Positions 1-64,000 of a stretch of DNA of 64,000 nucleotides are shown piece after piece (position 1 is the first letter of the stretch; the number at the start of each line of letters is the position of its first letter). The notes beneath the pieces were generated by a model. That model saw only the letters and a list, made by a program, of their open reading frames with translations, did no database searches and was not told where the DNA came from. The position numbers and the translations under genes were made by a program. This DNA is from Membranipora membranacea (lineage: Eukaryota; Bryozoa; Gymnolaemata; Cheilostomatida; Membraniporidae). The stretch covers positions 21,140,001 through 21,204,000 of the forward strand of contig OU612072.1 in NCBI GenBank assembly GCA_914767715.1. The letters run 5' to 3'.

Positions 1-600
1 GAATGTACAATCCGGTGCCAGACTCAGCCAGTCCCAATCCTGGATAGAGACGGGTTCAGCGACAGGCAGAGCATCCGGCCGGAAAAACTATGCCACAAAC
101 TGTAATAAAACCAGAGAGAACCAGACTATGCCAAGGCATCTCCCTTGTTGGGGACCTTGTGGAAAGTAGGCGAGCGAGGTAGACGATTATCAAGCTAGCG
201 GCCCTAAACATTGCTACACTCACAAATAAGAGTAGAGAGATAGCTGATACGATGGTGAGGCGTAACATATGCCTACAGGAGACCAGATGGGAGGAGAAAG
301 GCCTGGAGGAAAGGCAAGATACATTGACGATGGCGTCAAGCTGTACAACAGTGGCGGGATAAGACCGAGGAATGGTGTGGGATGAGTCATGTAACCAGGT
401 AATCTGAGTGGATTATCAATTTGAACTTGGTGACCAAAAGGCAGACCTATAACATCGTTTCTGCCTATGCGAACAGCAAGACTGTGACGAGGAGGCCAAA
501 GAAAGATTTTGGACTGTTTGTTGCAGTGCTGCAGATGTGCTTATCTTGGCCGGAGACATGAACGGGCATACTGGAAGTGCAAGTTGATCGCTTAGAGACA
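1..600 (+). mobile_element. RTE-type LINE, decayed endonuclease fragment
   Basis: Around 193-360 one forward frame reads NIATLTNKSREIAD, then a stretch ending ICLQETRW at about 268-291. Further along (about 510-590) another frame reads LILAGDMNGHTG. The LQETRW and GDMNGH boxes are typical of the APE-like endonuclease at the start of RTE/BovB-class non-LTR retrotransposons. The frame changes and stops between the boxes show it is dead. No reverse transcriptase follows. Confidence 0.6.
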
Positions 601-749
601 AATGTGCAATAGCCATCAAAAACAGTGGAGTTCGAACAGAGATAAAATCGCATAACACAATGAACTACTTCCAGAACCAGGTATAAACAATATGCTAAAT
701 TTTTCTTCTCGGACTTTGATAGCTATTCTGCGATGAGAACCTACTATTT

Positions 750-1850
750 GGCAGCCGTCGGTTGCCCAACGGACAAATAGGCTTCCGGTTGCTTTTAACG
801 CTACCGGACATAAAATTCATGGGACAGGATTGGTTTGTATCAGATGCAAATGCACTTTAGACAGAGATGGGTTTTGTTACGGTGGAGTTTGCTGTGAAAG
901 AAACCCATCAGGACGCCTATTTGGTGTCCAACGGTTGCCAAATAGCCATCCGGATGGGTCTGTTTTACAATTGACATCTGCCATGAAGCCATCTGGTTGC
1001 AAAATTTGCAACAGGATTGGTTTGTGACTGCCGAGCTTTGAAATTGATATAATGTGAAATGGATATTTGTCATGAGTGGATGGACCTTTAACGTAAAGAT
1101 TTGTGGTGGACCGGCCACATTTTTCGCATTATAGCTGCAACAAACCCATCCAGACAGGCTTGGAATAGTAATGTTTGCTAAATTAACTCCATCCGGGTGG
1201 GTTTTGTTTGAGCAGTAATATTTGCTGTAACCATTCTTCCAGATGAGCCAAATGTGTCCGGTAAATGGCCATCAGCAACATATCTCTATAAAAGGGCCAT
1301 CCGCTTATGACGAATACCCATGCGGCAATGCTAACTGGCCATCCATTTCACCTTGTATCAATCTCGAAGTGTGACTGTAACAAACCCATCCGAATGGCCA
1401 TATGGCAACTGATGGTTGCCAACTACTCATCCATATGGGCTTGGAGCAGTAACAAACTCATCTGCATAGGCTGAGGATAGACCAGAGATGTGTGGCGGAT
1501 GGCCATTTACAGAAAACATTTTTAGTACAACAGCTTGTAGCAGTAATACTTTCTGTAACAAACCCATTTGTATGGGCTTGGAGCAGAAATTTTTGGTGTA
1601 ACAAACCCAACCAAATGGGCTTAGAGCATTAATATTTGCTGTTACAGCCCTATTCAGATGGGGTTGTCGCCCCGATGATGAGTGACCACAATCCATCCTC
1701 CTCTGCTACATACCAATCCACCTTTGTCAAATACGTGCCTGGATGCCTTTTATGTAACCGGATGTCTATTTGGCAACTAACAGATGTCGATGCCAGGCAG
1801 ACATCTAGCGGCTGCAAATAGCAGAAACAGAGAGAAAGCATTTCTCTTTG
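750..1850. repeat. Degenerate short repeats, both orientations
   Basis: A core like 'aacaaacccatccgnatgg' and its partner 'gttgccaaatagccatccg' recur many times, spaced 30-100 bases, in direct and inverted copies. Short ORFs here are by-products of the repeats. No gene is seen. It resembles the decayed body of an inverted-repeat element, but ends and target duplication were not found. Confidence 0.5.
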
Positions 1851-2149
1851 CCGACATGCCTATATATAGGCGCGAAGTTACCACTGAACTCAATTAAGCA
1901 TACCATACTTACTTGATACTTGTAGAGTAATCGTTTCTTCATCTGAAGTTTCCAGTATTTTTTCAGGCTCGTCTATCGGTATTAGCCCGTGTCATAGATC
2001 GTATAACCAGATTTTCACCATTTACTGTAACCTTAACCTGCCACAGGAGGATCTACAAGTATCAAAGAGTGATAAAAAAGATCATTTCACAATTTAGCGG
2101 GGAGACAAAGAATCTCTTTTTGTGGAGGTCAGGGCTGCAGTGAGGTATT

Positions 2150-3640
2150 AGGTACTGTGGGTTGTGCCTTCTAGAACTGCCAGGATGTGGGTGAAGTTGA
2201 TGTAATCTCCCATGTCAGTCTCTACTTTACCAAAGTGGATGGCTCGGAAGAGTACAATTCTTCGCCATTCTGGTACTTAGGTTTTTCCATTCTAGTTGTT
2301 CAATCAGCTGCGAGGTGCTAGTTGTGTGGTCTGACCGCGGAACATTGTAAACACATGCGCACGGCCTTGCGTTACACAGCTTCGAGCTTTGTTGCTTGTG
2401 CTTGCGTCAGGCTACCATCCCATACTGATGATGTGTATTCTAGAATGGGCCTGACGAGTATGGGGCATACATGACATGTTACCCTATTTGGTAGGGTAAC
2501 ACCAGATATAAGGGCTGATTACCCTATGAGACCAGATGATCCCATAACCACCCCACTTTTGCACCTAAGAGCTTAGTGAAGTTTTATATGCTTATTTTGC
2601 TGTCATGAGGTCTAGTTTTCAACCTATTATAACAAATTGCATTAGTTTAAACATTAATACATAGTAAAATTCTGTGTAACACTTGCTAGAATTTGGTATA
2701 TTACAGTTATCTAACAATAAAACTACAGAAAATCAAATATTTTAAGAGCATGGGCGGCTCGGGTGTTACCCGGGGCCGGCGGCGGGAGTATTTTAGGGCC
2801 CCCTAGGGCCCCCAGACCAACCCAGCCTTCAAGTTTATACACCACCAGATATAGAGCCCAGCTAACTTGTCATGTATGGTATGGGGTAAGCTTTTGCTCT
2901 GAGATGTTTTAGAAAGTATGGTATTGTGTGCTCTTCTTATGAACCCTCACCTTATGCTGGCTGCTTTGTTGGTAATATAGTTGAAGTTTTCGTTCCATCT
3001 AAGAGAGCTCTCCAGCCTTAATCCTAGGTATTTTACACCCTTTGTCTTTGGGATATCTGTTTCATTATGTATGTGGTTGTTGTTGGCTCCTTTAGTTCTT
3101 TTTTGGGTAAATTTAACATGTTCGCATTTGAGAGGATTGAACTCTATCTTCCAACTACTCTCCCATACTTGGAGGGCATCTAGATTTTTTTGGAGCTGGA
3201 AAAAGTTTTCACCGGTCGAACAGATGACGTATCGTCTGCGAACATGCGGGTTTTGGATATGACTGAGTCAGCTAGGTCGTTTATGTAGACCAGGAACAGG
3301 ATTGGGCCAATTACTGAACCCTGGGATGACCTTGGCGTGGGCTATAACTATGGCCATCAACTGTAAATACTTGGGATTGACCTTCTAGTAGACTCTGTAC
3401 CTAGAAAGTAGCTCGAGGGGTAACTCCGATATAAGCGAGTTTCTGAAGAAGTTATTGTGGTCAACTTGGTCGAAAGCTTTACTGAAGTCTAGGAAACCGG
3501 CATCCGCTTCCTCTCCTTTGTCAAACTGTTGTGAAATGTCGCAAATCTGTTCTGTCAGCTGGCTCTCATAGCTTCTGAAACCATGTTGGCGCTTGCTTAT
3601 TTACCTGCGTATTTACCTGCATCTTCTTCGTCTCAAGCGC
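2150..3640 (-). mobile_element. LINE (Jockey/CR1-like) reverse transcriptase fragment
   Basis: Read on the reverse strand from about 3620 downward, broken frames give SYESQLTEQI, FLDFSKAFDQVDH (about 3500-3440), PILFLVYINDLADS, the catalytic box MFADDTS (about 3250-3229), LQVWESSWKIEFNPLKCE, and finally LVRPILEYTSSVWD (about 2460-2420). This is the usual order of palm and thumb motifs of a Jockey/CR1-class reverse transcriptase. Several stops and shifts make it inactive. It is interrupted at about 2465-2885 by other sequence. Confidence 0.75.
2463..2890. mobile_element. Insertion inside the LINE fragment
   Basis: LINE homology stops near 2465 and resumes near 2885. The ends are near inverted copies (catacatgacatgtta on the left, cttgtcatgtatgg on the right), suggesting a non-autonomous terminal-repeat element. 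The interior holds AT-rich sequence and a short GGGGCC-rich patch. No coding capacity is seen. Confidence 0.4.
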
Positions 3641-3867
3641 CAGCTCTCCAGCTGTGACTTTAGAAACTTCTGCTCAAAATCGGTTTAACATTTCCGGGTC
3701 ATTAACATGTGCTTAATTTGTTGCTTTAATCGAGGAATTTTGGAATCTGACTGGCAGCAATGACAATGCAAAAACAACAAATTAAGCAAGCGCCAAAATG
3801 GTTTCCAGAAAATACAGAAGCTATGAAAGCAGGGCAGTCATATAGTTCCATAAGTTAGGGTTTGCAT

Positions 3868-3999
3868 CACAGGCCTTCTATAGTTGTAGCAAGTCCAGTG
3901 GTAGAGTGCCCCAGTGGTCGAGGCCTTTTCTCTCAAGAAAAGGCCTCGGCCACTGGGGCACTCGACCACTGGACTTGCACCAACTACAGAAGGCCTGTG
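3868..3999. mobile_element. Hairpin MITE with 8-bp target duplication
   Basis: The two halves are almost perfect inverted copies of each other (about 60 bases per arm, only a few bases in the loop). The ends read CACAGGCCTTCT and its complement. The 8-mer GTTTGCAT lies immediately outside on both sides (3860-3867 and 4000-4007). An 8-bp duplication and a short terminal repeat suit a hAT-mobilised MITE. It has no coding capacity. Confidence 0.8.
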
Positions 4000-4009
4000 G
4001 TTTGCATGT

Positions 4010-5467
4010 CATCAGCAATGATGTCCTATGCAATAAGTGTACATTCAAACAGGGTTAAATTGATTCAAATCACTTACTCATTGTTCCAATGCACTTAAAT
4101 AGTCCATCATTAGATAATGTAAGAGTTAAAGTCAGTACATGGACTGGTGACTCAGTGGGGAATATCTTCACAATCTATAGATTCAGCTGTGGAGTTCAGT
4201 AACTCCTTGGTTTAGTGGTCTATAATGGGCAAGAAGGTCTAGTCCTATTGATTAATTTAGTCCTTGATAATGGGCTAAACTAACATGGAGCAGTTTGTAT
4301 GGATGAATAAGGATCGATACAGTGGTCTAAAAAACAGCGGACTATAGACCCATTTCAAGCGGAACATAGACCAGCGGAACATCGGCGAAGCGGAACATAG
4401 AACGCACCCGCAACCAAGTACCAAGTACAATTATCCAAAGAGTCTGTACCTCCCTGAATAATCTAATTGGTTCAATTTGGTCACATGGTAACTCTGATGT
4501 CATAAGGCGCCAAACCTTTCACATGCTCAATGCATGTAGCAGTTTCGCTTTCATATGGTAGCCTGTGTAATATATTACACACCTGCGATGTGTTAGAGTT
4601 GACTCTATGAAAGAAAGAGCTGAGTCCATTTGCAGACGAAATTGATCTGTCCATTGTCACTAAGGATTTTCACTTAGAAGATAAAAATGATAATTCAAGA
4701 ATCAGACTGCGCTCAATTCAAGTAAAAACATGTTATTTGAGCCTTGGCGGGCTGTAGCTGGAATGGGTGGAGGGAGGGGGCAGGGGCTAACTTTCAATGG
4801 TGTAAATATGAGGAGAATATCGAAACATTTAATTCTATCTTTTGTGGAGGAGTAAGTTTTAGCAGTAAGACATACGGTCCAAGATGTGCTGATCCCTCAT
4901 ATGTTCTATGAAATCGAAATCACTTAATCAAGATAGCCAGTCACTGTAGGCATCAGTTCCACACGCTAGTCCCTGAGGACAGTCATCACCGTATAGACGC
5001 TCTAGTCAAATGATGGACAATTTTTTTTTGAGGGAAACACTATAACACAGAAAATTATTTTTCCTTGATGGCGACAAGAGATTTTTATGAAATCCAATTC
5101 CAACTTTACCAGTGTTCGCCAACTGTTTTATGTAATACCCCGCGGTATTTCAACAGTGGAATATAAATAAATCTTCGAATCTGTAATTTGTAATCTGAAT
5201 CCTTTTGTTACAGGGAAATCCTATGCATGTTCACCCCTCTCCACGTAGAAGGGATCTACAACAAAGCCAATTAGCCAAAACCACCACAACAGTCCAAAGT
5301 CCCAAATAAGAGCATCAAATGGACACCGGAACTCTCTTTGAGATCTCGCTCCTAACACCACATACCAGTACCGAGTACATGTTATAGTCAAATAGACTTT
5401 TACTGGCTTTTAAATGACAAACTCTATACAGACTATTTGTGAAAAGCTTCTTAACGTCATATCTGAT
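4010..5467. other. Non-coding, nothing recognised
   Basis: AT-rich sequence with frequent stops in all frames and no protein motif or convincing splice-linked reading frame. I see no gene, RNA or repeat that I can support. Confidence 0.5.
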
Positions 5468-5615
5468 GATGCTGTAGCCATGATCACCAGGTTGTAACCT
5501 GAGTTCCGAGGCTCTAGCCAGGCTTTCCTGGCTGCAGCCTTGGTTCAAAGGCTATGACCAGGGTTTGCTGACTGTAGCCAGGGTTCTTGAGTTGTAGCCA
5601 AGGTGTCCGGGATTG
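5468..5615. repeat. Minisatellite, 'GGCTGTAGCCAGGGTT'-like units
   Basis: About five imperfect direct repeats of roughly 28 bases, each containing a form of ctgtagccagggtt or its variant. No coding meaning is seen. Confidence 0.6.
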
Positions 5616-5619
5616 CTAC

Positions 5620-6455
5620 TCTGCCTTATATTTTAATCATGGAGTCAGGAGTTGTCTGATGGTTAAGGGTAAGGACTTGTGATTGTGATTTATGGCGCTG
5701 GCTATCATTTCTGATTTGGCACAGGCAAGCCCCTCACCTTAGATCCATAAATACAGGAGGTATTTTTTGCACTTGAGATCACAGGGGACCAGATTGATAC
5801 TCTGAAGGATCACAGGGGATCAGCTCAACACTCTGAAGGATTCAACCCTCAATTATCTGTTAAGGTAAGTAGCGTAAAACTGAGCTGCAAACATTGATAC
5901 CAAAATTTAGTAAAACACTCTACAGCAAAGCTGATTGAGTCAGAAATCATGCTGCTAAGTTTTCGGTAGATAAGAGCAACTGCTCTGTCGAATATCTGAT
6001 CTAAAGCTCTCTTCTCCTGCTAACAGGTTGAAATCAAATTTCATCAGTAGCCGTTTTGGGCAGCCCCAAGCGTGTGATATATATATATCCCTGTATCAAT
6101 AATCAAAGTCAACCATGTAACAAAATCTTACATGAAATGTATGGATGTATGGCCTTTGGCTCATAAAAAAATATGTTTGTGCGTAGCCGCTGCTACTAGA
6201 CTAAGCACTCCAATAAAAATCTCAAGTTTTTGGCTACTATGTGACGGAAAAATGTTGTTGTGACAGATTTTAACCCACATGATCAACTCAGATTGGCAGT
6301 TTCATTATTTGGCAGATTTTTTTGTAGGAAAAAAATGAGCTCCACGTGTGATGTCTGCGTATCATTTTACCAAAAGTCAAAGTCAAACTTTGTGTCCCTC
6401 AAGCTGCTTTGGCAGGTTATGGTTGTTTCTAGCAAACACAAATTATTTCACAGAG
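5620..6455. other. Non-coding, nothing recognised
   Basis: AT-rich stretch without a recognisable gene. A short forward frame at 6260-6499 has no family resemblance and is not supported. Confidence 0.45.
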
Positions 6456-6490
6456 CCTGTCAGAAAAATAATTTATCAAAGACAGACTTA

Positions 6491-6684
6491 CCGAGATGAA
6501 GTTTAATCCAACTTCCTGCATTCCCGTTGCTCCCTCTCACTGGTCTCGCTACAGGTGTGACCGCTGGTGTGACCGGCGGTGTGACCGGTGGATCGACCGG
6601 TAGAGTGACCGGCGGCTTGACCGGCATCGTGCCCGGCGGCTTGACCAGCGGCTGCCCAGTGTGGTGACCACTGACCAAAGTCAA
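6491..6684 (-). CDS. Possible exon with Pro-Val repeat (unproven)
   Basis: On the reverse strand an open frame encodes five-residue repeats of the PVTPP/PVKPP type followed by RGSNGNAGSWIKLHLG, and then a good donor (CG|gtaagtc near 6490). The DNA is a 15-bp tandem repeat (about 6550-6650, GTGACCGGCGGT-like), noticeably richer in GC than its surroundings. It could be a proline-rich linker exon of an unrecognised reverse-strand gene, or just a minisatellite with a chance frame. No partner exons were identified. Confidence 0.25.
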
Positions 6685-6689
6685 TATTT

Positions 6690-7640
6690 AGTGCCTATCA
6701 TAATTAACCTTGAATTCATCTTGAATCGATGAATGTTAACTTTTTATTTACACCCAGTGGTGTTTTTAATTATTAGCCAATGACGTGACATCACATATCA
6801 GAGATATAGATCAGATATGTTACAATTGTCTAATAGTGACCCTGTGGCCTGATGATGTTCAATTCAGCTGTCCATAAAATGATTTACGGCAAATTGTTGT
6901 ATATAATTTCTGCTTTTTAGCGGTAGATAGCCCTTTGTATAGAAGCTAATCTGATATTACATAGCCAGTGTGAAGCATTCTATCACAGAGTAAAGATATC
7001 CTTTCTCTGTTTTTCCTTCTCAATATAATCTGCTATATGAGCGAAGTATATGTGTATTACTAGTATTTGGATGGGACAGTCATTGGGTCAGAGTTTGATG
7101 TATATATATGTATCAGGAAACAAAGTATCAAAATCTGAATGGAGCTGTATGAAAATATAGCCTTAGGCGCTTAATCCTAGTGGGCGGTTACTTGACATGC
7201 CACTATAAATAAACCGTTTCTGGCAAACCATCAACAGCAAATTGTTGTTGTCATTTCAGATTGGCAGGCAGCCAGATTAAATGTTTTTTTTTACACAAGT
7301 GTGCTGCCAAGGCTATAAATATGAACTAATATCAAACAATATAAGACTAACATCGAGGAAACAAATTCATAGCATAGCGGTTGCAGATAGCAGATTTAAG
7401 TTATTACAAATTAGTGTACTTCATATCTCCATATTAGCAAGTAAATCAGTATCTGGTAATGCTTACATACATCATCATTATGAGCATGTGCTATTCATTC
7501 TCAACATGGCGCTTCCTCGCCAATCTGTCTCAATCAATCAATAGTGTGATAATCCAGGTGACAAAATCAAATAAACCCTAATATGAATCTTCAATATAAA
7601 TCATCCTATTGAAATCCAATTATGCTAATTCATTTGCATA
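6690..7640. other. Non-coding, nothing recognised
   Basis: AT-rich sequence. The 87-residue frame at 7281-7544 shows no motif and is not supported as a gene. Confidence 0.45.
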
Positions 7641-7648
7641 GAGGAATC

Positions 7649-8595
7649 CAGACCTGGGTCCAAGTCATGGTAAGTCAAGTCATCTTCAAGTCAAGTGAAG
7701 TCAAAGTCACGACTTGACTTGACTTAACAAAATTATGACTTGACGAAAAATTGACTTTGACTTGACTTGGGAGTTGTCCTGACTTTAGTCAAGTCAAAAT
7801 AAGTCAATGTGTGAAATTTTATAACATAATGTAGAAAGAGATAAAGGAAGGATAATCATGACTGAGAACCCCAACTCTGAAACCCCAACTCTGATACCCC
7901 AACTCCGAAACAGAAAACCCAACTTCTCAGCTAGGGGTAAGTAGACAGAGTTCCTGCCTTACATATTATTTGTCTTCTCTTGTTGTCTTGTAATCAGTAA
8001 AAGGAAAAATGTATCCCATGATGCAATATTAATATAGTCTGATCATATAGTGCAGGTTTATTCAGAAGACTGCTTGTATCATCATCAACATCATCATCAT
8101 CATCATCATCAGACAGAAATCTTTCTAGTCTAAGGATGTTTCACACTTTTTCTTTTTGTGCTTCTCACAACAACAGAAGGCTGGACTTTCTTTTTTTGAA
8201 ATTCACTTCCAAGCAATTCCATAACATACACCACCCATCGTGAACTGAAATTAGTTTATGGATTGCACATAATGTATTGTTTGATAACGATTGCATTCTC
8301 TGGGTGCTCTATTCCATCAGTCAAGGGATGTAGAGCAGTAGAGCAACTCCTGAGGACCTAACTAACTCCTCCACAAAATTCCGAGTTGATTTTCACGGTT
8401 AATGAGCGTGACTATGCCATGACTTGTAAGTCACCCATCTTTGACTTGACTTGATTTACAAAAATCATGACTTGACTTGACTTGACGGCGAAAAAAATAG
8501 ACACCAATTGACTTGACTTGGTGTAAATGTGACTTGACTTGACTTAGCATCGACAATGACTTGACTTGACTTGCGATGACTTGGACCCAGGTCTG
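7649..8595. mobile_element. Foldback element with AAGTCAAGTC sub-repeats
   Basis: The ends are inverted copies (CAGACCTGGGTCCAAGTCA and complement). The inner arms (about 7669-7810 and 8430-8575) are built from many short direct copies of 'aagtcaagtc', in opposite orientation in the two arms. The 8-mer GAGGAATC flanks both ends (7641-7648 and 8596-8603), which shows a transposition event. The centre carries an ATC microsatellite but no protein frame. Terminal arms of short tandem repeats are the hallmark of foldback elements; an 8-bp duplication fits hAT- or Mutator-class mobilisation. Confidence 0.85.
8074..8112. repeat. (ATC)n microsatellite
   Basis: About a dozen ATC triplets with one interruption, inside the foldback element. 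Confidence 0.9.
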
Positions 8596-8749
8596 GAGGA
8601 ATCCATTTGAGACATGATCCAAAGCCAATCAATGGTCACCGATGCCATCGTCAATGACATGGATGTAACCATTTCAAAACAGGAAGCAAACCGTTAACTG
8701 ACTTCCTATTGATCAATTCCCAGATCTCAAGAAGAGTGGATTTCACATT

Positions 8750-9260
8750 TTTATAAGTGGTTATTTGTTTGATTCATACAATGACACCACACATAGCAGT
8801 ACAGAATGACACCAAACGATCTTATCCACTCCAACTAAAAGGAGGTTTGGAACAAATATCAGATTTTGACGTTTTTGACCAATGGACTCATATTAAACAT
8901 CTAGTGGTGGGAGACCAGGTTAGAGTGTTAAAGCTGAGAGCTACTTTCGAGAAGGACTCCCTCCCAAATTGAACTGAAGAAATATGTGTCATCGAATCAG
9001 TAAATATCACCTCTGACATATACTCTGGTTGACTACAGCGTAGACTTCATCAGAGGTTCATGGGATTCGTGGGAGAAGTTGGAAAACCTGACATATACAG
9101 GATAGAAAAGTTTATCAGGAAGAAAAAAATTGGTAGGAAATGGAAACATCTTGGCACGTTTGCTGGCTACAGTGATGCATTCAGCTCATGTGTTGATAAC
9201 ATTACTATGAACTGCAACCGATGTGATACGATTACAATTTGCAGATTTGTTAAAGAGTAG
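8750..9260 (+). pseudogene. Integrase C-terminus with chromodomain, transposon relic
   Basis: One region reads HLVVGDQVRVLK followed by FEKDSLPN, a stop, then TEEICVI. This matches the layout of the C-terminal SH3-like part of integrases of the Polinton/Maverick or Ginger type, with a stop where a tryptophan codon is normally found. From about 9087 a second frame reads YRIEKFIRKKKIGRKW and GYSDAFSS, a degraded chromodomain, which typically follows in these integrases. Upstream catalytic core sequence is absent. It is a dead fragment; the exact superfamily is uncertain. Confidence 0.5.
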
Positions 9261-9950
9261 TTCAAGGGAAATATTGAGCACTGAGGAGCATACATCAGCC
9301 TGGCCCACTCCATTGTCTCCTGTAACCAAACATACACTACCACCTTTAAGTTCGGCTTTTACGTAGTCCGTTGTGAATGCTTCAATACAACATACAGTGG
9401 TGCGCATACCACTGCACAACACATCGGTCTTCAGGTCTTTTTTAGAAACCATGTGCCAATCCATGTTTTCCGGCCCTCAGTGCAAATTGACAGTTTTGGT
9501 ATTTTTACATAATCAATATTTTTTAGCTGTCGCGCAACCGAGGCTCCAACTCTTCAATGTTACAGTGCATCAATGTTCACCTCGTCACTCGATGTTTGTA
9601 CTTTTTAGCCAAACTAGTGCAGGGAGGTTTGCTTTCCATCAAATTATCGGCACAAGGTCGCTATCCTCATGGCAGCCGCCCCTTGCACCTTATACCAATA
9701 CTCAAATTCACCACATTGAGCATTACAAATCAGGGACTTGTTTGCGCTACAGCCAATGGGCGGACGGTGACCTCAATCTCACTCAGCCTGCCTTTTATAC
9801 GAGGTCCAACCTAGTAAGCCTATGTTTGCATTTCCTAAGATCTAACTCACACAGAGATTAAACTGCTTCAATTTGGGTATTAAAGGCATAATCCCAATCA
9901 GCCTTCTACCCATGTAGTTTGCTAATCATCATCTTATTATTTTATTTCAG
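9261..9950. other. Unassigned sequence with a 162-codon open frame
   Basis: A forward frame at 9373-9861 (162 codons) and a reverse frame at 9186-9464 (92 codons) overlap here. Neither shows a family signature I recognise. Because they follow a Polinton-like integrase relic, one of them could be a remnant of another gene of that element, but this is only position-based inference. Confidence 0.3.
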
Positions 9951-10038
9951 CTTGCTGACCCTGTTTATCTATGTGACTAACGTCTTACTACTATTATGGA
10001 GCCTGTCAGCGAAAAAGTAAATGAGAGGAAACAAAAAA
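9951..10038 (+). CDS. Exon 1: probable start exon
   Basis: A strong acceptor (tattttatttcag) opens the exon, so a 5' UTR exon probably lies upstream. ATG at 9996 begins MEPVSEKVNERKQK, then the donor gtgagt. It ends in phase 1, which fits exon 2. The choice rests on phase and splice signals only; the peptide has no recognisable motif. Confidence 0.5.
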
Positions 10039-13000
10039 GTGAGTTCTGAAACAAATCTAGAGAGATATGAGTCAGTTAGCATGTTATTGTGTTACTATGT
10101 CAGATGTCTAAATTATACACAAAAAACCTTACGACACTATTGAGACATAATGAGACTTGTCTGGAGTAAATTCTTCTCCTGGATATTAACAAAGCTGATA
10201 GTGCTGGGCCTGAAACTATCAACCTTGTAATTTGTCTAACTATTCACACCATCCCCAGAACAGATTGGATTGATAGCGCTAATTAGCATGCCCATGTTTA
10301 ACTTTTCACTTGGCATGCTTTTTCAAGGTCATGTCTTGTCATGTCATGTCCAGCATGGGCCTAGTTTGCAAATGTAATTAGTGTCTGCACTGAAAAAATC
10401 TATTATGTGGATCTGTGACTGCATGACTGACATAATTTATCGAGTTAATCTAAACCAAACTATGAGGAGCTTTACCATAGAATTGATAGAGAGATGATAC
10501 TGGGAGGATAGTGGCATGAAGAAATGGTTCAAACAGTGATCCTGGTTTCTTTGTTTCAACCTTCGTGTCCGGTTATTGTAAAAACCCAGTCAACTGCCTC
10601 AAACCTCTTTTATAGAGAGAGTTTTTGGTTGACGCGTTACTGATTTTTGATACAGCATGAGTACACAACTCCAAATTGAAATGAGTTTTTTGTTATCACT
10701 TGCGTTGCATCATGAGAAAATTGATTTAATCAAAATCTTCTCCTCATTAACCGATTATGCTTACATGGATGGCATGAGACAACTCACTCATGCCCTGTGT
10801 GTATAATACAGGTAGAATTTGTTAAACATGTAAAAATTTGAACAGCATTTTGATCATAAATGTTGAGCATCTTCACTTAACGTGATATATCGCCTTTTTC
10901 AGTTTCTCAGAAACTATTTGTCCCATCTCAAAAATTCCATCACTGACGCGATGCCAGTAGTCTGACTTATGTTAAATGACGCAAATTTTTTTAAACCGCA
11001 TGTTTCTTACTTGATTAATGGAACATGAACTAAAATTCATTGAAAACATATAGGCAGCAAAGGGCAAAATGATGCAGTAAATTACATTATGCAAAAGCGT
11101 GAGGAAAATCTATGGAGTGTTAAATGCAAAGCACATTGTGTACAACAATTGATCACCTTTTTTGGGTGATTGCTCAGCATTGCTAGAGAAATGTTTATGG
11201 TCATAACTTCTCAACTATTGAATGTATCATCAAACGCCAATGACAAAAACCTCGGAAATACTCTCTAGCTTAATGGAAGCTAATGTGTATAACATGTTCT
11301 TTAACCTATTTTCAGCTTTTTGGCTGGAGAGGAGTGCATGTTTTGGACCAAATAAAGCTGGTTTAGCCACAAAAATCCAAATATCTCAAGATGTAAAGCC
11401 ATAATCAACAATCACTTCAATCAAAACCTAGACCATCTCCTGCTGTTCATCATGCTGATAACAAATTTTACTGACATCTTACTGAATTGCTGAATTTTGG
11501 CTCGACAATTTTGAACTAAATTAGTTAAAATTTGATTAATTATTTGTTACAGTTGTGACAACGAGGATCTGTAATGTGGTAAGATTATTGATGGAAGTGA
11601 CAGTAAAAGACCAAAATGGTATAATAAGTTGGAAATTTCAGTTTCTGCATTATTTGGGTCGCATGTAATGTGGGGTCAGAAATGGCCCTATTACTATTGC
11701 AAAAATAAATTTCAAGTCTCAAAGACAGGAGGCCTAAAATCATAAAGTTTCACTAAAATGTCACTCCGCTAGTTAGTGCCATGGCTCCTCTATATGGTGA
11801 AAACATAAACTAATCAAATACCTCAAAAACAAGGCACAGAGTGCTCAATTTAAAAAGGGCACTTTTTGCCCCAAAATAAACTTCCAGATTCCAGAGGTCA
11901 CTGCGACTCAACGTCAATATTTAGGAGGTTTCAGCTGTGAAAATAACTATAAGACATGATCTCCCTTACAATATTAAAAAAGTTGAAAAAAAGCAATATA
12001 TCACGTAATAGTTATCCCTTGATTATAGAGGTTTATTCATGACCATTTCTATTTTGTTTCATCTTATTACAGGATACTGGGTAGCTTAGGAGGAGCAGGG
12101 TGACAGTAACTGGGATGATCCTGATGTCCGGAAACAAACCTGGACACGATTACTAGGAATCTGTAGAAAGCTGACTCAAGTAGAGCTGGAGAGTGAGACA
12201 GCTTCAGCTGGTCAGATAGCTTTATACTTTATTGATGATGTACCTGCAGTGTTATCTATAAGGCTATCTAAATCAGTGAAATGGCTGATACTTAAACAAA
12301 TAAAACAAAGTAGCCTTAAAAGCCTAAGGTTAGTAAGCTCAGTTATTGATAAGAATTACTTTAATTTGAGATCTAATTTTGATCCAAAATAATCTCTCAC
12401 ATATTCCCCCTTCAGAATAATGCTGACTTTACTGTTTAAATCAGTACCAAGCTTGCATGCAGAGTTCTCCAAGGGTAGGAAAATTGATGTGAGGTTATAG
12501 TGTAGGCTCTAATGCGATTGACATACTTGAAGTATGTATATCTGTATTGGTATGTTATAGGTTATCAGAGATGACATCACTGAAGCGTCTATATGTTAGC
12601 TTGTATGAAGGTGATGAGCTGAATCAGTGTTTATCCACACTAACTGCAGATCTAGTATCTCTGACCCTGAGGAACTGTTATCTGATTAAGATGCCTGACA
12701 GGTAAATATATCATTAATATAAGCAGGATGTTAGATTTCCATGTCATCTCATTATATACTAATGACTATAAATATTATATAGTGCAGACCATCTGTAACC
12801 TCCTATTAAACTTACTATGGTACATATTCTGTGTGGGCTATTTAAGTTGTCTAAAGCTGCGTTTACACGTCCGACAAATCGGCTAATAATAACAACTCTG
12901 ACACAAATCATGAATCCGCTCTATGATCGTTGTCTGTCAACATGTCAACGATACACTATTTACACACTGTTCGGTGGGGGGGGGAGGGAACAAAGCTTGT

Positions 13001-16000
13001 CAACTCTTGCATGCTCAACTGTCGAGCAGCCGATATTAAATATTGTCTTCTCTTGCAATCGAGAAGATAACTCCTTTACCACTCTAATCATTTTGTATAG
13101 GAATGTATACAAATTGTTTAGTGTGATGAAGGAGTTATCTTCTCGATCGAAAGAGAAGACAATATTTAATATCGGCTGCTCGACAGTCGAGCATGCAAGA
13201 GTTGACAAGCTTTGTTCCCTCCCCCCCCCCCCCACCGAACAAAGCTTGTCAAGACAGGCTAACACTGTTCATGCCTAACCGATTTCAACACAAACTTCCA
13301 ACCCAACTTGTCTCTGATTGGCTAGTGAGACCACTAGAATCACTGCTGCGCTGTTATTGGCTGAACCATTCATAATCGTTAACATTCGTCTTTCACTTGT
13401 GACATTGTCACAAGTGAATGATTTTGAACAATACAAATTTAAACAGTGATTAAAACACAGAATAACTGTTTACACGGTCAGTCAAATCTGTGACCTGTGT
13501 CGGAGTTGTTATTTTAGCCGATTTGTCGCACGTGTAAACGCAGCTTTAATGTTGATTTTTTAATCTTGCATGTGATCTTTGTATCGAAAGTGAATGAAGT
13601 GTTTGGTCAATCAAGGGAGACAACCCTGAACTCTATAAAGTTATAGTTTGGTGTAAATATGGACAATTTCTAAAATTTCTCAGCTACTTGCTAAACAAAT
13701 TCCAGATTTGAAGTCCTCATACTAGTGATGGCAAATTGTCAGATTTTGGCGAGACAGGGCGAGTCCGAGACCAAGGAGTAAAAGAGAGGAGTGGCATCTA
13801 AGCTTTGTTTACAATGAGGTGTAATGGCACTTCCGGTTCTTCATGGAACCACGGGAGCAAAGAAATTTGCTAATTTTCCCACTTGAGAAATATTGGCTGA
13901 TATCTCCCCAAATATGATTGATGAGCTAATAAATACATTGACAATCCATTAGAGATATGTAAATGAGCAGAATTATCTATCTAGATGTCATGATTGAGCT
14001 CTAATAAGGCTAAACATGATTATAGATGGCGGCCATTATGTAAATATTTACGATATGATAATAAGTGTTAACCATTCAGTAAATACCTCCACACAAGCTC
14101 TGATCTTATGATAAGATGATACAAATAAATATTCTGCTTGATCCAAGCCTTCAATCACTTAATTTGGCACTGTTGGTGTTGAGAAAACTGTACATTAGTA
14201 CACCATGATACCTTAATTCAGTGTTTTTGCTATGCTCAAATATTCCTCACATCATGCTGTAATGTCCAAATTTTGTTCTCACCCTGACCTTTACATATTA
14301 GTCTCAGTAAAAAGACCAGTGAGGGTCCTCTGTGAGCTCCCCAAACCTAATTTTAAAGCATTGTAACTTTGCTAAAAAATGAGTCAGATCCAGTAGAGTT
14401 AAAATAATTGGCCAATTCTGATTATGACATCATATGGCGCAAAATTTATACTGTGTTTATATATACGTTGTAAGGAGTTGTGCCCACTATTAACTATAGC
14501 AGCAGAGGCAACATAGGGTAACTGAAATGCTTAGTTTTCACTCCTCTCTTTTACTCCTTGCCGAGACAGCAAGAAAATTCGGAACGAGACCGAGACATAT
14601 ACAATGCCGATAAAACTTTCTTCAGATATCACAATTTAAAAGAATGGTTGATATTCATTCACTATCACTAGTGCAATCAGCTTATGGTACATTTGATTCA
14701 AGTTGTAACTTATGAGCTATAGCAGTAAGGATCAAGGATTGATTGCATTATAGAAGGCCACACGCTCGTGCAGATTTCCACTAATTCATGCAAATTAAAT
14801 GTTGTATGAATATCAGCCTGCCACACATGATTGTCATTGCCCGAATTCATACTCATGATTTTTGGGTGTCATCCTACTGTAATCCTCCTCAGCCAATCTA
14901 AAACATAGGCCTATAGTGATAACTAAATAAAATGGTTAAACCAAGGAGATGCTGTTTCTTCTTGTTCATTATACCAACCAGTCCAGTGACTCAGCTTCTG
15001 TATTTATGCTTAGGCTTAACTATCTTCTCATATTTATAGAATTCGATACCCCATTAGTCATTGTATCCCTTCTCCCTCTTGCCCCAGGTCCAAATCAGTG
15101 AGAAAGCTCCACATTGATCATCCATTCCATCTTTTTAACAGAAGTTGTTGACATAGATATGACCTTGACTTATCAATCAAAACAAACAGCCAATCCATCA
15201 AATCTGACAGCCAATCAGATAACATTTGCATTAAATAATTGCAGCAAAAGCATGACTAATAACTATCATTCCATTATACCATAGTCAGAATTTCATGTCA
15301 CAACATATAAAAACCCTGGTGTAGTGGGTAAGAGCGTGGACTGCTGATCACTAGGTTCGAGTCTGGGCGAAGGCAATTTTTTGACTAGCTACTACCATTT
15401 ACAATGCTAGTAGTCCCGACCTGTAGTAAGAGTTGTCTGTCTCTCGAGATACTGTCTCGAGGAGACAAGTCCAGCGAGACCGGGAATTGTCCTGTCTCGT
15501 TGCCATCACTACCTCATACTTAGTTCCATACAATAACTGCCATTCAAATGCTGCAATGCCAAAAAATTTCTCAGTCCTATTTTTTATACCCTATTTAAGG
15601 TAAGAGTGAAGTGCTAATAAATAACTAAACATAGGAGATATCAACCGTAATTCAAGCAAGTGTCCACCAACTGTCCACATAGCATAGGACAACTACAACG
15701 AATAGGACGAAAGTTCATGATCCCTTTTGCCTTCAGCGCAAAGCCTAAATGCAGGCGAATTGGATCATGCTTGATCTAGAGATTAGTAGTGTTGCTGATA
15801 TATTTGCAAATCAACCAACCAGAATCTTCTTTACAGTTACATTTGCCTATTTGGCCGGTCACCCTGACGATATTACTATTTTATATCTTTACCAAAGTCT
15901 TAAATTCCCATTTATCTTTTTCCAGTGTCAATGTCATTGTTAGAAATTTTATTGAATGAAAAGTCAGTTTTTGTACTTACTTGTTCATTCTTTTGCAAAA

Positions 16001-19000
16001 TGAATGGGTATGGGATACAATCATCGATAGGAGCAGCCTAATTAGCAATTTTCAAATTCAAAATCCAGAGAGTTATGAGCGACAAACCTGGATTATGGAC
16101 AGAAAATCAATGATAGCATCATCGGTTCCACACCTTCTTCACGTAGCCCCACAAATAACTGCCTCACTTCAGCTGTATATAGTGTCCTGTCTAGGTTTAT
16201 TATTAAGTCTATGTGAGGATTAGATGGTGAATGGCTGACATGAGACAATTACTTACTTAATTTGTGTATCTGAAATAAATAAAACAATAAATATATAAAA
16301 ATGTACTCCATTTATTCCATACTATCAGTTACGACGATTTTCAACGCTGTATTCTGTTCCCTGGGAGGTCTTCACCTCATTACCGGGGTATTTGTCTGTT
16401 TGTGAAGTTTTTGAGTTTCTAATGATGTCACGTCAAATGCTGCCATCAGTCAGCGGATCAATTAAGACATTTTGCATTGCATTACTCAGTTTCTTGAGGG
16501 TTTATTACCCCATGACTTGTGTTTTTGTCTGTTTGCTAAGCATTTGAGCTTTTCTTGATCTCATGCCAAATGCTGCCATAGCTCGGCAGCAGCCAATTAA
16601 AAACCTTCATATTCTTGCTCACCATGCTTGAAAACCCCTAAAAACCTAAATACATTGAATTCCAGCATGTTTAAAATTTTGACAAAAATAAGCCAATGTG
16701 TTACAAATTAGATAAGCTGACCCATATAACCAAATCGAGCGACTCTTTTTTTTAATCCGAATTCAATACTGTAACAATTTATTTTCGAGTTGCTCTCTCT
16801 TGAAAAATGGATATACCCAGACTGAACGGTAATATGCAAAAGTTTTTATGCATGGCGCCGCTGGGAAATCTTTGATAGCTATACAAACTTTGTTTGTTTT
16901 TGTACATCATTGAAATTTGCAAATCACCAAAACATCACAGCCTTAATTAATTTCTAGGCGATCATTATTTATGTATTTTTGTTGTTTAATCAGCCAAAGC
17001 CCCTTATTTAACTCTGTAAGACGAATTACCAAGTTTGGTCCATTTTCCTGCATTCAGGGTTGCTCTCCTATGAGTTCAACTTTAATACAAGAGAATAATG
17101 GATCAAACTTGATGTTAGAATACACTACATTTTAGGGAGTTCCTGTGAGGCGAAACCCATTTTCTTTTCTCCAGCATTACTAAGATGTCCTCACTGAAAG
17201 AGCTTGACTTGCACGGTAGCAATCTAAGTAGAGATATACAGCTGAGTCAGACATTGTCAACACTCACTAATCTGGAGATACTGCACCTTGCCGGCTGTGA
17301 GCTGACTAGTATCCTTGACAGGTAATGACACCAATTGGCCTAAACCTCAGTATATTCATCTTCACCTACTGTTGTCATAATCCAGGTCAAGGTACATGAA
17401 AATTTATCTTCAACAAACCAACATGAATATAATTATTAAATTGATTGGGAGTCGTGTCATCACTTAAAACTGTCAAATGATTTCTCAGGGTCCTCTAATT
17501 TTGAGAACTAGCCATGCGTTCAATTGCCCGACAAATAAAAAGTGTTTCTAAATTTTTGTCGAAGACAGTCATCGTATATGCTGAAAATTATTTAGGTTTT
17601 TTTATTTCCCTGTTTTAGTGTTGGGTAGTGAATGGTAAACTGCAACAGTTTTTTTGCATTGCTCGGGCTAACTGTAGATGTCATGATAGAGTCTGACTTC
17701 TTTCCTGATGATATTACTGGTTGTTGGCGTTGTGTTAGATAGCTGTAGCATACATCCACTTGATTGGTCTTTATTAGTTTGTTTTTGAGTACTGTTGAGG
17801 ATATCGTAATAACGGTGCTTTAAAATCAATCAGGATGGATTTTAAACATCCCCTGGGTTTAGCATCTAGATCTTGTGTGACTGCGCCAAGAGTAAGCAGT
17901 TGAACATCCTCTGTATATCGGCTTAGGAGATATGGTTAGGATCTTTGATAAACAGATCTAAATGTTTAGGCTGAAATCTCCCGAGGCATTCGAATATGTA
18001 GAAGAAAGTGATGTTAAGCACACAGCTTTTACTAAATTACACGTCATGATGACTTCGAAACATGAAATAAAATGGGAGTTGCCCCATCTCTAAACGTAGT
18101 TTGACAACTTCCATGTTGTGAACGACATTAAAAGCAATGGAATGAATGTGTCTCAGTGTCATCCTGATGAAAAGAAACTAGGTCCAATGTTTGGTGGGGC
18201 AAGCAACCCTATGGATTGGTCGGAGTTTGGCTCTCTTGCATTCAACTGGAATTTCCGATGTAGATTGCATCAAAATTTAATAGTCATTGAGAGGCAAGCA
18301 AACATCTTCTTCATCCTCCACTGGGATCCATGTCTGGAAGTCTTCAGAAGATGTTGATTTCTCAACATCCAACATATACATGCGATGGGATTTTTCCCAG
18401 AGGCTCTAAATGCATATCATACTCCAGTATTCGAACAGATGGTAGAGGCAACGTCCTGAGATTTTGAGTTTCTAAACTCCTCTATGCTATGGCGTATTAT
18501 TCAATGAGTCATAAGCAACAGCGATATGTGGGCTGGTTGCTAAATTTTAGTATAGGTTTAAATACTGTACTCAATGGTTAAACTGGCAAACAGACAACAA
18601 TTGTAGATAGCTCTGTGAGTTCATGCTGTCACTCCGAGCGCCCACTCAACTCCAGGTAGCCCTCCCAAACACAAAGACCATTGGTCAGTGTCAATATTGT
18701 TTCTCCTTGAAGCTTACTGATGAGGTTATAATAAAATAAATGAGATCCAAATTGACAGAGGTAATAGAGCCATCGCAGTTTGCTTACAAGACACACATTG
18801 GGACAGTCGACGCCTCGATCAAACAGCTTGATGATTTCACATCAGAGCTTGACAACCATAATGTAAAAGTGGCGCATTGGACTTTTCAGAGGCCTGCAAT
18901 CGACTGCAACCTTCAACATCTTATTATCAATGTCGAATTCAGATTTCACCACTCTCTGTTATGAACAAATTTCAATGTTTTGTTGGTACCTTGCAGAATT

Positions 19001-22000
19001 TCAAAGATGGTATCACTGATGGAGCTGAATGTCAACAACAACAATCTGAGTACAGATGATCAGTTGAGTGATACGCTATCAGGACTTACAAGACTAGAGG
19101 AACTGGATATGAGTGATTGTCATCTGGTCGAGTTACCTTCAGGGTATGTTCAGTTTGTTTGGTGGATCATGCTATTGAAATAACACATCGCAAACTATAT
19201 CGCATGTATGTGTGTATGTGTTTTGATTTTCAAATTGTTGGAATTGTGCTCACCCACAAGTTAGAAGTGTCAGAATCAATCTGAAAGGTAAACACTGGCT
19301 ACCACAATGTAATGCAATCTGAATGCCTTTCAGTTCTCAATGGAAATTGTTTTCAAGAATCATCTCACATCAATCTCTGGTACATTTTATTAGGAATCAA
19401 TCTCAATTTGGAAAACTCAATGTTTAGCCCACTGTCAAGAAAATGGTTATATCTCTTCCAGAGATTGATTGAATGTGTTGAAATTTTTAAAACTATGTCA
19501 CATTCAAAACATTCATGGAATTTGAAAATGCCGAAAGACGGCGACATAATGTGGAGTCGATATACTAGATATCAGAGTGTTTACCATCATAAAGGTAAAT
19601 TTATCTCCAATGAGTAGGGCAGCTGCCATTCGGTTTTGTAATATCATAACTGGCTGGTAGTAGAATTGCTGATATTTAATCAATGAAAATTGCCTCCGTT
19701 CAGAAGTTATACTGTAGTATCGTCCAGCAAAGTAAAATTACAAATTATAAATTACCACCCAATCATAAAGCTGTAAGTGTTGTCAGAAAATCAGGCTCAG
19801 GCTCAGTGCAAACAAAATCAAGGATTTGTCAAAATATATTTAGACTTCAGTGACGAAAGAATGGATGGAACAGTAGTATCAAACCTTTCACACCAAGAGA
19901 TCAAAATTTAATCCCTGGGTTGACTTGATCACATAGTATAATCATTAAAGTTTGAAAAGTTTGCAAAATTTGACAGGTGTAAGATTAACACCTGAGCAGC
20001 AAGCATTGAAGTTATTATCCTTTAAAATGTGATCTGGAGTTAAACTCGGGATGATGTATTCACAGTTTTTACTAAATTACACATGATGACTTCGAAACGT
20101 CAAATAATATGGGAGTTGCCCCATCTCTAAACGTAGTTTGACAACTTCCATGTTCCGAATGAGGTTGAAAGCAATGAAATGATTTTTTTATGAGTCTCAG
20201 TGTCATCATAATAAAAAGAAACTAGGGCCAATGTAAGACAGTTATCAAATTGTTGGTATTTGATTATAATTGTACTAAATGACATTGAGGTTGCTGCCAT
20301 CCTCGTAATACCTGATGGTCGCCTGAAAATTGCTGTTCTGTTTTCAATTGTCCGCAGTAAATCACTATCTACAATTAATTTGTTTCACTCATCGAAGGAC
20401 TCAGAAAGTGAAATAAAATAAGGGGGCGGCATGGTCAGATTAGTCCAGGACTAGTATGGCGACCACCCGATTAGCTGGAAAACAAAGGCTACTGTCCCGA
20501 GGGCGAGCCCAGACACGCAGCCTACACGACAAGAAGCGATCCACACCCCCACAGCGAGGACGCCAGCCTCCCACGCAAAGCAGAAGGAGCTGCCCCTTCC
20601 TCCCCCAGTAGGTGTGAATTCCACAGGTTATCACCTGTGGTTAACAGTGACCTCTCCCCTCTACAGTTGTTGGCTCTCTTTGGGGCAAATTTTTCCTTCG
20701 ACCTAGTGGCTGTAATGGCAGGGGCTCGAATTTCTAACTCCTCATGAAGACGAATATGATTAAAATGTAACAAATAGCGGTATTTAAAAAGCATTTCAAT
20801 GGGCATAATTTGATACTAAGAGAAGAAAGAGGTCACATGACCACGTGGGCTGATTATAAGTATGACACAGAGAGCTGATTTTTGAAGTAAATAGATGTGA
20901 TTAAGATTACAATTTGCGGCATGACCATGAAACTCAATACCATAGATTAAATGTGAATAAAAGAATGTGCAACACAAATTGATCATCGTAGGAATATTGA
21001 AATATGGTCGTACACTACGCATTAAAAACAGGATGTAGTTCAATTTCCGACAAACTTCTAAAATATGGGTTTTAAAAATAATGCTCTCATCCAAGTGAAT
21101 GCGGAAAAATTTGGTGCTATTTTTTGTCTCTAAAGCCTGATTACCAATTTTAATCTGGTACTGTTCGGGATCTAAAATTTGCTTATTTTGGGATTTAAAA
21201 ATTACCTGAATTGTTTTTGTATAGTTTAAAATCAATAAATTACTCAAGCATCATTGTTCAATTTTAAGAACATTTGATTTGAAAATTTCAGGATCATTGG
21301 AAAATATATTTGTGTCGTCGGCAAAGAGAATATATTCAAACATTGGCGCAGATATTACCAAATCATTGATAATTATTAAAAATAAATTTGGACCTAATAC
21401 ACATCCCTGAGGAACTCCTTTATCGACCTTTTTCATTGTACTGGAATGATCATTGATTTTGACAAATCATTTTTTGTTTTCTAAATAAGATTCCAGCAAG
21501 CCACATGCATCATTTGTAAAATTCTAAAATGGCAAATTTTTTGATTAAAATATCATGGAATCCAAACTGGCTGTCAATAAAAATATTAGAATTTTCCAAA
21601 TAAAATCGAAGCTGGATAGCTAATACTTTTTCTGTAACTTTGGATTTTTCAGTTAATATCGATATCGGCTGATAGTTGTTACAGTCAAATTTATCACCTT
21701 TTTTATGCAGTGGTCGTTCTCTGGCAATTTTCTGGCTATCTGGAAATTCTGATGTTGGAACAATAAGATTGATCATGTGGGTCAAGATTGGGCTGATAGC
21801 ATTTTTATTTTCTTTAATGATTTTCATTGAAATCCCATCGTACCCAACTGCTATTTTTGCAGAGGAATTATTTATGACAGTCTCTGTAATGTCGTTTGTA
21901 ATTTCTAAGAAGTCAAAATTGTTAATTCTGTCGTATTTTGATAGGTATGATAACGGGTCAGCTCCACATTCAGGTAATTTAGCTGCCAAGCCAGGACCTA

Positions 22001-25000
22001 CACTCGTAAAAAAATTGTTAAAACATTCATCAATTTCAATTTCAGATGTGTACCTTTGTCCATTTGTTTCAATACGGCTTGGTGATGAAGACTTGTCTGC
22101 TTTTCTGTTTAAAAGCCCATTTCTCATTTTGATTCGATTTTACATTTTCAAATTCAGTTTTGTAAAAGTTCTATTTTTGCATCTTTGATGGTATTACATG
22201 TCAGATTTTTTATCTTAGAATATTTTTGAAGAAGCTTACTGTTGAAAAGCTCATCCCTAAATTTTTGGGCAAGTTTTTCTCGCTGTTGAATCAATTTGAC
22301 GATTCTGAGCGTCATCCAAGGCTTTTTAAAAGTAAATTTTTTGCTTAGCTTTTTAGTTTTAGTTGTGAATGACTCAGCTACAATTTTGTGTAGAGTATTT
22401 TTAAAAATTTCAAAGGCGTCACTTGGATTACTGCCTATTGAGCACTCCCTGTCATACTTCTGGGTCATTAACTTTTTTGTAAAGTGTGTTTGGATCGAGC
22501 TTAGTAATTAAAATTTGGTTAGCCTTGTTTGTCTTCCATGTGTTTGGAAAAGCAATGGAGCTGATAAAGCCTTGTACCCACCAATGTGCTTTTTTAATCT
22601 CAGGAATTTCTTAGATTTTGCACTGGCAATCATTAAAGAATTTGTGGGTACCACAAAATGTAGCACAACATATCGCACGAAAGTAGAATCAATTCTACTT
22701 TCGTGCGAAGGTATTTGTAAACGCACGATCTCTGTGTATTTTGTACCCACCAATCACAGCAATGCACAAGTGGTCGTGTATGATCGCAGATGAGTTACTG
22801 GGACAGTTATGCAGTTGATGGGTACCAGGCCTAACTGGAAAATGGTCAGCTATCATGTCAGTCTTAACTGTACATGACAAAATTTCATTACTGGTGTTGT
22901 TGACCAGAATATGATCTAAAATTCTGTCAATGTGCGGCCGCACCGTGTTGGCGACTCAATAATATTAAAGCAGCCATTCATGCTCATAATTCTCATATAG
23001 TCTAGGGTAAAGTTTTCAGTTTCATTTGAAGGTTATGAGTCAAAATTTTGATCACCAACAACTAAAGAGTTGATAGGGAGTGAAGGCAGCAGCGCCTCCC
23101 AGTCCACCAGGATATCCGCCGGCCCCACCGAAGGGGTGCGATAGACTGCCAGCACAGAGCAGACTGGGCGGCAAGAACAAATCATACGAACCACCATAGC
23201 CTCCGCTCCAGACAACCGAACATTTGTCACACTAGCCACAAACTCCTCTCATACATACATAGCAATTCACCTCCAGCGCCATAAAATCGAGATCTACAAA
23301 ACATTTTATAGCCATATAGTGAAAACTTTTCTAAACATTTATTTTGTGAAAACCAAGTCTCTGAAATAACAATACATGAAAAATGAACATTGAGTTGAGC
23401 TAGCAGTACTTCAAACAAAGGCATTTTGTTGATTAGACTACGCATATTGATGTCTAAAATTGTATAGGATCTGGTGCTAAAATTTTTAATAACGGTATTC
23501 ACAGATCCTTGGCTAAGATTTTGAACATGATTAAAAAAAGTCAATGATTTGGTGATCCGTTGGCTTAGCCATCCTGTTTTGGTGTTGTTACTTGGTGCTA
23601 ATTTGTTTCACCCATTTAGCATAGTCACTGATTACTTAAGTTGATTTCCTCTGGTAGATAATTTATCATGCTTTATAACTTTTTCATTGGATGCTCCCCA
23701 ACTTACCCCAGTCCGTGACTACGATTATACTTCTACCTAGATTGAGTTTTATGCAGTTTGCTGTCTTGAGAAGTTTTCCCTTTTCCCTTTACTGGATATC
23801 CGGCTAGCTCGCCCGATCTCCTACCCAGGAGAGAATCCCAGGTAGAGAGGTTCCAAGGTGAAACAATATTGACCCTGGCTGATAGTCTTTGTGTTTGGAG
23901 GGGCAAGCGACCCTTGTGATTGGTCGGATTTGCGCTTCCTTGCATTTATCTGGAACGTAGATCACATCAAACTTAATATGTTATTGAGAGACAAGCAAAC
24001 ATCTTCTTCACTGAGACCTATGGCAGAACTCCCCCTACAATTATTTTCAGTGAATACAGCCATAGAATGTAGCGCAACAAACAAGTTATAATTGTGGTAA
24101 ATTTATATATATTATATAAAAATAAAAGGGTCATCCCATGCTTCCTCCTCACGGTTTTTAATCTGGCCTCAATAAAGTTTGAACTCTGGCCTCTGGTGCT
24201 GAGATCAACCGCTCAGCCACGCTTGGCCGCTGAAGCTCGCAAAGCTCAGTGTGAAATACTCAAGACGTTTAAATTTAATGATGTAGTGGGTGTAAGTAGT
24301 AATATATAAAAAAGTGGGTTATACCCATCCACAACCTTGCTTCTTTTGGTCTCCACCGGGATTTGAACCTGGACCACTCACTGTGATCGAGCACGCTAGC
24401 CACTTGGCTACGCCGTCCCGCTGAAGCTTTAGATTTTCTTTGATTTATATTTGAGATATGTGGGTAAAGTAAGCATACCCTCATCTGGTTTTACTGCGCA
24501 TATGTGGTAGGACATAGGACTGTGTTTCAGCCGTTTCTTCTATTTTTTTCCAAAACACTTTTTGAAAAAGTGATAAGAGGCACTGGATATGGGTTTTATA
24601 TACACATACTGCAGTTTTGTGGATTATATCCTGCTCAGATATCAAAAAATCATAAATTAACACTGCTACTCCTCGCAACAAATAACATGTGCTACTAAAG
24701 TCTGTATATTAATTAGTGAATCTATTGAAGTAAAACTGCTATCACCATCAATTAAATTGGACACATATTTTGTTGAATCTGGTTTTTATTTTAAAACAGA
24801 TCAAATGATCAAAGCTCTGCAGAAAATTTACAATACCAATTGCCATCCTCCCCCTATCAATATTCTGTGCATGATGTGTGGGCAAGATTGCAGTCATCCC
24901 GTTAATCCGAATAGGGATAAATTATTTCATAGTAGACCTGTAGCAACCATAAATGCAACATAACAATAGGTAGTCCGACGAAAGCAACTAATAGCTAACT

Positions 25001-28000
25001 TTCAGTTTCATGATATCTCTTCGGGGCTTCAATTTTAATGTTTACAGTTCATGAGAAAGCTTAGGAATGTTCTAAACCGCAAAATTTACACCTCCGAGTG
25101 TACACAATAGAGAGCTGGGGCTGTTTTTAGGGGACAAAAATATTACATTAGGAGAAAACTATCATATGAAATGGGAGAACCCCTACCATTGTAATGGAAA
25201 ATCCAGGTCACATGATATTGTGTACAATGCTAACAGTGTATTAGTAAACAGTGTAACATATTTGTGTGGAATGTGGATGCTGTCGGTAACAGAGAGCAGA
25301 CTCACAGAATTGTAATCTTTACTAGATCTCAGAAGAGGAAAAGTAATGATGACATTTTTATAATGATTATGAAAAACATAAAGCAGTCAGCTGGTCTATC
25401 CCCGAATTTCTCCGGGATATATAAGTCCCGTTAACTGCTGCCTCAAGAGAGCCCTCTGATTTCTTATATTCACCTTCAATGCGGCCATACCGTTCTCAAT
25501 CGAATTGTTCACTTCCACAGTGATTGTGATTTATACGGGCGCCATATTTTTTTGGAGGATAATTCAAGGTGATTTGCCCGTTGGGTTCAGTTACAGTTTT
25601 CAAATATTGGACACTATTGTGCCTATTTTCTTTCTGGTAAAGGTAGTTCCCAGTGAGGGGTGAAGTAGGTTGGTAAATTTCCGCCGGCTATTTGATGATA
25701 TTGTCTTCTCGTTTTCACCGATTTAATTTCTCATCAGGTGAAATAAACGTTGAGGTGCCATTATTTGTGTCTCAATCTCCCCAACAACACCTTCATTGGG
25801 GCCGATAGACATAGCTTCAGAAAATAAAGGCATTGGTTATGGTGAAATATATTGTATATATTATTGTGGTATTTTATTTGTGTCAAAATCACAGATGATG
25901 CACCATTTAACTACATATTTCAAGTGAGCCTACAGGCGATTCAAATTTTAATTTCATTTTGACATTTTTATGAATGTGACTGATGGGAAGGGGTTTGCAC
26001 AGAACTCTCATTTAAGACAGCTCTGAAAAAGATGAAAATACAATCCGTTTCACTCATAATTGCCTAGCAATAATCCCCTTCACATTATTAGTTTATTTTA
26101 ACATCGACGACTTACCTAGTGGTACATTGATCGACATTTATGCTGTGGAATGCTCAAATATATTGGCTCCCAGTTGCAGATAAATTCATTGGATGCCACA
26201 TATACTGTTGAACAAATAGCTGAACTGATCTTGGTATTTGGAGGGCAACAAATTTGACCAAAATGAAATCAAAATAAGATAAATAATCATAATTATCTGA
26301 TTTGTATGATATACACATAAATATCTCATCTTATTCAGTATAAGAACCATGAGGAGACTGAAACAGCTGACGTTGCGCGATGATAACATCAAACAGTTAC
26401 CTGAATGGATCGGTGAACTAGTCTCTCTAACTTATCTGAACCTTGATAAAAACTCTGATCTCATCCGATTACATTCCAGTATTAGTTCGCTGAATCTCTC
26501 CAAATTCAGCTGTAAGTGCAACAAGCTAATAGAGCCACCCTTTGCTGTGTGTCAAGGAGGTTGGAGCGACATAAAACACTTCTACACAGACATGGAAAGT
26601 GGAAAAGAAGTAATCTCTCTATCACCTATTGTCCTCATTGGTAGAAAAGAGGCAGGGAAGTCTTCTCTTCTAAGTGTCATGAAGCATAAGTTCAAAGCTC
26701 GAAGTCCACATGATGCAAGCGTTGAAAAAACAAAGGTTTTTGGTTTTGAGAAGGTACAGATTCAAGGCCCTGATTCAGAGAAAAGTGATGTCGAGGTTAT
26801 TGACTTTGGAGGTGACGAAATTTACCATCACGGCTACCACCTGACAATGGGTGGAGACTGCATACCAATAGTCGTGGTGAATATGTCAGAATTCGAAGAA
26901 ATAGCCAAAAAGCGAGGACCACGTGAAGCCACGAGGGAAGTCGCTTTCAATTGGGTCGCACACCTCGGAACAGCAGTTCAAAAGATCCAAGAGCCCCTCA
27001 TAGTTCTCACCCACCATGATGAATATAGAACTAAGTTAGACCTGTATGAAAAACTAGCTGGTGACTTCACTCGCACTCTACAAGATTTGACTGATGACCT
27101 TCTAAATGAAAACAGTCAAATAGAAAGGCTTGCTGTTCATTCTGACGGGGATCATGTTTCATCTGTGTTCAGCCAGGAAAATTTGTTCTCAGTAGGCTTT
27201 TCTCACGATGAAGTCTATTCATCAGTATTCCAGAGGCTAGAGAGACACCTCTACAACAGAGTAGAGGGTTCAAAATGCTCTATTCCCAGGGATTGGCTTT
27301 TTCCCTTCACCAAGAATAATGACAGCTATCTCAAATATGACCTGATTTCTCCTTCTCTGAAGCACCCTCAGACTGTTTTTGACTTCATGAAGCGATCTGG
27401 TCAGATATTGTGGTACCCAGATTCCTCTAACCCTAGCCTCGCAAATACTGTGTTCCACAAAATACCAGTTTTAACAGAGCTCATAGGATCATTGTATGGT
27501 CACACCATGTCTCCTAATATCGTCATACAGCAATCAGCAGATGGAAATATGACTTCAGGACCCAGCAGCTATCAAAGAAATGGTATCATGAGCAAAGCTG
27601 ACCTTCATTCCCGCATTTCTGACCTATCCTCCAAAATACGATCTGATATCGCTATTGCTCTTTTGGTAAAATTCAAACTTCTGTTTGGCCCAACAGTTAT
27701 CAACAATCAGGATGAATGCTACCTGATGCCATACTTCATGCCTGAACATTCATTATTTCATCATAGAGCTGAGATTCAGCTATTTGCATCAATGAACTTT
27801 ATCGGATTGAAAGCACCTGACTATGCATTTCATCAGTTAACAGTTTCATTTCTCGAAAATATGGATGGAAGCTATCAAATTTTCCCCTATGGGAATGGAG
27901 CAGCTGCAAAGCTGCAAGCACAAACCAGATCTGGCAATGAGAAGAGGGAGCAGTTTGATGTTCATTTCATACATGAGAGGGATGCGCAAAGGGCAATCAT

Positions 28001-31000
28001 CAGAGTTGACGGATGTGCAACCACTATATCTGAATGTTGGGCAAAGTTCTCCACCCTCCTCAAAGTGTTATCAGGGAAAGCAAAATCAACATGGCCTGCC
28101 ACAAAGATAGATTATGACATTCCTTGCCCCCACTGCCTCATTCTTGGTAGGCCAAATCCAGCACTGTTAAAGTTCCAGACGGTAACAGCTCATCCACAAA
28201 GACTCTCTACAGAGACTGCTGAATGTGGCGATGAAAGGGATGTACCAGCTTTGCTCAGAGTACCATGTGAGTTCTTCATTTTTTTGCAAAGCTTCTTCGT
28301 TTCAACAACACTCATCTTTGTTGGATATCTGTGTACAACTAGCACTCACTTTTCTAATTCATGAAATACATGTTTTGGATATATCCTCAGTACTTATCTT
28401 GTCTGCAGTAGTTTGTCATCTTGATACAAAAAATAGAGGTAGTGATTAATGACCTGATGTGTATTCTAGGTACTTACCCAGGAGAGGAGGGGATCAGATT
28501 ACTCACAGACTATATCAATAAGAAGGGGCTGAATGAGGTGACAGCAATAACACAGATTGTTTTTGAGAGAGAAAAGGAGATCGATATGCATCCTGTCTTT
28601 CAAACATCATTGTACAGAACATCCCTAATGGACAAGGTAATTAGCAGCTAGAATTCAAGGAAAGTACCAGAAATTTATCAAAATAAGGAAAATAATTTTG
28701 GTATGATGCAGGAAATGTTTTGTATTTGACACCTATCTCATTTTTTTTGACAAAATATTAGTTGGCGGTGAAAGATGTTTCCTTTTTTAGATGTATGTCC
28801 CTTTAACTCATGCGGGGTGTATAAATATCAAAGATTTTGATGAGGATTGATTAATAAGCGCATATTATTGAACCATCGTTCTTCTCAGGATTGACGTCAA
28901 TTTAAGTATCTCAATAAGACTGCAAATATGTTTATGTGCACTTGCCTTTACCACGCATAGAGTGATCAGTTGCATACAATGAATTCTTTATTCAAAATCT
29001 AGTGGTAGTAACATAAGTTGCAGTTATCTATTTGTTGCCTTTACTTGCAGGTTTATGTGATGACTGCGACACGAGGAAGAGCTCTGATAATCAACAATAA
29101 AACAGATCGAGAAGGTTCTCAGAATGACTATGCTAACATAAAGAGGATGTTAGAGCGATTCGGTTTTGTCATAAGTGATTTGTCTAAAGACAAAGAATGG
29201 CATGCAAAGGTACTTATACCATTGTTTATATTTGGCTTTCATATTTCAGGCTTTGAGCCTCTCTTGTTAGACATTCTTGGATGGTTATGCCATTAAAAAT
29301 CATACGATTGCTGAAATTTGAAAAATACCTGATGATCAACGTTACTTCCGATCGAATTTTACTAACTTTCTTTTCTGAAGGAGCTGATAAAGACAATCCA
29401 CAGTGAGACTCAGTATGTGGATAGAAGAACTCGTACATCTGTACATGCTAATCTGGGAATGTTTGTACTGGTGCTGATGAGTCATGGAGGAAGTGGTACC
29501 ATCTCTGTTGGTAACGAGATGATCAGATTGGTGGATATCTACAGACTTCTCTCACCTCAGAACTTTCAAGCTATGAGAGGAAAACCAAAGATGATTATAC
29601 TACAATCATGTTCAGGAGGTCATATTCTTATGTTTTTTTCTGTACAACTATGTAATGAACAGTCACTTGTTTTGAAAATCAGATGCATCCTTAGCTTATT
29701 TCTCTTACCAATACTGAACCATAAAAATCTCTTTTCCAAACGCAAAATGCATTTGCAATATAATCTTCTTGTGCATGCTCAGCCACCATATTACATATTA
29801 ATATGATTTGTATATGCTCAATCTACTCCCTTCAGCAAATATCATGAAAGTGGATCCTATTGTTACACTGAGTGAAGGATCAGCAACCAAGAGAAGAAGA
29901 AGTAAGTGATCAACTCACTATATAAACAAACTTCAGTTAAACACCTGCAAAAGGCAAATCTTTGTTAACTCGGTTTATGAAAAAAGTGTACAATAATCCA
30001 GATTTGGCAAACTTTTTGAGCCATTTCTAATCTTGAAACATGAGAACTTTTCCATTGTCATGTTACATCTGGTGAATCAAGGATTACAATAAACATCTTA
30101 TCAACGATCTTATATACCTCTGGGAATGAAAACATCTGCATGATTTTTTTTAGAAAGTGTTGGAAGTGGTTTGACCTCCTGTGTCAGTAGCTATTTTTTG
30201 ACATATTTAATTCATCATAAATCTCATCGTTGAAACCTATGGACCCATCTATCTATCTATCCATCTATAGACTATATGTTTAGAACTCTCCAACAGCTCT
30301 GCCCTCTTGCTATCCAGAATGGGTTCTGGTTCTCACACTCTCTCAAGTTCAGATATCTCTTATTGCCAGATGTTTGTTTCGTTGACAGAGAAAATGTGCA
30401 ATTAACCTAAATTGTTCTCTTCTTCCTATTTTTAAATAATTGCTCACTAAAACTATTTTACCCGATTTTCAGTACAACTACCTCAGGGCATGGCAGCTGA
30501 TCCTGCTCCTACCAATCCTAGAGATATACCGAGAGAAGATAGCCACTTATGTATGGATGATCTGATTGTCCTCCACCCAAGTTTCCCAGGTGAGAAGACA
30601 TTGAACGCTATTCATGCAGCGATTAGCTAATTATTGCATTCAACAGAAAAACCATAGTGATATCAATGCCTAATTTTTCACTGCCCATATAAATTACAGG
30701 AATAAACTGTTTATTTGCGTGGCTGATTTTTGTGTGATATCAGGTGTTTCCTAATAAACATAAACTCAAACACCCCAAAGGTGAGCACATACCTAAGTGC
30801 ATAGCATACCCTTTATTTAAAGTGAAGGATGAAATTCCTACTATAAATAAGCAAGCCGTTTCCCCTATAATAGTTATTGAGAAATTTTTGAAAAGTTTCA
30901 TCCATTCATTTTAGGCCAATTATATCGAATCAGCATTTTCATCAAATGTTTTTATCCTTGCTCTTTTACCCTTTGCCCAGAGTATAAAGCCTTCAGAGGT

Positions 31001-32646
31001 CAAAAATACATTCAGTGTTCATCAGAGCTTTCGTAGCAACATTCTATCAACAGGCCGGAAGTAAACATGTCGAAGAACTCAGTAAACTGGTAAGTGCTTC
31101 ACCAAACTCTGATGACTCATCGACAAAATTTGACTCACTTGATTTGACTCACTAGAATAATTTGATTTACACTTCAATGTAAAGTAATATGGTAAGAAAA
31201 TCAGCTGCTCATGTTTTTCAAAGGTCATTAAATTTACAGTGATATACGAAACAAATTATACACTCTCATATTGATAGCTTTACAAAAGATAAACATGTCA
31301 ATACATTGAATTTAATCTTCAACTAACGCTTACTTTAAATTCTGAGGTTACATCTGATTGTAAAGTTTTTCCGTCGTCGAGATAAGGCATGGTCTCAAAT
31401 TTAGGATAACCATCTTGATCCTCTTTTTGAAGCAGATCAAAAATAATTAAATCATGGAAAAACCAGGGCAAGGGGATTTCAGATAGACTGATTCCTGCCG
31501 GTGTCTAATACATTTTTGACAAACACTTGCTCCATTTTGTAAAGTATTTCAATCTTTGACATAAGACATATCGTCAATACCAATCATGCTCCTCTCTTTG
31601 AACTTATCGAAATAACCAAAATATTACCATTTGAAGAAAAGGACAAGGGAGTGTCAGCAAGACTCCCTGCTGCTGGTGTCTAATGCCTGATATTAATCTG
31701 AACCAGTCAATCAGTTTAATTTTCCTTATTGTTTAGATCCAATCAGTTGTGAGAAACTCAGCACCTGCTGAAGGAAGACCTGAACGTCAGCTACCTGTCA
31801 CCATCAGTACATTCACTAATGATAGGAAGCTCTATCTATCACCAGGAGTTAATATGAGAACTACTCATCCAGATGAGCTGGTCAATCCTGTATCACCGAA
31901 TCCTGCTAAGAGTGAGGTGGTGTTTCAAGGTCAGTCAGGTTCTTCAATGTTTGTAGAAGTTTATAAATAATATCCCACACGCCCACAACATGTGTCTTTT
32001 GTTTTTCCCCATTTTCTAATTACCAAGTAAATTGGAAATAAATCGATGCCAAGTTACAAGGATGGCATCAGCTTTCCATTGTGAGCTTAAGTAGCGCTTT
32101 GTGGGTGACCAAAACCTAAAGCTAATTCATGAAACTTAGTACACTAAAAACTTGTTTCTTGATACATCTATGTGATTTTCACTGAAGTGATACTGTCCTT
32201 TTCGGTCCTGCTGGTTATGCCACTTGCATCAAGGTCAAGCAATAGAAGGTTATGTATCACTACAGTTGGGGTTGATATTTGTTGATATAATCGAATAATG
32301 CGGCATGTTAGTTTACATTACTCAAAACTTTATGATACAGAAAGAGTGTGGTATCAAATCCCGGCCATACGTAAATTACTTAGTCAACTATTTTTTTCAT
32401 TTTGGAACTACCAAGCGATTAGAGCATTACACTTTTGCAACCACAGAAAAAGCATACAAGTCTTATAATGTGTCAAACATTTAATAATACGGTTATCAAG
32501 AGATGTTAGGTTTGATTAATTTTTTTTTTAAATCGCAAGGCTTAATCAAACATTGGTAATATAGTTATTCAATTTATTTTTTTTTCACAGGCCGAAATAG
32601 TCGTGGGGATCTTAATTTCGTCGTGCAGAAATCAGACAACTATTAG
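9951..32646 (+). CDS. LRR-Roc-COR-caspase fusion gene (14 exons)
   Basis: Proposed exons: 9951-10038 (ATG at 9996), 12073-12328, 12561-12701, 17175-17321, 18997-19143, 26339-28266, 28470-28636, 29051-29209, 29381-29618, 29836-29901, 30473-30589, 30981-31089, 31737-31929, 32591-32646 (stop TAG). All junctions have GT/AG ends and matching phase except that exon 12 is one base short. The summed length is about 1,255 codons if that base is counted. Domain order: unknown N-terminus, LRRs, Roc GTPase (P-loop GRKEAGKSS, DFGG, THHD), COR-like region, a CPHC-containing linker, then a caspase with large- and small-subunit parts. By family knowledge, Roc-COR is a GTP-regulated dimerisation module and caspases are Cys proteases of cell death, so a plausible role is ligand-triggered caspase activation in the cytosol (inference). 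Possible lesions: in-frame TAG at 12087-12089 and the exon 12 shift; it could be a pseudogene, an alternative-splicing case or an assembly error. Confidence 0.8.
10039..12072. other. Intron 1, nothing recognised
   Basis: AT-rich intron without an identifiable repeat or coding exon. Confidence 0.5.
12073..12328 (+). CDS. Exon 2: N-terminal region, contains in-frame TAG
   Basis: A good acceptor (cttattacag) precedes 12073. Joined in phase to exon 1 it reads RYWVA, a TAG at 12087-12089, then EEQGDSNWDDPDVRKQTW and a helix-rich stretch with QIALYFIDDVPAVLSIRL. It ends in phase 2 at AG|gttagt. The region after the stop is open and continues smoothly into the LRR exons, so the frame is right. A minor acceptor just after the stop (cttag at 12089) avoids the stop but does not fit the exon 1 phase. 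Domain identity is unknown; it is probably an LRR cap or adaptor region. Confidence 0.55.
12561..12701 (+). CDS. Exon 3: leucine-rich repeat exon
   Basis: A 141-base exon, phase 2 at both ends. It encodes LSEMTSLKRLYVSLYEGDEL, then LSTLTADLVSLTLRNCYL and IKMPDR. This is an LRR pair (LxxLxLxxC/N pattern), with the same plan as exons 4 and 5. Confidence 0.75.
12854..13546. mobile_element. TA-flanked inverted-repeat MITE with inner hairpin
   Basis: The terminal repeats read AAGCTGCGTTTACACG on the left and its complement on the right, about 50 bases with few mismatches, flanked by TA on both sides, as in Tc1/mariner-type insertion. Inside is a second long inverted repeat (about 12969-13076 and 13130-13240) carrying a poly-G/poly-C tract. 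The 153- and 101-codon frames here are mirror products of the hairpin, not genes. It lies in intron 3 of the caspase fusion gene. Confidence 0.8.
13772..14560. mobile_element. Nested TIR element inside the hAT-like element
   Basis: Terminal repeats CAAGGAGTAAAAGAGAGGAG and complement, flanked by CCGAGAC on both sides (13765-13771 and 14561-14567). Its position inside the host element shows the order of insertion. It has no coding frame. Confidence 0.8.
15305..15490 (+). mobile_element. tRNA-derived SINE-like sequence
   Basis: It contains an A-box-like TGGTGTAGTGGG and a B-box AGGTTCGAGTC at normal tRNA spacing, but no proper cloverleaf arms. It is most likely a SINE head or decayed tRNA copy within the hAT-like element. 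Confidence 0.5.
15520..17174. other. Intron 3 remainder, weak duplicated segment
   Basis: No gene is seen. Around 16390-16450 and 16520-16580 two stretches resemble each other (gtctgtttg ... caaatgctgccat), an old degenerate duplication. The rest is AT-rich. Confidence 0.4.
17175..17321 (+). CDS. Exon 4: leucine-rich repeat exon
   Basis: A 147-base exon, phase 2 at both ends. It encodes ITKMSSLKELDLHGSNLS and then LSTLTNLEILHLAGCELT, classic LRR consensus LxxLxLxxNxL / LxxLxLxxCxL. Equal length and phase to exon 5 indicate repeat growth by exon duplication. Confidence 0.8.
18000..18330 (+). repeat. Dispersed repeat, intact copy A
   Basis: The same sequence as at 20050-20240 plus 23885-24010 (shared stretches such as gggagttgccccatctctaa and ggggcaagc...attggtcgga). 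This copy is uninterrupted and so defines the family. No open frame is conserved between copies, so it is probably non-coding or long dead. Confidence 0.7.
18630..18964 (+). mobile_element. LINE reverse-transcriptase fragment
   Basis: Forward frames read VIEPSQFAYKTHIGTVDASI and then KQLDDFTSELDNH. A frame shift leads into MDFSEACNRLQPS, the degraded equivalent of the FxDFSKAFDRL palm motif. It ends just before caspase-fusion exon 5. It is dead and truncated on both sides. Confidence 0.65.
18997..19143 (+). CDS. Exon 5: leucine-rich repeat exon
   Basis: A 147-base exon, phase 2 at both ends. It encodes ISKMVSLMELNVNNNNLS and LSGLTRLEELDMSDCHLVEL. The acceptor (ccttgcag) sits only about 30 bases after a LINE fragment, so the intron has been invaded right up to the splice region. 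Confidence 0.8.
20241..23884 (-). mobile_element. Decayed LINE (CR1/Jockey-class), reverse strand
   Basis: Read downward from 23544: endonuclease start YTILDINMRSLINKM and IVISETWFS; then SLVVGDQNFDS; then ADHFPV, degraded endonuclease C-terminus near 22860; KKPWMTLRIVKLIQQREKLA; the RT domain with SAKIAVGYDGISMKIIKENK; GVPQGCVLGPNLFLIIINDL; the catalytic box YILFADDTNIF (about 21340-21308); and the C-terminal LLTTGDNLWNS near 20620. Stops and shifts are frequent. It lies in intron 5 of the caspase fusion gene, opposite in strand, and splits a dispersed repeat. Confidence 0.85.
22635..22757. mobile_element. Small palindromic insertion within the LINE
   Basis: The ends are similar inverted copies (gtgggtaccacaaaat and attttgtacccac). 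The centre is a perfect 16-base palindrome arm pair separated by CA at 22674-22707. No target duplication was established. Confidence 0.5.
24140..24432 (-). mobile_element. Pair of tRNA-derived SINE sequences
   Basis: Two reverse-strand tRNA-like heads. One (about 24424-24340) has A box TAGCCAAGTGGC and B box GGTTCAAATCC. The other (about 24232-24150) has TGGCTGAGCGG and AGTTCAAAC. Both start after a shared agcttcagcgg. Cloverleaf pairing is incomplete, so they are SINE heads or old tRNA copies rather than working tRNAs. Confidence 0.55.
24440..26338. other. Intron 5 remainder, nothing recognised
   Basis: AT-rich intron sequence without recognisable repeats or exons up to exon 6. Confidence 0.5.
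26339..28266 (+). CDS. Exon 6: last LRR, Roc GTPase and COR-like region
   Basis: A 1,928-base exon from acceptor cttattcag to donor CCAT|gtgagt. From the internal ATG at 26349: residues 1-65 LRR (LKQLTLRDDNIKQLP and so on); 94-107 IVLIGRKEAGKSSL, the Roc P-loop; VIDFGGDEIYHH, switch II/G3; LIVLTHHDEY, G4 of THxD type; then a COR-type segment with GQILWYPD, NTVFHKIPVLTELIGSLY and LVKFKLLFGPTV, YLMPYFMPE. Near the end, IPCPHCLILGRPNP plus a later Cys pair may bind metal. These elements in this order define ROCO proteins, GTPases regulated by dimerisation through COR. The intact 640-codon frame argues for constraint until recently. Confidence 0.9.
28470..28636 (+). CDS. Exon 7: linker between COR and caspase
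   Basis: Enters in phase 1 and leaves in phase 0. It encodes GEEGIRLLTDYINKKGLNEV, then TAITQIVFEREKEIDMHPVF. The piece is mostly helical by appearance and may be the prodomain or a short oligomerisation segment before the protease. No death-domain or CARD signature is clear. Confidence 0.7.
29051..29209 (+). CDS. Exon 8: caspase large subunit, N-terminal part
   Basis: 159 bases, phase 0 at both ends. It encodes RGRALIINNKTDREGSQNDY, then ANIKRMLERFGFVISDLSKD. The RGxALIINN start, the following R-x-GS-x-xD stretch (the Arg contributes to the P1 Asp pocket in known caspases) and the LxxxGF motif are diagnostic of caspase p20. Confidence 0.85.
29381..29618 (+). CDS. Exon 9: caspase catalytic exon (His and Cys)
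   Basis: It encodes LGMFVLVLMSHGGSGTISV and GKPKMIILQSCSG. The catalytic His codon is at 29483-29485 (SHG motif) and the catalytic Cys codon at 29609-29611. The usual pentapeptide QACxG reads QSCSG here, an Ala-to-Ser change next to the nucleophile. The exon ends in phase 1 and the donor GGAG|gtcata is weak. Confidence 0.9.
29836..29901 (+). CDS. Exon 10: caspase inter-subunit linker
   Basis: 66 bases, phase 1 at both ends, encoding NIMKVDPIVTLSEGSATKRRR. In caspases the linker between large and small subunits is cut at Asp; the single Asp in DPIV is a candidate site (inference). The basic RRR end is unusual. Confidence 0.7.
30473..30589 (+). CDS. Exon 11: start of caspase small subunit
   Basis: 117 bases, phase 1 at both ends. 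It encodes LPQGMAADPAPTNPRDIPRE, then MDDLIVLHPSFPG. The latter corresponds to the first strand of p10 (DxLxxxxTxPG in known caspases), leading into the substrate loop of exon 12. MAADPAP may hold a second processing Asp. Confidence 0.75.
30981..31089 (+). CDS. Exon 12: caspase p10 substrate loop, one base short
   Basis: From the best acceptor (ctttgcccag at 30980), in phase, it reads EYKAFRGQK, which fits the substrate loop L3 (GYxSWR in caspase-3). The continuing helix, SVFIRAFVATFYQQAGS then KHVEELSKL, is in a different frame. The switch falls at the AAAAA run at 31002-31006; one more base there would join both halves, and the total gene length would then be a multiple of three. A rescue acceptor at 31015 (TTCAG|TG) restores frame without the base but removes loop L3 with its substrate-binding Arg. 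Confidence 0.6.
31737..31929 (+). CDS. Exon 13: caspase C-terminal strand
   Basis: Enters in phase 0 and leaves in phase 1. It encodes IQSVVRNSAPAEGRPERQLP, then VTISTFTNDRKLYLSPG. This matches the last p10 strand of caspases (RQxPxxxSTLxKxLYF). It is followed by a tail, DELVNPVSPNPAKSEVVFQ, longer than in ordinary caspases. Confidence 0.8.
32591..32646 (+). CDS. Exon 14: terminal exon
   Basis: After acceptor ttttttcacag, in phase, it encodes RNSRGDLNFVVQKSDNY and a TAG stop. A likely 3' UTR follows. The variant poly(A) hexamer AATATA near 32752 is the only candidate signal seen. Confidence 0.65.
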
Positions 32647-33415
32647 ACACCCAAGACAAGGCAGGTATTTCAAGGGATCTCCAGGACCATAAGAAGTATT
32701 ACTATTGACCCTTATGGAACTGACTTTGCCGTGCTGATTGATATATATATATAATATAAAGTAATTAGTAGTATTACCGGCTGGCTAACAACCATATATA
32801 AATGGTCTACCTTTTGTCTGCTCATATATTTACATATCTAATTTACTGCTATTATGTAGGCTTATAGATTTTATTTAATTTCTTATTACCAAGTATATGA
32901 ACCACCAGCTACCTAGAGAAAGGTTGTCATTTAGTTATTCATTATTTCAGATCGATATGAATGTTTTCTTGCCCAACTGGTCAGACATCACATCGTTTTG
33001 AATTACCTGCTATTAACAAATCAGTAGATGCTTCAATCTGTTGTCGAGATAAGTCACGCATTTAATATTATCATTAACCTTGAATTACAGTTTTAAGGAT
33101 TCTATTACGTAAGCTCTTCTATTTAGACCGAGTTTCCTTTTTTGAGTGGCCGTATGAACCACCTGGTGTAATATTTGGAACTTTAACGCATTTTTTTCAA
33201 ATTCAGGATGTGGATGTTATTTATTCTTATGGTAACCTGCTAAAATGTATGAATGAATGAATGAAATTTCTACAGTAGTATCTAAGAGATGACTTTGCCG
33301 CTTTAGCCATGTTTTTTTATAATAGCACCTAACTATATACTCAGCAGTTTTTGGCTCGGAGTCTGAGATATTTTATTGACTGAGTCATTATAACTCAACA
33401 AGATAACGCAACTTT
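32647..33415. other. 3' flank of the caspase fusion gene
   Basis: Probable 3' UTR and spacer: AT-rich, with a TA microsatellite near 32742. No gene is seen before the foldback element begins. Confidence 0.5.
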
Positions 33416-36400
33416 TAGAATTTTCGGAAAACGCCCAAAACGGCCCGCGGCCCAAAACGGCCCGAAGCCCAAAACGGCCCGCGGCCCAAAGCGGCCCAGC
33501 ATGATTTATGAGTTCTCCAAGTCCCAAAACCTCTAAAAAAGGAGTTAAGTCGACGAACTTAAGTATTTGGGAAAAAACTTAACTTTTTGGGAAAAAAACT
33601 TAAGTTTTTAAATTTTTCAAAAAAACGGCCCATCTTGATTTTTCAGTTCTCCAAGTCCCAAAACCTCTAAAAAATGAGTTAAGTCAACAAACTTAAGTTT
33701 TTTTGGGAAAACACTTAAGTTTTCAAATTTTTCAAAAAACGGCCCATCTTGGTTTTTGGGTTATCCAAGTCCCAAAACCTCTAAAAAATGAATTAAGTCA
33801 ACGAACTTAAGTTCTTGGGAAAAAACTTAACTTTTTGGGAAAAAACTTAAGTTTTTAAATTTTTCAAAAAAACGGCCCATCTTGGTTTTTGAGTTATCCA
33901 AGTCTCAAAACCTCTAAAAAATGAATTAAGTCAACGAACTTAAGTTCTTGGGAAAAAACTTAACTTTTTGGGAAAAAACTTAAGTTTTCAAACTTTTCGT
34001 AAAAAACGGCCCATCTTGGTTTTTGAGTTATCCAAGTCCCAAAACCTCTAAAAAATGAGTTAAGTCAACAAACTTAAGTCTTTGGGAAAAAACTTAGGTT
34101 TTCAAATTTTTCAAAAAAACGGCCCATCTTGGTTTTTGAGTTCTCCAAGTCCCAAAACCTCTAAAAAAGGAGTTAAGTCAACGAATTTAAGTTTTTGGAA
34201 AAAAACTTAAGTTTTCAAATTTTTCAAAAAAATGGCCCATCTTGGTTTTTGAGTTCTCCAAGTCTCAAAACCTCTAAAAAATGAGTTAAGTCAACGAACT
34301 TAAGTAGTTAAGAAAAAACTTAACTTTTTGGGAACAAACTTAAGTTTTCAAACTTTTCAAAAAAACGGCCCATCTTGGTTTTTGAGTTCTCCAAGTCTCA
34401 AAGCCTCTAAAAAATGAGTTAAGTCAACGAACTTAAGTTTTTGGGAAAAAACTTAGGTTTTCAAATTTTTCAAAAAAACGGCCCATCTTGGTTTTTGAGT
34501 TCTCCAAGTCACAAAACCTCTAAAAAATGAGTTAAGTCAACGAACTTAAGTCTTTGGGAAAAAACTTAAGTTTTTGGAAAAAAACTTAAGTTTTCAAATT
34601 TTTCAAAAAAATGGCCCATCTTGGTTTTTGAGTTCTCCAAGTCTCAAAACCTCTAAAAAATGAGTTAAGTCAACGAACTTAAGTAGTTAAGAAAAAACTT
34701 TTAGAATTTTCGGAAAACGCCCAAAACGGCCCGCGGCCCAAAACGGCCCGAAGCCCAAAACGGCCCGCGGCCCAAAGCGGCCCAGCATGATTTATGAGTT
34801 CTCCAAGTCCCAAAACCTCTAAAAAAGGAGTTAAGTCGACGAACTTAAGTATTTGGGAAAAAACTTAACTTTTTGGGAAAAAAACTTAAGTTTTTAAATT
34901 TTTCAAAAAAACGGCCCATCTTGATTTTTCAGTTCTCCAAGTCCCAAAACCTCTAAAAAATGAGTTAAGTCAACAAACTTAAGTTTTTTTGGGAAAACAC
35001 TTAAGTTTTCAAATTTTTCAAAAAACGGCCCATCTTGGTTTTTGGGTTATCCAAGTCCCAAAACCTCTAAAAAATGAATTAAGTCAACGAACTTAAGTTC
35101 TTGGGAAAAAACTTAACTTTTTGGGAAAAAACTTAAGTTTTTAAATTTTTCAAAAAAACGGCCCATCTTGGTTTTTGAGTTATCCAAGTCTCAAAACCTC
35201 TAAAAAATGAATTAAGTCAACGAACTTAAGTTCTTGGGAAAAAACTTAACTTTTTGGGAAAAAACTTAAGTTTTCAAACTTTTCGTAAAAAACGGCCCAT
35301 CTTGGTTTTTGAGTTATCCAAGTCCCAAAACCTCTAAAAAATGAGTTAAGTCAACAAACTTAAGTCTTTGGGAAAAAACTTAGGTTTTCAAATTTTTCAA
35401 AAAAACGGCCCATCTTGGTTTTTGAGTTCTCCAAGTCCCAAAACCTCTAAAAAAGGAGTTAAGTCAACGAATTTAAGTTTTTGGAAAAAAACTTAAGTTT
35501 TCAAATTTTTCAAAAAAATGGCCCATCTTGGTTTTTGAGTTCTCCAAGTCTCAAAACCTCTAAAAAATGAGTTAAGTCAACGAACTTAAGTAGTTAAGAA
35601 AAAACTTAACTTTTTGGGAACAAACTTAAGTTTTCAAACTTTTCAAAAAAACGGCCCATCTTGGTTTTTGAGTTCTCCAAGTTCCAAAACCTCTAAAAAA
35701 AGAGTTAAGTCAACGAACTTAACTTTTTGGGAAAAAACTTAAGTTTGCAAACTTTTCGAAAAAAACGGCCCATCTTGGTTTTTGAGTTATCCAAGTCCCA
35801 AAAACTCTAAAAAATGAGTTAAGTCAACGTACTTAAGTTCTTGGGAAAAAACTTAACTTTTTGGGAACAAACTTAAGTTTTCAAACTTTTCAAAAAAACG
35901 GCCCATCTTGGTTTTTGAGTTCTCCAAGTCTCAAAGCCTCTAAAAAATGAGTTAAGTCAACGAACTTAAGTTTTTGGGAAAAAACTTAAGTTTTCAAATT
36001 TTTCAAAAAAACGGCCCATCTTGGTTTTTGAGTTATCCAAGTCCCAAAACCTCTAAAAAATGAGTTAAGTCAACGAACTTAAGTTTTTGGGATAAAACTT
36101 AAGTTTTCAAATTTTTAAAAAAAAACGGCCCATCTTGGTTTTTGAGTTCTCCAAGTCTCAAAACCTCTAAAAAATGAGTTAAGTCAACGAACTTAAGTAT
36201 TTGGGAAAAAACTTAACTTTTTGGGAAAAAACTTAAGTTTTTAAATCTTCCAAAAAAACGGCCCATCTTGGTTTTTGAGTTCTCCAAGTCTCAAAACCTC
36301 TAAAAAATGAGTTAAGTCAACGAACTTAAGTATTTGGGAAAAAACTTAACTTTTCGGGAAAAAACTTAAGTTTTCAAATTTTTCAAAAAAACGGCCCATC

Positions 36401-37750
36401 TTGATTTTTCAGTTCTCCAAGTCCCAAAACCTCCAAAAAACGAGTAAAGTCAACAAACTTAAGTATTTGGGAAAAAACTTAAGTTTTCAAATTTTTAAAA
36501 AAAAACGGCCCATCTTGGTTTTTGAGTTATCCAAGTCCCAAAAACTCTAAAAAATGAGTTAAGTCAACGTACTTAAGTTCTTGGGAAAAAACTTAACTTT
36601 TTGGGAACAAACTTAAGTTTTCAAACTTTTCAAAAAAACGGCCCATCTTGGTTTTTGAGTTCTCCAAGTCTCAAAGCCTCTAAAAAATGAGTTAAGTCAA
36701 CGAACTTAAGTTTTTGGGAAAAAACTTAAGTTTTCAAATTTTTCAAAAAAACGGCCCATCTTGGTTTTTGAGTTATCCAAGTCCCAAAACCTCTAAAAAA
36801 TGAGTTAAGTCAACGAACTTAAGTTTTTGGGATAAAACTTAAGTTTTCAAATTTTTAAAAAAAAACGGCCCATCTTGGTTTTTGAGTTCTCCAAGTCTCA
36901 AAACCTCTAAAAAATGAGTTAAGTCAACGAACTTAAGTATTTGGGAAAAAACTTAACTTTTTGGGAAAAAACTTAAGTTTTTAAATCTTCCAAAAAAACG
37001 GCCCATCTTGGTTTTTGAGTTCTCCAAGTCTCAAAACCTCTAAAAAATGAGTTAAGTCAACGAACTTAAGTATTTGGGAAAAAACTTAACTTTTTGGGAA
37101 AAAACTTAAGTTTTTAAATCTTCCAAAAAAACGGCCCATCTTGATTTTTGAGTACTCCAAGTCCCAAAAGCTCTAAAAAATAAGTTAATCAACGAACTTA
37201 AGTTCTTGGGAAAAAACTTAAGTTTACAAATTTTTCAAAAAAACGGCCCATCTTGATTTTTGAGTACTCCAAGTCCCAAAACCTCTAAAAAATGAGTTAA
37301 GTCAACGAACTTAAGTTTTTGGGAAAAAACCTAAGTTTACAAATTTTTCAAAAAAACGGCCCATCTTGGTTTTTGAGTTCTCCAAGTCCCAAAACCTCTA
37401 AAAAATGAATTAAGTCAACGAACTTAAGTTTTTGGAAAAAACTTAACTTTTTGGGAAAAAACTTAGGTTTGCAAACTTTTCGAAAAAAACGGCCCATCTT
37501 GGTTTTTGAGTTATCCAAGTCCCAAAAACTCTAAAAAATGAGTTAAGTCAACGTACTTAAGTTCTTGGGAAAAAACTTAACTTTTTGGGAACAAACTTAA
37601 GTTTTCAAACTTTTCAAAAAAACGGCCCATCTTGGTTTTTGAGTTCTCCAAGTCTCAAAGCCTCTAAAAAATGAGTTAAGTCAACGAACTTAAGTTTTTG
37701 GAAAAAAAAGTTTTGAAACTTTTCAAGAAATTGGCCCAGCATGATTTTTG
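33416..37750. repeat. Left terminal tandem array
   Basis: About 35-40 variable units of roughly 100-145 bases, each with gcccatcttggtttttgag, tccaagtcccaaaacctcta and several copies of aacttaagtttttgggaaa. There is higher-order structure: the first ~985 bases (33416-34400) recur from 34700, offset 1284, including the GC-rich terminal motif. Another block at about 35770 recurs near 36510 (offset about 741). Short frames here are meaningless. Confidence 0.9.
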
Positions 37751-39306
37751 AGTTCTTCAAGTCTTGAAACCTCTGTAAATCAACAAGTCAACAAAGTTAA
37801 GTAAATTCTAACCTGATAGAAATAAATGTAACAGTTGACATGGCTTAGGACAATAAAATACTATGTAAATGCAAGGGTGTCTAACTTACGTGCAGAATGT
37901 GTTTGTTTTCGTAGTACATTTCTCAATGTAGTTTACACCAGTGTATATTTCGTTTATTTTTCATCAGAGCACTCACAGAACAATGATTGGATAATAAAAT
38001 ATTGACAAAGATTGAACTAGACTATGACAAACATACAGTGCAGTGATGTTTAACTAATCATATTCCGTTTCTTCCATCGTAATTGCAGATATGCCTAGCT
38101 CATCAGCCTGATATGCACTGAACCGTAGTAGGTCTTTGAGGTTTTTCGTACGATTAAATTTATCAAAGGCTGAAAAAATTGACCTATTTATTTTAAGAAA
38201 ACGTTTATTCCTGATCCTGGTGGCCTCTCCCACCTTCACCAGCTGCACCTGTCTCAAGGCCTCCTTGGACTCTAAAGCAAGCCTTGCCATGAGCTTCCAC
38301 GTGTTTGATTTTGCTTTGGTCAGGTCATTCAGCCGTTTGTGGTAGCCTATGGAAGAATGTTACAACCAAATGACAGTATACAAATTGGCAGTTAATCACA
38401 AAATTATTAATACCAACACACCGGCAGATCGTCAGGTCCTCAGTTACTTCAGCATTGTTAGAAAAGATGCTAAATATTATTATTGTGTTGATCTGGAAGG
38501 TGTTCAGTAAAAAATAAACAAATCAAATCATTTTTTGGAATGAGAAAAAAAAAACTTGTAGATAAATACGCAACAAGCATTGTAAACATGCGTTGCATTC
38601 CCTTTGATGATCCTTGGATTTTCCCTACCTTCCAAGTCATTATTGGTACGTATCTTTCGGCCAAATACTGAAACCTCTGATGGCTTCCATCTCCTTGTCC
38701 AAACATTTTCATAATACAACAGCAATTCTTTGGCAGGGGCTGACTTTGCCATTTCTCTTAGCCAACCTAGTGCTGGAACCACTCCCTCAGGTGGAAGTAG
38801 CGCTAGTCCCATTACCATCTGGACAAATTGTTTGGTCTCGCTATCCTGGCAATATTTCCTGTACCATCCTGTGTTTCAAAATATAGGGGATGTTTAGTTT
38901 TAAGCGTGACCAGTTATAACATAATCCGGGCTAGGTGTTTGATTGATTTTGTACCTGTTGATAACTGCTTTATAACTGGCACAGGCTTATCTATGACCAG
39001 AGCAGCATAGATTAGGCCCAGCGACTTAACATATAGGTTACAAACCTTTAAGTTTTTGGAAAACTGCATTCTACGATCAGTAATTAGATTTTGGCGTCGT
39101 ATTTAAATGGGACTACTGGATTGTAAACCAACACTGAGTACCAACATTTCCAGTCGATGATATTGATAGGGTGCTACCATAGATATAAAAACTGTTTTTA
39201 TGTCTATAGGTGCTACATATAATACTTACATTATTTTAATATAATGTTGATTCAAAAAGAGATAAACCTTGCCGTCTATCATAAAAACATAACCTCCTTG
39301 TGAAAG
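37751..39306 (-). repeat. Left inverted arm of the foldback element
   Basis: Near-identical inverted copy of 39845-41401; only scattered single-base differences were seen (for example Ser/Ala in one codon of the encoded frame). It carries the reverse-strand transposase exons 38629-38868 and 38054-38346. Confidence 0.9.
38054..38868 (-). pseudogene. MULE transposase C-terminus, left copy (2 exons)
   Basis: The mirror of the right copy, with exons 38629-38868 and 38054-38346 joined in phase 1. The reading frame is intact over both exons, but the DDE catalytic part and any start codon context are missing, so it is not a full transposase. It differs from the right copy by a Ser for Ala in LESKEAL/LEAKEAL. 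Confidence 0.6.
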
Positions 39307-39844
39307 CATTTTTATTTTAAAGTACAGTTATATGTAACAGAAATGATAATTTATGTGAAGTTCATCAGAGACATAGTCGACCAGATGTAATATTTCCTGA
39401 AACCTGAACACCAACCGCCCAGTCCAAACCCAAACCTATAACCTAAACCAATAATTAATTAGATAGAACACATGTATGGTGTGTATACAATAGATGATGG
39501 GCTTTTAGAAAGATACTGAATAGTACAATATGTATATATGCCTAGTTTCACAATAAATGCTTGCGGCCCACTTGGTATAAGTGAGACAGAAATGGAAAGA
39601 TCCCGGTCTTCATAGACAGATATATATCACACATTGAATTTCTCAAAGGAATCAAATATACTTTAAAAAATGCTAAAATATTGAAAACTAATCAAATCAA
39701 ATATGTATTTGATGATTGTAGTTGTTGTTAATTTAGGATTTGGCCTCTTATATTGTGAGTCTATTAAGATTACAGGCTAAGAGAGACCAGAGTCCTTAAG
39801 TGATTTATTTTGCCTTACTTTGAACCTGATTACCTAAACGTAAA
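39307..39844. other. Central spacer of the foldback element
   Basis: 538 AT-rich bases between the arms, with no inverted counterpart. No gene is seen. Confidence 0.7.
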
Positions 39845-41401
39845 CTTTCACAAGGAGGTTATGTTTTTATGATAGACGGCAAGGTTTATCTCTTTTTGAA
39901 TCAACATTATATTAAAATAATGTAAGTATTATATGTAGCACCTATAGACATAAAAACAGTTTTTATATCTATGGTAGCACCCTATCAACATCATCGACTG
40001 GAAATGTTGGTACTCAGTGTTGGTTTACAATCCAGTAGTCCCATTTAAATACTACGCCAAAATCTAATTACTGATCGTAGAATACAGTTTTCCAAAAACT
40101 TAAAGGTTTTTAACCTATATGTTAAGTCGCTGGGCCTAATCTATGCTGCTCTGGTCATAGATAAGCCTGTGCCAGTTATAAAGCAGTTATCAACAGGTAC
40201 AAAATCAATCAAACACCTAGCCCGGATTATGTTATAACTGGTCACGCTTAAAACTAAACATCCCCTATATTTTGAAACACAGGATGGTACAGGAAATATT
40301 GCCAGGATAGCGAGACCAAACAATTTGTCCAGATGGTAATGGGACTAGCGCTACTTCCACCTGAGGGAGTGGTTCCAGCACTAGGTTGGCTAAGAGAAAT
40401 GGCAAAGTCAGCCCCTGCCAAAGAATTGCTGTTGTATTATGAAAATGTTTGGACAAGGAGATGGAAGCCATCAGAGGTTTCAGTATTTGGCCGAAAGATA
40501 CGTACCAATAATGACTTGGAAGGTAGGGAAAATCCAAGGATCATCAAAGGGAATGCAACGCATGTTTACAATGCTTGTTGCGTATTTATCTACAAGTTTT
40601 TTTTTTCTCATTCCAAAAAATGATTTGATTTGTTTATTTTTTACTGAACACCTTCCAGATCAACACAATAATAATATTTAGCATCTTTTCTAACAATGCT
40701 GAAGTAACTGAGGACCTGACGATCTGCCGGTGTGTTGGTATTAATAATTTTGTGATTAACTGCCAATTTGTATACTGTCATTTGGTTGTAACATTCTTCC
40801 ATAGGCTACCACAAACGGCTGAATGACCTGACCAAAGCAAAATCAAACACGTGGAAGCTCATGGCAAGGCTTGCTTTAGAGGCCAAGGAGGCCTTGAGAC
40901 AGGTGCAGCTGGTGAAGGTGGGAGAGGCCACCAGGATCAGGAATAAACGTTTTCTTAAAATAAATAGGTCAATTTTTTCAGCCTTTGATAAATTTAATCG
41001 TACGAAAAACCTCAAAGACCTACTACGGTTCAGTGCATATCAGGCTGATGAGCTAGGCATATCTGCAATTACGATGGAAGAAACGGAATATGATTAGTTA
41101 AACATCACTGCACTGTATGTTTGTCATAGTCTAGTTCAATCTTTGTCAATATTTTATTATCCAATCATTGTTCTGTGAGTGCTCTGATGAAAAATAAACG
41201 AAATATACACTGGTGTAAACTACATTGAGAAATGTACTACGAAAACAAACACATTCTGCACGTAAGTTAGACACCCTTGCATTTACATAGTATTTTATTG
41301 TCCTAAGCCATGTCAACTGTTACATTTATTTCTATCAGGTTAGAATTTACTTAACTTTGTTGACTTGTTGTTTTACAGAGGTTTCAAGACTTGAAGAACT
41401 C
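39845..41401 (+). repeat. Right inverted arm of the foldback element
   Basis: The inverted partner of 37751-39306. The outer boundary is where the tandem arrays begin on both sides; the inner boundary is ctttcacaaggagg. Confidence 0.9.
40283..41097 (+). pseudogene. MULE transposase C-terminus, right copy (2 exons)
   Basis: The first exon 40283-40522 (acceptor aaacacag, donor GAAG|gtaggg) reads WYRKYCQDSETKQFVQMVMG and then LALLPPEGVVPALGWL, ELLLYYENVW, RKIRTNNDLEG. The second exon 40805-41097 (acceptor ttccatag) continues YHKRLNDLTKAKSNTWKLMA to a stop after EETEYD. The order ALAFLPxxxV, YxxxxW, RTNNxxEGxH is typical of the end of animal MULE-domain transposases. The upstream catalytic exons are absent from the arm. 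Confidence 0.65.
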
Positions 41402-42173
41402 AAAAACCAAGATGGGCCGTTTTTTCGAAAAGTTTGAAAACTTAAGTTTTTTCCCAAAAACTTAAGTTTTTTCCCAAAAACTTAAGTTCGTTGACTTAAC
41501 TCATTTTTTAGAGGTTTTGGGACTTGGATAACTCAAAAACCAAGATGGGCCGTTTTTTTTCGAAAAGTGAAAACTTAAGTTTTTTCCCAAAAACTTAAGT
41601 TCGTTGACTTAACTCCTTTTTTAGAGGTTTTGGGACTTGGAGAACTCAAAAACCAAGATGGGCCGTTTTTTCGAAAAGTTTGAAAACTTAATTTTTTTCC
41701 CAAAAAGTTAAGTTTTTTCCCAAATACTTAAGTTTGTTGACTTTACTCGTTTTTTGGAGGTTTTGGGACTTGGAGAACTCAAAAACCAAGATGGGCCATT
41801 TTTTTGAAAAATTTGAAAACTTAATTTTTTTCCCAAAAAGTTAAGTTTTTTCCCAGTTAAGTTTTTTCCCAAATACTTAAGTTTGTTGACTTTACTCGTT
41901 TTTTGGAGGTTTTGGGACTTGGAGAACTGAAAAATCAAGATGGGCCGTTTTTTTGAAAAATTTGAAAACTTAAGTTTTTTCCCGAAAAGTTAAGTTTTTT
42001 CCCAAATACTTAAGTTCGTTGACTTAACTCCTTTTTTAGAGGTTTTGGGACTTGGAGAACTCATAAATCATGCTGGGCCGTTTTGGGCCGCGGGCCGTTT
42101 TGGGCTTCGGGCCGTTTTGGGCCTCGGGCCGTTTTGGGCCGCGGGCCGTTTTGGGACCGAACCGAATTTTCTA
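41402..42173. repeat. Right terminal tandem array
   Basis: About six units of the same family as the left array in inverted orientation, ending in GC-rich gggccgttttgggc repeats and ccgaattttcta. It is some 3.5 kb shorter than the left array. Confidence 0.9.
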
Positions 42174-42653
42174 TAGATAATAACCACATGTTACGAAATA
42201 TAGGGGGATTAACTTTTGACACATAGTTGAACTCCCCAGGTAATCCTAAATAGAGTATTATGTTTATAGACCACCCATTATAAAGTTGTATAAGTAGATG
42301 TTTGCTTATCTTCTCTTAATTGATCAGCACTTTTATAATAAAAAAGATTTAGTAAACTCAACACTTTATTAGCAATCATTTCATGAGTGTGTGAAGAATA
42401 GTGAATAGTGTATCAAAGACATTTGGCGTTTCTGCTGATTGATCTATTACAATTATTTCAAAGAAATTATAAGCGAATGTGCATCATAGATCATGTAATT
42501 TCGAATGGAAGGGAATGGATTTTGACACAATTAATATTATTAACAGATGAGTTTGAAGTATAGTTAGTAGCCATATGTTTGAAAGAAACTGGGATTACTT
42601 CAATGTCAGAGTGTTCTGATAAGTATTCTACAGTTTTACCTTAGGTCACAATA

Positions 42654-42798
42654 TCATCCTTGAAGATCTTTGAACTGATATTTATGACTTGAATAATCAG
42701 GTTCCACTGAGTATGATGGTATAATGACCTTGATACTCCCCTTCTTATCACTCTGTTCTGTAGGAGTTGCGTATCCTTGGTCAGTCAGGTATCGATAA
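42654..42798 (-). CDS. Possible 3'-terminal exon, unknown gene
   Basis: On the reverse strand, after acceptor ctccgtcacag, an open stretch reads YRYLTDQGYATPTEQSDKK and then GSIKVIIPSYSVEPDYSSH up to a TGA. The polar, Ser/Tyr-rich end resembles a cytoplasmic tail. It has no family match that I recognise. It could be the tail of the SLC6 relic downstream of 47952, but another reverse-strand gene lies between, so that is unlikely. Confidence 0.25.
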
Positions 42799-44029
42799 CT
42801 GTGACGGAGAAATACAAACTCGCTCTGTAAACTTGTGTCATTTAGTGAAAAATGATATGTAATATAATATAACCTGGCTGTCACATCTTTGTGTTAAGTT
42901 TCATATTGAGCATCATACAAGGAATACATACAGGAGCTCGAAAGAAGTTCCCTATTGACTGAAATGTTATCGCTGATACAAGCCCTGTGTTTTGTAACAC
43001 TCATTTGCTCTGATGGTAAGACAGATGGTAATAAAATTATGAAAAACTTCACACAGACACAAATAACTAGTCTTGTATTGGTTTGTTATTAATTTTCCAG
43101 TGAGCATTAACTGGAGATTACTATGTTGCTACCATGTATATCAAGACATAAATCAAGGTAGTAATATGATAGTAACTGTATCTTTAAGATATGGCTTATG
43201 CATGTCGGCAAACCTTTCAACTTGATGACAATGTACCCAGTAACGGATAAACAAATCAGAATTTTTTACCATTGACTCTGATCCAACAATTACATTTAAA
43301 CCCAGCCTATTATCATTCGATCTTATTTTCTGTAAACTGCAATATTGGCCGATTTCTTTATTGACAGCAGTAAGGTATTACTAAATTTTACACCTATTGG
43401 ATAGAAATCATTCATCAACTTGGTTGGATCAGAAGGTAACACAGTGAATGGCACTTTTTTATACTTTATTGGCATCTATATCATTTTCAAGAAAATCTTT
43501 TCCAAGAGTGCCATTGAAAGAAACAAAATCTTTTTGAAAAAATAATTGAATGTTGACAACAATCTGTATTTTATTTACCACAAACTGAACTGAGACCTCC
43601 TTTTAATTCAAATTTTATTTAATTGTTATTACTCTGTGATCATCTTGAATTCACAGAGAGATACAGCTAGATAGTTTTTTTCGTCCTAAAATCTAGCTAT
43701 GTCCGCTGTAGCTGAGTATAATTTGTCACTGCCAATTGTTACTGACATCAGTGAACATGCAACTGATTGGCATGCTGTTACTGGGATAAACAATGTATTA
43801 TCACTGGTTTGGATAATCTGATTAGCAGCCCAACTGATTGTACTATGAGATAGAACATATCATATACATACCTGGATGTTCTTTGATCATAGCTGGTTAA
43901 GATATGGTGTTTTATTTGTAATCAGCACTGACTACTTTTAAACTATCCTAATTAATCTACACTTTATTGGGCTTTGAACAGTATATAGAAACTTTCTGTT
44001 TCTTAACAAAATAAGGTACATGCCATTTG

Positions 44030-44035
44030 TTTATT
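44030..44035 (-). terminator. Poly(A) signal AATAAA
   Basis: Reverse-strand AATAAA about 35 bases downstream of the distal TAG stop of the Gly/Tyr peptide gene, consistent with its 3' end. Confidence 0.6.
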
Positions 44036-44068
44036 CCAGAAGATCGATAGAGAGAAAAGAGACACCAT

Positions 44069-44925
44069 CTACCACTTGTTGTATCCGTATCCGGATCTGC
44101 GTCCATATCCGTTTCCGTAACCGCTGTATCCGTATTATCTACGTCCATATCCGTACCCGTTTCCATATCCGGAACGATATCCACCTCGGTATCCACCATA
44201 GCTTCTTACTCCTGTCAACAAATTTTCTTTTTCAAAGGGAAGATCATTGAAATGATTCTGTAACAAAACGTGAGCGCATTTTTTTATTTTTCAAACATGG
44301 TTTACATGAATTGGTTCTTTACTTTTGCATTATTACCCCGGGAAAGAGCTTGTAAAACTATAAGGCATCTTAAATTTCCAAAAACTAATTTCTTGCGAAG
44401 AACTAATGGAATTAACATGAGGGAAAACTTGCAAAAGAAAATGAGAAAACTCACCGTAACCCTTTTCATAAGATCCCCTGTAGGATCCTGGCCAGGCAGC
44501 GACAGCAGCGATAAGAACGGCGAGGAGCGCAATGATCTGCATGATTTCTATAAACGTCAGGGAAAACAGGTGGTTATCAATTTAAAGCGCCATAAATTGA
44601 AAGCATTCAGAAGTGACAAAAATGTTTCTGCAGAGAGATTTTTAATGAAAGGAAATAGGATTGACTGGATTGATCAGTAAACTACAAGTCAGGTTAAAAA
44701 CTTTTGCATTATTCTGAGTTATCCTGCATTCAAAAGGACAGACAACAGATCACTATAGAGAACAAATTCAGAGGGAAAGCTGAGATGAAATGTCAAAAAT
44801 ATCACATAAGACATTGTCATTATATCTATCATATAGTCTTGTCTTTTAATCAGCTTCTCAAAAAAATACACAAAGCTAATAACCAGCTTGATTTTACTTT
44901 ACTTACCTTGCAAAGAGAGTGAATG
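44069..44925 (-). CDS. Secreted Gly/Tyr-rich peptide gene (3 exons)
   Basis: 5' UTR exon about 44925-44907 (donor CAAG|gtaagt); exon 2 44547-44455 with ATG at 44542; exon 3 from 44211. Exon 2 encodes a signal peptide, MQIIALLAVLIAAVAAWPG, then SYRGSYEKGYG. Exon 3 continues VRSYGGYRGGYRSGYGNGYG and YGRR, then TAA at 44137-44135. Exon joining is phase 1 to phase 1. The predicted product is about 54 residues. Short secreted Gly/Tyr-rich peptides occur among antimicrobial peptides and among cuticle, byssus or shell-matrix proteins; I cannot decide which. The same frame continues past the TAA with more GYGNGYGRR-type repeat and ends in KW-TAG at 44069, so an older longer form of about 76 residues is likely. 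Confidence 0.7.
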
Positions 44926-44947
44926 ACTACCTCACATACGCGCTCCC

Positions 44948-44955
44948 TTTTATAC
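44948..44955 (-). promoter_or_regulatory. TATA box of the Gly/Tyr peptide gene
   Basis: Reverse-strand TATAAAAG about 25-30 bases before the expected transcript start near 44920, directly upstream of the 5' UTR exon and its donor. Confidence 0.7.
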
Positions 44956-44959
44956 CAAA

Positions 44960-47951
44960 CACGGGGAGGAGACAGATTTATAGTGACCTTGTGATAAAGT
45001 GTGATTGTAAGGAGCCGGGAAGTCGAAAATTTGTAAAATTGGATAATTTTTGCAGAAGCTCCTATTTATAAATTGGCGCCTTTTAAATGTTTCTAGGGAC
45101 CGACAGGGCTACAAATACACCAATTTTGCACAATGTTTGCAGGCAACCTAGGCATTATATTTGGGAAAGAATGCAGTATATCCAAAAGTTCAGTAGGCTG
45201 TATGCTAAATATTCATATAAATAGCGGATATAACGCTGGCAGCAGTTGAGATAATTCAACACCGACTATTGAAAACTGTGGGCCATAAAAAAATTCTGTC
45301 TGCAATACTGAGAACTTACTGTTGTCTTATAATTTCATATAATTATAAACACATCATTGATTGTGACATAAAATTTGGGTTACTTGACTTGTCAAAACAA
45401 CAAAATCTCCAAACCTCTGATATGGGCCCAACTGCAGTCAACTGCAAATTGTCACCTGGATCTCAAACAACAAGGCACACCCACCTCCAAATGGTATCCA
45501 AGCTATCTGGGTGTGATTGGTTTTCAATCAGCCAACAACAGAAATGGAATGAGATTTGATATTGAGCTGCTTAGACTACTAAGGTTTTGTTCTTGGTAAC
45601 TACTTTATTGTTGCATACATGTGGTGCTGAAAAATTTTCACCAAGCAAGATAAAAGAAGTGCAAATTGTGATTCTTTGCCTACCAAAAACAATACAGCTG
45701 CCATTGAAGGTTGAAAACAGCCAATATCAGAATGAGACTCAATGGACTCTTTGCTGGTTAGGTTAATTATTTCTTAGTGGAAACAAATTTGAAACTTCGA
45801 TGAAGTGCAGTCTTGAGTGATAGATTGAGAAGTTAAATGCAAGTTATGAAAACTTGAACCAGCAACTTTGTCAAACTTAGTAAATGATACTTTCCAGTCC
45901 AATACCTGGATAAGTTTATTGAGAGGTTATTATTACCACGGTGGTGCTATTTTTAGTTAATAACCTATATTCGAAAATGAGACTTTGGAACAGTTGCTTA
46001 TTTGATTGGCTCGGGTATGTAGCAGGGAAAATTTTGTCACACTGGCATCCAAGAACTTCACTATAAGACACAAACCAACAAACGAGACCATTCTTAATAA
46101 GAGAGCAACCCTAAGTCACTCACAAGCATATTCATTATTTTGTAGGTCATTTTATTTCTCATTAATATAAACCACAAACCCCAAACATCACACACCTATA
46201 TTAAAGCAAATTCAACTTGCAAAAATACTGATACTCCTCAGCTACAGTGAGAAAGAAATCAAATCCTTCAACGTCATGATACCTTATAATGGTATGTATT
46301 TAGCTCCAAGTACTGTGCTACAAATATGTACAACACCGGGGTTAACAAATTAAACACATCGTCAATAATTATGTTGAATGTTTTAAATAAGGAACTTTGG
46401 GCGTATCACGGCAAAAGTTGAGGTGTTGCACATTATTATGTAGACTTCATGTGTCACTGTTTTCCCTAGTTTTGTGTGTCCCGATTACGTTCAGAGTGGC
46501 CTCCTTTGTCCGGCTGTGTAGGTTGGGTGGGGCTGACCTTATTTGATCCACTGCTATGCGCTTATCATAGTCACGTTGCGCAATCACCTGTAATGACAAA
46601 ACATGTTTTGGTTATTGATCTTTCCTTGACAACATGTCATTATTACCATAAGTGTTATTACAAAGTAGATGGTAATTTTATAGCCCTCAGGTCTTGGGAT
46701 GTTGAGATAACCGGGTGATTATAGTTTGTTTGTATGACTGATTCGATTTTCATAACTAATGTGTAGGTTATGTGTAAGTATATGTGTAAGTATATGTTTG
46801 TATCATGCAGTCATAACAACTCACATAATATTATGTTTCTTACCATCACCAGCTTGTGATTGCATTACTATTGCTATTCCGATAAAAGTGAGAGGCTTAC
46901 CCTCAATAATGTATTGGTATATATAATGTAAGGTTGTTATATAGTTTGCACAGTTTGCACTGTTTAATATTGAAAGTAAACTTTAATCCATCAATGCATA
47001 CATGTTAATATCACTGGAAATATGGAGGTTCATACATGGGGCTTCCTGTGAGAATTCTGTAAATATTTTACAGATAGAGATTTCCTGTTCAAAATCTTAA
47101 CATTTCTGAGCATCTTTGAATATTTTTGTGCATAAAAGTAATTGTTTGTAACTGAGACATCTCACCTCAGAACCTAGACTTTCAGCGTCCCCTATTGGGT
47201 GTACCTGCCAGTTTGGTACATCTATGTTTGGGCAGTGCTGGACCCCAGTCATACGCTGGCCTTGCTAACTTTTTCTGCAACCAAAATTTCAGCATTACCG
47301 ACAAATACCATCCAAACAGAATGTTTCAATTATCAGTTTCAAGGTTTCTATTATTATGGCCGGGAATGTTCTTTGATTGACAGGTATGGTAATGTTATTT
47401 AATCATGCAAAAATTAATTCACACAGAGGTACTATGTACTAAAATGTGCTATTCACATTATAGCAAAATTATCAATGTTGAAAATTTGGCAACAGTTCAG
47501 TTCTCATAATGTTGTAATAAAAATGGACCTGCGATAATGTGTGTCTACAAACTACACTACAGGTTAATATTTTCATATGGTTGTGAGTTTCTTCATGTTG
47601 CTAATAGTATACTGAGATCTTAACTTTTTAATCATCAGGACATTGCAAAATGTCCAATGACAACGCGATACCACGATATCTAACAAATCTTGCATAGGTT
47701 AACTCATTTAAGTATGTCATATGTATCCTGTATAGGGTATACTGGGTGTGCGTCATCATGTTGGAATATATCAATGTGGATGACTGTGTCTGATTTTCCT
47801 CAGTTTATATAAGACGGATGTACTGGAGTTAGGAGAGTAAAATATCTACTGATAATGCAAATTAAAGACACAATGGGTAAGAAGTAAGTGATGCTTCACA
47901 TCATTTACTTACGTATGAATTAAAAGAAACAAAAACTTCTAATATACATAC
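44960..47951. other. Intergenic, nothing recognised
   Basis: No protein motif, RNA gene or clear repeat was found in nearly 3 kb. Short frames (for example 45269-45559, 46476-46718) are unsupported. Confidence 0.5.
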
Positions 47952-48128
47952 GATGCGGTCAAGCAGAGACTCTCCTTTTGTTCTCCCGACATTGACAGCG
48001 GCTTTGATTGGAATCGCTGCCACCACATAGATGGATATCCCCCAGCCTATTACATTAGCCCACATAGGACACTTATAGTTTCCATATTTCAGTGTTTTGA
48101 AGTCAGCCCAGTCGAATATTAGCACAAA
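47952..48128 (-). CDS. SLC6 exon: TM11-TM12
   Basis: 177 bases (59 codons), acceptor ttttctcctctag, donor CATC|gtatgt. It encodes LKYGNYKCPMWANVIGW and GISIYVVAAIPIKAAVNV, matching the conserved YxYPxWAxxIGWxIS segment and the last helix of SLC6 proteins. Confidence 0.85.
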
Positions 48129-48365
48129 CTAGAGGAGAAAAAGAGAAGAAGATGTTGGTCAGAGCCTGTAGACGAAAAATTGAGCATTGCATAATTAATA
48201 TCATTTCATTTGAATTTGGATCCAGAGTCCAAAATTTTCAGTGGTCAATGGTGGGTAGGAGTTGGACAAAATAGTGTTTGCTATTAGATACCAGATACCA
48301 GATTGATCATGAAGCGATTTCAAAGGTAGCTCTAACAAATGTGTTAAACAGTGTTGGAAGTGAGC

Positions 48366-48508
48366 ACCCGCAAATATGTTTGGCGAGGGAACTCTTAGAA
48401 CACATTTCTCACAGACCAGACATCAGTCCTTTTGAAAATGAGACAATTTCTCAGAATCCAGTGAGAAATGTGTTCTAAGAGTTCCTTCTCTGTATATTTT
48501 GTGGGTAA
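48366..48508. mobile_element. Hairpin MITE in SLC6 intron
   Basis: A perfect 25-base inverted repeat (48388-48412 with 48461-48485, beginning ggaactcttagaacacattt), extended outward with mismatches to about 48366 and 48508, and a 48-base loop. No protein is encoded. Target duplication is not evident. Confidence 0.6.
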
Positions 48509-49123
48509 TATCAATCATCAATCATCAATGATACTGATGCAGATCCATATTTCTGCATTTCGATGGAGTTAGGACCACTTCTGGATTCTGCGGGTTGTTT
48601 CATATATTATAATGTTCACAAAAAATCAACCATAATTCAAATTACAAATGGCTAAAAATTGAAGTTTAAATAAAAATTCCCTCTGTATCATTTATGCAAT
48701 TCGGACACAAAAATGCCTTTATCCCAGTTTGACAAAAGCGCCAGTTAGTACTTTTTCGCACTGAGCCAGCAAATTTTTGCTCAATATGCCAATGCTTGTT
48801 CATAATTGGATGTCGAGCCAGAGATTTGTGTATCCACAAAGAAAGATTTCCACTTAGACCACTGGTCCTATGTCTACAGTATATACCAACCTTAGCTAAT
48901 CGATTGTAATCACACCAAAAATCAGATACCAAAGTGATGATAGAGGTGACTTCAACGGTAACTCTAAGAAGTGTACTATGTCTACAAACCTAAAACAAGT
49001 TTGATTCAATTTGCCGGCCTTCCAGTCGCTCCCCTTCCATTGGACATGCATGCCCAGTGGAGGGGGAGCAACTCCAAATGCAGGCAAATCAACCAAGGTT
49101 TGTTTTCTACGAACCATACCAAC

Positions 49124-49265
49124 CTTAGCGAATCGATCATAACCATATAGATAGGAGAGTACAGTAGTTTCAGTGAGGCAGATGATTATAACGTTCAATC
49201 CAGAAGCGTACCTGTCCACCATCTTTAGTATGTAGAATTACCTCCTTGTGTAACGTATATCAAAC
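49124..49265 (-). pseudogene. SLC6 exon TM8-TM9 with 2-bp insertion
   Basis: After acceptor cccag, in phase, it reads LIYVTQGG and then breaks. The family's next residues (FYILKMVDRYASG, then YGYDRFAK) follow in another frame. Two extra bases (AA) at about 49232 explain the shift; without them the exon would be 2 plus 138 bases and end in phase 0, which fits the next exon found. Confidence 0.75.
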
Positions 49266-49810
49266 CTGGGATCAAGTATTATACAATATTTATAGTCAAT
49301 TGTTATTCATATTGTGTTAAATAATTTTCAGAAAAAGCTGGAGGACAAATAGGAAGACAGAAAATGTACCAAGAGGGTTACGACCCCGTAGAAAATTGAT
49401 GAACATAATAGCTGTGTGATGGATGGCAAATTTACAGCGACGTATTTTTTCCTGTTTTGATATGTTTCACAGTAGAAGATTAAGTTTACCCACAATACTT
49501 TTGTTATTGGTGTTCAAATTATAAAAAAAGGAGGAAATATTTTTCTCACTTATTCACAGACTTGTTTAGTAAGATTATTGGTAAATTTTAAATAGAATAA
49601 GGATTTGGGAAAATCAGTCCGATTTTCGCTAGAAGGCGTATTGGTTCAATCAGACACACATCGGTATACAAACCAATCAACAAAATGTAATTTGTTTTAT
49701 CCCGCAACAGTCCAGACCAAACTTTGCTCGGCTGCAAATGACAAAAAATGGCTCACTGCTTCTCGTGTTGAATATTTAATAGTGCAAGATTCCTACTTGT
49801 TGCATCATAC

Positions 49811-50032
49811 CTCGGAAGTAGAAAGCTACACAAAGCGCCAGAGTGACCAACATCTTCTTAGCGATGAGGTTGGGAAAAGCATCGAATATAGTCGTGCAAG
49901 CTGTCTCAATCAAAGCAAACTGAGTATCCAGTCCCAGTGTGAGGAGCATAAAGAAAAACAGAAACGCCCAGAAGGGCGATCCAGGAAAGTTGAGTACCGC
50001 CATTGGATAGATGACAAAGACAAGACCAGCAC
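49811..50032 (-). CDS. SLC6 exon: TM7-TM8
   Basis: 222 bases, phase 1 at both ends. It encodes AGLVFVIYPMAVLNFPGSPF, then WAFLFFFMLLTLGLDTQFAL and IETACTTIFDAFPNL. The FFxMLLTLGLDxQF motif, part of the sodium-binding TM8 region, is diagnostic. Confidence 0.9.
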
Positions 50033-51359
50033 CTGAAAATAAAAAACAAAATACACAGTGACTTAAATCACAATATATCTGTTGGTGATTATCTCCTCCT
50101 GACACTTTTTATATACTACAATATGACTGACTCGTAATGTTTTTAGATATTAGTGGGCATTCATTTAATTTATGCTAAGTTGATCAAATATTCCAATAAT
50201 TTCTTGTGTTGTCTTTGTAAACAGGCATGCAAAAGTTAACTGAACTGTCTAGCGTTCAGAATCTTAAAACCACCACCCTTAAAACTCTAGCCTTGATCCT
50301 ATAAAACAAAATCTAGCACCTCTGTTCATGATGCTATGAAATACCAAAGATTTCGTGTAAAATCAAAATACGATGAACCTAATGATGAAAGCTCAATTTT
50401 TCGTAAAAAATATTTGTTATGGCTTGATGCATCGAGCTTTGTGGGAGTTGTTCACTTTTTGAGTAAATAATATACATTTGACAAAAGTCACTGCGACTTA
50501 AGCGCAACTTTCGCAAAGGAGTGAGGCTCTTTGCACTTGTGCAGAAATCTACTCGATGGCGCTTTTATATAGCAGAGATAATTGGCATTCTGTGTCCGAA
50601 TTAAATATATATAGTGTAATGGAAAATTTTGCTTCCATAGATTTTTTAAGCGACTCGTTATTTGTCAGATTTCTTGTAGACTTAGACATGTGAATGGGAC
50701 CAATTCCATACTTCTTTTTTTGCCAGTAAGTACTTAGCCGCGCATGGCCAGCAAAATCATAGTATTGTGCTGGAAATCTCCCCATCACAAGATCTGACTA
50801 ACTGTCTTGAGAGACATCCTCGACCTTGACATTCATTGTATGTGCCAGATTACCGATATACGAATAGATCACAAATCTAGCGAATATCGATGTTCCACAG
50901 TTTCCTAATGCCACTATGTATGTATATCTGTAATGGTTGAGTGTTGAGAGTGACTAGTAGCAGTTTGATAAACTTGACAAATTCAAGCAAGAGATATGAC
51001 AGCACAGAGAATACCACATAAATGTATGAGATATTGCTCCTATGGATTTAGAGGTGTTTATACGTTTTTGGAAATTTCTCATAACGATAAATGTAATGAT
51101 AGCCACAAGTGCTGCCTATTTATGTCAGTGTATTGATACGAAAGTGAAACTGCATTGGTATTTAGTGATCCTACAAAATTTCATCCTGATCAAATATCCC
51201 AAAGCATGTCCTTGACATGTTCAGTCTTCAGTGATTCTAAAACCATGTACAACTTCTGTTTGGAGCATGATTCCTAAACATTCATAGAAATTTCTCAACT
51301 GGACATACAATGGAGCAAACAAATCTATTTTTACTTCACACAGTGCAAGTAAAACTCAC

Positions 51360-51494
51360 CATAGCGTCTGACAGCCTGTGCCATTGTGGTGTGATGTAAA
51401 ACCATATCCCTCTTGAGGCACCCAGGAGAGTGATTCCGTGGAAGAACAGAATAACAAGCACCAAATATGGGAATAAGGCTGTGAAATACACCAC
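51360..51494 (-). CDS. SLC6 exon: TM5 region
   Basis: Exactly 135 bases (45 codons), acceptor tttcttcag, donor CTATG|gtgagt. It encodes [20 protein letters not shown], then [18 protein letters not shown], then HRLSDAM. The VVYFTAxFPY and GAxxGIxFY motifs are highly conserved in the SLC6 family. Confidence 0.85.
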
Positions 51495-52079
51495 CTGAAG
51501 AAACAAAAATAGTAACGGGCTAAAAGTGATATTACATCATTTATAAGAATAAGTCCCTGCTAATAATTGTTGGGAGTAACAATGTCTTGACTGGGTTAAG
51601 GGGTAGGGAATTGATGTACGCAATCTCAAAATGATAGCTACAAATCTCGGTTGACGCGGCAAGTGATAAGTGAGATAAGCTACCCAAGTATTATCCCAGG
51701 TTTTCTCAGCGCAGGCCAGCTAAACATTTTACTATTAGCAATCTCATTAACTCCAATACTACCAGCTGTATGCAGTTACGCTTCTCAAGGTGAGATGTGT
51801 CTGAGTTGTCCTCTCACCGTTTAAGGGGCGATTACTCCAACTTGAAATATTATTGTGCACCCTTTATTACTTATTGATTGGACACAGCTAAGTTATTCAG
51901 CCCTCTCAAAATCTGATCGGCAAAAGAGCTGGCCGTGCGCAGCAATATCTCATCCCCCCTCCTCCCAAAACATGCCTTTTGGTTACGAAATTAGGGCATC
52001 ATTGGTCTGCAAACTATATATTGATGCTAATCATGTTGTTTACATTGTTACAGAGACTTCTGGGATGAGTGAGTAATGT

Positions 52080-55000
52080 ATACCAGCGCCAGAACCCTTT
52101 CTGATGGAAAATCTAATACCTATGTTTTGACTCATTTCTTCCCCGATTATTCCGGCCCCTATCAAATATATAAGCCTTTTGAGACAAATGCTTAAAGCAC
52201 AGATTGGAAAATTTCGTAAAAAAAAATTCTTATCGGCCCACACGATGCCAAAATAAACTAGATATGATTTCATATCTTGCACTTGAACTAAGTACACTTG
52301 ACTCAAGTTACTGGCACAAAGCGAGATGATGATATAACCTGATACCGCTCTACCTCCCCTAGAATGCTGAATAGAGTGTCCTTAAAATGTTATGATTGAA
52401 ATTCTATGTCAGAATCAGCTCATTTAGGACTTCCATCTGCTATATAGAGCATTAAGAAGCTTTGGAGGCACGGGACTGGGGACACAGGAGGAGCTTACAA
52501 TACCCAACCTGGTGTTACCCCACACCCTCAAGAATTGTTGCCTCCCCTATTGTTTCTCCTTAACTACAGCCCTGATAGCTGATGATACAGTCCGGCGTTA
52601 GTTGTCCTGTATTATCTGGATTAAGGAAACCGCAGGAAATATTTGTTTACTGAAGCGGAAAACCGACAAATCAGACTGCTGACCCCTAAAACTGAAGCTG
52701 GCAAAATCAATTAATAATTCTATTCTTGGTTGAAAAATATTTACACAACGCCATAGATGGATTCCGAATAATATCCATATCTGCATGATAAGAGAAAACA
52801 AAAATTTCTAATTTTACAAGGATGAAAATATTGGGTTTGGCACCTAACCCATTTTGTGATTCTGAATTTTCGTTGCTGGTCAAAGATAAAATTCTGTGTA
52901 CACATTGCAGGCTGGCCATTGAATCCAAAAATGCCAACAGTTTCAACCATATCTCAATATGCCGTAGAGGTGTAGACCCAGATCTTTGTACACAGATATC
53001 CAAAGGCTCGGGTCGTGATAAAAAGACACTAAACCTTAGAATTTCAAGGAAGTAATGTTTTGCACCTTTCAGAACTGGGTTTATTTTGTAATGCTGATTG
53101 TTATTGGCTAAATCCTTCACACTATATTCATCTTTTAATTTTACGGATTAATCGCTGCATAAAATTTTTACAATGCACATTAAAATCAATCAATATAATA
53201 TTGATAAACACATGGAACATAAAATACCCACATTAATACAATGATCATCGCTTCAGATGTTCCTTTCAAACTTTTGGCGAAAGGATATGTGCACTGCTAG
53301 CTCTAGGACACAGCAACGGACCTGACTGTCCCCTGCATTAAAAAGACATCCACGCCGCTAAGTTTCAAAATAAAAAAGAGAGAAAGAGGAGAGATGATCC
53401 AGTCATTTGCCAGCAGAGTCGCTAGTAATAACTTTTTTGTGAAAAGACCAAATCCTCGCTAAAACTCTAAGAGAACTATATCACTAGTGTTTATATGCAG
53501 TGCAGCACATGGACACATAGTGACCACTTCCAATCTGCATATCAGCCCGACAGGACATAAAATAGATATATTCAGGTCACAGCAGAAGAGTGAAGGCGAG
53601 GGACTATTACATGTCAGGGAGAGCTTTCCGGGACTACAGGCTTCTATAAAGGTAAGTTATCACTCTGTCCAAAACATGAATCACCGGCTTCTATGTTTTC
53701 GGTCACAACTTATTTATGGTTTTAGTTTGTGTTTCCAGTAAACTTAAGTTTTGATGGCAGAAATCTGATTCATCTGATAAATTCATTCCAGATTTTAAAA
53801 GAGGGTCTGGAAGTAAGCGTAAGACAATGTTGTCTTCACTGACTTTGAGGTGATTTGCAGATAGGGTATCTTGGAACAATTTTCATTTCAGATCCACCAA
53901 TATTAATTTGCTGGGGTAGTTTGTAATATAACATGACATAACTTTGCTCGATTGATTGACAGTGAGAAAAGTACATTCCCAGATCACTGCTGGATATTGT
54001 GATAAATCAGAGTTGGTCAAATTTCAAGGCTCCTTCGGCATAAGCTAGTCCAATCGAAGTTAAATTTTATTGGGCTCTAGAACGAGGGAAACTGACTGTT
54101 GAGGAACATCATCTGTGCAGGAGATGCAAACTGTGATATTAATCCAGAAATAATCTCTACATACATATAATAGGGACTATAGAAAACAACTATCTTTGAA
54201 TCAATCAAATAATTGAATTAATTTTAAATACCAATCCCCATTTACAGCTAACCACATAATTGTCAAAGACTCCAGCGATAAGCTGCTATCCTTGCCTCTC
54301 ACAAACCAGGATTAATCAGGTCTTGTAATTGGTTTTGCTACAGATTTGTGTATGTGATTTTATAATTTTTTGTTTTCTGGATAAAAATATGTTGTTCGGT
54401 TTGCGTCCCAAACCCAGATGTTTTCTCTTCCTATTGGCAGCGATCGGTTTAACATTCATAGCCTCTGCCATAATAACAGAGCACACAACCATTCCGCCCC
54501 AACACACTGACAGACCAGCTGCTATAACATGACCCGGGAATCAAGCGAGCCCTCAAACAATAAAAGACAGTGAAGTAGGAGCAAAGGTCGGTCATTCAAA
54601 CTCATGTCCTATCGATTTATGATTAGCCTGAGAACCAACACTGGTTCATTGATTCTGAAAGAGGGGCTAGTACCATCCCCAGTACAGTAGCTCTAGGACC
54701 CTGGTTCATTGCTCATGAAGTGAAAACTTCTGATAAGCTTGAAAAACCAAGACTGTTCATTGATTCTGGCAGTTGGGCCCTCGTATAGATCCCTAATACA
54801 GTAGCTCTACGACCCTGGTTAATTGCTTATGAGATGGAAACCAGGCGCAAACACAACGACAAAATATCATAACAATATTCAACAGATCATGATTATCTGT
54901 CACACACAAGCTCATATTTTTTTACAAATCTCTGTGCCGTCTACTATTGAGCAATATGTCCATTATTTATATACAGATGACACTCTGATCACGGACTGAT

Positions 55001-57100
55001 GAACTATGATCGAATCTCTATCTTTACTTCATCGTAATAAGTCTAATATTATTATTATTATTATGGGAAAAAAGTTTGATTCAGCCTTTTACCCCTCTCC
55101 CTCTACCCAAAGGTTAAAAAAATCATACTACCTCATGTGTGCCTCTTGTTCTGAACGCAAAATTTTTAAGGCTGGCACCAGTTATGGCCTGGTAACTCAT
55201 AACAGTTGGACCAAATATGGCATTGCATTGTGGGAAACTTGTTTGCGGCCTTTCGGGAAACGACCATAATTGAATATGGTACAATGATAGCAATAAAGGC
55301 TTACAGTAAATTTGTGTGGTCCTGCTGCAAAGGTAATATTACACTGAGATTGTAAAAGGATGACGGGTCGTGTACCTGTCACCATAATAAGGGATGTTAA
55401 GTGAGATTAGAAATAAGGGTATATTATCTGTATTGTGATTCGGCTATCAAGGGACGAGATGTTTGAAAGTTGAACTTTGCATCACACTGCATACATTTCC
55501 TATACTGCCTGCTTGGTTAAATAATTCCCTTAATAAGTAATTATAAAACCAAAATATCCTCTTAAACAAGAGAAGAAACAGCCAAGTGCCAAGAATTTTC
55601 TCATTCGCCAGTTTTTTTTATTTCCAATAATTCTGAGTTACCCCACCCTGTGAGCGGAACTAATATCTACTTTTGGCGCTTTCTATGAATTTCAATAACA
55701 CAGGATAAAATTATCTGATGTTTGAATTCCTTGAATTGTAGTATATAGAAACAGCAGTCGCTTGCCTATTGCTTCATCACCCTATAATTATATTTAACTC
55801 ATAACCCAGTTGCAACACATGACCTCATTAAACTGCAGACATAAAGCTTCAAGATAGGTTCAAAGGACATTGCGGAGCACATTTCCCATGTGTTGCTAAG
55901 AGGAATTTTTATAAGGTCCCACAATGCAATTTCTACCTGGAATTAAGGGCAATCTTAGATATGACCTCAATGACAATCCAGAATAATTTCATTGTGGGAT
56001 ACTCATGGTCGATTAAAATTGATTGATAAAAAAAGGTTGATTTAAAATCAGGCGTTCGTATGAGGGGCCAATCCCGAAGTGTATGCTCTAACTACCACAT
56101 CCCGAAGTGTATGCTCTAACTACCCTGTTAAGTGGAATAATTGAGATATTTGTACCTTAAGTTGACCTTTTTTACCTTTCTGTTTCTTATTTTGACCTTA
56201 TTTGAACATTATTGAGACCTAACACAGACCCCCCACCTTGACTCACCTTACCAGACAACTTGACACCTCTATATAAAGAGCAGAAGACGAACACCCAGGC
56301 TCCGAGCAGACACAGATCTTACTCCCAGCTAACACTACCGATCTCATGTATACCTCGTGACTCATTCAATACTCGCCTCCTACAAGCAACAGTCAGTGAA
56401 AGTGACTGAGAGGTTGGGGGGGGCCATAACCGCCCCCAGTGCAACGACTCTGGGTCCTGGTTAATTTCTCATGAAAATTACATAAACTTAATTTACTCAA
56501 TCCACTGTAGGGTGGTTGTAGTGGCTTTCAATGACCAACCATAAATTGGGTGGTTGTTAGTAATAAGAATGCCACTAACAGCGACTGATACTGTTTGAGC
56601 AGGATTACTCAGTGATCAGTAATCTAGAAGTACATCATGGGTATCTCTTACATGTAAGGACAGTTATAGCCTTAGCATCTGATGAGTACTCTTCTTCAAT
56701 TTTGGGAGACAAATCAAATCACTGAGGCTACATTTTTTGTCTATCTCTCAGAGCATGAGTTAATTAAAGTAGCTCGGGTACCATCAAGAAGATTCAGGTG
56801 TGATTTCCTAATGTCATTTTCTAGATTTAGGGGTGGGAACTCATATGGCACGGAGACTAAATTGACTCGATCAGAGAGACCAAATATTGTAATATCGGTG
56901 TCACTCTGATCCATTGTGATCTTAATAGTGCATCATAATTATGTTTGCCATCGTATGGATAAGTCTCACATGATTGGGCTAACTTTGCATTGGCGGAGGT
57001 AATATTAAAAATTGTTTAGTTGGTCGTCAAATTCCCAAGAGGTTTGGTTACATCACAAAATCTATCTTAGGATGATATAAGTAATCCCATCGAACCTCGC
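52080..57100. other. Long SLC6 intron, mostly unassigned
   Basis: No exon was recognised. At 54605-54845 two imperfect copies of a segment of about 110 bases occur (actggttcattgattctg ... cagtagctcta), with a related stretch near 56420-56480. At 56078-56134 a 28-base unit (cccgaagtgtatgctctaac...) is repeated in tandem. A poly-G tract lies near 56415. Confidence 0.5.
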
Positions 57101-57164
57101 ACGTTGGAGTAAACACGCTAAACATGTTGGAGCACATAATATTGCTAGCTTGTCATGGCAAGCT

Positions 57165-57600
57165 TCGTTCGGTATGTGGGGATGGCTGTCCAGACAGGCT
57201 AGCAATATGTGCGCGCCCACGTGCCATGCATGTTTGCTCCAAGGTGCAAGGCCCTAGGGATCACTTATAACGTTTGGTATGTGGGGATGGGTGATTCTCC
57301 TCGTATGGATTACTTATATCGTTTGGTATGTGGGGTGGGTGATTCCCCCCTTAGGGATTACTTATATCGTTTGGTATGTGGGGGTGAGTGATTCCCCTTG
57401 TAGGGATTACTTATATCGTTTCTTATGTGGGGTGGGTGATTCCCCCCTTAGGAATTACTTATATCGTTTGGTATGTGGGGGTGGCTGATTCCCCCGTAGA
57501 GATTACTTATATCGATTGGTATGTGGGGTCGGGTGCTTCCCCTCGTAGGGATTACTTATATCGTTTGGTATGTGAGGGGGTGGGTGATTCCCCCTACGAC
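57165..57600. repeat. Minisatellite of about 55-60 bp units
   Basis: Six to seven direct copies containing cgtttggtatgtggggtggg, gattccccc and tagggattacttatat. Flanking sequence gctagcttgtcatggcaagc is itself a short palindrome. The open frames here arise from the repeat. Confidence 0.85.
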
Positions 57601-58139
57601 AAAGCTTTTCTAGGCAGGCTAACATATCGCCTACAACCCATGCAGAGATTAAATTGATCAAACCAATGATCTTTACACAGAGGTGCAGAGGAGCAACTAC
57701 GGTTGACCAAAACCGCCAATTTTTCGAACATGATAGCCCCAGTGCCTGTAATTATGGCGGTTTTGGTCGACCAAAACCGCCACTGAAGCTGCAAATCATA
57801 CTTGTTTTTTATTTTAGTGTGTGTATTGGCCGAGAAAAACCGCCACTGTTGCTACAAATCATACTTGTTTTCTTTTGAGTGGCGGTTTTGGTCGACGAAA
57901 ACCGCCAAAGAAAAATTCTTATTTCAGACAGGTCAGGACAACTCCCACCATGAACAGACTGATTATGTGATATATACCAAGTTCTTCAAGACCGGAAACC
58001 TTGCCAGTGCTAGGTACTAGTGACTAGTGCTTTGCAATCAAGCTTGTATTAGTTAGGAAATAGAAACATGGCTAGTGCTCATGATTTCTACGATCAATGC
58101 CAATTATGTGACTGTTTTTACAGGGGATCAGCCAATCAC

Positions 58140-58740
58140 AGCTATGGATGTGGTCATCCAGCATCTCATCATTCATGAAGTCAACTGCAGGACAGGTTTC
58201 ACAATATTATCCCCAGGCGATAAGTGCCGCAGGAGTTGTGGGTTCGAGCCCCACTGGAGAGCTTTCATTGTTGATTGTTCCAGCCCCCAGCACCCTCAGG
58301 TGTATACCTCTCCTGTGTACTTGTCTACTGACTGACTCATGGAAAGACATGTGACAGCATGGAAAGACATGCTGACAAGCTGGAAAGACAGCTAAACCTA
58401 CTACAAGGGGTCCCAGCAATGGGCCATGTAAGGCCAATAACCCTAACACGTACGCTGTGTTTCGTAGGGTGGCAATGGTGGATTGGAATGTGCTGTGGGA
58501 TGAGAGAACACAACTCCGAGTAGTGAATAGCGGGCTATCTAATTAGCGCCATCGACCCATTCTTTTTTTGGGGATGGTGAGATGGCGCAATCGGTTAGCG
58601 CGCTTGCTATTCACTGCCAGGCGATTAGCGCCGCAGGAGTTGTGGGTTCGAGCCCCACTGGGGGAGCTTTCATTGTTGATTGTTCAAGCCCCCAGCACCC
58701 TCGGGTGTATACCTCTCCTCATAGTAATACTAATATAGTA
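58140..58740 (+). mobile_element. tRNA-derived SINE, two partial copies
   Basis: Copy 2 (about 58572-58740) starts with A box TGGCGCAATCGG and has B box GGGTTCGAGCCCC. The distal part (gagctttcattgttgattg ... ggtgtatacctctcct) recurs in copy 1 (about 58210-58320). There is no functional cloverleaf. Confidence 0.7.
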
Positions 58741-58746
58741 AGTATG

Positions 58747-59368
58747 TTAAAGGGATAATACACTTCTGATCTCTGTTTGGCAGCCAATGGAGCACAGAAA
58801 AATGTATGTACATACAAAAACTCCTTATTTGTAATTCAAAACCCCTTGTTCTGCTCAAATGTGCATTCTAAATTGTAGTTGTGCATCTCCAACAAGAAAT
58901 AAGACAACTAACAGAATTGCTTGTGATCTGAAAAAAGCTAATTTTGTGAGCAGTTGTGTGCTCCTACCTCTTGATTAGTGTTTCAATTGTCCAGATACTC
59001 AAAGTGCGCTCTTTTATTACCATAACCGGATATGGTAATAAAAGTGTTAAGCTGGGCTGTTAGAAAATAACAAGCTAAAGTCAAAAGGTCATCCTTATTG
59101 CACATGCGCACTTTGAGTATCTGGACAATTGAAACACTAACCAAATGGTAGGAGCACACAACTGCTCACAAAATCAGCTTTTTTCAGATCACAAGCAATT
59201 CTGTTAGTTGTCTTATTTCTTGTTGGAGATGCAAAACTACAATTTAGAATGCACATTTGAGCAGAACAAGGGGTTTTGAATTACAAATAAGGAGTTTTTG
59301 TATGTACATACATTTTTCTGTGCTCCATTGGCTGCCAAACAGAGATCAGAAGTGAATTATCACTTTAA
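58747..59368. mobile_element. Long-arm MITE with TTAA ends
   Basis: Arms 58747-59009 and 59107-59368 are near-perfect inverted copies (about 262 bases), with a loop of 97 bases. TTAA is at both ends, followed by AGGGATAATACACTTCTGAT on one side and a close variant on the other. TTAA target choice suggests piggyBac-type mobilisation. It has no coding capacity. Confidence 0.8.
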
Positions 59369-60093
59369 TATGTATGTATGATCAAGGAGTAACAGGACAT
59401 CCTTGGTAGTCACTAGTACCTAGCACTGGCAAGATTTCCGGTCTTGAAGAACTTACGAATAGTATATATCACATAATCAGGATATTTGTAGTGGGAGTTG
59501 TGCTCACCAATCTCAAATAAGAATTTTTCATTTTTTTGATCAACTAAAACCGCCACTCCAAAGAAAACAAATGTGATTTGTAGCTACAGTGGCGGTTTTG
59601 GTCGACCAAAACCGCCATAATCACAGGAACTGGGGATATTATGTGGGAAAATCGGTGGTTTTGGTCAACCGTAGAGCAACACAATCGTTAGATTTTACCA
59701 CAAACCCTTAGATTGTCTGTAGGGGGAAGGGTTGCTTGGACCATCATTTAAGTTACAGTAGCGCTTTTGAAATTGCGATGTTGACTCGGGTAAAAAAATT
59801 AGCAAATCAAAAGCCAATTATCATATCTTTCAAATTTTTTCCCCGACTTCAGGGGACCATGATCTTGAATTTTGAGCATTTTAGACTAGTTTAATCCTAA
59901 AGAGCAATAAAGAGGGGACAACCTAAGTGGTTGAGAAAAATTGGGAAACATTTTTTAGTTAACCTACTGGTTTCATCCGTATCGGAGGCTATTTTAAAGG
60001 TTGCCACAGTGCTCTCAATTAGACTGAGACCTTCTATAAGATACTAAAAATGGGGAGGCGCTACTCTAGCTTTAATTAGTCTTCTAAGCTCAC

Positions 60094-60265
60094 TTGTAAT
60101 ATTCAGAGGCAGGTAATACACGCTTGTACCCAGCTTTCTCTGCCAGAGTAGCGTTCCAGATACCTAGTCGTCTCCCCGTGTTATCTGTACAGAATCCAGT
60201 AGAGAAGCCGCTGGTGTTCTGTAGACATCTCTCTGCAGGCATGTCAGGAGTCAGTAGTGAGCAGA
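60094..60265 (-). CDS. SLC6 exon: extracellular loop 2
   Basis: Acceptor tttttccag, donor ACAA|gtgagc. It encodes a Cys-containing hydrophilic stretch with CLQNTSGFSTGFC and the glycosylation motif NAT, ending ASEYYK. The two Cys and the P-(A/S)-x-EY end are characteristic of SLC6 loop 2. It ends in phase 2, whereas the next exon found starts in phase 0, so at least one exon is missing between them. Confidence 0.65.
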
Positions 60266-60599
60266 CTGGAAAAATAGAAAATAATAATAATGGACTTTTT
60301 TTTAAACTGGAAGACAGTCGAAAAACCAATTCTTTAATACAAACTGGGCTACAGCGCCCTAATTAAGTTGGATTGTGAACAATAAGACCAACATTAATTT
60401 AAGTGCTCAGCTCAAACATTGCCTAGTTGCTGGTATTGCCATTTCATTGATGTTCCCATCCCCGCATACGGGGTACAGGGTTGACTGGCCAGTCAGCCAA
60501 TCACAGTTGACTGTGGGAAATTCCCGGTCTGAAAAGTCTGTTGTGACAATGTTCAAAACCGTATGCCCAAAACATGACCGGGCCGACTTTTCCTAGGTG

Positions 60600-61210
60600 C
60601 GGGTCGGTTCACCCATCAAAAAGCAGGATTGGCCGGTCTGTTTTGTCGGATTTCTCCCGGTTTGGACTGACCTTTAGAGTGTCTGAACGATGTCAGAGTT
60701 AAATGACAATAGGTTGTATCCTTTGATCAATGCACATCTCCGGACAGAAGGGCTTGGTAGCTAGCTGTGGTGCTATACTCCGATGGTCGAAGATACCCGT
60801 AGAAAGCTACTGCCATCATGCAGCAAAATTGGCACGCAACTCAAGGAGCAAGTATTTCAGCTGCCCTGTTAAGTCCGAACAGATGATTGGAAGACAATAC
60901 AGTTTTCGTGCCTGCTGTAGACTCATTCCTAAACCATTTCAGCATCAGCTTGAGTCTTCCTGAGTCCACTGATACTTTACGGTCTAACTTGCGAAAAAGA
61001 TGGCGCAGGGCGGAGATGTGAGTCTGTAATGTACCGCAAGCAAGGCCGTTTTTATTCAGATGTGCAATCCACAACTCCACTGAAGATTTACAGGCTTCTG
61101 TCTGGTAAGAAAGGCCCATGCCATCACAGGACTTTTTGAATTTATTAAAATAATTTTCCTTGGCGATAGTTTTGATAACTTGGGTGATAGTTTGGGTTGA
61201 ATTGGTCATT
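60600..61210 (-). pseudogene. Tyrosine-recombinase relic (DIRS-like or Crypton-like)
   Basis: The reverse-strand frame 61209-60841 reads ENYFNKFKKSCDGMGL, VELWIAHLNKNGLACGTLQT and HISALRHLFRKL, the core-binding domain of tyrosine recombinases. After a stop, another frame near 60822-60775 gives AFYGYLRPSEYS, the conserved box that holds the first catalytic Arg. The C-terminal HxxR and Tyr motifs were not found. It follows the gag-like frame at 61.5-61.9 kb on the same strand. Confidence 0.6.
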
Positions 61211-61939
61211 TCTGACCTGATTGGGTGGAATGCTTTGTGCTGGATGGCCTTGATTTCCCTTGAAACCTTGATTCTGATAGTTATACCTTGGGCTGTTTGG
61301 CCTGTTTCCTTGGTTAGGATTGGTTTGATTAGGTTTGATTGGTGTATGAATGACGGTTCAAATCTTCTTGGGCAGGGTCTTGTTGTGATCGGATGCTGTT
61401 TAGTTGTTGTTCTTCTAGGTTAATGGCACAAATATTTCATTTTGTCCTTACTATCTTTCTAGAGTTTTCCCTTCTTTCAGCCATCAGGTAGGCGTCATGG
61501 GCAAAAACAGGGTCCCCGGTCCATAAAATATATCTGTGTTGCCTCATCGAGGGTAGAGTTGTTGGGCCAGAGTTTCGACCTTATTATAAAAAGAGCATAT
61601 TGTTCGGTCCGGCCTCTTTGTTATGTTTGCCAATTCATTGGCGGGCACTCCACTCTTTTTGCCGAACTTGGCTTTCAGAGCAAAAACCAGCTTAGGATAA
61701 TCATCCGCTAGCTCTGCTGCCTTATCAATAACCTTTTTGTAGACCAAAAGGGCACCATCTGAGAAATACATTGGCAGGAGGCGGGCCAAGTTTTGTCTTG
61801 GGATGCCTAACCCCAGGCAGTGAAGGTCAAACTGGTCAATAAACTCTGTGAAGTAGGTTTTGTCCAGATATGTGTTCGTGAACTTTTCGAGTTCAGGGGT
61901 GCGTCCATGAAAAGTGGTTAGGTTGAGCACGGAGCTCAA
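61205..61939 (-). pseudogene. Gag-like protein with Asn/Gln-rich tail, relic
   Basis: Frame 61939-61544 reads FIDQFDLHCLGLGIPRQNLA, LLPMYFSDGALLVYKKVI, LKAKFGKKSGVPANELANIT and FYNKVETLAQQLYP, the usual pattern of retrotransposon capsid domains. Downstream, broken frames give an Asn/Gln/Pro-rich tail (RYNYQNQGFKGNQGH) near 61270-61210. The order gag, then tyrosine recombinase, fits a DIRS-like element from which reverse transcriptase is missing here. Confidence 0.55.
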
Positions 61940-62028
61940 ATTATCTAAGACTCTCCTATCCTTTTAATGTTTATTGTTATGACAACTATCATCGCTGTCA
62001 TCTCCATCATCATCAGGCTCAGGCATCA

Positions 62029-64000
62029 TTGGCTCTCATAATCACCCTCATATACCAGCCTAGAGGTGTGAAATGCCTAGAACACTTTGTGGATTATCAA
62101 TCTCTGTCGGATATTAAAAACTCATTGAATCAACGTCAGCTAAAAGATATATGGAATATAAATTATAAGCAGCTAGTGAAAGACACTGCTCCTGAACTTT
62201 TACGATCTTCAAAGAGAGGTAGACGAGGCGGGGTGCGTGTGAACCATAGTAATAAAAATGGTAAGGTACCGCTGTTGTACTCACCAATGCACAATCGATT
62301 CGGAATAAGCTTGATGAACTGCACTCTCTCTTGAACACTAAGCGCCTAAAAAATCAATCTCAGCTTATCTGCATCACAGAATACTGGCTCAGCCCTGCTA
62401 TATCAACCTCTCGTACTGAACTCGATGGATATGAACAATTTAGAAATGATAGACAACCTGACACTAGCGGTAAATCATGTGGAGGAGGTATTCTCGTCTA
62501 CATCGACAGCAAATGGTCAACAAACAATAGCGTAATCTTCAATCATAATGACAACCACTGTGAAATCCTTACTATCAAATCCCGGCCACATTGGCTACCT
62601 CGTGAATTTTCTTCCATAATCTCTGTTTCATGCGACACTCCGTTTACCGGTAATTCCAGACTTAAACATAATGCTACTTCCACTGCTAAAACAATCTCTA
62701 CACACGTTAAGGAACTGGAGAAAAATCACCCTGATTCTTGTATTATGGTAATGGGCGATTTCAACCAGCTTCCTTTCAGACTTGATGGATACTACCAGGT
62801 AGTTAAAACACTGACAAGAAACAATAGAATCCTAGACAAATGTTACATCAGACTCAAAGACGCCTTCAGCCATTGCCACCAACTTGCAAACCTCGGAGGA
62901 TCTGACCATTACATAGCTCTTCTCATCCCAACATACACACCTCTCTCCAAATATAAACCTACCAGAGTAACCCGTCGTATGTTTACAAACGAAAACTGTG
63001 ACAACTTGAAAGCAGCTTTGGATATTACACTCTGGGATAATTTACTTTCTGATGAGGATGATATCCACACCCAGACTGAAGTTATCTCAGACTATATCAA
63101 TTTCTGTACAGACACCTGCATACCCACTAAAAGTTTCAGGATGTGTACCAACCAAAACCCGTGGATGAACAAGCATATATCAGAGATGTTGGAACAAAAA
63201 CAAACTGCTCATGAAACTGGCAATCGTAAACTGTATAACAAACTTAAGCGTGATATAACCAAGGCAATAATTATCGCTAAGAAAAGCTACTCTACCAAAA
63301 TTCAACAACAATTAGTCAAACAACCTGCAAAAGCATGGACGGATATCAAGAAAATTAGTGGGCTACCTACTAGCAGCTCCTAAGCAGAACCTATTTGCCC
63401 CAGATGACCTGAATACCTTCTTCACCAGATATGAGAAACCTATACCCGTCCCGCCTGTGATAAACAATTCTAACGCTACAGCACCACCACTAGAAATAAA
63501 AGAAGATATAGTCCTCAAACAGCTCAGTGGACTTAACCCTAGGAAAGGCCCCGGACCAGATGGCCTTATTCCCAAAGTTTTAAAGCTATGCTCCAACCAG
63601 CTGGCGCCTATCATCACTAGACAGTTCAGCTCCTCTATCAACTCTAAAACTACACCTGCTTCATGGAAATCGGCTATAATAAAACCTCTACCAAAAGTAA
63701 AAGACCCTGCTCAACTTAAACAATATCGACCAATAACGCTAACTAGCTGTCTCTGCAAGATGATGGAGCGGCTTGTAAAACATTATATTATGGCTCATAC
63801 TCCTATGGATAGATACCAGTTCGCATATCAAGCTAATCGGTCTACACAAGATGCCCTGCTCTGTCCAGCTTCGACCGTCACCAGCTTTATTGACCAGAAG
63901 GCTTCACACTATGCTAGATGTCTCTTCTTAGACTTTTCATCGGCCTTTAATACTATACATGTTCCTGATCTTATCTCGCAGCTTACTCATCTTGACTCCA
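62029..64000 (+). mobile_element. LINE (CR1/Jockey-class), 3' end cut by the window
   Basis: A preceding frame 62029-62334 carries a basic RGRRGGVRVNHS stretch. The endonuclease begins NAQSIRNKLDELHSLLNT (from about 62287, the frame of 62331-63383) and continues with ICITEYWLS, GGGILVYI, VMGDFNQLP and GGSDHY (62896-62913), the APE catalytic motifs. The frame stops at 63383; the RT domain follows in the next frame from about 63382 with NPRKGPGPDGLIPKVL, QYRPITLTSCLCKMMERLV, YQFAYQANRSTQDAL and FLDFSSAFNTIH. Only a few lesions are visible, so it is younger than the other LINEs here. Confidence 0.85.

Follow-up and report, generated by a model that had tools for sequence, protein, structure and literature searches.

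The closest described counterparts of the locus studied here are bacterial. According to the available part of Kaur et al. 2021 (PMC8195603), bacterial LRR-AP-GTPase(Roc)-COR proteins carry at their C terminus any of at least 24 domains, of which caspase is one. These proteins resemble the bryozoan genes described below in their domain order and in having a caspase among their effectors, as well as in being present as several paralogs per genome with a proposed counter-invader role (PMC8195603). An earlier note on this DNA had presented the direct joining of an LRR-Roc-COR protein to a C-terminal caspase as lacking a well-described example, but bacterial proteins of this kind are in print in the same paper, and thus the architecture is not unprecedented. 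For animals, no LRR-Roc-COR-caspase example was found in open-licence PubMed Central. The bacterial and bryozoan proteins also differ in several respects. The bacterial LRR-Roc-COR proteins have varied effectors, whereas the bryozoan family carries a caspase in the 129 paired loci among the matches listed, and each of its sampled unpaired loci carries a caspase-type domain. Moreover, unlike the bacterial LRR-Roc-COR-caspase proteins, the bryozoan genes are animal genes with introns and encode an animal-type caspase. No relative was confirmed when contigs of prokaryotes and viruses were scanned with two short patterns, and one database hit (P0006), labelled internalin A, showed 25% identity (E 2.3e-5).

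Among animal ROCO proteins, DAPK and LRRK share the Roc-COR core with the bryozoan family, but their partner domain is a kinase instead of a caspase; DAPK is termed apoptotic in the available text of PMC8195603. Trichoplax, with at least 17 ROCO genes, is a further animal that has several of them, joined to various partners such as CARD, TIR, and death domains; no caspase is among the partners named in the available part of the report on them (PMC4104024). Likewise, the accessible portion of a survey of Aplysia ROCO proteins names no caspase partner (PMC9334734), and the words caspase and ROCO are absent from the accessible text of another bryozoan genome paper (PMC13326412). Brown algal LRR-ROCO proteins have the same LRR-ROC-COR order, with LRR exons that shuffle and a proposed function as immune receptors, but they appear to be without a caspase, a word absent from the main text as available (PMC11378527). 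The same source gives up to forty ROCO domain combinations in animals, among which a caspase could be included.

Only the general logic, i.e., a repeat-domain sensor, an NTPase switch, and a caspase output, is shared with the NLR inflammasome and the Apaf-1 apoptosome. In both of these systems a STAND ATPase sensor works with caspases, whereas the bryozoan proteins have a Roc-type GTPase rather than a STAND ATPase, and the protease is on the same chain.

One open frame from LRRs to caspase

We analyzed a window of 64,000 nucleotides from Membranipora membranacea (contig OU612072.1, positions 21,140,001 to 21,204,000), whose own numbering is used below. On its plus strand, seven exons join into a single open frame of 975 residues that extends from 12561 to 29618 with no stop and with AG/GT borders at every junction. 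These are three LRR exons (12561-12701, 141 nt; 17175-17321 and 18997-19143, 147 nt each), a long exon with the last LRRs, the Roc GTPase, and COR (26339-28266), a linker exon ahead of the caspase (28470-28636), and two exons between which the caspase large subunit is divided, namely exon a (29051-29209, with RGRALIINN) and exon b (29381-29618), the latter with the catalytic His and Cys. The order along the frame is therefore LRRs, Roc GTPase, COR, linker, and caspase large subunit, and the open reading frame around the long exon (26310-28364) covers the end of the LRR domain, Roc, and the COR-like region. The claim of the earlier note that LRR, Roc, a COR-like region, and a caspase lie in one frame thus held up, and so did the motifs it had listed (GRKEAGKSS, DFGG, and THHD in 26339-28266; SHG and QSCSG in 29381-29618). 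All three LRR exons have lengths that are multiples of 3 and are flanked by phase 2 on both sides, so that their duplication or skipping would keep the frame. LRR exons 2 and 3 share 52% identity over 46 aa, and the open reading frame containing the third matches Pfam LRR_1 (E 1.7e-5).

Other elements were also seen in the window. Reverse-transcriptase-like open reading frames, of LINE type by eye, lie on the minus strand at 20816-23607, inside the intron that separates the Roc exon from LRR exon 3, and frames resembling the endonuclease and reverse transcriptase of another retroelement were noted by eye on the plus strand at 62265-63999. An inverted, near-palindromic repeat with poly-G and poly-C that is alike on both strands occupies 12960-13280; a stretch similar to it (85%) is present in the family locus L042, and the repeat is possibly a foldback element.

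Of the domains that had been read from the letters, profile searches recovered Roc (Pfam E 1.2e-5, 26 bits, with the cut-off at 27) and Peptidase_C14 (E 1.1e-5 for exon a and 2e-9 for exon b) in the window pieces, while COR went undetected by Pfam in the window copy, though this copy can be aligned with COR-positive family members. In eight aligned members, Pfam reported Roc at E <= 0.01 in all eight, COR-B in three, and COR-A in one; in L050, COR-A reached E 2.8e-5, which is under the cut-off. The features by which ROCO proteins are recognized are present, i.e., a Roc domain with P-loop, DxGG, and THxD-type motif and a COR directly behind it, and in two overlapping alignments the Roc signature residues do not vary in any of the 8 rows. 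A profile of Roc-COR exons matches LRRK1 and many LRR proteins, and also the chains 6hlu and 3dpu (both titled Rab family protein) and 4wnr (Leucine-rich-repeat protein), which represent Roco proteins of bacteria and archaea. No NACHT family was among the Pfam hits of the scanned exons, which have a Roc-type GTPase instead.

The caspase part is likewise recognizable by its catalytic residues. The best PDB matches of the spliced linker and caspase exons (numbered 7-9) are ancestral caspase-6 (E 2.5e-8) and caspase-3, and the His-Cys dyad of the window copy stands in HG and QxC contexts. All 12 complete exons b, that of the window among them, retain His and Cys, and 11 have the Gln preceding the Cys pair, which is Glu in L018. 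The caspase S1 pocket, which accepts Asp in P1, consists of Arg-Gln-Arg; its large-subunit Arg was found in 18 of 22 exons a (absent in L020, L021, L025, and L026), its Gln in 11/12 exons, and its small-subunit Arg in 4/4 paralog exons. No adaptor domain was seen in the exons read, from LRR exon 1 at 12561 onward. For an N-terminal death-fold domain, the single upstream open reading frame tested (12090-12392) gave no notable Pfam hit.

Family size, mosaic copies, and the joint between COR and caspase

Searches of the Membranipora membranacea genome (18 contigs; 339,339,785 bases) returned at least 76 matches for the window's Roc-COR exon, at least 70 and 68 for the C1-type and C3-type Roc-COR exons, and at least 150 for the C9-type caspase exon, together with at least 148 Pfam Roc and 145 Pfam C14 hits; all of these are lower bounds, as the best candidates were scored per query, and the lists overlap. 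From the Pfam Roc hits, the 67 within long open frames entered the merging of loci, and the 81 in short frames, other small GTPase genes among them, were left out. Merging gave at least 183 Roc-COR loci and at least 190 caspase loci. Among the matches listed, 129 of the 183 Roc-COR loci are followed within 6 kb by a caspase locus on their own strand, with gaps from 562 to 3276 and a median of 1323 over these 129 pairs, compared to none upstream on the same strand, none on the opposite strand, and 0.31 expected at random, and thus the two are linked far above chance. As the random expectation ignores block duplication, the comparison demonstrates linkage and not 129 independent cases. In a set of 30 loci that includes the window's own, 22 have exon a downstream of their Roc-COR exon; of the other eight, seven cover the surroundings of a Roc-COR exon's 5' half, and in L038 the caspase hit lies past the stretch.

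The unpaired loci that were sampled also point to a caspase partner. All six taken from the 54 Roc-COR loci left unpaired among the matches listed carry a domain of caspase or caspase-like type. Caspase exons of the ordinary kind are present in L058 (Pfam C14 E 3e-11), whereas in L043, L046, L055, L056, and L057, which sit on contigs C3, C5, and C11, the caspase-like domain is divergent and shows SHG or THG plus QACQ. In L055, the small-subunit part matches Pfam C14 (E 7e-11) and the large part gives nothing, and the large part of L046 reaches E 0.0027, under the cut-off. Two further loci, L025 and L026, were scored as unpaired, yet caspase exons a and b match alongside. Conversely, 61 of the 190 caspase loci had no adjoining Roc-COR hit among the matches listed, and some of these are other caspases (e.g., a full-length match at C4:18.27 Mb).

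Comparison of the window with nine close paralogs in 200-bp steps, in which gapped intron steps and truncated ends lower identity, revealed that five of the nine, all C8 paralogs (L013 and L015-L018), are mosaic, with a similar Roc part and different later COR and caspase parts. As far as about 27.7 kb, L015-L018 are 82-99% identical to the window; identity then drops to 78-79% over one step and to 17-66% past 27.9 kb. For L013 it is 89-98% up to about 28.1 kb and at most 70% past that. No such break was seen in L010, L011, L012, and L014 besides gapped intron steps and locus ends. In the five mosaic loci, dS is 0.13-0.34 in the Roc-COR exon versus 0.8 to saturation in the caspase exons, and together with the identity breaks this indicates that Roc parts resembling one another are joined to later COR and caspase regions that differ. 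The LRR side varies as well: the block around LRR exon 3 occurs twice upstream of the paralog L010 (L053), and L050 (contig 11, 3043900-3053500) has about 74 tandem LRRs in one open frame (1-6927 of that stretch), followed by Roc-COR. Its units of 69 bp and 23 aa have a mean DNA identity of 86%, with variation peaking at unit positions 5, 7, 8, and 9; Tandem Repeats Finder counted 73.6 copies, and 75 are in register, the last being degenerate, in a stretch that starts inside the frame.

The question of one gene or two was examined at the joint between COR and caspase. A motif at the COR end was found automatically in 25 of 29 loci examined, L015-L018 being without it, and right behind it a phase-1 GT donor followed in 23 of these 25, with a donor present on inspection in the two misses (L014 and L027) as well. 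The window's COR exon ends in this conserved donor, and the linker exon starts after a gap of 203 bp. AG and GT border exon a in 22/22 matched loci, and an AG acceptor precedes exon b in 20/20. The linker exon was matched in nine of the 30 loci including the window, its GT donor being present in 9/9 and a clear AG acceptor in five; in L015-L018 the match starts too late to show the acceptor. In the other 13 loci possessing exon a the linker exon was unmatched, its matches being confined to the closest paralogs. Because of the conserved donor and the short gap, a transcript ending after 28266 is unlikely, and these borders also make it unlikely that the COR exon is terminal or that a promoter of its own for the caspase lies within the 203 bp.

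An alternative explanation is that two adjacent genes, an LRR-Roc-COR gene and a caspase gene, were duplicated jointly as a block, which would likewise preserve order and strand. In line with this, no fused protein with a window-type caspase was among 879 database candidates. The database relatives P0001-P0005 cover LRR-Roc-COR only. No intronless copy (retrocopy) that would prove splicing was found in the genome. However, the COR exon ends in a conserved splice donor with the next exon just 203 bp away, phases are compatible over all seven exons, and the mosaic copies break within the COR exon, leaving the joint to the caspase in place. Given the donor, the phases, and the breakpoint positions, we consider two separate genes very improbable. 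At the genomic level, the data thus support the single gene ordered LRR-Roc-COR-caspase that the earlier note had claimed, and a gene family with the same order. We conclude, with a probability of roughly two in three, that the window gene is a member of a large Membranipora membranacea family of predicted single-chain LRR-Roc-COR-caspase proteins.

Selection on the family and state of the window copy

Signs of constraint were observed in the family members compared. Between the window and its nine close paralogs, dN/dS in the Roc-COR exon was 0.34-0.66 in 9/9 pairs, and in the caspase exons it was 0.12-0.48 in pairs with finite, non-zero dS; the linker exon exceeded 1 in two of the five pairs with finite dS, a value drawn from about 35 synonymous sites. 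Stops inside Roc-COR matches were rare among the matches listed (0/76 for the window exon, 4/70 for the C1-type, and 1/68 for the C3-type), and the GTPase signature and caspase dyad are intact in sampled family members.

Beyond the seven-exon frame, further exons with canonical borders continue to a stop at 32646. They comprise an inter-subunit linker exon (29836-29901), with fitting borders and phase and a peptide that is identical in L040 and similar in L039; an exon with the linker end and the start of the small subunit (30473-30589; DDLIVLHPSFP), also fitting in borders and phase and matched in 4/4 paralogs at 50-91% identity; two small-subunit exons (30981-31089 and 31737-31929), both with borders, the second (IQSVVRN) matched in 4/4 paralogs at 64-98% identity; and the last coding exon (32591-32646), which has an acceptor and continues the frame of 31737-31929 up to the stop codon. 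In L042, a stop falls within the stretch matching 31737-31929. The exon 30981-31089 breaks the frame in the window copy and is open in 4/4 paralogs examined, and its length differs from those in L039 and L040 by a number that is not a multiple of 3, so a complete caspase small subunit is not encoded in the window copy as assembled. As this exon is off frame here, unlike in the paralogs, the window copy is probably a decayed family member that no longer makes a complete caspase, although the off-frame exon may instead be an assembly error. We lean toward the window copy being a pseudogene, or a decoy able to dimerize but not to cut, in view of this exon and of the reverse-transcriptase-like frames seen by eye within the largest intron of the gene. 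On the other side are the open frame and intact splice borders upstream of 30981-31089, and a Roc-COR exon that, compared with 9/9 close paralogs, shows more silent than replacement change per site. This reading concerns the window copy alone and is compatible with the family explanation.

Possible function and meaning

The family likely encodes intracellular sensors in which GTPase-controlled dimerization would fire the caspase. Under this model, the LRRs would bind a non-self or damage ligand, and binding would alter the nucleotide state in which the Roc-COR switch is held; dimerization through Roc-COR would then place two caspase domains next to each other, which might process themselves in the linker between the large and small subunits. 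The active caspases would cleave substrates, most likely killing or alarming the cell. LRR growth and the exchange of parts among paralogs could give a changing receptor repertoire. The parts and their conservation come from the genome itself, and every step of the mechanism is our extrapolation from ROCO and caspase biology.

With the same architecture, the family could instead act in telling self from non-self among colonies and not in the sensing of pathogens, as Membranipora membranacea forms colonies (PMC10290214, available part). The many similar, partly mosaic copies would fit allorecognition as well as immunity. However, the ROCO proteins and caspases known so far act inside the cell, and nothing in our data favors colony recognition over pathogen sensing, so we regard this function as unlikely.

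Returning to intracellular sensing, we tentatively hypothesize, as a possibility somewhat short of an even chance, that bryozoans have an inflammasome-like system without NLRs or adaptors, in which well over 100 single-chain LRR-GTPase-caspase receptors form the main intracellular recognition repertoire and gain their diversity from the tandem growth of LRRs, the duplication of LRR exons, and a mosaic swapping of sensor and effector parts. If confirmed, the single-chain proteins would be an animal case, at the scale of a family, of a G-protein switch wired straight to a caspase, and they would let one ask whether ROCO dimerization by itself fires a caspase. They would also tie animal cell-death receptors to bacterial LRR-Roc-COR-effector systems and would suggest an unrecognized, fast-changing receptor repertoire in a little-studied phylum.
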